Assembly (NCBI GenBank): GCA_903813345.2
Contig: CAIIXF020000008.1
Location: forward strand, 2,553,341 to 2,617,340
Length of the DNA stretch: 64,000 nt
From: Owenia fusiformis
Taxonomy: Eukaryota > Annelida > Polychaeta > Sabellida > Oweniidae
Reading direction: 5' to 3'
The translations under genes were made by a program, and so were the position numbers. The notes beneath the pieces were generated by a model. It was not told where the DNA came from. It did no database searches and worked only from the letters and a program-made list of their open reading frames with translations. The first letter of the stretch is position 1. Every line of letters begins with the position of its first letter. Shown here in pieces: positions 1 to 64,000 of the stretch.

Positions 1-477
1 CATATCTCAGAAAAAGTCATACTTTATTCCTAGTCCTTGCTGTACCTGTCTACTGGCATACCTCATGGACCTTTATCCCCATACATGTATACCTGTAGAT
101 GTGATGTTGACTGCATATGGATATATTGCATATATATTTACAACAAGATTGAAAAATACCTGGAACCAAAGCTGGAATAAACAATGCTATAGACTCCTCA
201 CTTTGACAATGTATGTCTGATCAATTAGCTTTCACTGTGTCATATAGATGTCTCACTTTAAAACATTAAGGGATGTACCAGATCTGATCAATTAGCTTTC
301 ACTTTGTCATATAGATGTCTCACTTGAAAACTTTTAGGGGTGTACTAGAATAAAACCCTAACATAACATGAGTACACTACAAATTTTACAGAATCTATGT
401 TTTTGTTAGAAGTTTCCATTGTAAAAACGATTTATATCATCATTAAATCGAATTGCCCGTGAATTCAATCGATTTTT
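1..477. other. intergenic, short tandem duplication
   Basis: No gene is seen. A block of about 60 bases beginning TGATCAATTAGCTTTCAC occurs at about 219-279 and again, slightly diverged, at 286-345. Confidence 0.6.
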
Positions 478-567
478 ATGATGAATTTACTGCCTTGTGA
501 AACATGGAATAATTCGTTACAAAATATATTTGTGAGACACCATAAACGTTGGGGCGAGTTTTTGAAG
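478..567 (+). CDS. possible short coding exon of unknown gene
   Basis: Two in-frame ATGs (478, 481) open 30 codons (MMNLLPCETWNNSLQNIF...RWGEFLK) that run into a strong donor, TTGAAG|GTAAGT, in phase 0. I recognise no family and cannot find a partner exon downstream. It could be a 5' exon of an unrelated gene, an upstream exon of the MAP10 transcript, or chance. Confidence 0.25.
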
Positions 568-1347
568 GTAAGTACACGTAATGTTTGTCGTGGTTTAACA
601 ATATAATGGCTATTATTGGAGGTTTAATGAGGTGCTCGGATATCCCCACAGCCCATGCTCGGATATCCCTACATGCTCGGATGTACCCTCATCCAATTTT
701 GAACCTTTAATAGGTCATTAGTTCGGTATTTTTAGGGATGCATCAACAATCTTCACACCATTTTACTTCAAAAACACGTTTCTATTTATAGGATCAATAT
801 CATTAAACAAAACGGGACTCTCATTACTCGAGGAGCATTTTTTTGTCAAGGTGCTCGGATAATGACGTACGGACTCTAAATGATGAGGAAAAATGAAAAA
901 TGACCTGGATGATTGTTGACAGACGAATCATGAGAAGTTCATAGATTTCGATAACAAAATTTGGTCAATATGATGGCATCGAGATCAACATAATGCAAAA
1001 TATAAATTGATTTCACTTACTATTACCTAGACATCAAAATATCCACTAACATAAATCATGCCTCTCTTGCAAATTTTTCAACATGGCGCCATCGCTGTCC
1101 GTAGTCACCTGACCGATTTCGACCAATCAATTGCGGAGACACACATAGCCTCATTTCCAAATTGGAGGGAATTCCCAAATATTCTAAAATATCTCTGCAA
1201 GATTTCTCATGAATTTCTTCGGAATACAACTACAGCATGAAAGGAATTGGACAACTAGGGTGCTTAGTTTTGTCTTGGTGTAATTCTGAACAGATTGGCA
1301 CCATTCAATACTGACGGATTTTGGATAATTTCTTGAGAACCCTGAAA
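568..1347. other. MAP10 upstream region
   Basis: No supported gene. The motif TGCTCGGAT recurs four times between about 633 and 860. The last 250 bases presumably hold the MAP10 promoter and 5' UTR; no clear TATA box is seen. Confidence 0.4.
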
Positions 1348-3694
1348 ATGGCAACCCCAAAATCGTTATTTTCACTGGAAATCGTTGTTGACAAACTGAT
1401 CCTTCCAAATTCAGTGTGCAGATTTCCAGCTGTGGCATTCAGACTTCTAGACTTTCCCACATTGATTATTTATCATATTGAACAAGAACTGGCAGATGAC
1501 ATACGTTCAAAGATAACAGTTGATCGTTATTTTGAAGTGCCACAACAATTGAATGAACTCAAAGATCGTAATGGATATTTTGTAATGAAGAAGGGAAAGA
1601 CATGTTTGTTTAAAATGGCAGTAGAAACGTTACATGGACATCTGACAAATACGCCATTGTATGTCATGATAATTGATACATTTCCAACAACTCCAAAGTT
1701 GATAGGAAGTTGCACTATCTCTCTGTGTGACATCATTAGTAACATTGTGACAGATATTGAACATCTAGGATTATCCGTGCCATCTTCTCATGGTGACAAG
1801 GGAACTTTCTCAATATTGAATCTAATGGGGAGCGATATTGGGAAGATTACCTTAGGCTACAGGATTCTAAGTCTTGGTGCTAGTTTGTTACCTCACATCC
1901 CCGACAGTGCAATATCAAAACAATCCAGCCAAATAAAGGATGAACCTGCAGATATTGCTCAACCAACAAGTATTAATGATGCAGAAATAGCTGTCAAAAC
2001 TGCTGACATTGTACTACAAGATATAGAATCTGCAGTTAAGCCAGTTAATATTGTGCTCTCTGATAAAGACGACTTGAAAGTTAAACCCTCTCAAAGTGAC
2101 ACATCAACCCAAACTAAATCATCAAAACCTTTGAAAGCCGAGTCAATTGAAGTTGATGACAATGTTGATGATCTAATTATTCCCAACATTGTTTGCCCAC
2201 CACCCTTGTTTTACAATGCACATGCGGGGGATGCAGCTATGAAATATGAAAAGATGAAAGCGTATGACAGGGCTATTACCAAGGAAGCTATTGAGCCACC
2301 AAAGAAGGCATGGGATGATATGGACATAGACCAATCAATTGATGATGAGCACAGTGTATCAGATGAGAGCTTTGCATCATCAATTGAGACTGACTCTATA
2401 AAAGAATCTGGACTCACATTGAATGAGTTTCAATTTAACCAGGCTACACAAACACTCACTAATCAACCACCAAGGTCTAGCATAAAAAGGAAAACAATTG
2501 TTAAACATGTCCCAAGCGCTGAGGTTCAACACATTGAAGTCAACCCTCAAGCTCAACAAGCTCAGCACCCTTTTCCATATTTAAGTCCTAATCTGATGAC
2601 CCAATTTGGTAATTTTCCAGTGCTCGGTGCCTTGATCAATGAAATAGTAAAGCTTCAACCAGGTGCTATACCTCCAATCTATCCTGACACTAAGTCTCTT
2701 GTGCAGCCAACTCAGCATAAACCTCTGCATAAGCATCAACACCATAAAGCTAAGGGATCAACTAAACATGATGCTGTCCCTAATAGAACAAAAGAGCACC
2801 AAGATCAGTTTTTATCACGAATGGCAAGACCAAAGATGCAAACCATGGGTCCTAAATCTCCTGTCCCTAAAACAAAAAGCTGGATACGAACTGCACCTGT
2901 ATATGGTGTAAAGAAAACTAAGCTTCAATATGCCATGACAAACACACAACGAATGCGTCTAATGAAGAATAACCCAACCCTATTAAAAACATTAGAAGCA
3001 CAAGAGAAACATAAACAGGAAATACAAGGTCTAGAGGTCAACTTTGATCACTTGAACTTCAGCACAGAAATCAGTCACCATAGTGACAATGTGTATGATG
3101 AAGATAATCACACACCAGGGGAGAACACCAGATCTCAAACTCTACAGGCTGTTGAGGAAGCATATAGGGATGCCCTCTCCAAGAGAGACAACACATTGGA
3201 ACATACAGATCCCTCTGTTAAACCTGCTCCAGTACCAAGGAAATCTCTTGCTCACTCACAACCAGACCATCCATTGCCATCACCAAGACAATCAAAATCA
3301 AAATCTAAAAATCCACCACAAGTCGATATGTTAAAAAATGTTGAGCTCTTTAGCACAACTGAAGGTACGTTGAAATACCAGACAATTAATACTCCTGTGA
3401 ATGATTTGGACCATTCAGATCAGTCAAACTCAAATCATATGGAGCCTCCTATGTCAGTAAATAAGGACAGGATTGCTCCTGGTATTGACTCTGTGGATTA
3501 TGAAGGAGAGCTACAGGGGAGCCACAATAGAAAGAGTTCTATGGATTATTCAGAGAATCTACAGGGTGACCCAAGTAGACGTAGTTCCAGAAGTATAGAG
3601 GTTCATATTCCATCAGCTTCAATGAATGAGTCTGAGTATAGTGACACTGATGCAACTGATGACCTCACTGAAGAAGGTGGTCCTACACCTTTAG
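1348..3694 (+). CDS. MAP10: MAP10 coding exon 1
   Basis: This large first coding exon carries the conserved N-terminal domain and most of the basic tail. The donor is TTTAG|GTAAGG and splits a Gly codon (phase 1). Reading through the donor gives a short alternative tail ending at the stop at 3730-3732, so an unspliced isoform would still encode about 794 residues. Confidence 0.88.
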
Positions 3695-5975
3695 GTAAGG
3701 AAGAGGCTAATGACATTTGGTTTGAAACTTAATATGGCCACATTGAATAATATTGTACTTTTTGTCCTGTAAATATGGGCAGCTAAAATCATTGTAAAAC
3801 TTGTAAAAAAATTGGAATAGTTGTTTAGTACATCAGACTATGTATATAGTTTATTAGATATGAAAAGTAATTAAATGTGTACTTCCCATGTTCATTCAGG
3901 TAAAACTAAGAATATAAATAACCCAGGATTCCCTGCCAATGATGGCCCCTCACCGCCACACACACTTGAAAGCACGGCTGCCACACCCAGGTACTCTGAT
4001 GAATTTGATGCTGATGATCCAGAACATAATAATGTACTAGGGAAAACAAAAACAACTGCTCAGGTATGAATAAAATATTATCACATCGAACACCTGTTTT
4101 CATTGGTGTTTTCATCATCGTTCGCTAACATAAATCAACATCAGGTTCCAGAGGATAAACATTTTTTAAAGTAAAATTTACTTCACATGTTGCAGGCATC
4201 CTCTTGGCACACTGCATTTTAATGAGAATTCGCAAAAAAACAGAACCCAAAAACATCACTTCTAAATTGGATTAACGGTGCCCTTGTGTAAAACTGACTT
4301 CTTTAGCCCTTGAGAGGTTGATGTGACAATGGAAGGAACATCTATATCTAAAGTACAACAAACTAATAAAGCCAAATCACAATATTATTGAATTGAAAAG
4401 GTTGATTTACACTCATAAATATTGTATATAGATCCTCCAAATTCATTAAAAAGGCTTATATACAATTGACCTTTTGCGATCAGAATTCAGGAATTTTGTT
4501 TATGGCTACTGTTGTCACGTATTTTGTCTTATTGCTGTGACGTCATATAGAAATGATATTAGACATGATGGAATCACGAAATGGAGGACACGTGGCAGTT
4601 TTGAGCTAAAAATATTGTCGTTTCTTTTATGAAAACCATGGGTGGGACATTTACCAGGTATGCCGATTTGACTAGATCATGACTATATCTATATATGTGC
4701 AAAGTTTGGATGAAATTCATACTAAAAATCGATGCCTATAAACGCCCCCCGTTTTTGTCAAAATCGGGGGGCGCTTAACCGCTATCTTAATCATGTCAGT
4801 AAGATCTCAGACTTGGTATGTGCTTAGGCTGAATGTTGATCTAGTCAAATCGAACACTTTCGTGAAAATTAAATCAATAAAGCACGAAATATAGAAGATA
4901 ATCTCTCAAAATCAAGCATCTAAAGCTGGATGACCTAATTGTGACGTCACTAAAAGATAGAATCTATTCGGTGATCGCAAATCATCAATTCACCAAATTA
5001 AATAGCGCCAAAATAATCCAGTTTGCAATATCTTGATTTTACTGCACTCATTTTGAAATAATCTTTTATGGCACCACCACAAGTGGTGACATAATTGTTA
5101 TAGTGTCAAACTTTTTGTGGACTGTGTTCGGCAGTCGGTGTCTGTAACTAACAAATGCCAGGTGGTGACATTTTGCATGTTAATACCTTGTTTATCTTAG
5201 CCTGTAGCCAACATATGTAGTCAAGTTACCCTTCACACTACACGAGAGCTCCATTTGAGATGATTATGACCTAATCAACATCAAAACTATTAATTCATCT
5301 GCCATAGTCGATGGGAAGAAGTGTAGCTAGCCTTTTGTAATTAGAAAAAGGAAAGTAACTACTACTGTTATACATGTAAATTCATTTAACATCAGATTCA
5401 ATTTGTAGTGTTTGTTTCTGTTGCAACAGGTTTATATAATATATATACACATGTTGCAGGCTCGAGTATCACCCCCTCCCACAAGAACTGAAACTCCAGG
5501 ATACTCGGATGACTTTGAACCCGATGAGCCCCAGCTACAGCGCTATATACCTCCAACAGACTCTGAAACTGAAGGTGATGAAACGTTCCACTCTGCTGAC
5601 TCAAACACTGTTAAATCTGACACTAAACAGGACACAAAAGCTAAAAGTAACATCAATCCACCTAAACTTTCAAACAAATCTCCCACCCCGGCTATGAGAC
5701 GGTCAACGAAGACAGACGAGCCTGTGACAGTCAGCCAATCATTTGATAGCAACTTTTCAGAGGAGTTTAAAATCAAACAAGAAATGTGGAAGAAAAGACG
5801 TGAACAATTTAATGAACATCGTGAATCTGCTAATACTGACTCAATGAGTTCGTATTTGCCGTCAGATGTTGATAATATGTCAGATATTAGTGCTATAAGC
5901 GGAAATGTACCATCTTATAGGGAGTCATCCGTCAGAAATATCATACCCGCTAATAAACTTGGATACACTACGTAA
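1348..5975 (+). CDS. MAP10: MAP10-like microtubule-associated protein (3 coding exons)
   Basis: The predicted CDS joins 1348-3694, 3900-4063 and 5460-5975 and encodes 1008 residues. Family knowledge: vertebrate MAP10 (KIAA1383) binds microtubules and acts in spindle/midbody stability and cytokinesis. Seen: the N-terminus carries LFSLEIVVDKLILPNS and FPAVAFRLLDFPTLII, the hallmark opening of the MAP10 N-terminal domain (about residues 1-190). A middle block near residue 407 reads HPFPYLSP...FPVLGALINEIVKLQ. The rest is a long low-complexity tail rich in Ser, Pro, Lys and Gln, ending in two YSD(D/E)F acidic motifs. The ATG at 1348 (AAAATGG) is preferred because the open frame upstream begins only with TTG. 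Both introns have GT-AG ends with matching phase (1, then 0). Length is slightly above the roughly 900-residue human protein. I am confident of the family and less sure that no small exon is missed in the 1.4-kb second intron. Confidence 0.88.
3900..4063 (+). CDS. MAP10: MAP10 coding exon 2
   Basis: The acceptor is TTCATTCAG and the donor CTCAG|GTATGA. It completes the split Gly codon (GGT), then encodes KTKNINNPGFP and the acidic motif PRYSDEFDADDPE. It exits in phase 0. Confidence 0.82.
4470..4990. mobile_element. palindromic MITE-like element in MAP10 intron 2
   Basis: Nested inverted repeats surround a GC-rich hairpin. The outer pair is TTTTGCGATCA (about 4473) and TGATCGCAAA (about 4973). 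TGTGACGTCA occurs on both sides. The inner pair is CGATTTGACTAGATCA (about 4664) and TGATCTAGTCAAATCG (about 4838). The core hairpin is CGCCCCCCG/CGGGGGGCG at about 4743-4774. This looks like a non-autonomous inverted-repeat element; no clear target duplication was identified. Confidence 0.5.
5067..5194. mobile_element. short copy of the GTCACCACC-ended repeat family
   Basis: It begins GGCACCACCACAAGTGGTGA, a hairpin, then ATAATTGTTATAGT. It ends AGGTGGTGACATTTTGCATG...CCTTG. Both ends match the 1.3-kb element at 16714-18015, but the tandem core is missing. Confidence 0.6.
5460..5975 (+). CDS. MAP10: MAP10 coding exon 3 (terminal)
   Basis: The acceptor ATGTTGCAG is followed in frame by ARVSPPPTRTETPGYSDDFEPDEP, the acidic YSDDFE motif related to the one in exon 2. 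A Lys/Arg-rich helix (QEMWKKRREQFNEHRE) and the C-terminus NKLGYTT follow before TAA. No AATAAA is seen in the 205 bases before the foldback element begins at 6181. Confidence 0.85.
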   Translation, partial: ARVSPPPTRTETPGYSDDFEPDEPQLQRYIPPTDSETEGDETFHSADSNTVKSDTKQDTKAKSNINPPKLSNKSPTPAMRRSTKTDEPVTVSQSFDSNFSEEFKIKQEMWKKRREQFNEHRESANTDSMSSYLPSDVDNMSDISAISGNVPSYRESSVRNIIPANKLGYTT

Positions 5976-6299
5976 AAGTAAAAACATGATTGTGACATGA
6001 TCATTATGCTTTTGCCACTTAGTGAAAGATTGATATCACATCTATTTGGCATTTGGCATATAACAGAGGTTTCTAAAGAAGTGGAGATGTAGATGTAGGA
6101 CTGTAGGAGTGTTTCCTGATTCAAAATCCTAAGTCTCATGGCAGAGTTTTTATTTTAACATGTTTAATTGCTCCGATGGTATATATATCAAGATTTAGGG
6201 ACAAAAATTTATGTCATTTTAAAGTAAAGCTTTTTTTCTTTACAATGACGAGTTGAGAAATTTAAAAACATCCCACTTACTGAACTTTTAAACTTTTAA

Positions 6300-9200
6300 G
6301 GCATGTATTTTCAAAAAGCTTTACATTGGCGATATTCCATTACATTCTTGGACTTTGATTATTTTACGATTTAAAGTTGTGAACTTTTATATCAGGCATT
6401 TCAAATAGCTTTACATTGGCGATATTCCATTACATTCTTGGACTTTGATTATTTTACGATTGAAAGTTGTGAACTTTTATATCAGGCATTTCAAATAGCT
6501 TTACATTGGCCATATTCCTCTACATTCTTGGACTTTCAATATTTTACGATCTGAAGAGGTGAACTTTTACAGCATGCATTTTCAAAAAGCTTTACATTGG
6601 CCATATTCCTTTACATTCTTGGACTTAGAATATTTCACGAAGCAAAGTTGTGAACTTTTTATGCAGGCATTTTCAAAAAGCTTTACATTGGCGAAATTCC
6701 ATTACATTCTTGGACTTAGATTATTTTGCGATTAAAAGTTGTGAACTTTTATAGCATGCATTTTCAAAAAGCTTTACAATGGCCATTTTCCTTTACATTC
6801 TTGGACTAAGATTATTTTACGATATAGAGAACTGAAATTTATGGCATGCATTTTCAAAAAGCTTTACATTGGCCATTTTACTTTACATTCTTGGACTTAG
6901 AATATTTTGCGAGTGAAAGTTGTTAACTTTTATAGCATGCATTTTCAAAAACCTTTACATTGGCCATATTCCTTTACATTCTTGGACTTAGATTATTTTA
7001 CGATGTAAACTTGAAAAATTTTAAGATATGTATTTTCAAAAAGCTTTACATTGGCCATATTCCTTTACATTCTTGGACTTATATTATTTTACGATATATA
7101 CATGTACATGATAACTCTTAAGGCATGTATTTTCAAAAAGCTTTACATTGGCCATTTTCCTTTACATTCTTGGACTTAGAATATTTCACGAAACAAAGTC
7201 ATGAACTTTTTATGCAGGCATTTTCAAAAAGCTTTACATTGGCGAAATTCCATTACATTCTTGGACTTAGATTATTTTGCGATTGAAAGTTGTGAACTTT
7301 TAAACATGCATTTTCAAAAAGCTTTACATTGGCCACATTCCTTTACATTCTTGGACTTTGATTATTTTACGATTGAAAGTTGTGAACTTTTATATCAGGC
7401 ATTTCAAATAGCTTTACATTGGCCATATTCCTTTACATTCTTGGACTTTCAATATTTTACGATCTGAAGAGGTGAACTTTTACAGCATGCATTTTCAAAA
7501 AGCTTTACATTGGCCATATTCCTTTACATTCCTGGACTTAGAATATTTCACGAAGCAAAGTTGTGAACTTTTTATGCAGGCATTTTCAAAAAGCTTTACA
7601 TTGGCGAAATTCCATTACATTCTTGGACTTAGATTATTTTGCGATTAAAAGTTGTGAACTTTTATAGCATGCATTTTCAAAAAGCTTTACAATGGCCATT
7701 TTCCTTTACATTCTTGGACTAAGATTATTTTACGATATAGAGAACTGAAATTTATGGCATGCATTTTCAAAAAGCTTTACATTGGCCATTTTACTTTACA
7801 TTCTTGGACTTAGAATATTTTGCGAGTGAAAGTTGTTAACTTTTATAGCATGCATTTTCAAAAACCTTTACATTGGCCATATTCCTTTACATTCTTGGAC
7901 TTAGATTATTTTACGATGTAAACTTGAAAAATTTTAAGATATGTATTTTCAAAAAGCTTTACATTGGCCATATTCCTTTACATTCTTGGACTTAGATTAT
8001 TTTACGATATAAACATGTACATGATAACTCTTAAGGCATGTATTTTCAAAAAGCTTTACATTGGCCATTTTCCTTTACATTCTTGGACTTAGAATATTTC
8101 ACGAAACAAAGTCATGAACTTTTTATGCAGGCATTTTCAAAAAGCTTTACATTGGCGAAATTCCATTACATTCTTGGACTTAGATTATTTTGCGATTGAA
8201 AGTTGTGAACTTTTAAACATGCATTTTCAAAAAGCTTTACATTGGCCACATTCCTTTACATTCTTGGACTTTGATTATTTTACGATTGAAAGTTGTGAAC
8301 TTTTATATCAGGCATTTCAAATAGCTTTACATTGGCCATATTCCTTTACATTCTTGGACTTTCAATATTTTACGATCTGAAGAGGTGAACTTTTACAGCA
8401 TGCATTTTCAAAAAGCTTTACATTGGCCATATTCCTTTACATTCCTGGACTTAGAATATTTCACGAAGCAAAGTTGTGAACTTTTTATGCAGGCATTTTC
8501 AAAAAGCTTTACATTGGCGAAATTCCATTACATTCTTGGACTTAGATTATTTTACGATTAAAAGTTGTGAACTTTTATAGCATGCATTTTCAAAAAGCTT
8601 TACAATGGCCATTTTCCTTTACATTCTTGGACTAAGATTATTTTACGATATAGAGAACTGAAATTTATGGCATGCATTTTCAAAAAGCTTTACACTGGCC
8701 ATTTTACTTTACATTCTTGGACTTAGAATATTTTGCGAGTGAAAGTTGTTAACTTTTATAGCATGCATTTTCAAAAACCTTTACATTGGCCATATTCCTT
8801 TACATTCTTGGACTTAGATTATTTTACGATGTAAACTTGAAAAATTTTAAGATATGTATTTTCAAAAAGCTTTACATTGGCCATATTCCTTTACATTCTT
8901 GGACTTAGATTATTTTACGATATATACATGTACATGATAACTCTTAAGGCATGTATTTTCAAAAAGCTTTACATTGGCCATTTTCCTTTACATTCTTGGA
9001 CTTAGAATATTTCACGAAACAAAGTCATGAACTTTTTATGCAGGCATTTTCAAAAAGCTTTACATTGGCGAAATTCCATTACATTCTTGGACTTAGATTA
9101 TTTTGCGATTGAAAGTTGTGAACTTTTAAACATGCATATTCAAAAAGCTTTACATTGGCCACATTCCTTTACATTCTTGGACTTAGATTATTTTACGATC

Positions 9201-10765
9201 TATAGAAGTGAAATTTCATGGCATGCATTTTCAAAAAGCTTTACATTGGCCATTTTCCTTTACATTCTTGGACTTAGAATATTTTGCGATTGAAAGTTGT
9301 GAACTTTTATAGCATGCATTTTCAAAAAGCTTTACATTGGCCATATTCCTTTACATTCTTGGACTTAGATTATTTTACGATATTTACTTGATAACTTTCA
9401 AGGCATGTATTTTCAAAAAGCTTTACATTGGCCATATTCCTTTACATTCCTGGACTTAGAATATTTCACAAAGCGAATTGTGAACTTTTTATGCAGGCAT
9501 TTTCAAAAAGCTTTACATTGGCGAAATTCCATTACATTCTTGGACTTAGTTTATTTTGCGATTGAAAGTTGTGAACTTTTATAGCATGCATTTTCAAAAA
9601 GCTTTACAATGGCCATTTTCCTTTACATTCTTGGACTTAAATTATTTTACGATCTATAGAAGTGAAATTTTATGGCATGCATTTTCAAAAAAGCTTTACA
9701 TTGGCCATTTTCCTTTACATTTATTAACTTAGATTATTTTACGATCTACATGTATAGAAATGAAATTTTATGGCCTGCATTTTCAAAAAGCTTTACATTG
9801 GCCATTTTCCTTTACATTATTGGACTTAGATTATTTTGCGATTGAAAGTTGTGAACTTTTATAGTATGCATTTTCAAAAAGCTTTACATTGGCCATATTC
9901 CTTTACATTCTTGGACTTAGATTATTTTACGATATATACTTGATAACTTTCAAGGCATGTATTTTCAAAAAGCTTTACATTGGCCATATTCCTTTACATT
10001 CTTGGACTTAGAATATTTCACGAAACAAAGTCATGAACTTTTTATGCAGGCATTTTCAAAAAGCTTTACATTGGCCACATTCCTTTACATAGATTATTTT
10101 ACGATCTATAGAAGTGAAATTTTATGGCATGCATTTTCAAAAAGCTTTACATTGGTCATTTTCCTTTACATTCTTGGACTTAAAATATTTTACGATCTAA
10201 CGAGGAGAAATTTTACAGAATGCATTTTCAAAAAGCTTTACATTTGCCATATTCCTTTACATTCTTGGACTTAGAATATTTCACGAAACAAAGTCATGAA
10301 CTTTTTATGCAGGCATTTTCAAAAAGCTTTACATTGGCCATATTCCTTTACATTCTTGGACTTAGAATATTTCATAAAACAAAGTCATGAACTTTTTATG
10401 CAGGCATTTTCAAAAAGCTTTACATTGGCCATTTTCCTTTACATTCTTGGACATAGATTATTTTACGATCTAACGAGGTGAAATTTTATGGCATGCATAT
10501 TCAAAAAGCTTTACATTGGCCATATCCCTTTACATTCTTGGACTTAGATTATTTTACGATCTAACGAGGTGAAATTTTATGGCATGCATTTTCAAAAAGG
10601 TTTACATTGGCCATTTTCCTTTACATTCTTGGACATAGATTATTTTACAATCTACATGTGTAGAAGTGAATTGAAAGTTGTGAACTTTTATAGTATGCAT
10701 TTTCAAAAAGCTTTACAATGGCCATTTTCCTTTACATTCTTGGACTCGGATTATTTTACGATGTA
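6300..10765 (+). repeat. left arm tandem array (~90-bp units, 913-bp higher-order repeat)
   Basis: About 50 diverged units of roughly 90 bp, each with a CATTTTCAAAAAGCTTTACA core and TTCTTGGACTTAGATTATTT. Ten consecutive units form a 913-bp higher-order block repeated about three times: near-identical segments start at 7201, 8114 and 9027. Open frames here (FTFLDLDYF repeats) are products of the array, not genes. Confidence 0.88.
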
Positions 10766-11599
10766 AACCTTGACTTGTTCTTCCCCTTACATGTACCTAC
10801 GTGTACTTCTGAGTAATTTGTAATTAACAATCAAATCAACAAATATTCACATATCATATTAGCAGATGTCTGGCGAAATTACATTACAATAAGATATTCT
10901 GATCGATAGAGTATTTGGTTATAAAACCGGAAGTGTTTTCTCTGAGGTCGGCGCGTCAAATTCCATATATGTATTCTACCTTCGATATTAGTATTGGCCG
11001 GTACATCCTCCCGATTAATATCTATCATTGGGTGCTTTCAACACCATGTTTTTCTAATGTTATCGCAAAATAGTCCATAAAATGAAGGAAATGTTGCAAA
11101 GTTAAGAAATTTGATTTTACCAAAAGAGCTTCTGCGCATGAGTTCTGCGCATGTCAAAAGCCCGTCAAACTTTCTCATTTCTTTTAACATTTCTCGCCTT
11201 TTACACGACTTTCCCACCTGGAATCATACTCTATCATCAAATTAGAAATATAAGGCATAATTTTAGATCGATTTCCAACCATCTCTTGTGAAAGTATTGA
11301 AGATGATCGGGGAAAACAATCCCATCTATTCGAGGGGCTCTCTTGGGGATTTCTTCAATCACTATCAATACTATTGTCTATGCAAGTTCATTTCTATATT
11401 TAGCGATCTTTACTGTATTCTCTCCAATGACATATGTTTTTTACAATTCTACGTGTACTGTACGTCGTGAAAGAACAGAATCCAACAAATACCAAATCTA
11501 AAAGTCAAAATAAGTAGGCTAAAGGAAAGGGGACAGTAAAGCGTGGAAATACATGTACAGCATTCTATGAGAGTTCACAACTTAAATCGTAAAATGAGA
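10766..11599. repeat. foldback element loop region
   Basis: Non-arrayed spacer between the opposed arms. Bases from about 11120 to 11450 share diverged similarity with the MITE at 34923-35523: TTCTGCGCATGTCAA, TTTTACACGACTTT, CTCATCAAATTAGAAATA-like text and TTTACTGTATTCTCTCCAA occur in the same order. No transposase-like frame is seen. Confidence 0.6.
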
Positions 11600-13715
11600 T
11601 AATAGTTTACAACTTTAAATCTTGAAATAATCCAAGTCCAAAAATGTAATGGAATATGGCCAATGTAAAGCTTTTTGAAAATGGATGCCATAAAATTTCA
11701 CTTCTATAGATCGTAAAATATTCTAAGTCCAAGAATGTAAAGGAAAATGGCCATTGTAAAGCTTTTTGAAAATGCCTGAATTAAAAGTTATCTACTTTAC
11801 ATCGTAAGATAATCTAAGTCCAAGAATGTAATGGAATTTTGCCAATGTAAAGCTTTTTAAAAACGCCTGCATAAAAAGTTCACAACTTTGTTTCGTGAAA
11901 TATTCTAAGTCCAAGAATGTAAAGGAATATGGCCAATGTAAAGCTTTTTGAAAATACATGCCTTAAAAGTTATCAAGTATATATATATAGTATATATCCC
12001 TTCTATATATCATAAAATAATGTAAGTCCAAGAATGTAAAGGAAAATGGCCAATGTAAAGCTTTTTGAAAATGCATGCCATAAATTTTACTTCTATAGAT
12101 CGTAAAATAATCTAAGTCCAAGAATGTAAAGGAAAATGTCCAATGTAAAGCTTTTTGAAAATGCATGCTGTAAAATTTCACTTCTATAGATCGTAAAATA
12201 ATCTAAGTCCAAGAATGTAAAGGAATATGGCCAATGTAAAGCTTTTTGAAAATGCATGCTATAAAAATTCACAACTTTCAATCACAAAATAATCTAAGTC
12301 CATGAATGTAATGGAATTTCGCCAATGTAAAGCTTTTTGAAAATGCCTGCATAAAAAGTTCACAATTTTGCTTCGTGAAATATTCTAAGTCCAAAAATGT
12401 AAAGGAATATGGCCAATGTAAAGCTTTTTGAAAATGCATGCCATAAAATTTCACCTCATAAGATCGTAAAATAATCTAAGTCCAAGAATGTAAAGGAATA
12501 TGGAAAATGTAAAGCTTTTTGAAAATGCATGCTATAAAATTCACTTCTATATATGATAAAATAATCTAAGTCCAAGAATGTAAAGGAAAATGGCCATTGT
12601 AAAGCTTTTTGAAAATGCCTGCATAAAAAGTTCACAACTTTGCTTCGTGAAATATTCTAAGTCCAAGAATGTAAAGGAATATGGCCAATGTAAAGCTTTT
12701 TGAAAATGCATGCTGTAAAAGTTCACCTCTTCAGATCGTAAAATATTCTAAGTCTAAGAATGTAAGGGAAAATGGCCAATGTAAAGCTTTTTGAAAATGC
12801 ATGCCATAAATTACACTTCTATATATCATAAAATATTCTAAGTCCAAGAATGTAAAGGAATATGGCCAATGTAAAGCTTTTTGAAAATGCCTGCATTAAA
12901 AGTTCACAACGTTGCTTCGTGAAATATTCTAAGTCCAAGAATGTAAAGGAATATGGCCAATGTAAAGCTTTTTGAAAATGCCTGCATTAAAAGTTCACAA
13001 CTTTCAATCGTAAAATAATCAAAGTCCAAGAATGTAATGGAATATCGCCAATGTAAACTTTTTTGAAAATGCATGCCATAAAATTCACTTCTATATATGA
13101 TAAAATAATCTAAGTCCAAGAATGTAAAGGAAAATGGCCATTGTAAAGCTTTTTGAAAATGCCTGCATAAAAAGTTCACAACTTTGCTTCGTGAAATATT
13201 CTAAGTCCAAGAATGTAAAGGAATATGGCCAATGTAAAGCTTTTTGAAAATGCATGCTGTAAAAGTTCACCTCTTCAGATCGTAAAATATTCTAAGTCTA
13301 AGAATGTAAGGGAAAATGGCCAATGTAAAGCTTTTTGAAAATGCATGCCATAAATTACACTTCTATATATCATAAAATATTCTAAGTCCAAGAATGTAAA
13401 GGAATATGGCCAATGTAAAGCTTTTTGAAAATGCCTGCATTAAAAGTTCACAACGTTGCTTCGTGAAATATTCTAAGTCCAAGAATGTAAAGGAATATGG
13501 CCAATGTAAAGCTTTTTGAAAATGCCTGCATTAAAAGTTCACAACTTTCAATCGTAAAATAATCAAAGTCCAAGAATGTAATGGAATATCGCCAATGTAA
13601 AGCTTTTTGAAAATGCCTGCATAAAAGTTCACAACTTTCAATCGTAAAATAATCAAAGTCCAAGAATGTAATGGAATATCGCCAATGTAAAGCTTTTTGA
13701 AAATACATGCCTTAA
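11600..13715 (-). repeat. right arm tandem array (inverted orientation)
   Basis: The same ~90-bp unit as the left arm but reverse-complemented (GGCCAATGTAAAGCTTTTTG), with about 24 copies. A block of about 543 bases is duplicated in tandem (starting about 12535 and 13078), so this arm has expanded with a different higher-order period from the left arm. Confidence 0.85.
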
Positions 13716-13840
13716 AAGTTTAAAAGTTCAGTAAGTGGGATGTTTTTAAATTTCTCAACTCGTCATTGTAAAGAAAAAAAGCTTTACTTAAAAATGACAT
13801 AAATTTTTGTCCCTAAATCTTGACACTGATGTCCGATGGT

Positions 13841-14864
13841 ATCACAAGATTTCTCTAAATTTTTCCCATGAAGTTGACATCACTTAGAAGTTGACATGCA
13901 TGTTTTAATGTGTGTGGTAGAAAAGTGTACCTTAAACGTTTACTTGAAGTATACAGTAAAACCTAGAAAGTGGAACACCTCCAATCCATAAGTGGGAATG
14001 AAACTCTGTAAGTGAACACCTCCCATTTTTAGTGTTACACTGGCACAGGTTTTACTTTACTTACTGTTCACCATTTTTGGTACTGGCATTTAGCATCAGT
14101 ATCTGGTAAAGGTTTGTGTCTGTCACAATTGTTACTCTTTTCAGTAAAAACATACTGACATTTTATCAGTTAAAACCTAATTAATTTCAAACTCATAATG
14201 ATATGTTAGTTTCAACAACAAAAGACTTTGAGCAATTGCTTCTTTCAGGAAAGAAAGTTTGTATAAGTCTTTTGATGCTGCACTCTTGATGCTGCAAATT
14301 CTGGGTCATTATGAATTATTGATGTCTGACAAGACAATGTGTGGTATTTCTGTTTTTAATTTATTTATTGATGTGAATGAGTATATACATGTCACATGTT
14401 ATATCTATTATTTCAACCCAATTTTAGTATAACAATTACCTATTAATTAATTAATTATTTTGTATCAGGCAAGCACTGTGGATGCCCAAATAAAAGTAAA
14501 ACATGTCAAAACATGTATCTGCTTTAATGATGTATCATTTTAAGTAAAAAGAAGGGAAGCCCCAGAGCGTTAGATATAACAAAGATAATTACATCACTTG
14601 CTTACCACCTTCGTTTGTCTGAATTTTCACCAGCTAGTTTCCGAATACTACACTTCGATGTGATGTTTTAATTGATGTTGGCATATTCCGTACACCTTTC
14701 TTTATCTTGATGTGAAATAAGAAGCTATGATATTGGTTAACACGCCATAAATGAACATAATATTATTTGAACTGTATTTTGGAAAATTTTGAGGCTGCCA
14801 TTTTGTTTGTCCATTTTTGACCAATCAGAAATGAATGTCATCTTAATACAAGTTTACATTATAA
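13841..14864. other. intergenic, one small TA-type MITE
   Basis: No gene is seen. At about 13954-14057 a short element starts CAGTAAAACCT and ends with its complement (AGGTTTTACT) beside TA. It matches the family described at 31758-32341. Confidence 0.5.
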
Positions 14865-14873
14865 GAATATGTC

Positions 14874-15747
14874 GGGTTTGTGTAAAAAACAGGGTAACTG
14901 GGTACCCGGTCGACCGGGTACCTAATGTTCCGAGCAGGGTTACCAACTTTCAAAGTTCCACATTTCCCCCGATAATAGTCTAGTAGCGAATATTGACTTG
15001 ACAGACTTAGCCTACCGAGTGCACTACTGTTCGATATTTTTACCCTATACGAGACAGAGCACTTTTTAAAATAATCGATCCAGCAAACAGTGACCTCCAT
15101 GTCACGTTGCTCATAAGTAGCATATAAGTTCCTAGAAGACGTTGCACATTTTCGTTCTTTACACATCGAGGCACTGTTAACATGAGACATCTATTGATGG
15201 TATAAAAAGAACGTTGTTGCAATGTGTCCGTAAAGTTCGTTAGTGTGGAACGTTTGATTTTTTACTACATTGGTCCATATGTGACGTAACTCAAACGTTA
15301 AAATTCAATGTTGTCAAAACAGGCTTTTGATATCAAAATATTTGTTGGTGGAAAAAAACATGACAAAAACTTTGTGTTCTCACTAAGTCGGTTAATTTCC
15401 GACGTTTTGTTAACGTTAAAATTTAACGATTTGAAATAACCTCAAAACGTGACGTTAATAATGACGTTCATGGACCGTATTGATCTGACGTTATTAAATA
15501 TTCAGCAAAACGTCGATGGATGGTTGAATTTCAACATTATGGAAATGGCTTCAAAATATTTGTGAGTTAAGGAAACGTTACAAAGACGTCAAAACGTTCT
15601 TACGATGTGAAATAACCTCAAAACGTGACATTGAAAATAATGTACATGTATCCAACGTTACAAATAAAAAAAAATTCCTAACCCCGCTAGGAATGTTAAG
15701 TACCCGGTCACCCAGTTACCCGGTCACCTGGTTTTTTACACAAACCC
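14874..15747. mobile_element. 874-bp TIR element with 9-bp target duplication
   Basis: The left end GGGTTTGTGTAAAAAAC is matched by the right end GTTTTTTACACAAACCC. The TIRs extend inward over a pattern of GGTAACTGGGTACCCGGT-type repeats. The 9-mer GAATATGTC directly flanks both ends (14865-14873, 15748-15756). The interior is rich in AACGTT/GACGTT words and has no credible coding frame. A 9-bp duplication fits a non-autonomous Mutator-like element (inference). Confidence 0.8.
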
Positions 15748-15756
15748 GAATATGTC

Positions 15757-16713
15757 ATCTTTGAACTCTGGGGTTATCCCCCCCTGATTTTAAGTGATGT
15801 ATCATCAGAAGTAATGTATTTAGTCAAGCTATGTATCGTCTGATTTATAAGGATCTGTGAGTCTTGCTTAGGTATGCGTCATTGCATTACCTTTGAATTA
15901 AAATAGTCCAGTCATCCAACTTGTACCAAATAGCTAGATGTGCAATTTGCTATACATGTAATTTGTATATGAAAATACATGTAATAATGTAAATTATTGA
16001 AATATTACCAAATGATTGTAAATTTTACAACCACCTTCATGTTTACTAATTCTATTCAAAAAATAAAGTTTGAAGTATTGCAATAATACGATTTCAATTT
16101 TGTTTATTTACACGCCTTATACATAAGTTTTCTAGTTGTCAGGATAGGTACAGGTCATCGGAAGATCATAGTCCCAACAGCAAAACATGCACATTGTACC
16201 TGTATTAATTTCATTGTTTTACTTCAAGTTACTTTATAACATGTATAAAGGTTAGATTTATGGTCCAGCTATTATAAGTCAAAAGTCACACATTTTATAT
16301 AATCCAATATCTGAATATGGGGCAGCCATCTTGGCAAAAGAAAGGGTTAAACAATGATAGGCCAGGATCATACTTATGTATGTTTTACATTAATTGGTTG
16401 ATGTTAACTGCAATATCAAAGTCATATGAAATATTGATTAAAAAAATGTAAACAGTCTATTAGAGTATAACAAGTATGATAACCAGCGAATGTGACATTG
16501 GTTAAGTAAATTCCAAGCAATTCAGGGAATTGGGGCAGTTGCGTCAATAAATGTAATAAACATCTCTTAATTTTTCTTCAACATGTATTGTAATGACTTC
16601 AGTATGAATGAAATGTCCCTTGGTGTTCTGGTCCTGAATTGTGATAATGATTCTCGATTGGAGGGGGAGGGGGATGTTAGACATTGTTTCTTTTCACGTT
16701 AGATCATGGTTTT
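15757..16713. other. intergenic, no feature seen
   Basis: AT-rich sequence with no supported gene, tandem array or paired inverted ends. Confidence 0.5.
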
Positions 16714-18015
16714 TATGTCACCACCAAAAGTGGTGACATATTGTTATGGTCTCCGTTTTTTTGCGACGGCGGTTGGCGTCCGGCGGTTGGCGTCTGGCGG
16801 TTGGCGTCCGGCGGTTGGCGTCTGGCGTCTGTAACAATTTCTTACAACTTCCTATAACTTAACAAATACTGTTTAGACTGACTTCAATTTTTTTCTAAAT
16901 CATCTACATGTTCTCAGAAGTTCAAATCTGACTTTAGATTTGACTTAAGATTTGACATTTGACCTTCAATGACCTTCTCAAGGTCAAAAAGGTCTGTTTT
17001 CAACTTGCTTCAAATTGACTAAAAAAATTTTTCAAAATCATCTACGTGTTCTCAGAAATTCAAATCTGACTTTAGATTTGACTTAAGATTTGACATTTGA
17101 CCTTCAATGACCTCAAAGTCAAAAAAGGTCAAAAAGGTCTTTTTTCAACTTGCTTAAAATTGACTAAATTTTTTTTTCAAAATCATCTACATGTTCTCAG
17201 AAATTCAAATCTGACTTTAGATTTGACATTTGACCTTCAATGACCTTCTCAAGGTCAAAAAAGGTCAAAAAGGTCTGTTTTCAACTTGCTTCGAATTGAC
17301 TAAATTTTTTTTTCAAAATCATCTACGTGTTCTCAGAAATTCAAATCTGACTTAAGATTTGACTTAAGATTTGACATTTGACCTTCAATGACCTTCTCAA
17401 GGTCAAAAAAGGTCAAAAAGGTCTGTTTTCAACTTGCTTCAAATTGACTAAAAAAAATTTCAAAATCATCTACGTGTTCTCAGAAATTCAAATCTGACTT
17501 TAGATTTGACTTAAGATTTGACATTTGACCTTCAATGACCTTCTCAAAGTCAAAAAAGGTCAAAAAGGTCTTTTTTCAACTTGCTTCAAATTGACTAAAA
17601 TTTTTTTTCAAAATCATCTACATGTTCTCAGAAATTCAAATCTGACTTTAGATTTGACATTTGACCTTCAATGACCTTCTCAATGTCAAAAAAGGTCAAA
17701 AAGGTTTTTTTTCGACTTGCTTCAAATTGACTAATTTTTTTTTCAAAATCATCTACATGTTCTCAGAAATTCAAATCTGACTTTAGGTTTGACATTTGAC
17801 CTTTAATGACCTTCTCAAGGTCAAAAAAGGTCAAAAAGGTCTGTTTTCAACTTGCTTCAAATTGACCAAATTCTTTTTTTCAAAATCATCTACATCTTTT
17901 CAGAAGTTCAAATTTGACTTTACAAGTTCTCAGAAATTCAAATCTGACTTAAGTTTGAACTCATAATATTGTGAGCAACTAGGTGGTGACATTTTGTCAT
18001 GTTAATGCCTTGTTG
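16714..18015. mobile_element. 1.3-kb element with tandem core and end hairpin
   Basis: It starts ATGTCACCACCAAAAGTGGT, which folds as a hairpin. It ends AGGTGGTGACATTTTGTCAT, an inverted match to the first bases. After a GGCGGTTGGCGTC microrepeat (16767-16830), the core is about seven tandem units of 140-155 bp containing GTTCTCAGAAATTCAAATCT and TGACCTTCTCAAGGTCAAAA. A hairpin terminus plus a tandem core recalls Helentron-associated interspersed ('pearl'-type) elements, but that assignment is uncertain. Confidence 0.65.
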
Positions 18016-18347
18016 GGATATATTAGGGTCTACTTTTCTTATTACAGATTTACACTTACAGTTTGAAAAATTAATGTTATAACTGGGTGTCTAATTTGAG
18101 AAGCAAGACTGGTGAAAATATTACCATATCTGCTGACACATGACTCGATTTTGACCAATTATACAATTGCAATCTTATATTTTCTAAATACTCAATAAAT
18201 TGGCAAAAAGGCTGTTTTATGCCTCATATCAATCATCCGTTGTACAAGGTATACAGCAAATGTTTTTAGGATATTGTTTCAGACCAACATTCCATGAAAT
18301 GTAGGCCTACCATTTAATACTAAAAAATAAGTTTATATTTGAGCATA

Positions 18348-18353
18348 TTTATT
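18348..18353 (-). terminator. probable polyadenylation signal of BTB-ZF gene
   Basis: AATAAA on the minus strand, about 120 bases past the stop codon. It is the first canonical signal downstream of the stop. Confidence 0.5.
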
Positions 18354-18470
18354 TCTTAATAACTCAATTTATACTGCATACAAAGCTTGAAAAGCTTTAA
18401 ATCAATAAATATTTGTACAATACTTTACAATAATTGTATACAATATTTTCTGGACAATATGTGTTATATG

Positions 18471-21400
18471 CTAATGTGACACTAAAATATGATTTTCTAA
18501 ATGTTTTTCTTCCCTGAATATTTCAGAACAATGTTTACACTGCAATGGCAAAGGTGGCGATACATTTGGATGTTGTAGAGAAACATGACGTAGCATACTC
18601 GACTTTGCTGAAAATGTGCTACCACAATGAACGCACGTAATATCAGCTACATCCTTCTCAGTATGAACTCGCCTTATATGGGCACTACAGTATTTCCTGG
18701 AGTGAAATTCTTTACCACATATATGACATTGCACAGATTTTGATGAAGCTCCATGTACATTTTGCATATGGACTCTCAAACCAGATGTTCCTTTAAGGCT
18801 TTTACCGCATACATCACATGGAGTCGGACTTGTATCGAGTTTGCCTGTTTTATGAGTTAGCACCCTGTGTTTACGTAATAAATTTAAGTTTGGGAAATGT
18901 TTGTCACATATAGAACAATAGATTTTTCCAATATGTTTATGTTGGATGTGAACATTGAGCTCAGATGGTATTATAAACCTCTGTTTGCACTGATTGCATT
19001 GATATGGTTTGTCGTCACCATGGAGATGGCGCTTATGACGATATAATGTTTTCCTAGATGACAGTTGTTTGTTACAGACGTTACAAATGCAATGGATGAG
19101 TTGATGATCTTTTAGTGACTTTGCCGTCTCAAATTTTCTCTCACATTCTGTGCAGTTAAATGTTCTGTCACTATGACATTCTTTCATATGATTAGCCAAA
19201 CTTGTTTTAGTTAAAAAACTTTCATTACATTTGGCACACTGATGTGAGGCTACGTTTGAATGACTTACTACAAAGTGTTTTTTATATAATTTAAATTCTT
19301 CAAACATTTGTTCACAATTGAAGCATTTGTAAATTTTGCCATCAACTGATCCTTCACCCAGAGGAGGCCAGGAAGGTGTCCCATGTTTTGTGGTTTTATG
19401 GGTCTTGTACTCCTTTCCAAGACAGACTTCACCACATAATTCACACTGTATGGGTAAATTAGCCTGACTTTTCAGTACCCTTTGTTCCTTAGGCATTTGC
19501 TTCCCTTTAGCATGTAGTTTTATGTGTCCACTTAGTGAGCTCTTAGTCGGGAACTTGAAATCACAAATTGCACAACTATACGGTGTGCACGTAGTGTGAT
19601 TATTTCCTATGTGTCTATCTAATACACTTGCTTTATAAAATCTCTTAGGGCATTCTTTACAAGCAAATGGTTTTACAGAATGAATCTTAACTCGGTGTGC
19701 ACTCATTAATGCTCTCGACTGAAAGTTTTGATGACATATTTGACAAGTGGCTGGTTTTGGTGGCCTGTCTTTTCTGACTCGTTTAATATGTTTGTATTTG
19801 TGTATTAACATATGGCTCTTAAGCCTAAACAGGTTTGGATATTCTTTCCCACATTGATCACATGTAAAATTTCCTTGTTCAATGGTATGCCACCTCTTTT
19901 TATGGGTATTCAATAAGCTTTGCGTGCTGTATTTAAACTCACATAAGTCACATGGAAATGGCCTTAAGTTTGTATGTGTGTTCATGTAATGGGCCTCAAG
20001 TTTAATTGGACGTGGGAAGACTTTTGCACATTTTCGACATTTGTGCATCCCAGGCTTACTATCTGTTGTAAACATGTCCTCATTTGTGATCGGATCTTGA
20101 AGGTTAACCTTGGCTTTAATATATTTCTGCGGGTTTTCGCCTGATGTCAAATGTGACATTTCTGGTTTTATGTATGGTTGGGTGTCAGAATTTTTTAACC
20201 TGGATCTTTTGCGTATTCTATTTTTTCTGTTTCTAAACTTGTGTCTCTGAATGTGACTTTTGAGTTGTAGTAGGTTTAGATACTCATTACCACACCGATC
20301 ACACATGAACCTTCCTTCAACAGTATGGAGTCTCTTTTTGTGGACATTGAGTAAACTTTGTGTTCCAAATTGAGCTTTACATAAGTCACATGTAAATGGC
20401 TTTAAGTTTGTATGTGTGTTCATATAGTGAGATTCAAGCTTATTTGGACGTGGGAAGACTTTTGCGCATTTTTGGCACTTGTGTGCACCACATTTGCTAT
20501 CATTGGTCTGCATATCCTCACCCGTTATTGGATCCTGTAGTTTTAATATCACCTCAATATATTGTATAGCATGATCATTGATAATGTGCTCCTGAAGTAT
20601 CTTCTTTGTTGGGCACACACGACCACATATATGACAGAACATGATATCACAATGAGTGTGATACATCATCCAGTGTGATGTCACTTCCTGTTCCGTACTG
20701 AATGTTTTATCACATATAGTGCATATATCCACATTACCAGCATGTTCAGCAATATGACAAAGTAGATCTAAATCATGAATGTAAATTGCATTACACTGAG
20801 TGCAAGTGTACTCCGCATCTTCATGATTGTGTTTAGTGCTATGATGGAGTTTCCAATCTTTTACCATGATACTTTCATCACACGTTTTACAAAGCAAGTT
20901 ACACTGTGTCTTAGATTTTTGATTCAAATGATTCAAACCTACATGATCTCTCAGTGCATTTATATACACAAATGTTTTCGTGCATTTTTTACATGTATAA
21001 AAGTCATCTTCAGCTGTTTTATCATAGAAAGAGAATCCATTCGGACATAACTGTCCATAAGAGTTTTTTTGACTTATAGTTTTCAATGTTTCTGATTTTA
21101 TTCGCTTCACAAGAATGGAACATTCTTTTAAATTAAATCCAGAGTGTACTGAATGGTTTTCCTCATTGCTATTCTTCCATTCTTTGTCATAGCTTGAGGT
21201 AACATAAGGTTGACCAACTGCACCATTGTTTAAATTACCCTCATGATTTAATTGATCATTTTCATCACTTAACTTAGGACCATCATCATTTTTTAATTGA
21301 TTGCAATAAATAAGCTGTTTGTTGGCATTATTTTGCTGAGATTTGTTTTTGTCATCATTTTGTTGATCAATGTCATCTTTTAGTTCATCATAATCATCAT

Positions 21401-21529
21401 TTAGGTTATCAGAATCAATATCACTGAGAGGGTCATATTCATCTCTCGAGAAGTTTACATCATCTGCAGTTCCAGTCTTTCTAACATCTTCAGTCTCCCA
21501 ACAGTTGTCATCACCAAGGTTACCACTCT
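18471..21529 (-). CDS. BTB-ZF coding exon 2 (linker and zinc fingers)
   Basis: The acceptor TTTTTTTTCAG at 21530-21540 completes a Glu codon and continues SGNLGDDNCWETEDV. The acidic linker and all 25 fingers lie on this one exon, as is common for C2H2 arrays. The stop follows the last finger (HILVSH). Confidence 0.88.
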
Positions 21530-22379
21530 CTGAAAAAAAAATGTAATTCTTTTGTATATTATCAATATCATGCTTCTACTTAGATACAACAATGTAAAAC
21601 ATAAAATTGTTTTTTCTAGTACAGTCTACAGTGCATATTGCACCTACTTTATCATTGTCTTCATAAAATGGAAATTTATATGAAATAATGTGACTTGTGT
21701 TGCAGCATGTAATTCTTTCTAGTACAGTCTACAGTGCATATTGTGCCTACTTTATCATTGTCTCTATAATATGGAAATCTATATGAAACAATGTGACTTG
21801 TGTAGCATTATTAAATCTCAAACAAAAATTGACTTGAATATCAAAAGACCTTGAAATGTCAAGAAGAAAGATTTTCATCTTTTATTAAATACTAAAAATA
21901 AAATTTGACCTTCAGTAATTGAATATTTTCATACCCATTGACTCCTGTTTGATATCACTATATTCTGTGCCATCATCATTGACATCGCCCTTAATGTTTG
22001 CACACTGTTCATTCTCCCGAAATATCTCCAAAAGTTCATCCAATCCAATGGCTCTTGCTGCAGAGGTCACAGCTTCAATATTGTCCCATGAAGGTTGAAT
22101 GGGCTGATCATACATGAAATCTACCAACAATTCCATTATATCCTTCCCAATATTAAATCTACTCAGATTAAGTGTCGGAAGTCTGGATCCTTGTGCAACC
22201 ACCATTGCTTTTAGGAATTCACTAGAGGCGCATATGATGACCTTGTGTACAAGAAGGGTTACATTGTATTGTGTCTTTATGATAAGATCACAAAATGTAC
22301 CAGTCTTTTTCCATTTATATAATTTGTTGCCCAGGCTCCTCTTTTGGTAAATGGTATCAGATATATCTGTGGAATCCAT
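18471..22379 (-). CDS. BTB/POZ and 25-finger C2H2 zinc-finger protein (2 coding exons)
   Basis: The predicted CDS joins 22379-21935 and 21529-18471 (minus strand) and encodes 1167 residues. Residues about 20-125 form a BTB/POZ domain (GTFCDLIIKTQYNVTLLVHK...), normally a dimerisation and corepressor-binding module. An Asp/Asn-rich linker follows (residues about 150-290), then 25 C2H2 fingers to the C-terminus. BTB-ZF proteins are usually nuclear DNA-binding transcription regulators (family knowledge). Fingers 6-8 and 9-11 are a recent internal duplication: both modules begin LQDPIT.EDM..(T/N)DSK and share CAKVFPRP..KLE(S/A)HYMNTHTNL. Fingers 2 and 15 are atypical in spacing. The start MDSTDISD was chosen because it lies directly after a spliced 5' UTR acceptor; an open frame further upstream would lie in the intron. 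The orthologue is not identified. Confidence 0.88.
21935..22379 (-). CDS. BTB-ZF coding exon 1 (BTB domain)
   Basis: It encodes the BTB fold and ends GAGTCAATGG|GTATGA (phase 1). A plausible acceptor, TTCTTTTTCAG, lies about 20 bases upstream of the ATG (near 22401), so the exon starts with a short 5' UTR. Confidence 0.85.
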
Positions 22380-22552
22380 GTTCCGGAGGTGGGATATTAC
22401 TGAAAAAGAAGAGACGTTATTAATAAAGTACATGAGGTTAAATGAGTATAAATAGCATTTTTAGCTGTAGATGAGTTATGTCAATCATTTTGCTATAAAG
22501 ATTCTTCTAAGACTCAAAAATTAGGAATTTTGCATTAACATATGTTCATGTA

Positions 22553-22705
22553 CAGTGAAACACGTTAAGTGGAACAGCTTTTGAAGTGGAACACCTCTGT
22601 TACTGGAACACTTTTCAGAATCCCAAGACCAACTGACTAAATGTCAAATGAACATCTATAAGTGGAACCCCTTATAAGTAGAACACTTTTGAAAAAGACA
22701 TTCTG
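22553..22705. mobile_element. possible TA-type MITE remnant
   Basis: It begins TACAGTGAAACACGTTAAGT and contains AGTGGAACACCTCT-type repeats like those at 13954 and 59591. The right end is poorly preserved. Confidence 0.35.
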
Positions 22706-22734
22706 TCACATACATGTATGTCATAAATTCTTAC

Positions 22735-23040
22735 CTCAGTGAATTGAGTGCTCTATTTTCTCCGTCCCGGAATGTACAAATATAGTGGAATTTGTGTCCA
22801 TAATGACAAATAGGAACTTAAAAATTTGAAGTGATATTCACATGTTAATTCTGATTCTTGTTGTTGAGGTGATTTTGGAGCCTGATTACGCCGCAATGAA
22901 GATTGGCTCCCAGAATGCAACATGACACGTGCCAGCTTTCAAAATGCCGTTCCGCCATTTTGAAACCTGTTACAAGTAAATAAGGTTAACTGATGTTGCA
23001 TTCTGGGAGTCAATCCTCCTTGGATCACAAACATGGCGAT
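22735..23040. promoter_or_regulatory. promoter-like region with inverted CCCAGAATGC motifs
   Basis: CTCCCAGAATGCAA (22907-22920) and its inverted partner TTGCATTCTGGGAG (22996-23009) are identical copies facing each other. They match the core of the vertebrate ZNF143/STAF site (TTCCCAGAATGC; family knowledge). CCGCCATTTTGA (22952-22963) and ACATGGCG (23031-23038) resemble YY1 sites. On the minus strand a donor CTGAG|GTAAGAA near 22733 could end a non-coding first exon of the BTB-ZF gene. On the plus strand TTTGCAG|GTATGA near 23090 could end an exon of a divergent transcript. Confidence 0.5.
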
Positions 23041-23090
23041 TCATGAAAACATTTGTTCGATTTGGTAGGAATTTATCCATCATTTGCAGG

Positions 23091-24400
23091 TATGAAGCTG
23101 TGGATTCATTTATTGTGCGACTTAGAGTGAACAGGAATTTCTTTTCAACTGGGAGAGTTTGAGACATGAAACTTAGAATTTAGCTCATCGTGAAATCTTT
23201 TGATGGTTGAGGTTTATTAAGTCTTGGACTGTAATAACATGTTGATGGTTGTGCCAGGCATAAGTCTTGCAACAGACAGGGTCTCGATCTAACCTTTCTC
23301 CTGATGGGCTTTCAACTACATCTACAGTGCTCACCATAAATAAATGACATCTGGATTTGCTGAAGTGAGATATCTCAAAGAAGAGGATTTTCAAAAGGCC
23401 AAACATCAGTGGATGAGAGTATACAAAATGTAAAATATACAAAACTTAAGGGGTGCGTATCTAGACATTATTGGAAAGTATGAAGTCTCAAATCACCATG
23501 GTCTTGATTGGTGATAGAAAATCCAGGTGTTATTTATGGTGATCTCTTTTGACTTTACTCCTATTTTTCACAGATCGTTTAGATTTTCATTCATCAATGC
23601 TCATAAAGTCATTCTTTCAAATTATATAATTATTGTGTTCACTTATATAACTTATAAACATACCTTAATACATCAATATGTAAGGAAAACGTCCGGGAAA
23701 ACGAATAATTCAATTTTTAAACTTTTTCTCAAGTCGGTCTACCATTTTGAAGGATTTCCCAATTTTTTGTCAGGTGACATATATTGACCAATGAAAAAAC
23801 TCGTTACATTCTCATTTTGGAGACAACGTGAGGAAGTAAAATTTTGCCAAAAAATGCATAAATTTACGTTTAAAACGGACAATACATGATTAAATCTTCA
23901 TTTTATGTTTTCAAACTAAACAATCTTTAACAGGATTTGATTGCATGTCATCGCGACCAAGAATAGGTAAAGTACCAATTACTTTTTGAACCAGTATTTA
24001 GATCAAAATCTGAATAGTTTTCAACTGTGCTTATTTTCATTGTTTGTCTTGAGACCCTGAGATTGTGGCATACCTCAACTGTTCGATTTTATCTTACTTG
24101 AGTTCATCATCATTCATTGCATGCAGTTGTAGGTTTATCCATTTGCTTTCTCTTGAAAGCCCATGGTTTATGAAAGTGTTCTCGTTATACATGTATGTGC
24201 AATGCTGATTGGAACTCGGAACATCACATGTACAGTTTTGACCATAAATGAAAAATAAGTAATGGATTTGCTGAAGTGAGTGAAGTGATTTTTTCTTTGT
24301 CAATCAACTCTATAAAATAATCTTTCAATACTGAAAGGCACTGTCACTCACCTACATGTACCAGCAATTCAGTATACGATGTTTTACGAAGTGGCTCCAG
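23091..24400. other. intergenic, no gene recognised
   Basis: No supported coding region. A diverged segment recurs: TGGATTTGCTGAAGTGAG at about 23352 and about 24263, each following an ACCATAAAT word. Confidence 0.45.
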
Positions 24401-24561
24401 GACTGACAATTGTCGGTACTGGAGACTACGCAGTGGGTATTTTCTGGAGTACCGACAATTGTCGGCACTCTATCGTCACCTAGTAGGGCCAGATAGAGAA
24501 CCAACAATTGTCGGTACGCAAGTGGCTCCTCCGTGGATTTGATAGAGAGCCGACAATTTCA
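24401..24561. repeat. cluster of CCGACAATTGTCGG palindromes
   Basis: The 14-bp palindrome CCGACAATTGTCGG is perfect at 24452-24465. Near-copies lie at 24403-24416 and 24501-24514, and a half-site at about 24550-24559. The spacing of the full copies is about 49 bases. Confidence 0.6.
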
Positions 24562-24604
24562 AAAATTAATTCACTACTTTTACTTCCACAAATATCCTCA
24601 TCAC

Positions 24605-24870
24605 TGGTGGCCTAGTGGTTAGCGAGCACGACTCGTACACACATGGTGCCGAGTTTGAAACCCGTCATCTTCCTATTTTTTTTCTTTTGAGGGGGGAATA
24701 GTGCTTCTTTTGCGGGATGGAATCGTACAGGGAGACTGCCCATTTTCAAAAATAAATTTCTCAATAGATATTTTGAACCATTGACGCTACTACAATGATC
24801 TGGCTTACCCTCAAAGGCTGGCTGGCTTACTAATTCATAATTTCCTGATGTTTTTCGCGACCACAATACA
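24605..24870 (+). mobile_element. possible tRNA-derived SINE
   Basis: GTGGCCTAGTGGTTAGCGAG resembles a tRNA D-arm/A box, and GAGTTTGAAACCCGT about 35 bases on resembles a B box. The acceptor stem does not pair well, so this is not a functional tRNA. An unrelated body follows. The right boundary is a guess. Confidence 0.4.
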
Positions 24871-25406
24871 CGTATAGTGATATTAAGTACATTCTATTTA
24901 CGAAATGAATTGTCTCTTATAAAACTGCACTGAACTGTGATAAGAAATGAAACCTGTTTCGGAAAATATTGAGTGCAACATTGTTATGAGATTATTTTTC
25001 GAGTTGGTTGTAAGCCTATGTCAATTAGGGTTATTTCCTGCTAATTATCCAGTCACGATTGTTATTTTTTGAAAATAAAACCTATAAGAGGTAATTATAT
25101 AAACTTACAAACTTTCTTGTCATGAGTTATTGAGATATTAAGTTGCCTGTTGATTGTTGATATGTACATGTAGGGTCGGGTCGTGAGCCGGTCGTGAGAC
25201 TACTCGTTGCTTTGATGACTGGTTTTATCATCCATAAGCATAGCCAGGGGGATGCGACTGAACCCCGGGGACTGAACCCCAATAATCAATAACAATAGAT
25301 CCGGTAAAGAGAAGACCTTTCAAATGCGTTTAATTTGCAGCTTCTAGCTCAAGTGTTTGAAGGAAGTTGCATCAATTTTTGTAATAAAAAAGTTTGTTTG
25401 GGTTGC

Positions 25407-27272
25407 CCTTAAGAAAAAAGCCATGGTAACCATGGTATTCCATGGTGCGTTCATGGTGCATCCATGGTAATCCATGGTTTTCCATGGAAATTCATGTTTT
25501 TTCATGGTATTTTCCATGGAAATTCATGGATACCCATGGTAATCTTCCATGGATATTTACCATGATTTTCCGTGGAAATTAGTGGTTTGGTAATTGTTTT
25601 TTCATGGACATGCCATGTTTTTACCATGACACTTGAGTTGTAAAATCAACAATTTTGGCATGTTTTGTTTTTACCAAAATCTTCAAAATTGAATCAATAT
25701 TTTAACGAATGAATCCAAGCTGGATTGAGTCTAATCATAGAGAGAAGAATATGACGCCCCTCCCCCTCAAATATTTGAGAAAGTCAACCTTCTTGACAAA
25801 AGCTGGTTTCAGGCCTGAAATACAACCATGTTTTTACAATCTGAATATATGTTTGTACATTCTGTACATAGTGTCATATGACAAAGAACTTTTTACTTAA
25901 TATTTTTTTAATTGATGATTTGACCCCACAATTACAAGTAATAATTTGTTTGCTGGGATTTGCTTTCATTTAACTTTGGCACTGATGTAAAAAAGACAAA
26001 ATAAGTGATAAAATCAGCTCACTGGATTCCCTTATTGTAGACTGAATAAACATTTTTATTTGGAGTAAATCCTATTTGGTTTTATTTGATCAACAATGAG
26101 TTTTTGACTTGCACTGTCTACACTCACCGACAATAATAATCACTGAAGAGGGAGCATTAGAAAGAGTAAGATTATCATATATAATAACAATTAAGATTAG
26201 AATATTTAAGAATTATGCAAATGAACTATTATAATCTGTTGCAAAGAGATTAATTTTTTAACATTAATTTGAGAGATAATATTCTTATAAAGGTTGAATG
26301 GGACTTAATTTGGAGAAGTTCATTTAGAAACAAAATGTTTTATTCTTTTTTCTGCATCCAAAAGACCAAACAAATAGCCCATGGAAAACCATGGACTTTC
26401 AAAAGATCAAAAGAATAACCATGGAAAACCATGGCTTTTGATTGCACTTTCCGAAACATCAAAGAAATAATCATGGAAAAGCATGGCTTTCGATTGCAAT
26501 CAACCGACTTCCATGGCTTTTGATTACAGTTTCCTCAACTTCAAAGAAAGAAACCATGGTTTTTGATTGTATTCTCAAATGTACGAAATGTAATTTAAAA
26601 AATTTTTTTATTAAATTATTTCATATTGATTTTTAAAACTGAAAATTAAAGAAAGTATTGAAATGAAAACAGAGCTTGGGCTAGTTTGACTTAATCTATT
26701 TCAAAGGAAAGAAGTGTTTGGCCTAAAAAATAAGCAATCTCAATCTAGTCTTGATCTACACAAAAGCCCTTTGCACAATTGTTTTTGAAATCTTGTGGCC
26801 TACTCTGTGCTGCATTAACTGCACTATCATATTTCTATATAAAAAACTATATAATTTTCACATATTTTCTAATTTGTAAGGAACTGAGTTTAACATTCAA
26901 TGAACGTTCTTGCTAAACCTAAAAAATGAAATGTCCACCCTTTTTTCTCTATGATAAGTCTCAGTCCAACTGGAATATATCATCAAAACATTAATTTTGG
27001 AGATTTTGGTAAATACAAATCCTACCATAATTGTTGATTTTACATCTCCATGTGTCATGGTAAAAGCCGCCCATGACACATCCATTAAAAACCAATTATC
27101 AAACCACCAATTACCACGGAAAATCATGGTAAATATCCATGGAAGATTACCATGGGCGTCCATGAATTTCCATGGAAAATAACATGGAAAACCATGAATT
27201 TCCATGGAAAACCATGGATAACCATGGACGCACCATGGAATACCATGGTTACCATGGCTTTTTTCTTAAGGG
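25407..27272. mobile_element. 1.87-kb CCATGG-rich foldback element
   Basis: The ends CCTTAAGAAAAAAGCCATGG (left) and CCATGGCTTTTTTCTTAAGG (right) are exact complements. The inverted arms run about 370 bases (to about 25780 and from about 26900) and consist largely of CCATGG words. The 8-mer TGGGTTGC flanks both sides (25399-25406, 27273-27280), consistent with a hAT-like 8-bp target duplication. The interior holds a second CCATGG cluster at about 26378-26560 and no transposase. Confidence 0.78.
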
Positions 27273-27280
27273 TGGGTTGC

Positions 27281-29330
27281 TTACCTGTTTGTCACGTCCC
27301 CCCCCCCCTCCCGACTGAAAGGCGATTTAAGGCGATCGCATGCGTACGTGACTGGAAGCTGGCTATTCCCCAGATGATGGTTTTTTAAACAACAGACGCT
27401 CTTTTAACTCACTTTATATTGTACATGTTTTATTGTTTATAACCAGCATGTAGTGTTGAAACAAACAAATGTATTCAAATATTCATGTTTGTTTCATAAT
27501 TGCCTAGTCTATAACGCTTGAATAAAATAAACAAAACACAATTAGAATAATGTATACTATATCTAGTAGTTTTTATTCTTCATTTGTTCCATTAATTCAT
27601 CCACCTTATTCAGGAAAATACACAGTTTTAAATTCGCGATTTTACATTCAGGCAAATAAAGGCGAAGTCACTATGTTCGCAAACAAGCATAAAACAATTA
27701 TCAGACATGGCGCACTGATGTATCAACTAACTAAATTTTGTGGCACTATAATCTTTTATGTGATAGTTACCAACATCTTCAAAGAAGTCTCCACAAGAAA
27801 AGTGGAAAGTCTAAAAAAATTACTTAAGTTGCCATGGTACTTAAGGAAATGAGAAAACAGGAAGTGACAAAACCATGCTGGATTTCAAACATTTTTTGAA
27901 ACAAGATAACAGAGTTCTGTTTTGACCTCCAGTCAGTTTAACTAGTTTCACATATCATTTACATGACCAGGATCTCAATGTACATGGTCAGAATGACCCT
28001 AAACATGATGAAATAACTTTTTCAGCCCTCTGAAAATGTGACTGAAAAATAGCCAAAAGAAGGCGCTTAGGAAAGGTCACTGAACAGAATATTCTGAATT
28101 TTTCAGAAAATGTGCCCAATAATTGCCAATAATTGCTCTGAATGATACAATCTTTGAAATTTTAGAAAATTGTCTGAAACAAAAATGGCGGTCATAAAAA
28201 GGAAAATTGATTGCTTTTCAATTCAGTTTTTTTCATTGTTTTCTTTTTCTCTGAAAGATATCAAATTTCCCCCTCCCCCTGGTCAGAAATTCTTTCAAAA
28301 TCATGAAGTTTTTCACCGTTCTGAGCACTTTTCGCATTAATTTTAGTCAAAAAGCTCCCCCCTTAGCAAAAACTTGGCAAAAACTCCCCCCTTAGTAAAA
28401 CGGCCCCCCCCCCCAGGTAAATCATGGCTACTTAGCCTGCTGTATATATCTGAGCACTCATTCATCTCAATGTGAACATCCAAGTAGCATTGGGATAAGA
28501 CATGTTTTATGACATATGATATTGAAAATATTGAGGAGAACTATATGAGCTTTGACACACAAACAAGTCATGCTCTAAGTTGAATTTGAAAAAATACATG
28601 TAGAATCAGCTTCAGTGTTCTCCTATCATACTGTCATGTCAAAATTTTACCAAATTAGGTCAAAATATTTTTATAATCTTTCTCAATTTTGAGTAGGTAC
28701 AAATATGTCCCAGTTACATAGTGTAGGGACAAATTGTCACCCTTGGTGTGTCTCTGTCTGTTCATATGTCTGTATGTATGACAGACAGCTACAGACTTTC
28801 ACAAATTATGTAGCAACTACTCGTTCCATGTAGCGGAGATAACTGGGGCTTAACTTAACAAAATGCGTATACGTAGTCCATTTTGATAGTTCATAAGCTC
28901 TTACTTATATGAAACAAAATGCTGACAAACAAACTTGCCAAGGAAAATACTATTCAGCAAGCATGAATTGTGACCTGCCTTTATCTTCACATCAAACTAA
29001 TATAAGCATAAATAGTAATAAGCATGGGTTGGTATGGTTGGTGTCAATCCAGCAAGTACAAAGTCATATAGCTGATTAAAGTAAAAAAATGTATTGATGA
29101 TCATACTGAATTTGAAACTTTCCACAGATCTGTGCTATGAAATGTATAATTCTTACCTTAAACAAAAGACAATTTTTTATCAAACGATTAAGCGTTTTAG
29201 TTACCTGTGTTATATGTATATTTAAAGTATGTAAAGAACACTGTTTAAAAATCAAGGTCAGAGTGACTCTAGTCTTTATAAACAATGTGACATGTTAAGA
29301 AATGTGAATGTTATGATAGCGGTTAATGCT
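27281..29330. other. intergenic, no gene recognised
   Basis: C-runs at about 27299-27308 and 28405-28414. An isolated 100-codon frame at 27550 has no recognisable similarity. Nothing else is supported. Confidence 0.45.
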
Positions 29331-29344
29331 ATTTTGGCAAAAGT

Positions 29345-29395
29345 GCATGATACGTCACTTCTTTCGTCACTTCCGCTAAAAGAACTGTTAAAAAC
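29345..29395 (+). promoter_or_regulatory. possible Dicer promoter elements
   Basis: GATACGTCACTTC and TCGTCACTTCCG sit about 900 bases upstream of the first coding exon. They resemble CRE (TACGTCA) and ETS (ACTTCCG) sites. The Dicer ATG exon begins at a 3' splice site, so an upstream non-coding exon must exist, and this is the best candidate area. Confidence 0.3.
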
Positions 29396-30260
29396 TGAGA
29401 AATGAAGTGATTCTTTGAGTGATTATTACGTGAGCCTGTCATCTAGTCATGTACGTACAATTGTTGTTTTTGTAATCAGTACATTTACTTTGCCTCATAT
29501 GTCTTTATTTGGTATTAGTGAAAGAATATAACAGGTTTTGTGTGACTTATTTTTCCTCAATTTCTAACTGTGCCAGAGACAATTGTAATGTCAGAATTGA
29601 TGGATTATGTTATTTGTTGAACTTGGCTAATTTGGGTTTGCATTCTTTGTGCCTTGTATCAATTATGACATCAGGTACATGTACATGTTAGTGTTCATGT
29701 TTTGAAATTCAAAGTGTCAGCCCTTATGCATGTTAACACAAAGATATATATGAGAAACGAAGAGGTCATTACTATTAGGTATTTCTCATCTACAAAGTCA
29801 GGGTATATAAATCATTTTATATTCAAAATGTTGGATTCAGGGTCTAAATTGTACTAAATTTCATGGATGCATGTTTAAGATATACATATCAAGGGGAAAG
29901 AGTCCAATCATTGATGAATAAAGCAAAAAGGTGTATAGTCTGTAGCAGGCAGTTCACTCAAATAAGAAAAAAAGAAAAGAAACCCAATAGTGATATGATC
30001 CCTGCAGCATTTTTTTATGCTTGATAATATTAAACTGTTTTGTTCAAATTATCCCATCAACAAGAGTAAACAGATATTTAACTAAGTGGCAATATAATTT
30101 TTCAAATTTTCAACAGTTTGGCACTTGGTTGTTATAATGCTGAGGAGAACACTAATGTCATATACTATTTGTGGCCATTTTGAGGATTCTTCTCAAAGTC
30201 AGAGGCACCCCACTTTGTCATAAATGATCCTATTTATGTATTTGTTGCAGACGTGTAACC

Positions 30261-30356
30261 ATGGGGACCAGAAGAACTGAGTATCCACGAAAGCCTGGGA
30301 AATCAAAGGACCATGACAATCTACCAACCCATATCTTCACTCCAAGGTCTTACCAG
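30261..30356 (+). CDS. DICER1: Dicer coding exon 1 (start)
   Basis: ATG lies 10 bases after the acceptor TTTGTTGCAG (exon begins 30251) in the context AACCATGG. It encodes [11 protein letters not shown]...IFTPRSYQ; the last residues match the conserved Dicer TPR-YQ entry to the helicase. The donor is ACCAG|GTAATG, phase 0. Confidence 0.9.
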
Positions 30357-33300
30357 GTAATGTTAGGTCTTAGCATTTTGGTTTTTTAGATCAATTCTAA
30401 CAATTATATCTTAATGAAGCTCAATGATTGAGTATGAGGCTGATAATGTGACCTCTATGAAGCTCGATGATTGAGTATGAGGCTGATATGTGGCATCTAT
30501 GTAGCTCGAAGATTGAGTATGAGGCTGATGATGTGACATCTATGAAGCTTGATGATTGAGTATGAGGCTGATAATGTGACATCAATGAAGCTCGATGATT
30601 GAGTATGAGGCTGATAATGTAACATCTATGAAGCTCGATGATTGAGTTGAGTATGAGGCTGATAATGTAACATCTATGAAACTTGATGATTGAGTATGAG
30701 GCTGATAATGTGACATCAATGAAGCTCAATGATTGAGTATGAGGCTGATAATGTGACATCTATGAAGCTCGATGATTGAGTATGAGGCTGATAATGTGAC
30801 ATCAATGAAGCTCGATGATTGAGTATGAGGCTGATAATGTGACATCTATGAAGCTCGATGATTGAGTATGAGGCTGATAATGTGACATCTATGAAGCTCG
30901 ATGATTCAGTGCAAGGCTGATAATGTGACATCTATGAAGCTCAATGATTGAGTATGAGGCTGATAATGTGACATCTATGAAGCTCGATGATCGAGTATGA
31001 GGCTGATAATGTGACATCTCTGAAGCTCGATGATTGAGTATGAGGCTGATAATGTGACATCTATGAACCTCGATGATTGACTATGAGGCTGATAATGTGA
31101 CATCTCTGAAGCTCGATGATTGAGAATGAGGCTGATAATGTGACATCTATGAAGATCGATGATCGAGTATGAGGCTGATAATGTGACATCTCTGAAGCTC
31201 GATGATCGAGTATGAGGCTGATAATGTGACATCTATGATGCTCGATGATTGAGTATGAGGCTGATAATGTAACATCTATGAACCTCGATGATTGACTATG
31301 AGGCTGATAATGTGACATCTATGAAGCTCGATGATTGAGTATGAGGCTGATAATGTAACATATAGTGAAAAAGTTCTGTTATCCAAATTAATGGAAAATG
31401 CTATTTTTATATTTGTACATGTATATCTATGTAGTATATCTATAATAGACAATGTGTTTATGATTACTGTACCTGAATTGTATGCTTTTATGAATTGAAA
31501 TACAAACCTTATTAAAAATAATTCATCTCCAGGAGGAGCTATTGGATGCAGCCATACAGAGGAACACAATAGTGTGCCTGGGAAATGGCTCTGGGAAGAC
31601 TTTCATTGGCGTGATGCTAATCAAAGAACTGGCTCATGAGGTGCGACAACCTTTCGCAAACAACGGAAAAAGAACAGTTTTCCTTGTTAATACAGGTAAT
31701 TTTTTTTTCTTTTTTTATGTTATAGTCAATTCATATTTTACGAGTGAAGTAAAAGTACAGTAAAACTTGTATATCTGAACACCTCTACAATATGAACACC
31801 TCTCAATGTGAACACTTTTTTCTGTCTTATTTTTTTATCGTCAGATACCAGGTATTGGTCAAACAGCACTCTTCGGTAAATTCTGCACAATCCAGTAAAA
31901 AATCGCACTTTCTGGTAAAAATCACATACAGGTAGGTCATAAAACTGCATCTAAATCACAATTTACAACACTTATCCTATCTGTTCATGATCTATTAAGT
32001 CGAATCACATATTTATCTACCATATTCACCCATAACTGAAGTCACCTTATCTCAAGTCTCATGAACAACCTAGACAAAAGTAGACATATGTCAGTATCCT
32101 AAAAACACAGATGATGTGAAACACATTCCACTTGGTAAACATACTATCAAGAATAAGCTAGGTCAATGGACTTGCAGCTGAAGATAGAGCCTTCGCTTTG
32201 AAATACATGATTTTTTACCTGATTGTGTAGATTTTAACAGAGAGTGCTGTTTGACCTGATAAAAAACTCAAAATGTGAACACATGCGAATCCAAACTCTT
32301 TTAGCTAATAGCAGTGGTGTTTGGATAGACAGGTTTTATTGTATTTAATACAGAAAAATCCAAGGATATCGAATTGAACACTTAGGCTTTGATAATTCGC
32401 AAGTGAGACATTTGTGACATTCTCAAATTACAGTCTTGGAAAGGAGATTAAGATTCCTTTGACAACAATGACTCAGTTTTGACTCTACATTGAAATGAGT
32501 AATGCTAAGTTAAGTTGTTGAAATCAAACATGTGTCTACCTTGAATGGTTCAACTTATATCTTAGTATTGAGGTCAATATATGTGTAAGCTTGCAGAGTT
32601 TCCAAGGATTTTCCACGGATCCCAAGGAATACTAGTCTTCTGACTAGTAAATCTTCAACAAAATATTCTTTGCATTTTTTCAAATTCTCAACGAGGTGCA
32701 AATAGATTTTAAAATTCTCAACCTAGGGCAGGACTAAGTTTCATCAATATTGGGGGATTACTGCTGAATTGGATTCTTTACTTGATGGAGATGTCGTTGT
32801 ATAAAAGCTGATGTGCTGTTACACCTGTCATCATTTTTATGTCACCATCAGAAGTAGATGTTAATGCCTTGTTAATAATGCCTTATGTTCAACAATATCT
32901 CTGCCTCTGGCTCTTATCTGGTCAGTACATGTATTTGCTATTCGTAGTGCACATTGGCTGTTGAATAATTTACATGATTGATACTAATTTAAGACCTAAG
33001 CTGAAATAGGAATGAAGTCTATCTCAACAATTTTTTATATAAAGTGAATCAATCCAAGGGGAGATATAATTACAGCAGTCAGATTTATTCAGGGGGTCAA
33101 TTCTAAGTACATCAAATTGCTCTCATTTATAACCATATTCACCATGTTAAGCGCCTGGATCATTTAAAAACTCAAAATATCTTCACAAGGATGGATATTT
33201 TAAGCACATACAAGGTGGATCAATAAAATGGTCCTTCTTTAAGCTATTACTGAAAATTCCAAGCAATGATATATTTACCATAATATTAAATACCATTAGA

Positions 33301-36300
33301 CAGAAAATTCTACTACCATTTTTTGGCCCACCCTGTATGTGAGGAAAATTTAAAAATCAATCTTTTCCTTTCAATTCATTTTTTCACTCCACCTTTTTAT
33401 CGCACTTTGAAAAAGTGCTATATTGTCTTCGTCTTGTGCTGTTGGGCGGGCGTGCGGGCGTGCGGGCGTTTGGGCGTGCGGGCGGGCGGGACATAAACCA
33501 AATCTTGTCATCAAATTTCCAGGATAACTGCTTACCTGTTCAACTTGAAATTTTTACAGATGCAAGAGCAGACTAGTACCAAGTTCTGATTAGGTTAAGG
33601 GCATGCTGGGTAAACTATGTGGCGGCCATTTTGGATTTTTCAACAAATCTTGTCATCAAAATTCCAGGAAAACCACTTATCCGTTCAACTTGAAATTTTT
33701 ACAGATGCAAGAGCAGACTATTGCCAAGATCTAATTAGGTAATGGGTATGCTGGCTGAATTACATGGTGGCCATTTTGAATTTTTGAATTTGGCGGCCAT
33801 TTTGAATTTTTCAACTTGCTCCAAATTGACCAAATTATTTTTTAAAAACATCTACAAGTTCTCAGAAGTTCAAATCTGACCTTAGATTTCAGATTTGACC
33901 TTTCATTCACCTTCAGTGACCTTGAAAAGGTAAAAAAAGTTGATTTTCTAAATTGATATTTTGGATTTAAATTTAGGTCAGCTTAATTACAAAACACCTA
34001 CTGAGGTCTGAAAAAGTGAAATTTTCAAGGTCAAAAGTCAAGGTCATTAAACTAGGTCACAAATGATGTTATCCAAGTTTCTCAAAGTTTGAGACTACAA
34101 ATCAATTCTTGTCATCAAAATTCCAAGAAAACCGCTAACCTGTTCAACTTGAAACTTTTACACATGCAATAGCAGACTAGTGCCAAGATCTGATTAGGTT
34201 AAGGGCATGCTGGGTAAACTACGTGGTGGCCATTTTGAATTTTTCAACAAATCTTGTCATCAAAATTCCAGGAAACCACTTATCCGTTCAACTTGAAATT
34301 TTTACAGATGCAAGAACAGACTATTGCCAAGATCTGATTAGGTTTTGGGTATGCTGGCTGAATTACATGGTGGCCATTTTGAATTTTTCAATTTGGCGGC
34401 CATTTTGAATTCTTCAACTTGCTCCAAATTGACCAAATTTTTTTTTTAAAAACATCTACAAGTTCTCAGAAGTTCAAATCTGACCTTAGATTTCAGATTT
34501 GACCTTTCGTTGACCTTCAGTGGCCTTGAAAAGGTCAAAAATTTGATTTTCTAAATTGATCTTTTGGATTTAAATTTAGGTCAGCTAATTACAAAAGACC
34601 TACTGAGGTCTGAAAAAGTGACACTTTCAAGGTTGAAGGTCATCAAATTAGGTCACAAACAATGTTATCTAAATTTTCCCAAAGTTCAAGACTACAAATA
34701 AATTCTTGTCATCAAAATTGCAGGAAAACCGCTAACCTTGTCAACTTGAAATGTTTACAGATGCAAGAGCAGACTAGTGCCAAGGTCTGATTAGGTTTTG
34801 GCCATGCTGGGTAAATTGCATGGTGGCCAGTTTGCTCTTCAAAGTGCGATATTTATCACTGTGTGTCTTGTTCCCCAATTCTCCCATCAACTTTTTCATG
34901 AAATATCACAGAAATAGAATTACCGTATTCTCTGTAATTACCGCCCACTCTCTAATAAGCGCCCACCCCGCTTCACAAAGTTCAAGAAACATCGAGGAAT
35001 CATAATAATCCATAATGAATGAAGGAATTGTTCTTTATCGGCATTCAGAAATTTCAAAAGCTACTGCGCAGATGTTCTGCGCATGTCAAGGTCGTGAACT
35101 TTCTGGTTTCTTTTTAATGTTTCTCGACTTTTACACGACTTTTGCACGAATAATGATGATCTCTCATCAAATTAGAAATAATGTATAACTTAAGATCGAT
35201 ATCCAGCAGTCTCTAGTGGAAATATTGAAGGTAATCGGCGATAATGACAAAGTGGGCGTGCCGGAAATAAATTAGACATAGACGGGTCTTCAACCACTGT
35301 CAATATTGTCTAAGCGATCTTTACCGTATTCTCTCCAATAACAGCACTTGTCATATTATTATAAAAATATGTTGAAGAAAATGCATTCTTGTCAAGAAAA
35401 ATTGCCATACATGAAATTCCTCGGGATTTCTGATTTCTTTCATACATGGGCGCTTATTAGAATGGTCTAAATAATGTATTTTCAATTTTCTAAACGCCCT
35501 GGGCGCTAATTACAGAGAATACGTTAAGTGTTTCAGTTGTTTATCTACCGAATGATTATATGTTTCTGAATAATTATAATGAGACTGGATTTAAAAATCA
35601 TCAGGAGCAACAAACTGAAGGTATCCCCCTCATCCTGCTCCTGGATGGATACTACATGTACCTATAAAAGCACCTTACAAAATTTGAAAATATATTCCAT
35701 GGGACCTTTAAAAGGAATATCAAGTCAAAAAGCAAGTGTAATTTAGACTGTAACATATTTGATTAAGATCAGTTATATTGGATTTCACAAACTCTTCTGT
35801 TCATTTGAACCCAAATTAGAAGTATTTCAAGCCTTGTAATCATGTGACATAGCCACTAGCCTGATAACAAATGCCAAGCTATTCGTTTTATTTAATCTTT
35901 AGATGTGTTGGGTCAATGGTTTATCATATGAGCTAACTCGGCAATAAATTCACAATAAATAACAAGGTTTAAGGCAGAAAATAAAGCAGTTTCTTTAAAA
36001 TACATCTGTATATTAGTTTGATTATTGTATAGGGAAGCTTATATGGATGAATCCTAGGCAGCACTGGCTAGCCACTCTGCAAATCTGTGAATTGGTCAGA
36101 GTTCAGCCGCATGACAGCCGATGGAATTCACTGCCAATTTTTACTCTGGCAATGAACTTGGAAATACTGGTTGCCTATTCAATGGGCAATTTTTTCAATC
36201 TTAGTTATGAACCCTGAATTGATTGGACGTTTTGTTTGTGTGGGTATCAGATACATATTTTATACTTTTTATTACGCATATGAAACGTGTAAGATTCAGA

Positions 36301-39300
36301 ACTTTTCTTTGTACATTAAGTAGCTTTGAATCTACTAACAAGTACTGGAGAACAATATATTATTAGAAATTTTTATAAGTTCAGTCCATTGTGAGTGGTA
36401 TTTGCTACCATTGTGACATCTTTTAGATATGTTAAAACTCCATTTATATTATCATTTTTGTTCCTTCTATTTATTGCTCTGTAGAGTTTCTGTTTCTGTC
36501 TCTAATATTCCATTCAGGTACAGTTGGTTGAGGGGGCATATGATCCCCACCCTTGCCCCCTAATCGCGCAGTTTGTTTCGATCACAAACTGCGTGCCTAA
36601 GAACATTGCATCATTTAAGTTGGAGTCTGTATTTTGAAACCTAATTTAAAGACATTTATCCTGCATTGTTTTCTTGTTCAATGCGTTCATTCTGTGGTGA
36701 ATATACGAATCTTGCAAATACTAGCAACAACTATGTGCAAATGAATCTAAGTTTTAAAACATAAGCAGATTAATGGCATTTTCGTCACTGATTTAACGGG
36801 AATTTATACGTAAATCGATCTAGCACTTTAAACATAAATGACAAATACTTTAGACTCGTTTTATATTTAATTCCTTACACATTTATCATGTATAATTCAA
36901 AATATTTCGAGATAAAACAGATAACCAGGAGATTAAAAAGAAATAAATCACAAACTGCGCGCCTATTTTAGCCAGAAATTACAAACTGTGCGCATACACT
37001 ATTAAAACTACATATTATCATTGGAATTTCTACAGAGGCACGTGTAGGTGTTTTTCATGTTGCTTTGGAAATTTTGCTTTATCGTCAGATTTTATGAGAT
37101 TTTCATATTGAAAGTCAAAATGTATAATAGAAGTGACAATTAAGTTGGGAACGAAAAAAACTTTTATTTTCAGATCACCATCTTGGTGGATGGACTCTCA
37201 TAGTGTTTCAATTATGGGGTTCTTCTATTAGACACATATGTGCCTTGTATGGCGCTTATGTTTTCTAATAATACAAAACAAGCTTGGATAGGCAAGCAGT
37301 TTGGAAATATTAGGCACGCAGTTTGGGAAATACTAAACAAATACTGGATGATCAGGAGCTGGATATGGCAGAATACCTATTCGAGAAAAAATATTGGGCG
37401 AGGCGGCAGCCGAGCCCAATATTTTTTCGAGGATAGGTATTCTGGCCATATCCAGCTCCTGATCATCCAGTATTTGTTTTATTATGCACCTCCCAATGAA
37501 AGTTAAGTGGAGAACTTACAGTTTAGATGACATTATTTTGACATTTATTTATTTTTTCTTTCAAAACTCAGACCGGACTTCCGGCCAGTTTATTCGCTAC
37601 ACTGGACGAAAATATTTGAACCGGGAATTTAATTTTATTTATTCGAGACGTTCTTGCAGAATTATATGTAACTTTTGAATGATAAGGGTAATTGTGATTG
37701 ATTAAGTGCATTTTTTCTTCTATTTTCCGCCAGTTTCAGATGTAAGCTTTAAGTAGTACTCCAGTTATTAAGAAATAAAACTCTGAAGTGGGAATGTTGC
37801 AAAAACATTGAAAAAAATATCCGACCCTTTTTCTCGAAAGGGTCAGATATTAAAAAAATATCCGGCAGTTTTCAGAAAAGAGCAGAGTATTGCCAAATTA
37901 CAAGCAACTAAGAACCAATCAGATTTGAGTATTTTAATGAGGTGCATAATAAATGTGAATATAGGCGCGCAGTTTGACAAGAAAAATGTTTAAATCACGT
38001 TTATGGCGTATTATCGTTTTGAACACAAACTTTTGTGATTTAATCAGATGGAGTGATCCTATATATTCTAGCATACACAGACACAGTGGCTGAATAAACG
38101 GCAAATGACGATAAAAAGACATAGATATAACTTTACACTGTAAATTTTGAACACAGAAGTTACTTAAGACCCTTATATTGAGATAACTAGGTTTACATCG
38201 GGAAAAACATTGAGTACTATGAGTAAATTAAGTTCATCTTCACAGAATGGTACTATCTTTAGAACGAGACTAACCTTGTATTTTTCGTATTTTGGCTCTT
38301 TTTGGGAGTCGTGTCCTCCCCGTCTCACATTTTGAAATATGCGCGCAGTTTGTCAGAGTTTCAAACTACGTGCCTAGTAGGCACGCTGCTTGACATGGGC
38401 ATCGTGCTAATGTTATTAAGTACATTAGGGTTACTCACTTTGAAAGCCATGTTAGATTTTGAAACTTATGGCTCTCCTACGGAGCAATGGACAGCTGAAT
38501 AATAGTGACCTTTAAAGCACAAATTAATGTGATCAGCGGCTTACTTTTGTTCTCTATCTGTGTCCTACATCAGTATCATCCATCCTTGCAAGTATTGGAA
38601 CGCTGAAGTTCTTCCTTTTCGATCAAGACTTGTAATAGACTAGATGCGAGTAGAAAAAATCTTGATTTACGCCATTAAATATTCAAGATTCAGTCAAAAC
38701 GATGTTATATTTGAAATCTACATGTAAAAGGACATCTAGAAATATGGTTTCGAAAATTGTTTATCAAGTTTGAAAATTTAATTATTTTTGAGAGTGTGAC
38801 TTCTAGTTCGGGTTGATTCTCCATAGAGCCCATGTTACAAAATCACAAAAAGTGAAATATATTTTTTTGTATTGGTCAGATAACATTTTCATTTACTGGA
38901 CATATTTTGATTTGCATAACTATTAGATACATAAGGGTTATATGAAAATTGAACCACTAAAACAGATGTTATTTAAGTTAAAGGGAACTTTCTACTATAC
39001 CCGCCATGCTATCTGACCCGAACGAGCCACCTGGTGGTGAAACTGGTAACTACCTATAGCTACTCGCATCTGGTTAATTGTTAGTCGAGTGAATGTTTTC
39101 CTGCCCAATTCCAATATAGCGTTTTTTGCTCGGACATTTTTCGCAAATCTCCGGACGTTGTTCGAACCAACCTCATTCTCATAATTCATTTCGTTCATTG
39201 CGAATCTCACTATCTAGCAAACCACCATATGGATTTGTGTCGAAAAAACATATACTCGTTGAACAATTTACAAGTCTCGAACGAAAAAGAAGTAGTTCAG

Positions 39301-42300
39301 TGCTCCAATACTTGCACGGAAGGATGATAATGATGTATGATACAGTTAGAGACGAAAAGTAAGCCGCTGATCACATTAATTCATGCTTTAAAGGTCACTA
39401 TTATTCAGCTGTCCAGTGCACAGTAGGAAAGCTATATATCAAAATCCACATTATAGCTTTCACAGGAAGTAACATTAGGGTTAATATAGCTTGTCTAGCT
39501 ACAAGCCTTTTGTGAGCCCCCCCCCCCTCACTCCACTGGACACCAGTTCTGTTGGTGAATAAGGTAACCCTTACTGACGGATCTGTGGGGCCTGTGCTCC
39601 CTCCTAGGATTGGCCCAGAAAATAATTAGTGGGCCTTTTTGGGACTTCTTTTTTAATTTTAAACCAAATTATCAAGAAATGTACCTTACATTTTCAAAAG
39701 GGTCTAATTTTGGGTTTGAGGGGCCCAAATATCCACCGCTGTAGGGGGGGGGGGGGGTCCAAAGTCTTGAAGCAATACTAGTTGAAATATAAAAGTTATG
39801 TTTTATTCTTGACATCTGTATACAAAAATCAAACAGGGAAAAATATTGATTGAATAAATATCATGATTTAAAGGTCATGATGACATACCTGTTCATATGA
39901 TATGATTGTTTTTCATTATTTCATATAAATGAAGCGAAAAGGAATTAATCATGAAACATTAAGTATGATAAAGTATATATTATGCATGAATTCCATCTCT
40001 AAATAAATGCAAATCAAGAAATGGCTTGAATAAGCATGGGTGAACTTATAACCATTTTGATAAAAGGTCAATCTCGATACAATCTAGGTGCCTGAGTCAG
40101 ACTGACTCCATTGCACTAATCTGCACTTTTTTCAAAAGAAGTCATCTTTATAAGGATTCAAAGATCTATTCTAACTTTACTGTTTCGGAGTCTTATCATT
40201 TATATTGTAACTAGGGTCTTGTTTATATTGTAACTTGTAATAAAGGGTCTCGTTTATATGGAACTTGTAATAAAGGGTCTTGTTTATGTGGAAATTTATT
40301 GAGAGAGATACTCTTTGCTTTCACCTGAAACTCAACTCTTCTTTAATGCAATGTTATAATCGTTTGATATCATTGTGCAGTTAAACCTGTCTAATCTGAA
40401 TACCCTTAGAACCAGTCAAAAGTGTTCAGATTAACAGGAGATCATTTCAAAGTTTTCTTAATGGTAGTCTATGGAAGATGATAAACTTGAGACTGAGGAA
40501 GTGTTCACATTGAGAGATGTTCGGATTAGAGAAGTGTTCTGATATACTGAGGTTTCACTGTAACTTTATTTTTTTGAGCCTTGAACTACGCAATCAAAGA
40601 GAATAATGTGTTTTTTCTTCATGGCATTATTTGTGATCAGTATTTGGTGGTGGTATTTAGATCTGTAACATTTGTTACACTTTTGTAATCATTTGCATGT
40701 AATGACGTATAGTATATTTAAGACTTGGGTTTTGACATCTGAAAAGGGATGCATGATCTTTATAAGTTGATTTCCCATATACTTAGACCAAGATCCTGAA
40801 CATGTCCATTAACCTTTCATCCACATACACTTCCAGGTAAAAACAGCAAAGCAAATACACTCATAGCAATCTAAAACGTTTGATGAGATCTTATCAATGG
40901 TTTATGGTTAAATATGGATTGGTTTTTGTCTACCACCTTATATTACTTCAATTTATTGATTGCGTTATGTTTTTGTATTAAACTATAGTGAATATTGCTA
41001 TTAGAGATGTTATACAGACTTATTAAACAGGTACGAGACATGTAACATTTATAATTACACTTACATTAGCTTAATCAATTGACTCGATGTTGGGGTCATC
41101 AATTTAAATTTTTTCATCTTAAAAGAGACAGCCACACATTAGAAAGAATACAAGGTAATGTTATGCTTTATGCATCGTGAAAAAAAATGTTATAGGTATC
41201 TTAATGTTTTCATAATACAATCAGGGATTAAAAGTTTATTTTTATTTCTATCTCTGGATTAAGTTAGGCTGTTCATCTTTTCCATGTTTATTGCTAACTA
41301 CCAATTCCAAAAGGTTATCTCAGATTTTTTGCTGATGTTTATAATGCTAGCAATTATAAAAAATCATACATCTTAATGGATTCAGACAGTCTACATTCCT
41401 CTAACATTTTTTCATTAATTATTACTTCTGTAATATATTACATCATAACAAGTTTACTGCGGAGTCCAGTTTAAGGCATTTAAATGATATTTATGATGAG
41501 GTAAGTTTTACATACATGTATATCATAAATAATTTGATTGTTTGTAGTTGAAATTATGAGTACATGAGTGTCTGGTTTGAGAAACAGTCTGAATCGTATT
41601 CCCTTTCTGGGGGATGGGGGATGTAAAGGGGGATATACAAAGGGTCTTGATTCGAGACAAGAAAAATACATGTATGTAGTCTATATCTATTATTGAATTA
41701 ATTACAGCCTAAATAGATATAGATTTGTGATTAGTAAGTCTTCAACACATTTTATTGACTTGACAGAATTGAAATATAGCACTAAGTGCAGACAGGGATA
41801 AAGTGATTACAGACCGATAACTAGAAATGGCCAAGCAATGTAACAAAATTATTACTCTAACATGAAATAATTAGAATAAATAAAGGTGATATCAATGGAA
41901 TGATCAAGCAAAAATAGAATACCCGTGAAATTAACTTTGAAATGTTTGGAATTGGAGTAAAATCATTTGTTTTATTAAGAGCAATCTGTGGAAAAAGATG
42001 ATCATGAGGGTAAGTTTAACTATGTACGTAATTTATCTTGCAGTATATCTATTTGTCAATGTGAATATGAGTGAACCACCTGTTCAGAGAGATCTATGCA
42101 TTTTCCTGCAAATATCTAGACATACTAGACATATATCTAGGCACTAAAGTATATTTTTACAGTTTTTTACATCGGTTTGATTAGTTAATGTTTCATATAG
42201 AAATGACATGCTTATTACCGGCAGTTTCTTGAATTCCATAACTACAATTGACGGCTTAAATTAACAACTATTATTTAGAGCTTCGTAATCTTCATAAATT

Positions 42301-45300
42301 GGTTATCAATGGGAAATGAATTAGAATATGTCTGGGCTTTCGATTCGATGAAAATGTGTTAATTAATATTTTGCTGACTTTGATGAGGAAATAATATAGG
42401 ATATGGAAAATGGATCTAGATGGATCGAAGACTTACTTGGTAATACTAGGAAAGAATGAAAGTTTATAATGCCTGGGAAATAGCTGTCTGATCTCTACTT
42501 TATGAGGAATTCACATTGACTTAATAGGAAGTGTTAGTTATCCCTCCATATAAGGTTTTAATGCATATACATATAATTGACAAAACTTTGTTCCTCACTG
42601 AAACACGACTGCTTGAGGTGTTTAAGGTGTTCCAAAACAAAAAAACTAGTCTCAGTTTGAAGAACGAAGTTCATCAGTATACTGCACGTTACGCCTGCTT
42701 TGGACAATTTTGGTATTTTTACATATATTGTAGATTTAAATGTCCTCTTTAATTTAAATTGGGTGATATTTCTATATTTTTCATAAAATTTTTTATTAGC
42801 ACAGCAGACCGTTCTCCCAGTCCAAACCGAGACTTGTCTTTTACTGAATTGGTGGACACCCCTGCTTCGAAAAATTTTGATATTTTTACATATTGTAGAT
42901 TTAAATGTCTTCTTTTGAATATTCATAATTTAATTTAGCTGTTATTTCTATAATTTTCATTAAAAAATTATCCCAGTAGACTGTTCTCCAAATTAAGACT
43001 TGTCTTTTATTTCTAATTTTTATATTTAGTATGCATAATTTTGACATGACCTTGAAATAGCTTTTATCGTAAAAAATGGAGAAAAAAATTCTTATTCTTC
43101 ACCCTTTATAGAGTCTAAACACTATTTTTCACTTCATCCAGGGACCTTCCTGATGCCTGTAAATAGCATCTCCTTTTTCTAATAAAAGGTAGAGCTCAGA
43201 AAATCAACACCAGGCTACTTAAAAAACTGACACTTATGTAAATAACTAGGGTTGTGCAGCCACGTGCGATACCTCTAGAAAAGTTCCAGAAATCCTAGTC
43301 TGATGATAACGGAAAGGGAGTTCTAGGTTCTAAAATATTTCCTGTTTACTTGATAAATCTAATTCAGTTCTGCATCAGCTTACAGTAAACATTCTATCCT
43401 CTCCTAAATGATTCCATGTTTTAAGCAGAATCAGGTCTATGAGGGTGACAAAATTACAAGCAACATGTACACTCGACCTACCAATTTTCTTACATCTCAA
43501 ATACAATATCTCCCAAAAGATTCGCGATATGTTATAAATTGGTGAAGTTATGATGGATTCTAAGTGCAAAAATGGGTGAAAAATGTTTAAATTCTCTCAA
43601 ACAATAATACATTATTGTAAAAATCTGAAGTTTTCCTGAAATAAAGACATGAAAAAGAATGATATAAGCCAGAAATATTCTAAAATTGAAACAATTTTTT
43701 TGTTAAGCTGCTTGCTAGATCTGATTCTCTCTTTAAGTATGGTAAGTCCTTGGAGGGTGCATATATTGCTACCAAGTTATTCCAATTTTGAGATGTTTCA
43801 TATTTCATTTATTAGATTAACTTTACGATATCCTGAATATCATATTGCGTGTCATCGACAATTTGTTATTGATTAGATTATCCCGTGTTTGACTTATGTA
43901 GTCATTAGCCCTAGACAAGGGTTGCCTTGGGGAAGGAGTGCAGACAGGCATCACAGACTTGACTGGGCACGATGACCTGACCTTGTTTCCCATAATATGT
44001 TTCCCATGGCCTTGCACTCAACTCATAAATTCATTCTAAAGTAGTCAGCACTGTGTCCCATTTGTTCACTTGCTTATTTAGGAGAAGCAATTATCCTATT
44101 GTTAAACACTGCTATGGAGCAGCTTAGCTGATTAATATTCATGATTTGAGCTATATATAAGTTCTAAAATGCAAGAATGCCCAATGTCCTCTTTAAGAAC
44201 CCCTATTCTTAACAGGATATTAAACACTCCCCCCAGTTTTCTGCAAGTTAAAATGCTCAATTCTGCAAGTGAAATTAGTGAATTCTGCAAGAAGAAAGGG
44301 CTAATTCTGCAGAAATTCCGCGGATATTCTGACGAGAACTGAAAGAAAAACTAATGGTTTTCGAACCAGTAAACGGGAAAATATCGTGATAGTCAGGTAG
44401 TCAGTCACTACATACATGCTGCCATCTAACGGCAGAAATCAAACGATGGCGTTTAGAATTTTCACTTCGCATAATTTGGGTTATTTCTGCAAGGGATTTG
44501 ACTGAAAACGTGTCAGATTGTTACAGGTAAGACTGACTTTTTAAACTTTTGGAAAATATATGGATTCTGCGGAAAATTCCGCGGAAATTGACCAAAATAG
44601 TTGATTCTGCAATTCCGCGGGCAGAGGCAAATTCCGTCCGCGCTCTGCAAACACGGAATCCTGGGGGCAGTGATTAAAGCTTAACTAAGAGCTTTTTGAA
44701 AATTTTGGTAGGCTTTACTTTTCTTTTTTTAGCTGTTATTTCAAATATATGAACTATAAATTTTATTATGTGAGTTACTACATTTTGATATATGAACTGC
44801 ACATTTTATAAGTTACATTTGCTGTGTGAGTTGCTTTTTGATATATGAGTTGCTAAATGAGTTACTAAAATCTTGATAAATGAGATGTGATGTTTATGTT
44901 TATTATGAGTTGCTATATTTGTATATGAGTTGCTATATTTGGTATATGAGTTGCTACATTTGATATATGAGTAGCTATATTTGGTATATGAGTTGCTACT
45001 TTTCATATTAGAGTTGCTATATTTGGTATGTGAGTTGCTACATTTGATATATGAGTTACTATATTTGGTATATGAGTTGCTACATTTGATATATGAGTTG
45101 CTGTATTTGGTATATGAATTGCTACATTTGATATATGAGTTGCTATATTTGGTATATGAGTTGCTATATTTGGTATATGAGTTGCTACATTTGATATATG
45201 AGTTGCTATATTTGGTATATGAGTTGCTATATTTGATATATGAGTTGCTATATTTGGTATATGAGTTGCTACATTTGATATATGAGTAGCTATATTTGGT

Positions 45301-48300
45301 ATATGAGTTGCTATATTTGGTATATGAGATTCTACATTTGATATATGAGTTATTATATTTGGTATATGAGTTGCTACATTTGATATATGAGTTGCTATAT
45401 TTGGTATATGAGTTGCTATATTTGGTATATGAGTTGCTACATTTGATATATGAGTTACTATATTTGGTATATGAGTTGCTACATTTGATATATGAGTTGC
45501 TATATTTGATATATGAATTTCTACATTTGATGTATGAGTTGCTATATTTGGTATATGAGTTGCTATATTTGATATATGAGTTGCTATATTTGGTATATGA
45601 GTTGCTACATTTGATATATGAGTAGCTATATTTGGTATATGAGTTGCTATATTTGGTATATGAGATTCTACATTTGATATATGAGTTATTATATTTGGTA
45701 TATGAGTTGCTACATTTGATATATGAGTTGCTATATTTGGTATATGAGTTGCTATATTTGGTATATGAGATTCTACATTTGATATATGAGTTATTATATT
45801 TGGTATATGAGTTGCTACATTTGATGTATGAGTTGCTACATTTGATATATGAGTTGCTATATTTGGTATATGAATTGCTACATTTGATATATGAGTTGCT
45901 ATATTTGGTATATGAGTTGCAACATGTGATATATGAGTTGCTATATTTGGTATATGAATTGCTACATTTGATATATGAGTTACTATATTTGGTATATGAA
46001 TTGCTACATTTGATATATGAGTTGCTATATTTGGTATATGAGTTGCTATATTTGATATATGAGTTGCTATATATTTGGTATATGAGTAACTACATTTGAT
46101 ATATGAGTTGCTATATTTGGTATATGAGTTGCTACATTTGATATATGAGTTGCTATATTTGGTATATGAGTTGCTATATTTGGTATATGAGTTGCTATAT
46201 TTGATATATGAGTTGCTATATTTGGTATATGAATTGCTACATTTGATATATGAGTTGCTATATTTGGTATATGAGTTGCTACATTTGATATATGAGTTGC
46301 TATATTTGGTATATGAGTTGCTATATTTGATATATGAGTTGCTATATATTTGGTATATGAGTAACTACATTTGATATATGAGTTGCTATATTTGGTATAT
46401 GAGTTGCTACATTTGATATATGAGTTGCTATATTTGATATATGAGTTGCTATATTTGGAATGTGAGTTGCTACAATTGATATATGAATTGCTACATTTGA
46501 TATTTAGGTTGCTATGTTTGGTATATGAGTTGCTACATTTGATATATGAGTTGCTATATTTGGTATATGAGTTGCTATATTTGATATATGAGTTGCTATA
46601 TTTGGTATGTGAGTTGCTACATTTGATATATGAATTGCTACAATTTGATATTTAGGTTGCTATATTCTGTGTTTGGTCAGTGAGTTGCTACATTTTATAT
46701 ATAAGTTGCAATATTTGATATACAAGTTCCTACATTTTCCTTATTTGTTACTACATTTCCATGTTATTTTACAGCAAATTATTGAACAAAACAGTTTCAA
46801 AACTATTGCTTGAACTATTAGAAGTTCATTCAAGTGCTATCTAGTAGATAGGTTAATTCCTATTACTTATCTGTCATGTAGACCTACAAGCAAATTAAGG
46901 TGATTGAGAAACTGGTAAATTTCAAAGTAACATATACCAGGTTTTCCTTGCATAAGAAACCTTCATGGTAGACCTTGAAATGATAATCATGTTTTGAATG
47001 TAAACTAGGGACTTCATTTTTTCCCTCTTTGTACATGGTAAAGTCAGAAATAGAGTAGAAAGTATATGGAAGAATGTTTCTACATGGGGTCATGGATGCA
47101 TGATACTGTGGAGCACTGTAGATTATAAAGTTTTAAATCAAAGGAAGTGATGCAATACATTTAATTAGTAATCTTACTTAGGCAGGGGTTTAGACAGATT
47201 CAAAAATAGGCAATGTAGATGGAATTAGGTGAGGTTAAATAAATTAGGTAAGCCAAATTGAATTGGGTGAGGTAAATTGAATTAGGTGAGGTAAATTAAA
47301 TTAGGTAAGCCAAATTGAATTGGGTGAGGTAAATTAAATAAGGTAAGCCAAATTGAATTGGGTGAGGTAAGTTGAATTAGGTGAGGTAAATTAATTAGGT
47401 AAGCCAAATTGAATTAGATGAGGTAAATTAAATTAGGTAAGCCAAATTGAATTGGGTGAGGTAAGTTGAATTAGGTGAGATAAAATTATTAGGTAAGCCA
47501 AATTAAATTGGGTGGGGTAAGTTGAATTAGGTGAGGTAAATTAAATTAGGTAAGCCAACTTGAATTGGGTGAGGTAAGTTGAATTAGGTGAGGTAAATTA
47601 AATTAGGTAAGCCAAATTGAATTGGCTGAGGTAAGTTGAATTAGGTGAGATAAAATTATTAGGTAAGCCAAATTGAATTGGGTGGGGTAAGTTGAATTAG
47701 GTGAGGTAAATTAAATTAGGTAAGCCAAATTGAATTGGGTGAGGTAAATTGAATTAGGTAAGCCAAATTGAATTGGGTGAGGTAAATTGAATTAAGTAAG
47801 CCAAATTGAAGCCAAATGAGGCAAATTAAATTAGATGAGGCAGATTGAATTAAGTAATGCAGATTGAATAAGGTGAGTCAAATTGAATTAGGAGAGACAG
47901 TCTAAATTAGATGAGGTAAGTTAAATTAGGCAAGGCAAATTGAATAAGGTCAGGCAAATTGAATTAGGTGAGGCAAATTTAATTAGGAGAGGCAAATTGA
48001 ATAAGGAGAGGCAAATTGAATTAGTTGAGGCAAATTGAATAAGGAGAGAAATTAGGCGAGGTATGCTAATTTAGGCAAGGCAAATTAAATTAGGTCATGC
48101 AAATTGAATTAGGAGAGGGAAACTTAATTAGGTGAGGCAAATTTAGGAGAAACATATTGAATTAGGTGAGGCAAATGGAATTGGGTCAGGCAAATTGAAT
48201 TAGAAGAGGTTAATTAAATTAGGTGAGGCAAATTAAATTAGGCAAGGCAAATTAAATTAGGAGAGGCAAATTAAAAGAGGTGCATCATTGAATTAGGGGA

Positions 48301-51300
48301 GGCAATTTAAATTAGGCAAGGTAAGTTAAATTAGACGAGGCAAATATAGGCTAAAGAAGGTATAGTATTATCCTTTCCACATTTCGCTTCATTTCCACAG
48401 ATTTAGTTGAAAAATGTTTGATGAAGCAGTAGCCTCGCTTGACTTATGCCTGGCAGTAGCTACACCCATGTAATGGTTCTAAGGTGTGTCCATTCTGACA
48501 AATAGGAAATGGGTGAGTCTGAATGACAGGCTGTTAGTTTCGATTTTCAGTCTAATCTAAGTTATAAGATATACGCTCAGTAGAAGAACGGCAACAATGA
48601 TGAATTGAATTTGTCTAAGTTAGATTTACTACAACAGGTATGACATATTGTTATTGGAGATACTAGTTAAAAAGACTTGTTTTATCGGAAATAAATTGTC
48701 TATGATTGCGACAGACAGATTAATAATATAATTAATGTTCCAATGATTTAAGGCTAGACTGGTTCGCTGTAAACTAGTTATTATTTGATTGGAGATGTGA
48801 TAAAGGTCTTACTGGTGTTGCATAAATCACAGGTTTTATATAAACATATATATATATATATCCTGGGAATAAAACGATGTTTTAGTCATTTTCTAAATAA
48901 GCATAAGTGTAAGGAGTGTAATTATAAAGAACTAAAATACACAGTTATAAAAAATACACTCTTTTAAGTAATGTAAAATTAAAAAAGCATAAAAATACAA
49001 ACTAATTACCATGGTAATAACAATGTCATTTTAATCTTGGGATTTCCACGTAAATCATGATGATATTTTATCAATAAAAAAGCCTGTACATTTGACTTGT
49101 AACATCTGTCTATATCGCCTGGAAGTTGCTTGTCAGGCAGGGGCAGACATAGATATATAAATTAGGTGGCTGCATGCAACAAGGGCTCTAAAAACCTGTG
49201 AGTATCTTGAACTACATTGCAATTAGATTATACAGATTTTTGTGCTTAGTGTATGGTAAGGGGTTGTTTATCGAAGCTGATATTCTGTTACATGATTTTA
49301 TTGGACAAGAGCAGGTAAATACTTTTTGAGTTATTCTTTGGTGTAAATGATGAGGGTAAGCAGAAAGGCCAAATGTTGAATATATTTACTTATGCTATAG
49401 GTTAGTGTCTGGGGCAACACTGTCTTATCATTAGGTCAGTACTACAACTGTCTTGTTGCAAGGTCAGGGCCTCAACTGTCTTGTTATAAGGTAAGGGTCA
49501 CAACTATCTTGTTCTAGGGTCAAAACCACAACTTTCTTGTTACAAGGTCAGGGCCATAGCTGTCTTGTTACAGGGTCAGGACCTCAACTGTCTTGTTATA
49601 AGTTCAGGGCCTCAATTGTCTTGCTTAAGGTCAGGACCACAACTGTCTTGTTATATGGGTTAGGACCACAACTGTCTTGTTACAGGGTCAGGGCCTCAAC
49701 TGTCTTGTTATAAGGTCAGGAACTCAATTGTCTTACTTAAGGTCAGGACCACAACTGTCTTGTTACAGGGTCAGGGCCTCAGCTGTCTTGTTATAAGGTC
49801 AGGAACTCAATTGTCTTACTTAAGGTCAGGACCACAACTGTCTTGTTACAGGGTCAGGGCTTCAGCTGTCTTGTTATAAGGTCAGGAACTCAATTGTCTT
49901 ACTTAAGGTCAGGGTCACAACTATCTTGTTCTAGGGTCAAAACCACAACTGTCTTGTTACAACGTCAGGGCCATAGCTGTCTTGTTAAAGGGTCAGGGCC
50001 ATAGCTGTCTTGTTTAAGGTCAGGGCCTCAATTGTCTTCCTTAAGGTCAGGATCACAACTGTCTTGTTATACAGGGTCAGGGCCTCAGCTGTCTTCTTAT
50101 AAGGTCAGGAACTCAATTCTCTTGTTTAAGGTCAGGACCACAACTGTCTTGTTACAAGGTCAGGGCCATAGCTGTCTTGTTTAAGGTCAGGGCTTCAATT
50201 GTCTTCCTTAAGGTCAGGATCACAACTGTCTTGTTACAGTGTCAGGGCCTCAACTGTCTTGTTGAAGGTCAGGACCTCAATTGTCTTGTTTAAGGTCAGG
50301 ACCAAAAACTGTCTTGTTATAAGGTCAGGATCACATTTGTATTGTTAAAGGGTCATGGCCTCAACTGTCTTGTTTAAGGTCAGGGCCTCAATTCTCTTGT
50401 TTAAGGTCAGAACCACAACTGTCTTGGTACAGGGTTAGGGCCATACCTGTCATATTATAAGGCCAGGATCACAACTGTCTTGTTATGAGGGCAGGTCTTG
50501 TTGTATGGTCAGGGTCTCAACTGTCCTTAAGTCCAGGATTACAACTGCTTTGTTACATGGGCAGGTTTTGTTATAAGGTCATGACCACAACTGCCTTGTT
50601 ATAGGGTCATTCAAGCCCCTCCCGAGAAAATGATCCTTCATATGAAGTCAGTCGATGGTGAATTAGACCACCTATGAAGCAAAGTACCTTCTGTTTTTAC
50701 TGTAAATTACATGTTTTGCACATGCTGCGAGGCTTTTGCCACTTATGCCTAATACCAGTGAAAGGTCTGAGAAGAATAACCATAACTGAAGAGAATGTTC
50801 AAACATGTGCTTATGTTACTTGAAGCCTTCCCACTGTACATCTATAGGTAAATCCATGAGAATACGGATGTGTGCTCGCAGCTGATTTGCTTTGTTTTTA
50901 ATCATCATTTATCATCTGAAATCTTTGAAAGTAAATTGTATTGAAGATTGATAAATAAAACATAGCTTATGTGATGTAGCCCCATTTGGTAGACTCCCTT
51001 GGTAACATTGCTTATGTGTCTTACTTTTGCACTGGTGCCTAATGTTATTTGTGGACTTCTAATGATTCCGTGACACATACCTTTAAATGCACTTTTCAAT
51101 ATTGGTAACCACTCTTTAAAGGCACCTTTTCTGAAAATTTTGTTACTTTTACTAACCCCAAAAAATAATGGTAATTTTTAAGGCCTATATTGTTATTAAG
51201 CCAAATGGTATTGTCTCATTCATAATAGATTACCAGCAAAGCAGGAATTGCGTGTATGGGAGATATATTCATTGTTCTGCCTAATACATAAAACATGTAT

Positions 51301-54300
51301 ATCAATCCCATTATCAGACTCTATTATTGTTATTTTATAAGTGAACTTTATGATACATCAATAGATAGTTACACTTAGCCAGATGTGTTTGCGCATCAGG
51401 GAAATGCCACAGTGGTTTTCTTGCAGTGTCAAATAACACAAAGAGGAAGGCGGATTCCATGGCAACCAAGCATGTTATAACATGAATTCTCTGGAAATGC
51501 AAGAAATATTTTTACTAAGAAAAGCTGGAATAGACATGCGCCAATTAACACTGAAGTAATATAACGCATAATGAAAGTTGAATTGAATGTACGTAGGATC
51601 ATATCGATATTCATTTATGTGCAATTGAAAATGAATGTATGTTTTGTAATTTTAGCTACTAATGAAGTTTGATATTTTTTGATTGATTCATACTTTTCTA
51701 ATTTGTACTAAGTGAAACTGTAGACACCTGTATATTACACTTTCTACGTTGGAGTCAGACTAATTAATTCGTCGATTCTTTATTTGTTGCAGAATCCCTG
51801 GTGTCGCAGCAGGCAAAAGTTATCAGACTTCACGCAGACTTGACAGTCTGGGAATATGTGCCAAATATGGGCATTGATGGATGGTCTTGTGACCAATGGG
51901 TGGAGGTATTCAACCAATCACAAGTTCTGGTTATGACAGCTCAGATATTCCTTGATGTTTTGAATCGTGGTTTTCTGAAACTATCACATGTGAATGTATT
52001 GATATTTGATGAATGCCATCAAGCGGTAGGTAATCATCCATATGTGAAGATAATGAGTCACTATGATGATGTGCGTACCGATTCAGATCAACCGAGGGTT
52101 TTGGGGCTGACGGCATCATTGCTCAACAATAAGTGTAATACTTCCAACAGTCTTGAGGCGAGTCTCACCACACTTGAGCAGACCTTACGTTGCACAGTGG
52201 AAACAACCAGTGATATGATTGCAGTAGACTCATTTGGGGCAAAACCCAAGCAGTTTGTTATAAAATGTGAACCATACATCGATAAAACTGGACTTGTTGA
52301 GTCACTAGGTGCAATATTAAACAGTGCCATAGATTTTTTACAAGACTCTAACATGAAGTTTGGTGAAAGTGAAAAAGATCCACATGCAATAGCTAAATCG
52401 TCCCTAATGGAATGCCACAAGATATTACATGGTTTGGGGCCATGGTGCTGCGAAAAAGTGGCACGTACGATATCCAAACAGTTGAAGAAACTTGAAGAAA
52501 CAGAAAAACATGATCTCAATCGGCGGATTTTTCAGTTTGCCCTCACGCAGCTGAGGATCGTCTCAGCATTGTTCAATCACAACTTTAATAAATTTGTATA
52601 TTCTCTTGAAGATTTCAAACTTTACGTTTCACCAAGGATTTTACATCTGGTAGACATTTTATGCCAATATAAACCAAAAGCAGATTTTAAAATCATCGGG
52701 GAGCCAGGTGTTGTAAATGATGACAATTATATGGATGGCGCCGAGTCATCAGACGAGGAGCAAAATGAACCTGGCACTGATTCTGATTTCTCTGACGATG
52801 AATCTCTACCTTTACCTCCAGCTTTGAAGAGCTCAAATAAAAAGGTTAAGGATCGGGAAAGAGATGGTAGTTTGAACGCAATGCATTATGTTGCTGTCGC
52901 GACAGAATCTGAATCTGAACCATCACAAATTCAGTCAAAACGTGCAGATGCGTTGTGTGGAATTGTTTTCGTGGAAAGGCGACATACAGCTGTAGCACTT
53001 GATAAACTCTTACAAGAGTTCTGTAACTGGCACGAAGACTTGTTCTTCCTTAATAGTGCCCATCTCACAGGTAAGCTATATCATATAATCCTTTTATCTT
53101 GAAAGTGAAAAACAAAATATACATGTACATGTACATACCTTTATTCTGAAGAGAAGATTAGAGAAAGCCAAAATACATTTTAGAGAAGTTTTGTTAAATG
53201 GCGAAGTTGAAAGAATAAATGTTAATAAATATTTTTAAAATTAAAGTTATATTACTTTAAGATGTAACATTGCAAACACAACATCCGTAACACTTCCTCA
53301 TCACATAAGAAACCATGTTCTACTATTTAGGATACTCCCAGACTCAGAAGCCAGGTGGGAAGAACAAGGAGCAGGAAGAGATCTTACGAAAGTTCAGAAT
53401 GCACGAGACAAACTTGATGGTTGCGACAAATGCAGTTGAAGAGGGGGTAGACATCCCTAAGTGTAATCTAGTGGTTCGCTTTGATCCCTCCAAAGACTAC
53501 AGAAGCTTTGTGCAGTCTAAGGTAACCTTTACGCCATATAGGGAGGAGAGTTAAGGTGAAACAACATGATAATGCCTTGTGTATGACAATTATACTGGTG
53601 TATGTTCTATTATTTATGTAATTTCCCCTCTTAGTTATGAAATTTCTGTTCAGTCAAAACTAAATAAAAAAAATCAATCTGCTCGTTCCTCTTCCACCTG
53701 GCTGGTATGCTACGCGCATAGTTTTACAATTTTTCAGACTAGCCTTAAAAAAGGCAAGGCCTTAGCCAGCTTTTATCTAATTTTTCAGTACATCTCAAAA
53801 ATGCTCAAAAATTCCAATTATGAAACCAGCATTAGTAACTTGCACTTCCATTACTCAAACAAATTCTCAAATTGCATATTTTTTAAAAAATGTATGTCAA
53901 AATGTGCCTGTTTGAGAGAGGAGGGAAAATCAGAGCTCTATGGACAGGAAAGGAATCGCTTTGCCACTTTTCCATTCTGATCCTATCTTTTAGTATTGTT
54001 AATATATTACATGGTTTATAAAATTTATAAAATCAAAAATTGATGATTTACCCATGATACTAGAGAATAATAGCGTATGTATGTATGTAAACGGCACCTT
54101 TGTTAAAAAATGAATTGTGAAAAGGTGTTGAATAAGTGTTTTGTAAAACATTTTTTACAAAAGATTGTGTGACAACGTGATTCCCATGTTGAATTCCCAG
54201 GGCATCTTGTTTTGTCTGCTCATATTCAAGAAATTGGAATATTATTAATATTTGCTCTTGGGAGAAACTTTAATCTTGTTTTTGACACAGGCTGTCAATA

Positions 54301-57300
54301 GATGTGTCTTGGGAGTCATACCCCAGTTTTAAACTAATTTATGTACACACGCTATCGTCAGATGAGTTATGTCTCAGTTTGGAACTAGTTTAGGGACACA
54401 AACTATCACCAGATGTGTCTTTTGAGTCATGTCTCAGTTTGAAACTAGTTTAGGTGCATAAGCTATCACCAGATGTGTCTTTGGAGTCATGTCTCAGTTT
54501 GAAACTAGTTAAGGTGCATAAGCTATCACCAGATGTGTCTTTGGAGTCATGTATAAGTTTCAAACTAGTTTAGGTGCATAAGCTATCACCAGATGTGTCT
54601 TTGGAGTCATGTATAAGTTTGAAACTAGTTTAGGTGCATAAGCTATCACCAGATGTGTCTTTGGAGTCATGTCTCAGTTTGAAAATAGTTTAGGTGCATA
54701 AGCTATCACCAGATGTGTCTTTGGAGTCATGTCTCAGTTTGAAACTAGTTAAGGTGCATAAGCTATCACCAGATGTGTCTTTGGAGTCATGTCTCAGTTT
54801 GAAACTAGTTTAGGTGCATAAGCTATCACCAGATGTGTCTTTGGAGTCATGTCTCAGTTTGAAACTAGTTAAGGTGCATAAGCTATCACCAGATGTGTCT
54901 TTGGAGTCATGTCTCAGTTTGAAACTAGTTAAGGTGCATAAGCTATCACCAGATGTGTCTTTGGAGTCATGTCTCAGTTTGAAACTAGTTTAGGCACACA
55001 AACTATCACCAGATGTGTCTTTTGAGTCATGTCTCAGTTTGAAACTAGTTAAGGTGCATCAGCTATCACCTGATGTGTCTTTGGAGTCATGTCTCAGTTT
55101 GAAACTAGTTTAGGCACACAAACTATCACCAGATGTGTCTTTTGAGTCATGTCTCAAGTTTACACTAGTTAATTTGAAAGATTTTCTTGAGATAATATGT
55201 CATATGAGTCGAGTGTCAAGGTTTAAACTAGTTATACTCATTTAGTGCCATCAATATCTGTGTCTATTATCTATGACAGTTACTATAATACACCAACTAA
55301 ATATCACTCTCAACACTAAACCTTCGATGACTTGATTATAGAATAACCATGATGTAAAAGGAATAGCAATAATAAAGTGCTCTTTGTAATCTGTACCTAT
55401 CTGGTCTATAATGATAAATGGATCTGCAATGTTTGCTCAATACTCAATATACCATTTTCATTGATATATTAGAAAATCATAAAAAAGTATGCTAGATTTA
55501 TTGATTGCTGGAGGATTAATGTAATATTAAATGTATGGCATAATTGGTTAATCCAGATAGTTACCTGTCTCGCCAGCCCGATTGTTGCGGGAATATAATA
55601 GCTTGTTGCACCACAGATGAGTTCGATGATTTAATAAGTACTATGGTTACCATCCACTTTATATTGATAGAGCAATTACAAAATGCTTTGGATCTTGTTA
55701 CGGCTAAATTAAAGCTATAAAATTTATTTTAGTGGATTTCCATTTGCACTTTTGTTTGATTAAAACACTGTCAGATATTTCCTGTGTTGAATCTAAATGA
55801 CCGCTTATTTATACTTTGATCCTAGCGTTCAGGTTGTCTGCTCAAGAACTCTGCAATGTTATAAAGTAAATGCATCATGCACTTCCGTGTTTTTAGTGTT
55901 TGTTCTCTCTTTAGAAGCATCCAAGTAGATCACATCCATTATTAATTGATATTTTCATTGAGAAACAAAGGTGGAATATGTTTTATTTGAAACATTACAT
56001 ATTTCTTTTTTCTAGGATGATCCCAATAAGTTTGATTTTTCTACAAAGTTCCAATATACCATTTGAAAGTGTCAGCTTTGAGGATCTGGATTTACAAAGA
56101 AAGCCAGAAAGTTGTGTATTGATGATGTCACCTATGTCGGTCATAATAATATGTAAGTGATATTGATGTAAATATCATTGTAGGGTCGTGCCAGAGCTGT
56201 TGTGTCAAAGTTCTATATGCTTGTGGAGAATCAGTCTTGGGATACTTTCTCTACTGAACTACAGGTTTTCAAGGATATTGAAAAGGTGAGGAATTAAATC
56301 CACAAATGATACTAAAGTACAATGAAATTATCGACCCCTCCATGGATGAACTGGGTAAATTATATTTTTTCATATTTTCTGAAATTTCAGTGATTGTCAG
56401 AAAAATACAATTTTCCAATGTCCATCTTAATCTTATTCTTGTAACTTCTTCTTACTGCTGATGTAAAATGTTTGTTTCTTTGGGATAATTCCCATATCCA
56501 AAATGCCTTCTTCTGTATATCTATAGATCTTGAAAGGAAAGTGTCACAACCATGACGATGAATCAGATGATGAGAGTGAACAGATATGTGACCAAGATTT
56601 ACTGCCCCCTTATAGACCAGTTAATGAAGATGGCGCCCCTGCAGTGACCATGACCTCTGCCATTGGACTAATCAACAGGTACAAAAATCACTGTCATTGA
56701 ACATTTTTTGCCATTTTTGGAAAATATGATACCTTTCTAGAAGATTCAAAAAAATAGACCAGACTTTTCCCTCTTCATATACAGTAATATACGTATATCC
56801 AAGTTGCACTATACTTTCACTTTTTCTCAGCCACATTTTCAGAGTACCCTTTTCTGGATGTTTATATAATATTATTTCCAACATGACTCTTGTGATCCTG
56901 GTCATGTAAATTTGTGGACAAAATCAAATTGAAAGTCAAAAGAGAAGTCTTCTATTTTGAAGAAATCCAGCATGCTTTGGTTTGGCCACCTTGCACCCAC
57001 TTCTTGCTTAGTACAGTTAGACTTTAAATTACTTTTTATAAAAGATTTGATCACTGGAATATTGAACTGGGCCCCCTTTAGAACATCAATTTATAGCATA
57101 TCACTTTGTGCGCTATCTACATTCCCTTTTCTCAGCCACTTTATTTCTCAAATAGCATGCCATCTCCCATTTGGGGGACTGTTTATGATATAAGTGATTA
57201 GGTGACTGTATGTTCTGTTGTATGTAACACCTTTAGATTGCTACCTCATCACTCCAAATTTGAAATTTATTTGGAATTTCTGTTTCAACTACATGCTCTA

Positions 57301-60300
57301 TATGGAAAGTACACTTTGCCTCTAAACACTCATGCATCTTACAATTTTTTCTGAAACTTTAGATTACAACGTTCAAGAAAAAAATATAGTCACATTAGGG
57401 GTTTAAAGATAACTTGTTAAAGGTGCAATTATTTGGATGCCTGTAAATTGTAGTCTAGATGTCTGTTAAGTGAGGAGAGTTACTCTAATTTCACCCTAAA
57501 ACATGCCAGAGCAGACTGATAAATTTACCAGAATACAAATAAATTCTATGGACTTATTGAGATCAACATTTTTTATATGATAGTTTAAATGTGCTCAATG
57601 ATAAAGGTATTTCAATTTTCAAGATTTTTAACATGGGCTCTATGGGGATTTAACTCAGCCTTGCTATTTCATGTTCAAAAGTTAAAGTATCAAAAAATGA
57701 TGAGAAAATTGATTTTTCCATCTATTTCTACTGCCATCTATTGTATATATAGATATATTAAATATTATGAAATTTAAATAAAAAACATGAGATGATTTCA
57801 TTTCGTTGCAACTAGTTTTTTTGTTCAAATCCTCAGGTAAAACAATATTGAATATTATATATATTAGATACATTGGGTTGTTTAGACATTGAATCAAAAA
57901 CTCCTCAATGGAGCCTGGTGTTCATTTTATCCCCTTAATACATAAAAGCATTAAAGCATACAATTTTGAACTAGTTGTGGACCACTCAGTCGAACATCCT
58001 GAATTACTAACCGCAATAAGCATAGTGCATAACAAAGTAATAAATGGTTGGGTCTGAAATACATTTTACGCTACTCATGAGATTAATAGTATAACAAGCA
58101 TGACATTAAGCTTATGTATAGGCTAATACTAGGTGTACAGATCGTTATTATAGTGTTTGTCAGTAATTTGGTGCCAGTAGTCTGCGCCTTAAGATTAAAT
58201 GGAAGTGTGAAATGACAACTTTGTATTCCATTTAGAATCCATTAAGTTATTTGATTTGACATTTTCACAGTCTCCAATCTCTATAAAAAATCCATATTCA
58301 CCATTTGCTTTTACTGTTATTTTAGTCTCTCCGACATTCTTAATATTAATTGTCATGATTAAAAAATTTATTTTTCAAGGTAATAGTATGCAAAATCCCT
58401 TTGATACAGTACTTCAAATAGTACAGAACATCAAATGGTAAAGTATATCAAATAGTACAGAACATCAAATAGTACAGTACATCAAATAGTACAGTTCAAC
58501 AAACTATGCAACAAAAACTTGCTAGGGGTATTATATTACGAAAATTTGGGATATCATAGGTGTGTGTCCCATTCATCCCCCCTCTATTAATTTAGATATT
58601 TAGAAAGAGATGAATGTGAGCCATTAATAAGTCTGAAAGGTTAAAGCTCATTCTAAGAAAGTAAGTTATGAAAAACAAAGAGGATATTAGCAGAAAGTCG
58701 AATTGACTCTGTATCATATACATGGCAACGTGAATGCTTTTTACTGAAGGTGTGTTTAATACCTTTCCAGCTGCATTTTACTCAAATCAGTCTGCGTCCA
58801 TAATTCTTGCAACATTCTCTTCGAGATTTCTTACAGGAAATGATGTCATAAATGCATTGGTCTTAAATATAAGACACTAAATTTTTAGTTACTATTTCAC
58901 GCTTATGACAATGATTATCATTGAAAATTGTACATGTAGGTATGGTTGTCTTCTTGTGCTGCTAGGCATGTCTTGGTGGGTAGGTGCCACATGAATCTTG
59001 TCATCAAAATTCCAGGAAAATCACTGTTCAAATTATTAAGAGTAAATTATGGCGGCCATTTTGCTCTTCAAAGTGTGATAATTATCATTGTTAGTACCTC
59101 AATTCAAATATTCAATTCTGATTGGTTGATCAGTGGTCAACAGTATGTACTGTTGACCGCTACTAGGAACTGTTGACCCCTACTTTTGAAAAAAATGTTT
59201 TTACAGTATCTGTATACAATTTTGCCAGTTGACCTCAAGAGAGGTCTACAATTGTATACCGTGTGTCTTGTTCTTTTAGGTACTGTGCCAAACTGCCAAG
59301 TGATGCTTTCACACACCTCACCCCCAAGTGCTATGTAGAGGAAGTGGAAGATAGGGGGACAAGGAAATATATTGCCACTCTGCATCTTCCGATCAACTCT
59401 CCTATAAAGGAGGCAATAAAAGGATCACCCATGCCAACCAGGAAGCTGGCTAAGATGGCTGTAGCATTGAGAACTTGCAAGACACTACATGAATACAGTA
59501 AGGATTTATTACAAACAACATTAATTTGAACCTTACTGGTCAAACAGTTCTCCTTAACCTTAAGTCAAGCAAATGTCATTAATAGTAGCACAGTAAAACT
59601 TGCCAAGTGGAACACCTCGGAACACCTCCATAAGTGCAGGCCCATCAGATCTCTTTCTACCCATAAGTGGAACACCTCCAGAGTGGAACACTATTCTTAG
59701 GTTCCACATGTGTTCCACATACACAAGTTCTCCTGTATATTTCACATATTATGATGTTATGTTAAGTACTGTATCAAATATACCGTTTCAAAGCAGTGTA
59801 GGGTAGAGCCTGTCAGCTTCTTCAATGAACTAAGTAGCTTAATATAATTCATCTGTCTCCATGTTCCCTTCCTCGAATATATGAGTGCATATAATATGCC
59901 CTTGATGCCTGAGTGCATATGTATTTGATGTATGAATGAGTGCACGTGTACCGGATCTAGTAAATACATGTGCATATTTGTGTACTTGTAGAGGAGTTAG
60001 ATGACCAGCTGCTACCTGTAGGGAAAGAGATCTATAAGTATGAAGATGAGGAGAATGAATGGGAGACCACTGAAGCTAAGGGTCAACCTAGACCTGGGAC
60101 AACAAAGCGCAAGCAGTATTATGACAAAAGGGTCAGTATTATGACAAAAGGGTCAGTATTATGACAAAAGGGTCAATATTATGACAAGAGGGTCAGTATT
60201 ATAACATGAGGGTCAGTATTATGACAAGAGGGTCAGTATTATGACAAGAGGGTCAGTATTATGACAAGAGGGTCAGTATAGTGACAAGAGAGTCAGTATT

Positions 60301-63300
60301 ATGACAAGAGGATCAGTATTATAACATGAGGGTCAGTATTATGACAAGAGGGTCAGTATTTTGACAAGAGGGTCAGTATTATAACAAGGGAGTCAGTATT
60401 ATGACAAGATTGTGGACAAGAGGGTCAGTATTTTGACAAAAGGCTCAGTATTTTGGCAAGATAGTCAGTATTATGACGAGGGTGTCAGTATTATGACAAG
60501 AGGGTCAGTATTTTGACAAAAGGGTCAGTATTATGACAAGAGGGTCAGTATTATGACAAGAGGATCAGCCTTATGACAAGAGGGTCAGTATTGTGACAAT
60601 ACTTCAAGTGGCTTATGATGCTATAAACAAAGCCTCTACAAGTGTTAATGTTTTATTAGCACTTTTATTAGTACTTTTATTCTTAAGGTCTTAATTAATT
60701 CTGTGAATAAAAAGAGAAGAGAAGTTTCTGAGCTTCTTACATTCTACCCATGTTTCTTTTAATCAGTCACCTTTCTGTGTTATTCTAACATCAGGGTAAG
60801 ATTCCTTATATTTCCAGTCTAGGATGTCACAATTTTCTAAAAATATATAAAATTGAGGAAGCGCATTATCAAGTTTCTGAAGAAATCACGTTTGTAATAT
60901 ACTCCTAATTTTGTCTTTCACTCAGTAACTAGACATTACCTAACCTTTTAAGTGCCATTTCTTATATTTCGTGACATATTGATTTTTATAAGTCTATTAA
61001 TACAATATCTCAATTAACTCAGCAGGATTTCCAGGTGTATTGATATAGTATGAAAGTGAGATTCAAGGTATGAGCTTGTAGTTTAACTGAATCCGTTGAT
61101 GACTTGAAAGTTTTAAGCCATTTTCATTGGTTATGAGCAAGACACTTCTCTTCTATACAGAATTGAACTCATTGGTTTGATCCATTTTGTAAATTTTATC
61201 GTCATATGTTATTAAAATTGATTTGATTTAACTAATTTTTTTTTTAAACAATAAGTTTATTTCATTGATATATTTTTCATGGCATAAGACACAATCATAC
61301 GGCAAATTCCCTTTTGTCATTGTATGTTCGCTTTCAATAACAACGTTACACATAAAATAAGAAAAATTTAAAAAATAAAACACACCCACTGTTTAGATCT
61401 GGCATGTTATAAATGAAGAGTACTAATTAACTAATTAGTGACATAAAATGCTCAATTACATATTTAGAAATCATGATGTCTCTAAACTAAAGTTTGGTTT
61501 CATATGATATTTAAAATTAGTATGTGAGGATGATATTATTCCAAAATATTCTGAAATTGAGAGTTTTTGGAAATGTTACTTGGTGTCCTGATTATCTCGT
61601 TGAATGAAAAAAGAGAAGCTATCCATCCCTCTAAATACACTGCCTCGGGCGATGACATCAATACCAGTTATAAGATTCAGTTTAACTTACATCATAGGCA
61701 TAGGATTTCTGCTCATGGAAGAATTTCCTTAGTGACATCAATTCAAAATAGCCCTCATTTTTCATAAAGAAACGTAAATTTTGTTAATTCAAATATAAGT
61801 TGATTTGGTTCAAATTATAAATAGCCACCATTTTGTAAACTTGTTCTCCTTTTAAATGTAATTTGATTGCCCCATTAACGTGCTTTGGTTAAATTCAAAA
61901 TAGATATGCTTCATTTATGGGATTTGCTACTCCATGGAGCTGTTTTTTACAAATCTACCTTTTAATATGTAATTCTGTTTTACATTCAGATTGCTAATGC
62001 GCTTTGTAACAGTTGTCCAAAAGTTGGTTCTAAGTCATTTCTGTATGTTGTGAATATGAAGTTGACAAATCCAATATCTGAGGACCAGAACACCAGAGGG
62101 CGCCAGCTGTATCTTCCTGAGGAAGCAGCATGTAACATTGGTATCCTAACCTCTAAGGAGATAACAAAGGTATTTATTAATATTGATCATATTTGATATG
62201 GTTTTGAGTGAGTGAGCTTAGTAAAATTTAATGAGTGAATTCCAATTTGAAATTAACTGTATAAAACTTGTGAATAACCCAGATGCGAGTAGAAATAATA
62301 TTGATTAACGTCATTAAAAATTAAAAATTCAGTCAAAGTAATATCATATTTGAAATCTACTTGTAAAATTACACGTAGAAATGTGGTTTTAAAAAGTGTT
62401 TATCAACTTTGAAAAATTAATTTTCTTTGAAAATGTGACTTCTAGCTCGGGGAGATTCCCCATAGACCCCATGCTATAAAATCCCGAAAAATGAAATATC
62501 TTTTCTTTTAGTGGACAGATAATATTTTGCTTTACTGGACATATTTTCATTAGTATAAGTATTAGACACATAAGGGTTATTTGAAAATCGAGCCACTTAA
62601 ATTGATAATATTCAAGTTTAAGGGAACTTTCTTATATACCTGCCATGTTAATTGACCCGAATCAGCCACCTGGTGGTGAAACCGGTAACTACCTACTCGC
62701 ATTTGGGTAATTGTGAGTGTTCATTTGCAGTGAATTTGAATAGAACGATAAGATGCTTGCTGAATATCGTCATAATATATTCACATTTTCTAGATCCCGC
62801 AGATCCCAGTGTTCACAAGATCAGGTGAAGTCTCTGTGGTGATAGATCTCTATACATCACAATTCACGCTGACTGACTCTGAATTCACACGGCTAGAGAA
62901 CATACATCGCTACTTCTTCAAGAGTGTTCTGAGGTTGGAGAAACAGCCCATGGTGTTTGGACCCTCTGAAGCTAAATGTGGCTTCCTAGTTGTACCACTT
63001 ACAACAGGTAGGTTTGATGAAGGGATGTGATGGATATGGTTCAATACTAGAACTGTAGAATATATGTTTAATTAATTCCACTTTATTTCCGAGTGTTATT
63101 TTCATCAATCTTGACCATTGATATCAATGGGAATTTGACGGATTTTAGCAAACTTTGACCTCATTTTGCAAATATGAACCTAAATTTTCAATGTTCATGT
63201 TTTAACTGCATTGATTGTAGTTGCGTCTAAAGTGGATATTGACTGGAATTTTGTCAGCAGAATCGAGGCAAACCAAGCAAGTCCCCGTCGAGTCAACATC

Positions 63301-64000
63301 TACGACAAAGACAGAGAGACATTTGTCTTCAATAAAGAAGACTTCAACGATGCTGTTGTCATGCCAGCCTATCGCAACTTTGACCAACCACAATATTTTT
63401 ACGTGGCGGAAATCCGACATGATCTCACTCCTGCAAGTCCATTCCCTTCCCCTGATCTCTATGATACGTTTGCCCATTACTATTGCAACAAGTACCACCT
63501 GACAATAACCAGTTTCGATCAGCCATTACTTGACGTGGATCACACGTCTGCTCGATTAAATCTCCTCACACCACGCTATATTAACCAGAAAGGTGTTGCC
63601 TTGCCAACCAGTAGCGCAGAGACACGTCGTGCAAAGCGTGAGAATCTCCAGCAGAAACAGATTCTGGTGCCAGAGTTGTGTGATATTCACCCCGTTCCTG
63701 CATCCATGTGGAGGAAAGTTGTGTGCCTTCCAGCAATATTATATCGTCTCAACTACCTCCTGATTGCTGAAGAACTTCGCTATTTGATTGCTACTGAGGT
63801 AGGAATGGGAGTAGCACATGTCCCCGATTCCCACAACTTCACTCCATTAGACTTTGGCTTCAGCGAAACCACAGAACATAAGGAAAATGAATCAAGTGAA
63901 CCAATAAGTCTGTCTACTGGAAACAATGATAAAAGCAGAATCGATGAGGGCAAGACTACTAATGACAAGGCTGTGAATGGAGGAGTGGGTACTGATGTTA
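30261..64000 (+). CDS. DICER1: Dicer ribonuclease, N-terminal 1171 residues (runs off window)
   Basis: Dicer cuts double-stranded RNA and pre-miRNA hairpins into small RNAs in the cytoplasm. Eleven coding exons join with consistent phase: 30261-30356, 31533-31695, 51793-53070, 53331-53521, 56184-56285, 56527-56678, 59280-59497, 59992-60131, 61990-62169, 62794-63007, 63221-64000. Domains: helicase motif I GNGSGKT (residues 49-55), DECH (159-162), LTASLL motif III, motif V ([22 protein letters not shown] region), motif VI QSKGRAR split by an intron; DUF283 about 650-745; PAZ about 880-1070. An acidic insert ([20 protein letters not shown]) sits in the helicase near residue 415. The intact P-loop and DECH argue for an ATP-competent helicase. 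The match is closest to Dicer-1-type proteins such as human DICER1. The RNase IIIa/b and dsRBD regions are past the window end, so this entry is partial. Confidence 0.95.
30415..31365 (+). repeat. 43-bp minisatellite in Dicer intron 1
   Basis: About 22 copies of a 43-bp unit containing CTCGATGATTGAGTATGAGG and CTGATAATGTGACATCTATG. Minor variants (GATCGAG, AACCTCG) are distributed along the array. Minus-strand frames with [12 protein letters not shown] are array products. Confidence 0.93.
31533..31695 (+). CDS. DICER1: Dicer coding exon 2 (ATP-binding P-loop)
   Basis: Acceptor TTCATCTCCAG. It encodes [20 protein letters not shown] then [13 protein letters not shown] and ends [10 protein letters not shown]. 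The Walker A loop reads GNGSGKT, where human Dicer has NTGSGKT. Donor ACAG|GTAATT, phase 1. Confidence 0.93.
31758..32341. mobile_element. TA-flanked MITE in Dicer intron 2
   Basis: The left end CAGTAAAACTTGTATATCTG is paired with the right end TGGATAGACAGGTTTTATTG, its near complement, each flanked by TA. The ends continue into AACACCTCT-type repeats. The structure fits a Tc1/mariner- or pogo-type non-autonomous element. Confidence 0.6.
32837..32872. mobile_element. remnant of the GTCACCACC-ended family
   Basis: TATGTCACCATCAGAAG joins directly to AGATGTTAATGCCTTGTT, i.e. the two termini of the 16714-18015 family with the interior deleted. Confidence 0.45.
33398..34862. mobile_element. 1.46-kb element with GCACTTTG ends and tandem core
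   Basis: TATCGCACTTTGAA at the left and TTCAAAGTGCGATA at the right are exact complements. The left end also folds on itself (GCACTTTGAAAAAGTGC). After a GGGCGTGCGGGCG microrepeat the core holds two copies of a ~600-bp unit (CTTGTCATCAAAATTCCAGG..., starting about 33507 and 34108). Parts of the core (TCTCAGAAGTTCAAATCTGA, GACCTTGAAAAGGT) match the core of the element at 16714-18015, although the termini differ. Confidence 0.65.
34923..35523. mobile_element. 601-bp MITE with TTA target duplication
   Basis: The left end CCGTATTCTCTGTAATTA pairs with the right end TAATTACAGAGAATACG. TTA flanks both ends (34920-34922, 35524-35526). AATAAGCGCCCA and TGGGCGCTTATTA are a second inverted pair further in. 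A 3-bp TTA duplication suggests PIF/Harbinger type. The interior is related to the loop of the foldback element at 6181-13831. Confidence 0.65.
35527..36560. other. Dicer intron 2, no feature seen
   Basis: AT-rich intronic sequence with no exon, array or paired ends found. Confidence 0.45.
37335..37479. repeat. long near-perfect hairpin (65-bp stem, 14-base loop)
   Basis: Left arm 37335-37399 begins AAACAAATACTGGATGATCA. Right arm 37414-37479 ends TGATCATCCAGTATTTGTTT. Only a few bulges or mismatches occur near CCTATTC/GGATAGG. The loop is GAGGCGGCAGCCGA. The hairpin is within Dicer intron 2 and would be present in the primary transcript on the sense strand. Confidence 0.85.
37481..37954. 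mobile_element. possible small TIR element adjoining the hairpin
   Basis: ATTATGCACCTC at 37481 and GAGGTGCATAAT at about 37940-37951 are exact complements. The interior contains a GACCCTTTTTCTCGAAAGGGTC hairpin region (37824-37845). No target duplication was established. Confidence 0.35.
38485..39417. mobile_element. TIR element with ~57-bp ends, carrying a nested MITE
   Basis: The left end TGGACAGCTGAATAATAGTG and the right end CACTATTATTCAGCTGTCCA are complements, and similarity extends through TGTGATCAGCGGCTTACTTTT. A second element (38642-39073) occupies most of the interior. Confidence 0.65.
38642..39073. mobile_element. 430-bp MITE, copy 1 (nested)
   Basis: Ends AGATGCGAGTAG and CTACTCGCATCT are complementary. 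The full length is similar to the copy at 62281-62706 (shared GAAATCTAC.TGTAAAA, GTGACTTCTAG.TCGGG, GCCACCTGGTGGTGAAAC). Confidence 0.7.
39418..40377. other. Dicer intron 2, homopolymer runs only
   Basis: C-run at about 39518-39527 and G-run at about 39745-39757; otherwise no feature seen. Confidence 0.4.
40378..40560. mobile_element. small CAGTTAAACCT MITE
   Basis: CAGTTAAACCTGTCTAATCT at the left and ATACTGAGGTTTCACTG at the right are inverted ends of the same family as 31758-32341. The right side is followed by TA; the left flank is TG, so the duplication is imperfect. Confidence 0.5.
40561..44218. other. Dicer intron 2, one tandem duplication
   Basis: No exon is recognised. A segment of about 185 bases (ACATATTGTAGATTTAAATG...AGACTTGTCTTTTA) is present twice, at about 42720-42845 and about 42888-43015. 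Confidence 0.45.
44225..44672. mobile_element. 448-bp TIR element with ATTAAA flanks
   Basis: The left end CACTCCCCCCAG pairs with the right end CTGGGGGCAGTG. ATTAAA flanks both ends (44219-44224, 44673-44678). Internally, ATTCTGCAAG and AATTCCGCGG words recur several times. Confidence 0.62.
44800..46730 (+). repeat. 21-bp minisatellite (~85-90 copies) in Dicer intron 2
   Basis: Units TATATGAGTTGCTATATTTGG and TATATGAGTTGCTACATTTGA (21 bases each) largely alternate. The period is a multiple of three, so long frames reading [14 protein letters not shown] run through it; I treat these as non-coding. Confidence 0.93.
46731..47195. other. Dicer intron 2, no feature seen
   Basis: Unique-looking spacer between two tandem arrays. 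Confidence 0.4.
47196..48350 (+). repeat. ~19-bp minisatellite rich in splice-donor words
   Basis: Diverged units of AAATTGAATTAGGTGAGGT type, with a higher-order order of AGGTAAGCC and GGTGAGGTAAGTTG variants up to about 47800, then more degenerate AGGCAAATTGAATTAGG units. Many copies carry GAG|GTAAGT or TAG|GTAAGC in Dicer sense orientation. Confidence 0.9.
48351..49400. other. Dicer intron 2, TA microsatellite only
   Basis: A short (AT)n stretch near 48846-48862; no exon or element recognised. Confidence 0.4.
49400..50620 (+). repeat. ~33-bp minisatellite in Dicer intron 2
   Basis: About 37 units combining CAACTGTCTTGTTA and AGGTCAGGACCA/AGGGTCAGGGCCTC. Higher-order blocks repeat near 49700, 49760 and 49830. 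The array degenerates at its right end. Confidence 0.9.
50621..51792. other. end of Dicer intron 2
   Basis: No coding similarity until the acceptor TATTTGTTGCAG at 51781-51792. Confidence 0.45.
51793..53070 (+). CDS. DICER1: Dicer coding exon 3 (DECH helicase exon)
   Basis: It continues from the G of exon 2 (GAA). It holds [12 protein letters not shown] (motif II), VLGLTASLL (motif III), the Dicer helicase insertion ([18 protein letters not shown]), an acidic Ser/Asp/Glu tract and the start of the second RecA-like domain ([16 protein letters not shown]). Donor CTCACAG|GTAAGC, phase 1. Confidence 0.95.
53331..53521 (+). CDS. DICER1: Dicer coding exon 4 (helicase motif V)
   Basis: Acceptor TACTATTTAG. 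It encodes [20 protein letters not shown] then [20 protein letters not shown] and [12 protein letters not shown], ending FVQSK. Donor AAG|GTAACC, phase 0, so an intron falls inside motif VI. Confidence 0.95.
53522..54289. other. Dicer intron 4, 5' part
   Basis: No feature seen; the frame at 53579 has no family similarity. Confidence 0.4.
54290..55165 (+). repeat. 60-bp minisatellite in Dicer intron 4
   Basis: About 14 copies of a highly regular 60-bp unit containing AGATGTGTCTTTGGAGTCAT and GTCTCAGTTTGAAACTAGTT, with almost no length variation across the array. Confidence 0.93.
56184..56285 (+). CDS. DICER1: Dicer coding exon 5 (motif VI)
   Basis: Acceptor CATTGTAG. It encodes [20 protein letters not shown] and ends VFKDIEK, completing QSK-GRAR. 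Donor AAAAG|GTGAGG, phase 0. Confidence 0.94.
56527..56678 (+). CDS. DICER1: Dicer coding exon 6
   Basis: Acceptor ATATCTATAG. It encodes an acidic linker ([13 protein letters not shown]) then [20 protein letters not shown] and IGLIN, the entry to DUF283. Donor CAACAG|GTACAA, phase 2. Confidence 0.92.
56679..59279. other. Dicer intron 6
   Basis: 2.6 kb. It contains a short ATCAAATAGTACAG repeat (about 58407-58495), a decayed copy of the 33398-34862 family (about 58935-59092; CTTGTCATCAAAATTCCAGG, CTTCAAAGTGTGATAATTAT), and a 24-base palindrome GGTCAACAGTA-TG-TACTGTTGACC at 59135-59158. No exon seen. Confidence 0.5.
59280..59497 (+). CDS. DICER1: Dicer coding exon 7 (DUF283)
   Basis: Acceptor TTCTTTTAG. 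It encodes [20 protein letters not shown] and [20 protein letters not shown] then [15 protein letters not shown], the Dicer dimerisation (DUF283) fold. Donor TACA|GTAAGG, phase 1. Confidence 0.94.
59591..59735. mobile_element. small CAGTAAAACTT MITE in Dicer intron 7
   Basis: CAGTAAAACTTGCCAAGTGG at the left and ACACAAGTTCTCCTG at the right are inverted ends. The inside carries AAGTGGAACACCTCC repeats, as in the copies at 13954 and 22553. Confidence 0.5.
59992..60131 (+). CDS. DICER1: Dicer coding exon 8
   Basis: Acceptor GTACTTGTAG. It encodes [20 protein letters not shown] then [15 protein letters not shown], matching the linker after DUF283. The donor AAAGG|GTCAGT (60132) restores phase 0 with exon 9. 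This donor is the first unit of a 20-bp tandem array; later copies of the same donor would shift the frame or include the TGA at 60162-60164. Confidence 0.85.
60117..60600 (+). repeat. 20-bp minisatellite spanning a Dicer exon-intron junction
   Basis: About 24 units of TATTATGACAAGAGGGTCAG. The first unit is exonic (codes YYDKR) and contains the 5' splice site; the rest are intronic. Some units are altered (TTTTGACAAAAGG, TATAACATGAGG). Confidence 0.92.
60601..61989. other. Dicer intron 8, no further feature seen
   Basis: AT-rich; no exon, array or paired inverted ends found after the minisatellite. Confidence 0.45.
61990..62169 (+). CDS. DICER1: Dicer coding exon 9
   Basis: Acceptor TTTTACATTCAG. 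It encodes [20 protein letters not shown] then [20 protein letters not shown], the platform-type region before PAZ. Donor CAAAG|GTATTT, phase 0. Confidence 0.92.
62281..62706. mobile_element. 430-bp MITE, copy 2 (Dicer intron 9)
   Basis: Starts AGATGCGAGTAGAAATAATA and ends CTACTCGCATTTGG. It is similar along its length to the nested copy at 38642-39073, so two Dicer introns hold the same family in the same orientation. Confidence 0.7.
62794..63007 (+). CDS. DICER1: Dicer coding exon 10
   Basis: Acceptor CATTTTCTAG. It encodes [20 protein letters not shown] then [20 protein letters not shown], preceding PAZ. Donor ACAACAG|GTAGGT, phase 1. Confidence 0.93.
63221..64000 (+). CDS. DICER1: Dicer coding exon 11 (PAZ; truncated by window end)
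   Basis: Acceptor TTGATTGTAG. It encodes the PAZ domain, which binds the 2-nt 3' overhang of substrate [15 protein letters not shown]...[20 protein letters not shown]...QYFYVAEI...[20 protein letters not shown]. The connector [19 protein letters not shown] and [20 protein letters not shown] follow. The frame is open to the last base. Confidence 0.94.

Follow-up and report, generated by a model that had tools for sequence, protein, structure and literature searches.

The end of one Dicer exon, together with the first bases of the intron that follows it, recurs as a 20-bp minisatellite of 24.7 copies on the + strand (60114-60599), in which repeat detection and site counts identify 15 exact AGGGTCAGT donors. 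Positions are those of the window, that is, the whole stretch of 64,000 nucleotides that was analysed. The reading that best accounts for the sequence, to which we assign a probability of roughly 0.8, is that of a boundary-spanning minisatellite built like the mirages of lancelets, in which the first donor would be used and the remaining ones would be passive, with a small effect on the output of the gene. Under this scenario, the last 18 coding bases of the exon and the first intron bases would have multiplied as head-to-tail copies extending into the intron, the array would turn over at its exonic edge, and the spliceosome would normally pick the 5'-most copy through exon definition and the upstream exonic context, so that the array would be removed along with the intron.

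The array and the Dicer exon from which it extends

Nine Dicer exons were mapped in the window (31533-31695, 51793-53070, 53331-53521, 56184-56285, 56527-56678, 59280-59497, 59992-60131, 61990-62169 and 62794-63007). Joined at GT-AG sites, they encode 879 amino acids in one frame without stops, and the two other frames of the same joined sequence contain 55 and 87 stops. The PDB matches of the long exon of the gene model are Dicer chains, with the best E-value of 9.2e-73. The exon in which the array starts, numbered 8 in an earlier note on this DNA (59992-60131, + strand), ends in KRKQYYDKR, is open and in phase with both of its neighbours, and aligns without gaps to mammalian Dicer chains; the next exon (61990-62169, + strand), which begins with IANALCNSC, is placed by the exon model and by the alignment to Dicer chains. 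Among the matches listed, the junction QYYDKR|IANALC is crossed with zero gaps over 181 residues in alignments with five Dicer chains, which we take to be those of mouse and human; the search reports the molecule name only. The match to the fly Dcr-1 pairs 187 chain residues with 179 query residues, so that this alignment must contain gaps somewhere. Gapless alignment through the junction identifies the first donor (AGG|GTCAGT, 60129-60137, + strand, cut at 60131|60132), for which the table of splice outcomes also speaks, as the donor that preserves the conserved protein.

Tandem Repeats Finder (TRF) delineates the array at 60114-60599, with a period of 20, 24.7 copies, 84% matches and a score of 678, in agreement, to within a few bases at the ends, with the earlier note, which had placed about 24 copies at 60117-60600. 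That note was also right that the unit starts inside the exon and holds the 5' splice site AGG|GTCAGT. The exonic part of the first unit consists of 18 coding bases (60114-60131, + strand, encoding QYYDKR), all 18 of which recur in the next unit, the recurring unit being made of 18 exonic and 2 intronic bases. All 15 exact AGG|GTCAGT sites of the window lie in the array, with none elsewhere on either strand. The claim that every unit recreates nearly the same donor applies to most units but not to all of them: the GT is lost in 3 of the 23 units scored.

A chance pattern is excluded as the source of the array. Allowing for up to 2 mismatches, 18 of the 19 matches to the unit in the 498-Mb genome fall inside the array, which rules out a dispersed origin of the unit. 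Because the unit is almost confined to this locus genome-wide, the sequence indicates that this locus is the most likely place of origin of the array, the exon end being its simplest source. A genome search with the whole stretch found one full copy of the locus and one further, weak place, on C12, with 79% identity and a 19-bp array. The search for a second Dicer gene carrying the array, with a 372-residue query, was negative, in that the exon preceding the array matched nowhere else in the genome; the sole match off the locus comprises 67 residues beyond the array's exon, again on C12, and is interrupted by internal stops.

Copies 1-3 (60114-60173, + strand) are mutually identical and are the only three that are identical to the exon copy, an arrangement in which all such copies come first in just 0.0005 of random orders. 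They are distinguished from the array consensus by a synonymous variant, AAA vs AAG, both encoding Lys. Given that these three copies alone match the exon copy, the simplest reading is that turnover is still ongoing at the exonic edge of the array. In general, neighbouring copies are no more similar than random pairs (P 0.27). Tandem arrays are prone to errors in assembly, and one copy only of the locus was found, so collapsed or expanded repeat reads have to be considered as the source of the structure; such an artefact appears highly improbable, however, given that the copies differ from each other by a mean of 2.6 of 20 bases and that the same structure is present at other loci (see below).

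Predicted outcomes of splicing at each donor

The product of splicing was computed for every GT within the array. The first donor is the only one of the GTCAGT type that yields an uninterrupted frame. Donor 2 (60151) shifts the frame, as previously proposed, and leads to a stop within the exon that follows, 119 nt short of the junction at the end of that exon. The TGA at 60162-60164 (+ strand), which had been noted as in frame from the third donor, is indeed present and is retained by all GTCAGT-type donors after donor 2. The assertion that the first donor alone joins the next exon in phase thus holds among the GTCAGT-type sites but not for every GT: the weak site TCA|GTATTA (60153-60161, + strand, cut at 60155|60156) is also in phase according to the outcome table, with 24 additional nucleotides (8 residues) and no stop.

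Energies of pairing with U1, for which we used what we take to be the sequence of its 5' end and a register chosen by the program, are -3.3 kcal/mol for this weak site vs -7.8 kcal/mol for the first donor, which ranks fifth of the gene's nine donors. A stronger donor in the first copy is ruled out, its energy being equal to that of its exact copies. These values bear on a second alternative, namely, that the true donor lies elsewhere, either at 60155 or below the array, for example, at AGG|GTAAGA (60795), and that the donors of the array are irrelevant. The frame through 60155 is stop-free, and the site at 60795 conforms to the donor consensus in 6 of 9 positions, the same as the array sites, but the former pairs weakly with U1 and would add 8 residues to an alignment that otherwise has no gaps, and the latter would retain the TGA. 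We consider this alternative very unlikely.

When strong 5' sites compete, classic work found the intron-proximal one to be favoured, so that use of the first copy is not automatic. The sequence nevertheless suggests that the first donor is probably used and the remaining donors are probably ignored. The competing possibility, put forward in the earlier note, is that the amount of functional Dicer mRNA is tuned by the length of the array or by the choice of donor: some transcripts would use later donors, gain premature stops and be degraded, in a share that varies with the length of the array. The later donors reproduce the first one letter for letter (15 exact sites), and the predicted stops lie at least 119 nt before the next exon junction, a distance at which nonsense-mediated decay usually operates. 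Outside this locus, there is a precedent in the human CBS gene, by way of a reference title in PMC2630376, and the excerpt of one of the mirage papers allows for a possible use of the copied signals as cryptic sites. If the later donors were harmful, they might be eroded, and if useful, they might be kept, but the donor bases mutate like the rest of the unit. Mismatches to the consensus amount to 14 of 207 letters in the donor columns vs 19 of 253 in the remaining columns (Fisher P 0.86), and the GT dinucleotide itself departs from the consensus in 3 of 46 letters, so this column comparison across the array units detected neither protection nor erosion of the donor bases and hence no sign of tuning in the sequence. 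Tuning is further disfavoured by the same geometry at other, unrelated exons and by the regular splicing reported, in the excerpts of the lancelet papers, to be intact in mirages (PMC3087553, PMC3902484). The proposal is thus left without support, although not refuted, and we regard it as unlikely. Given the similar arrays at other exons of this genome and the likeness to lancelet mirages, the array is probably an oddity that the gene tolerates and not a device for adjusting Dicer.

Donor arrays elsewhere in the genome

We surveyed the genome for sites at which three donors matching the consensus (AGGTRAGT, or a narrower version of it) follow one another at minisatellite spacing and, with two of the three pattern listings covering part of the genome, obtained at least 39 clusters. 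The 5' flanks were fetched for all 39, and the frames were chosen by visual inspection, with knowledge of where the acceptor lies. Among the matches listed, 23 of the 39 clusters have an open frame that enters the first donor, and the bases preceding this donor recur in the next unit, with 5 to 42 exonic bases copied in this manner.

Peptides from 21 of these 23 candidate exons were compared with Pfam (for L043, 150 of its 182 residues), leaving out L046 and L047, which have short exons. The latter two clusters are near-identical to each other, and L028 may be a coding repeat. Support from Pfam or PDB was obtained for 8 of the 21 peptides that end at the first donor. Seven of these match Pfam at E <=0.05, namely, TPR (1.1e-13, with a PDB match to CDC23 at 9.5e-28), Tudor (1.1e-10), Rieske (3.4e-8), Il2rg (7.6e-8), Reeler (1.8e-4), and two families with matches below the curated cut-off, Kringle (7.6e-5) and MIR (1.5e-3). 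The eighth, L049, lacks a Pfam match but aligns with NCS-1 in PDB (2e-10) up to the last residue before the donor. Pfam returned no match for 14 of the 21 peptides, L028 and L038 among them, and PDB returned none for L054, L043 and L061, the three peptides compared with it among the thirteen left after L049. For 13 of the 21 tested candidates, as well as L046 and L047, the open frame and the acceptor alone provide the support. Eight control frames, six in the wrong phase at the same loci and two from uncounted clusters, yielded no Pfam match.

The other 16 of the 39 clusters were not counted as exon-end arrays. Six were set aside as dispersed elements (L031, L034, L037, L039, L035 and L056), L030 as a further array directly below the one of L029, and L063 because, on visual inspection, it lies directly above an opposite-strand acceptor; eight more (L032, L033, L041, L042, L048, L050, L052 and L059) are located within introns or have no clear exon. 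In the case of L059, a methyltransferase exon lies close by, and the array begins below its donor. Judging from the 23 counted clusters, the boundary-spanning structure is not special to Dicer, the array described here being one of a number in this genome.

Whether splice junctions in this genome are preferred, rather than merely tolerated, seeds of tandem duplication, for example, through transcription-linked breaks, is a separate question, and this stronger version appears doubtful to us. In its favour, 23 of the 39 clusters, among the matches listed, start at exon-like ends with the exonic tail copied, and exon starts were found at only 2 of 15 clusters of acceptor motifs. The scan, however, selected donor-containing arrays, which makes it uninformative on whether exon ends are favoured, and genuine donors may account for many of the AGGTRAGT sites of any genome. 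Moreover, the reversed-pattern controls gave 452, 354 and 34 matches vs 347, 174 and 42 for the respective donor patterns; because the controls outnumber the donor matches for the first two patterns, the scan does not demonstrate that donor arrays are in excess genome-wide. On the acceptor side, the repeated acceptor-like motif TTTTCAG has 906 matches in the genome vs 187 for its backward control. The 15 acceptor clusters were chosen by eye among the matches listed, apparent dispersed families being left out, and 9 of the 15 supplied peptides for a comparison with Pfam. In both cases of a recognised exon start, the exon begins at the last copy. One encodes a Sushi domain (E 4.4e-4) and the other matches ETF-QO (E 4.8e-3, below its cut-off), where only the part that precedes the acceptor seems to be repeated. 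Because donor and acceptor patterns differ in their base rates, we draw no ratio between the two.

A broader generalisation, which we offer tentatively and with somewhat less than even confidence, is that donor-spanning minisatellites are recurrent throughout the genome of a lophotrochozoan and have arisen apart from mirages, so that each first donor must outcompete its copies. If so, first donors would prevail over up to dozens of near-identical downstream copies, a natural experiment that would imply either a strong rule in favour of the 5'-most donor or a burden on the gene that rises as the array lengthens. The choice among identical neighbouring 5' sites has usually been studied in engineered constructs with few sites. 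This genome offers natural arrays of at least 12 near-identical donors, some of them at conserved genes, and their recurrence adds to the interest of the Dicer array because RNA reads could then be used to test how a single donor prevails over its equals. The arrays also suggest that boundary-spanning minisatellites, which published excerpts describe in lancelets and humans, exist in a further branch of the animal kingdom, and they may contribute to the growth of introns and the gain of new ones.

Comparison with known boundary-spanning repeats

A homeobox cluster on C1 includes one gene with a KLTGP peptide, which we take to be Lox5, and two genes with Lox2/Lox4-type ends, presumably of the Lox2 and Lox4 types. 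Amphioxus mirages, as presented in the available excerpts, have cephalochordate hosts, a property of the cases described and not of the structure itself, and the genome that carries the Dicer array has these lophotrochozoan Hox genes. A lancelet origin of the genome was rejected on these grounds, and we accordingly refer to the Dicer array not as an amphioxus mirage but only as sharing the same structure. Among the matches listed in a literature search that was not exhaustive, no title dealt with such arrays in a lophotrochozoan.

According to excerpts of the two papers that describe them, lancelet mirages are tandem repeats that span exon-intron boundaries in Adh3, troponin C, globins and PGBD5, can affect 5' as well as 3' boundaries, and are unstable in length, with regular mRNA and undisturbed regular splicing (PMC3087553, PMC3902484). 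One of the two adds that the copied signals could become cryptic sites (PMC3087553 / PMC3902484). As in the mirages, the unit of the Dicer array spans the boundary, and many but not all units carry splice signals (15 exact donors, with 3 of 23 units devoid of the GT). Dicer is not among the genes named in these excerpts (PMC3087553, PMC3902484).

In the excerpt available for the human CBS gene, the 31-bp VNTR is denoted c.1444_1467+7(16_21), each unit taking 24 bases from the exon and 7 from the intron, and is polymorphic in length; a title cited therein ties it to reduced enzyme activity (PMC2630376). We counted this title-level association of CBS array length with lower activity against the passive reading of the Dicer array (PMC2630376). 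In both cases, the unit joins an exon end to an intron start (18 + 2 bases in Dicer vs 24 + 7 in CBS), and the copy numbers are comparable, 24.7 in Dicer and 16-21 in CBS as given in that excerpt. The two differ in that the CBS repeat has a known length polymorphism and the title-level link to activity.

Human segmental duplicates, as far as the excerpt goes, contain internal tandem repeats at exon-intron boundaries (PMC2812944), the same location as that of the Dicer array. In these duplicates, variation of the repeats is reported in that excerpt to have given rise to new introns and to alternative splicing among paralogues of recent origin (PMC2812944).

Minisatellites and satellite blocks around the Dicer gene

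A Dicer intron of about 20 kb (31696-51792) is rich in minisatellites detected by TRF, including 87 copies of a 21-bp unit (44904-46737), 60 of a 19-bp unit (47222-48345) and 39 of a 28-bp unit (49419-50495). The units of the 19-bp and 28-bp arrays contain AGGT-type donor-like sites, and both arrays are deep intronic. Two large blocks of a 91-bp satellite (6291-10648 and 11600-13720; TRF) look to be in opposite orientation.

The Hox cluster on C1

Homeobox matches delineate a roughly 0.5-Mb Hox cluster in the genome assembly (C1:17970454-18468341), with homeoboxes that we take to be of Lox4, Lox2, Antp, Lox5, Scr/Dfd, Hox3, Hox2 and Hox1 type; two additional matches, outside these typed homeoboxes, are located at its start.

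Repeated splice signals at other exons

The same donor array is found at both members of a pair of nearly identical exon ends separated by some 33 kb (L046 and L047; C6:14302180 and C6:14335000), and so seems to predate their duplication. At an NCS-1-like exon assigned by PDB similarity (L049; C6:25129990-25131255), the 44-bp repeat unit consists of the final 42 bases of the exon and the donor. A CDC23-like exon end (L058; C8:10822835-10824100) recurs as a unit of 42 bp, a multiple of three, and the frame appears open by eye over the stretch seen, so that splicing at a downstream copy of the donor could theoretically introduce TPR-like repeats in frame. At L028 (C1:5411200-5412460) and L009, about 15 copies of a 33-bp unit (peptide HSFDTEVSPNA) lie within a single open frame, many with a consensus donor, and may represent a coding repeat or an array converted into exon.

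An acceptor-spanning counterpart of these donor-spanning arrays is L076 (C1:266350-266900), where an exon with a Pfam Sushi match opens at the last copy of a repeated acceptor.
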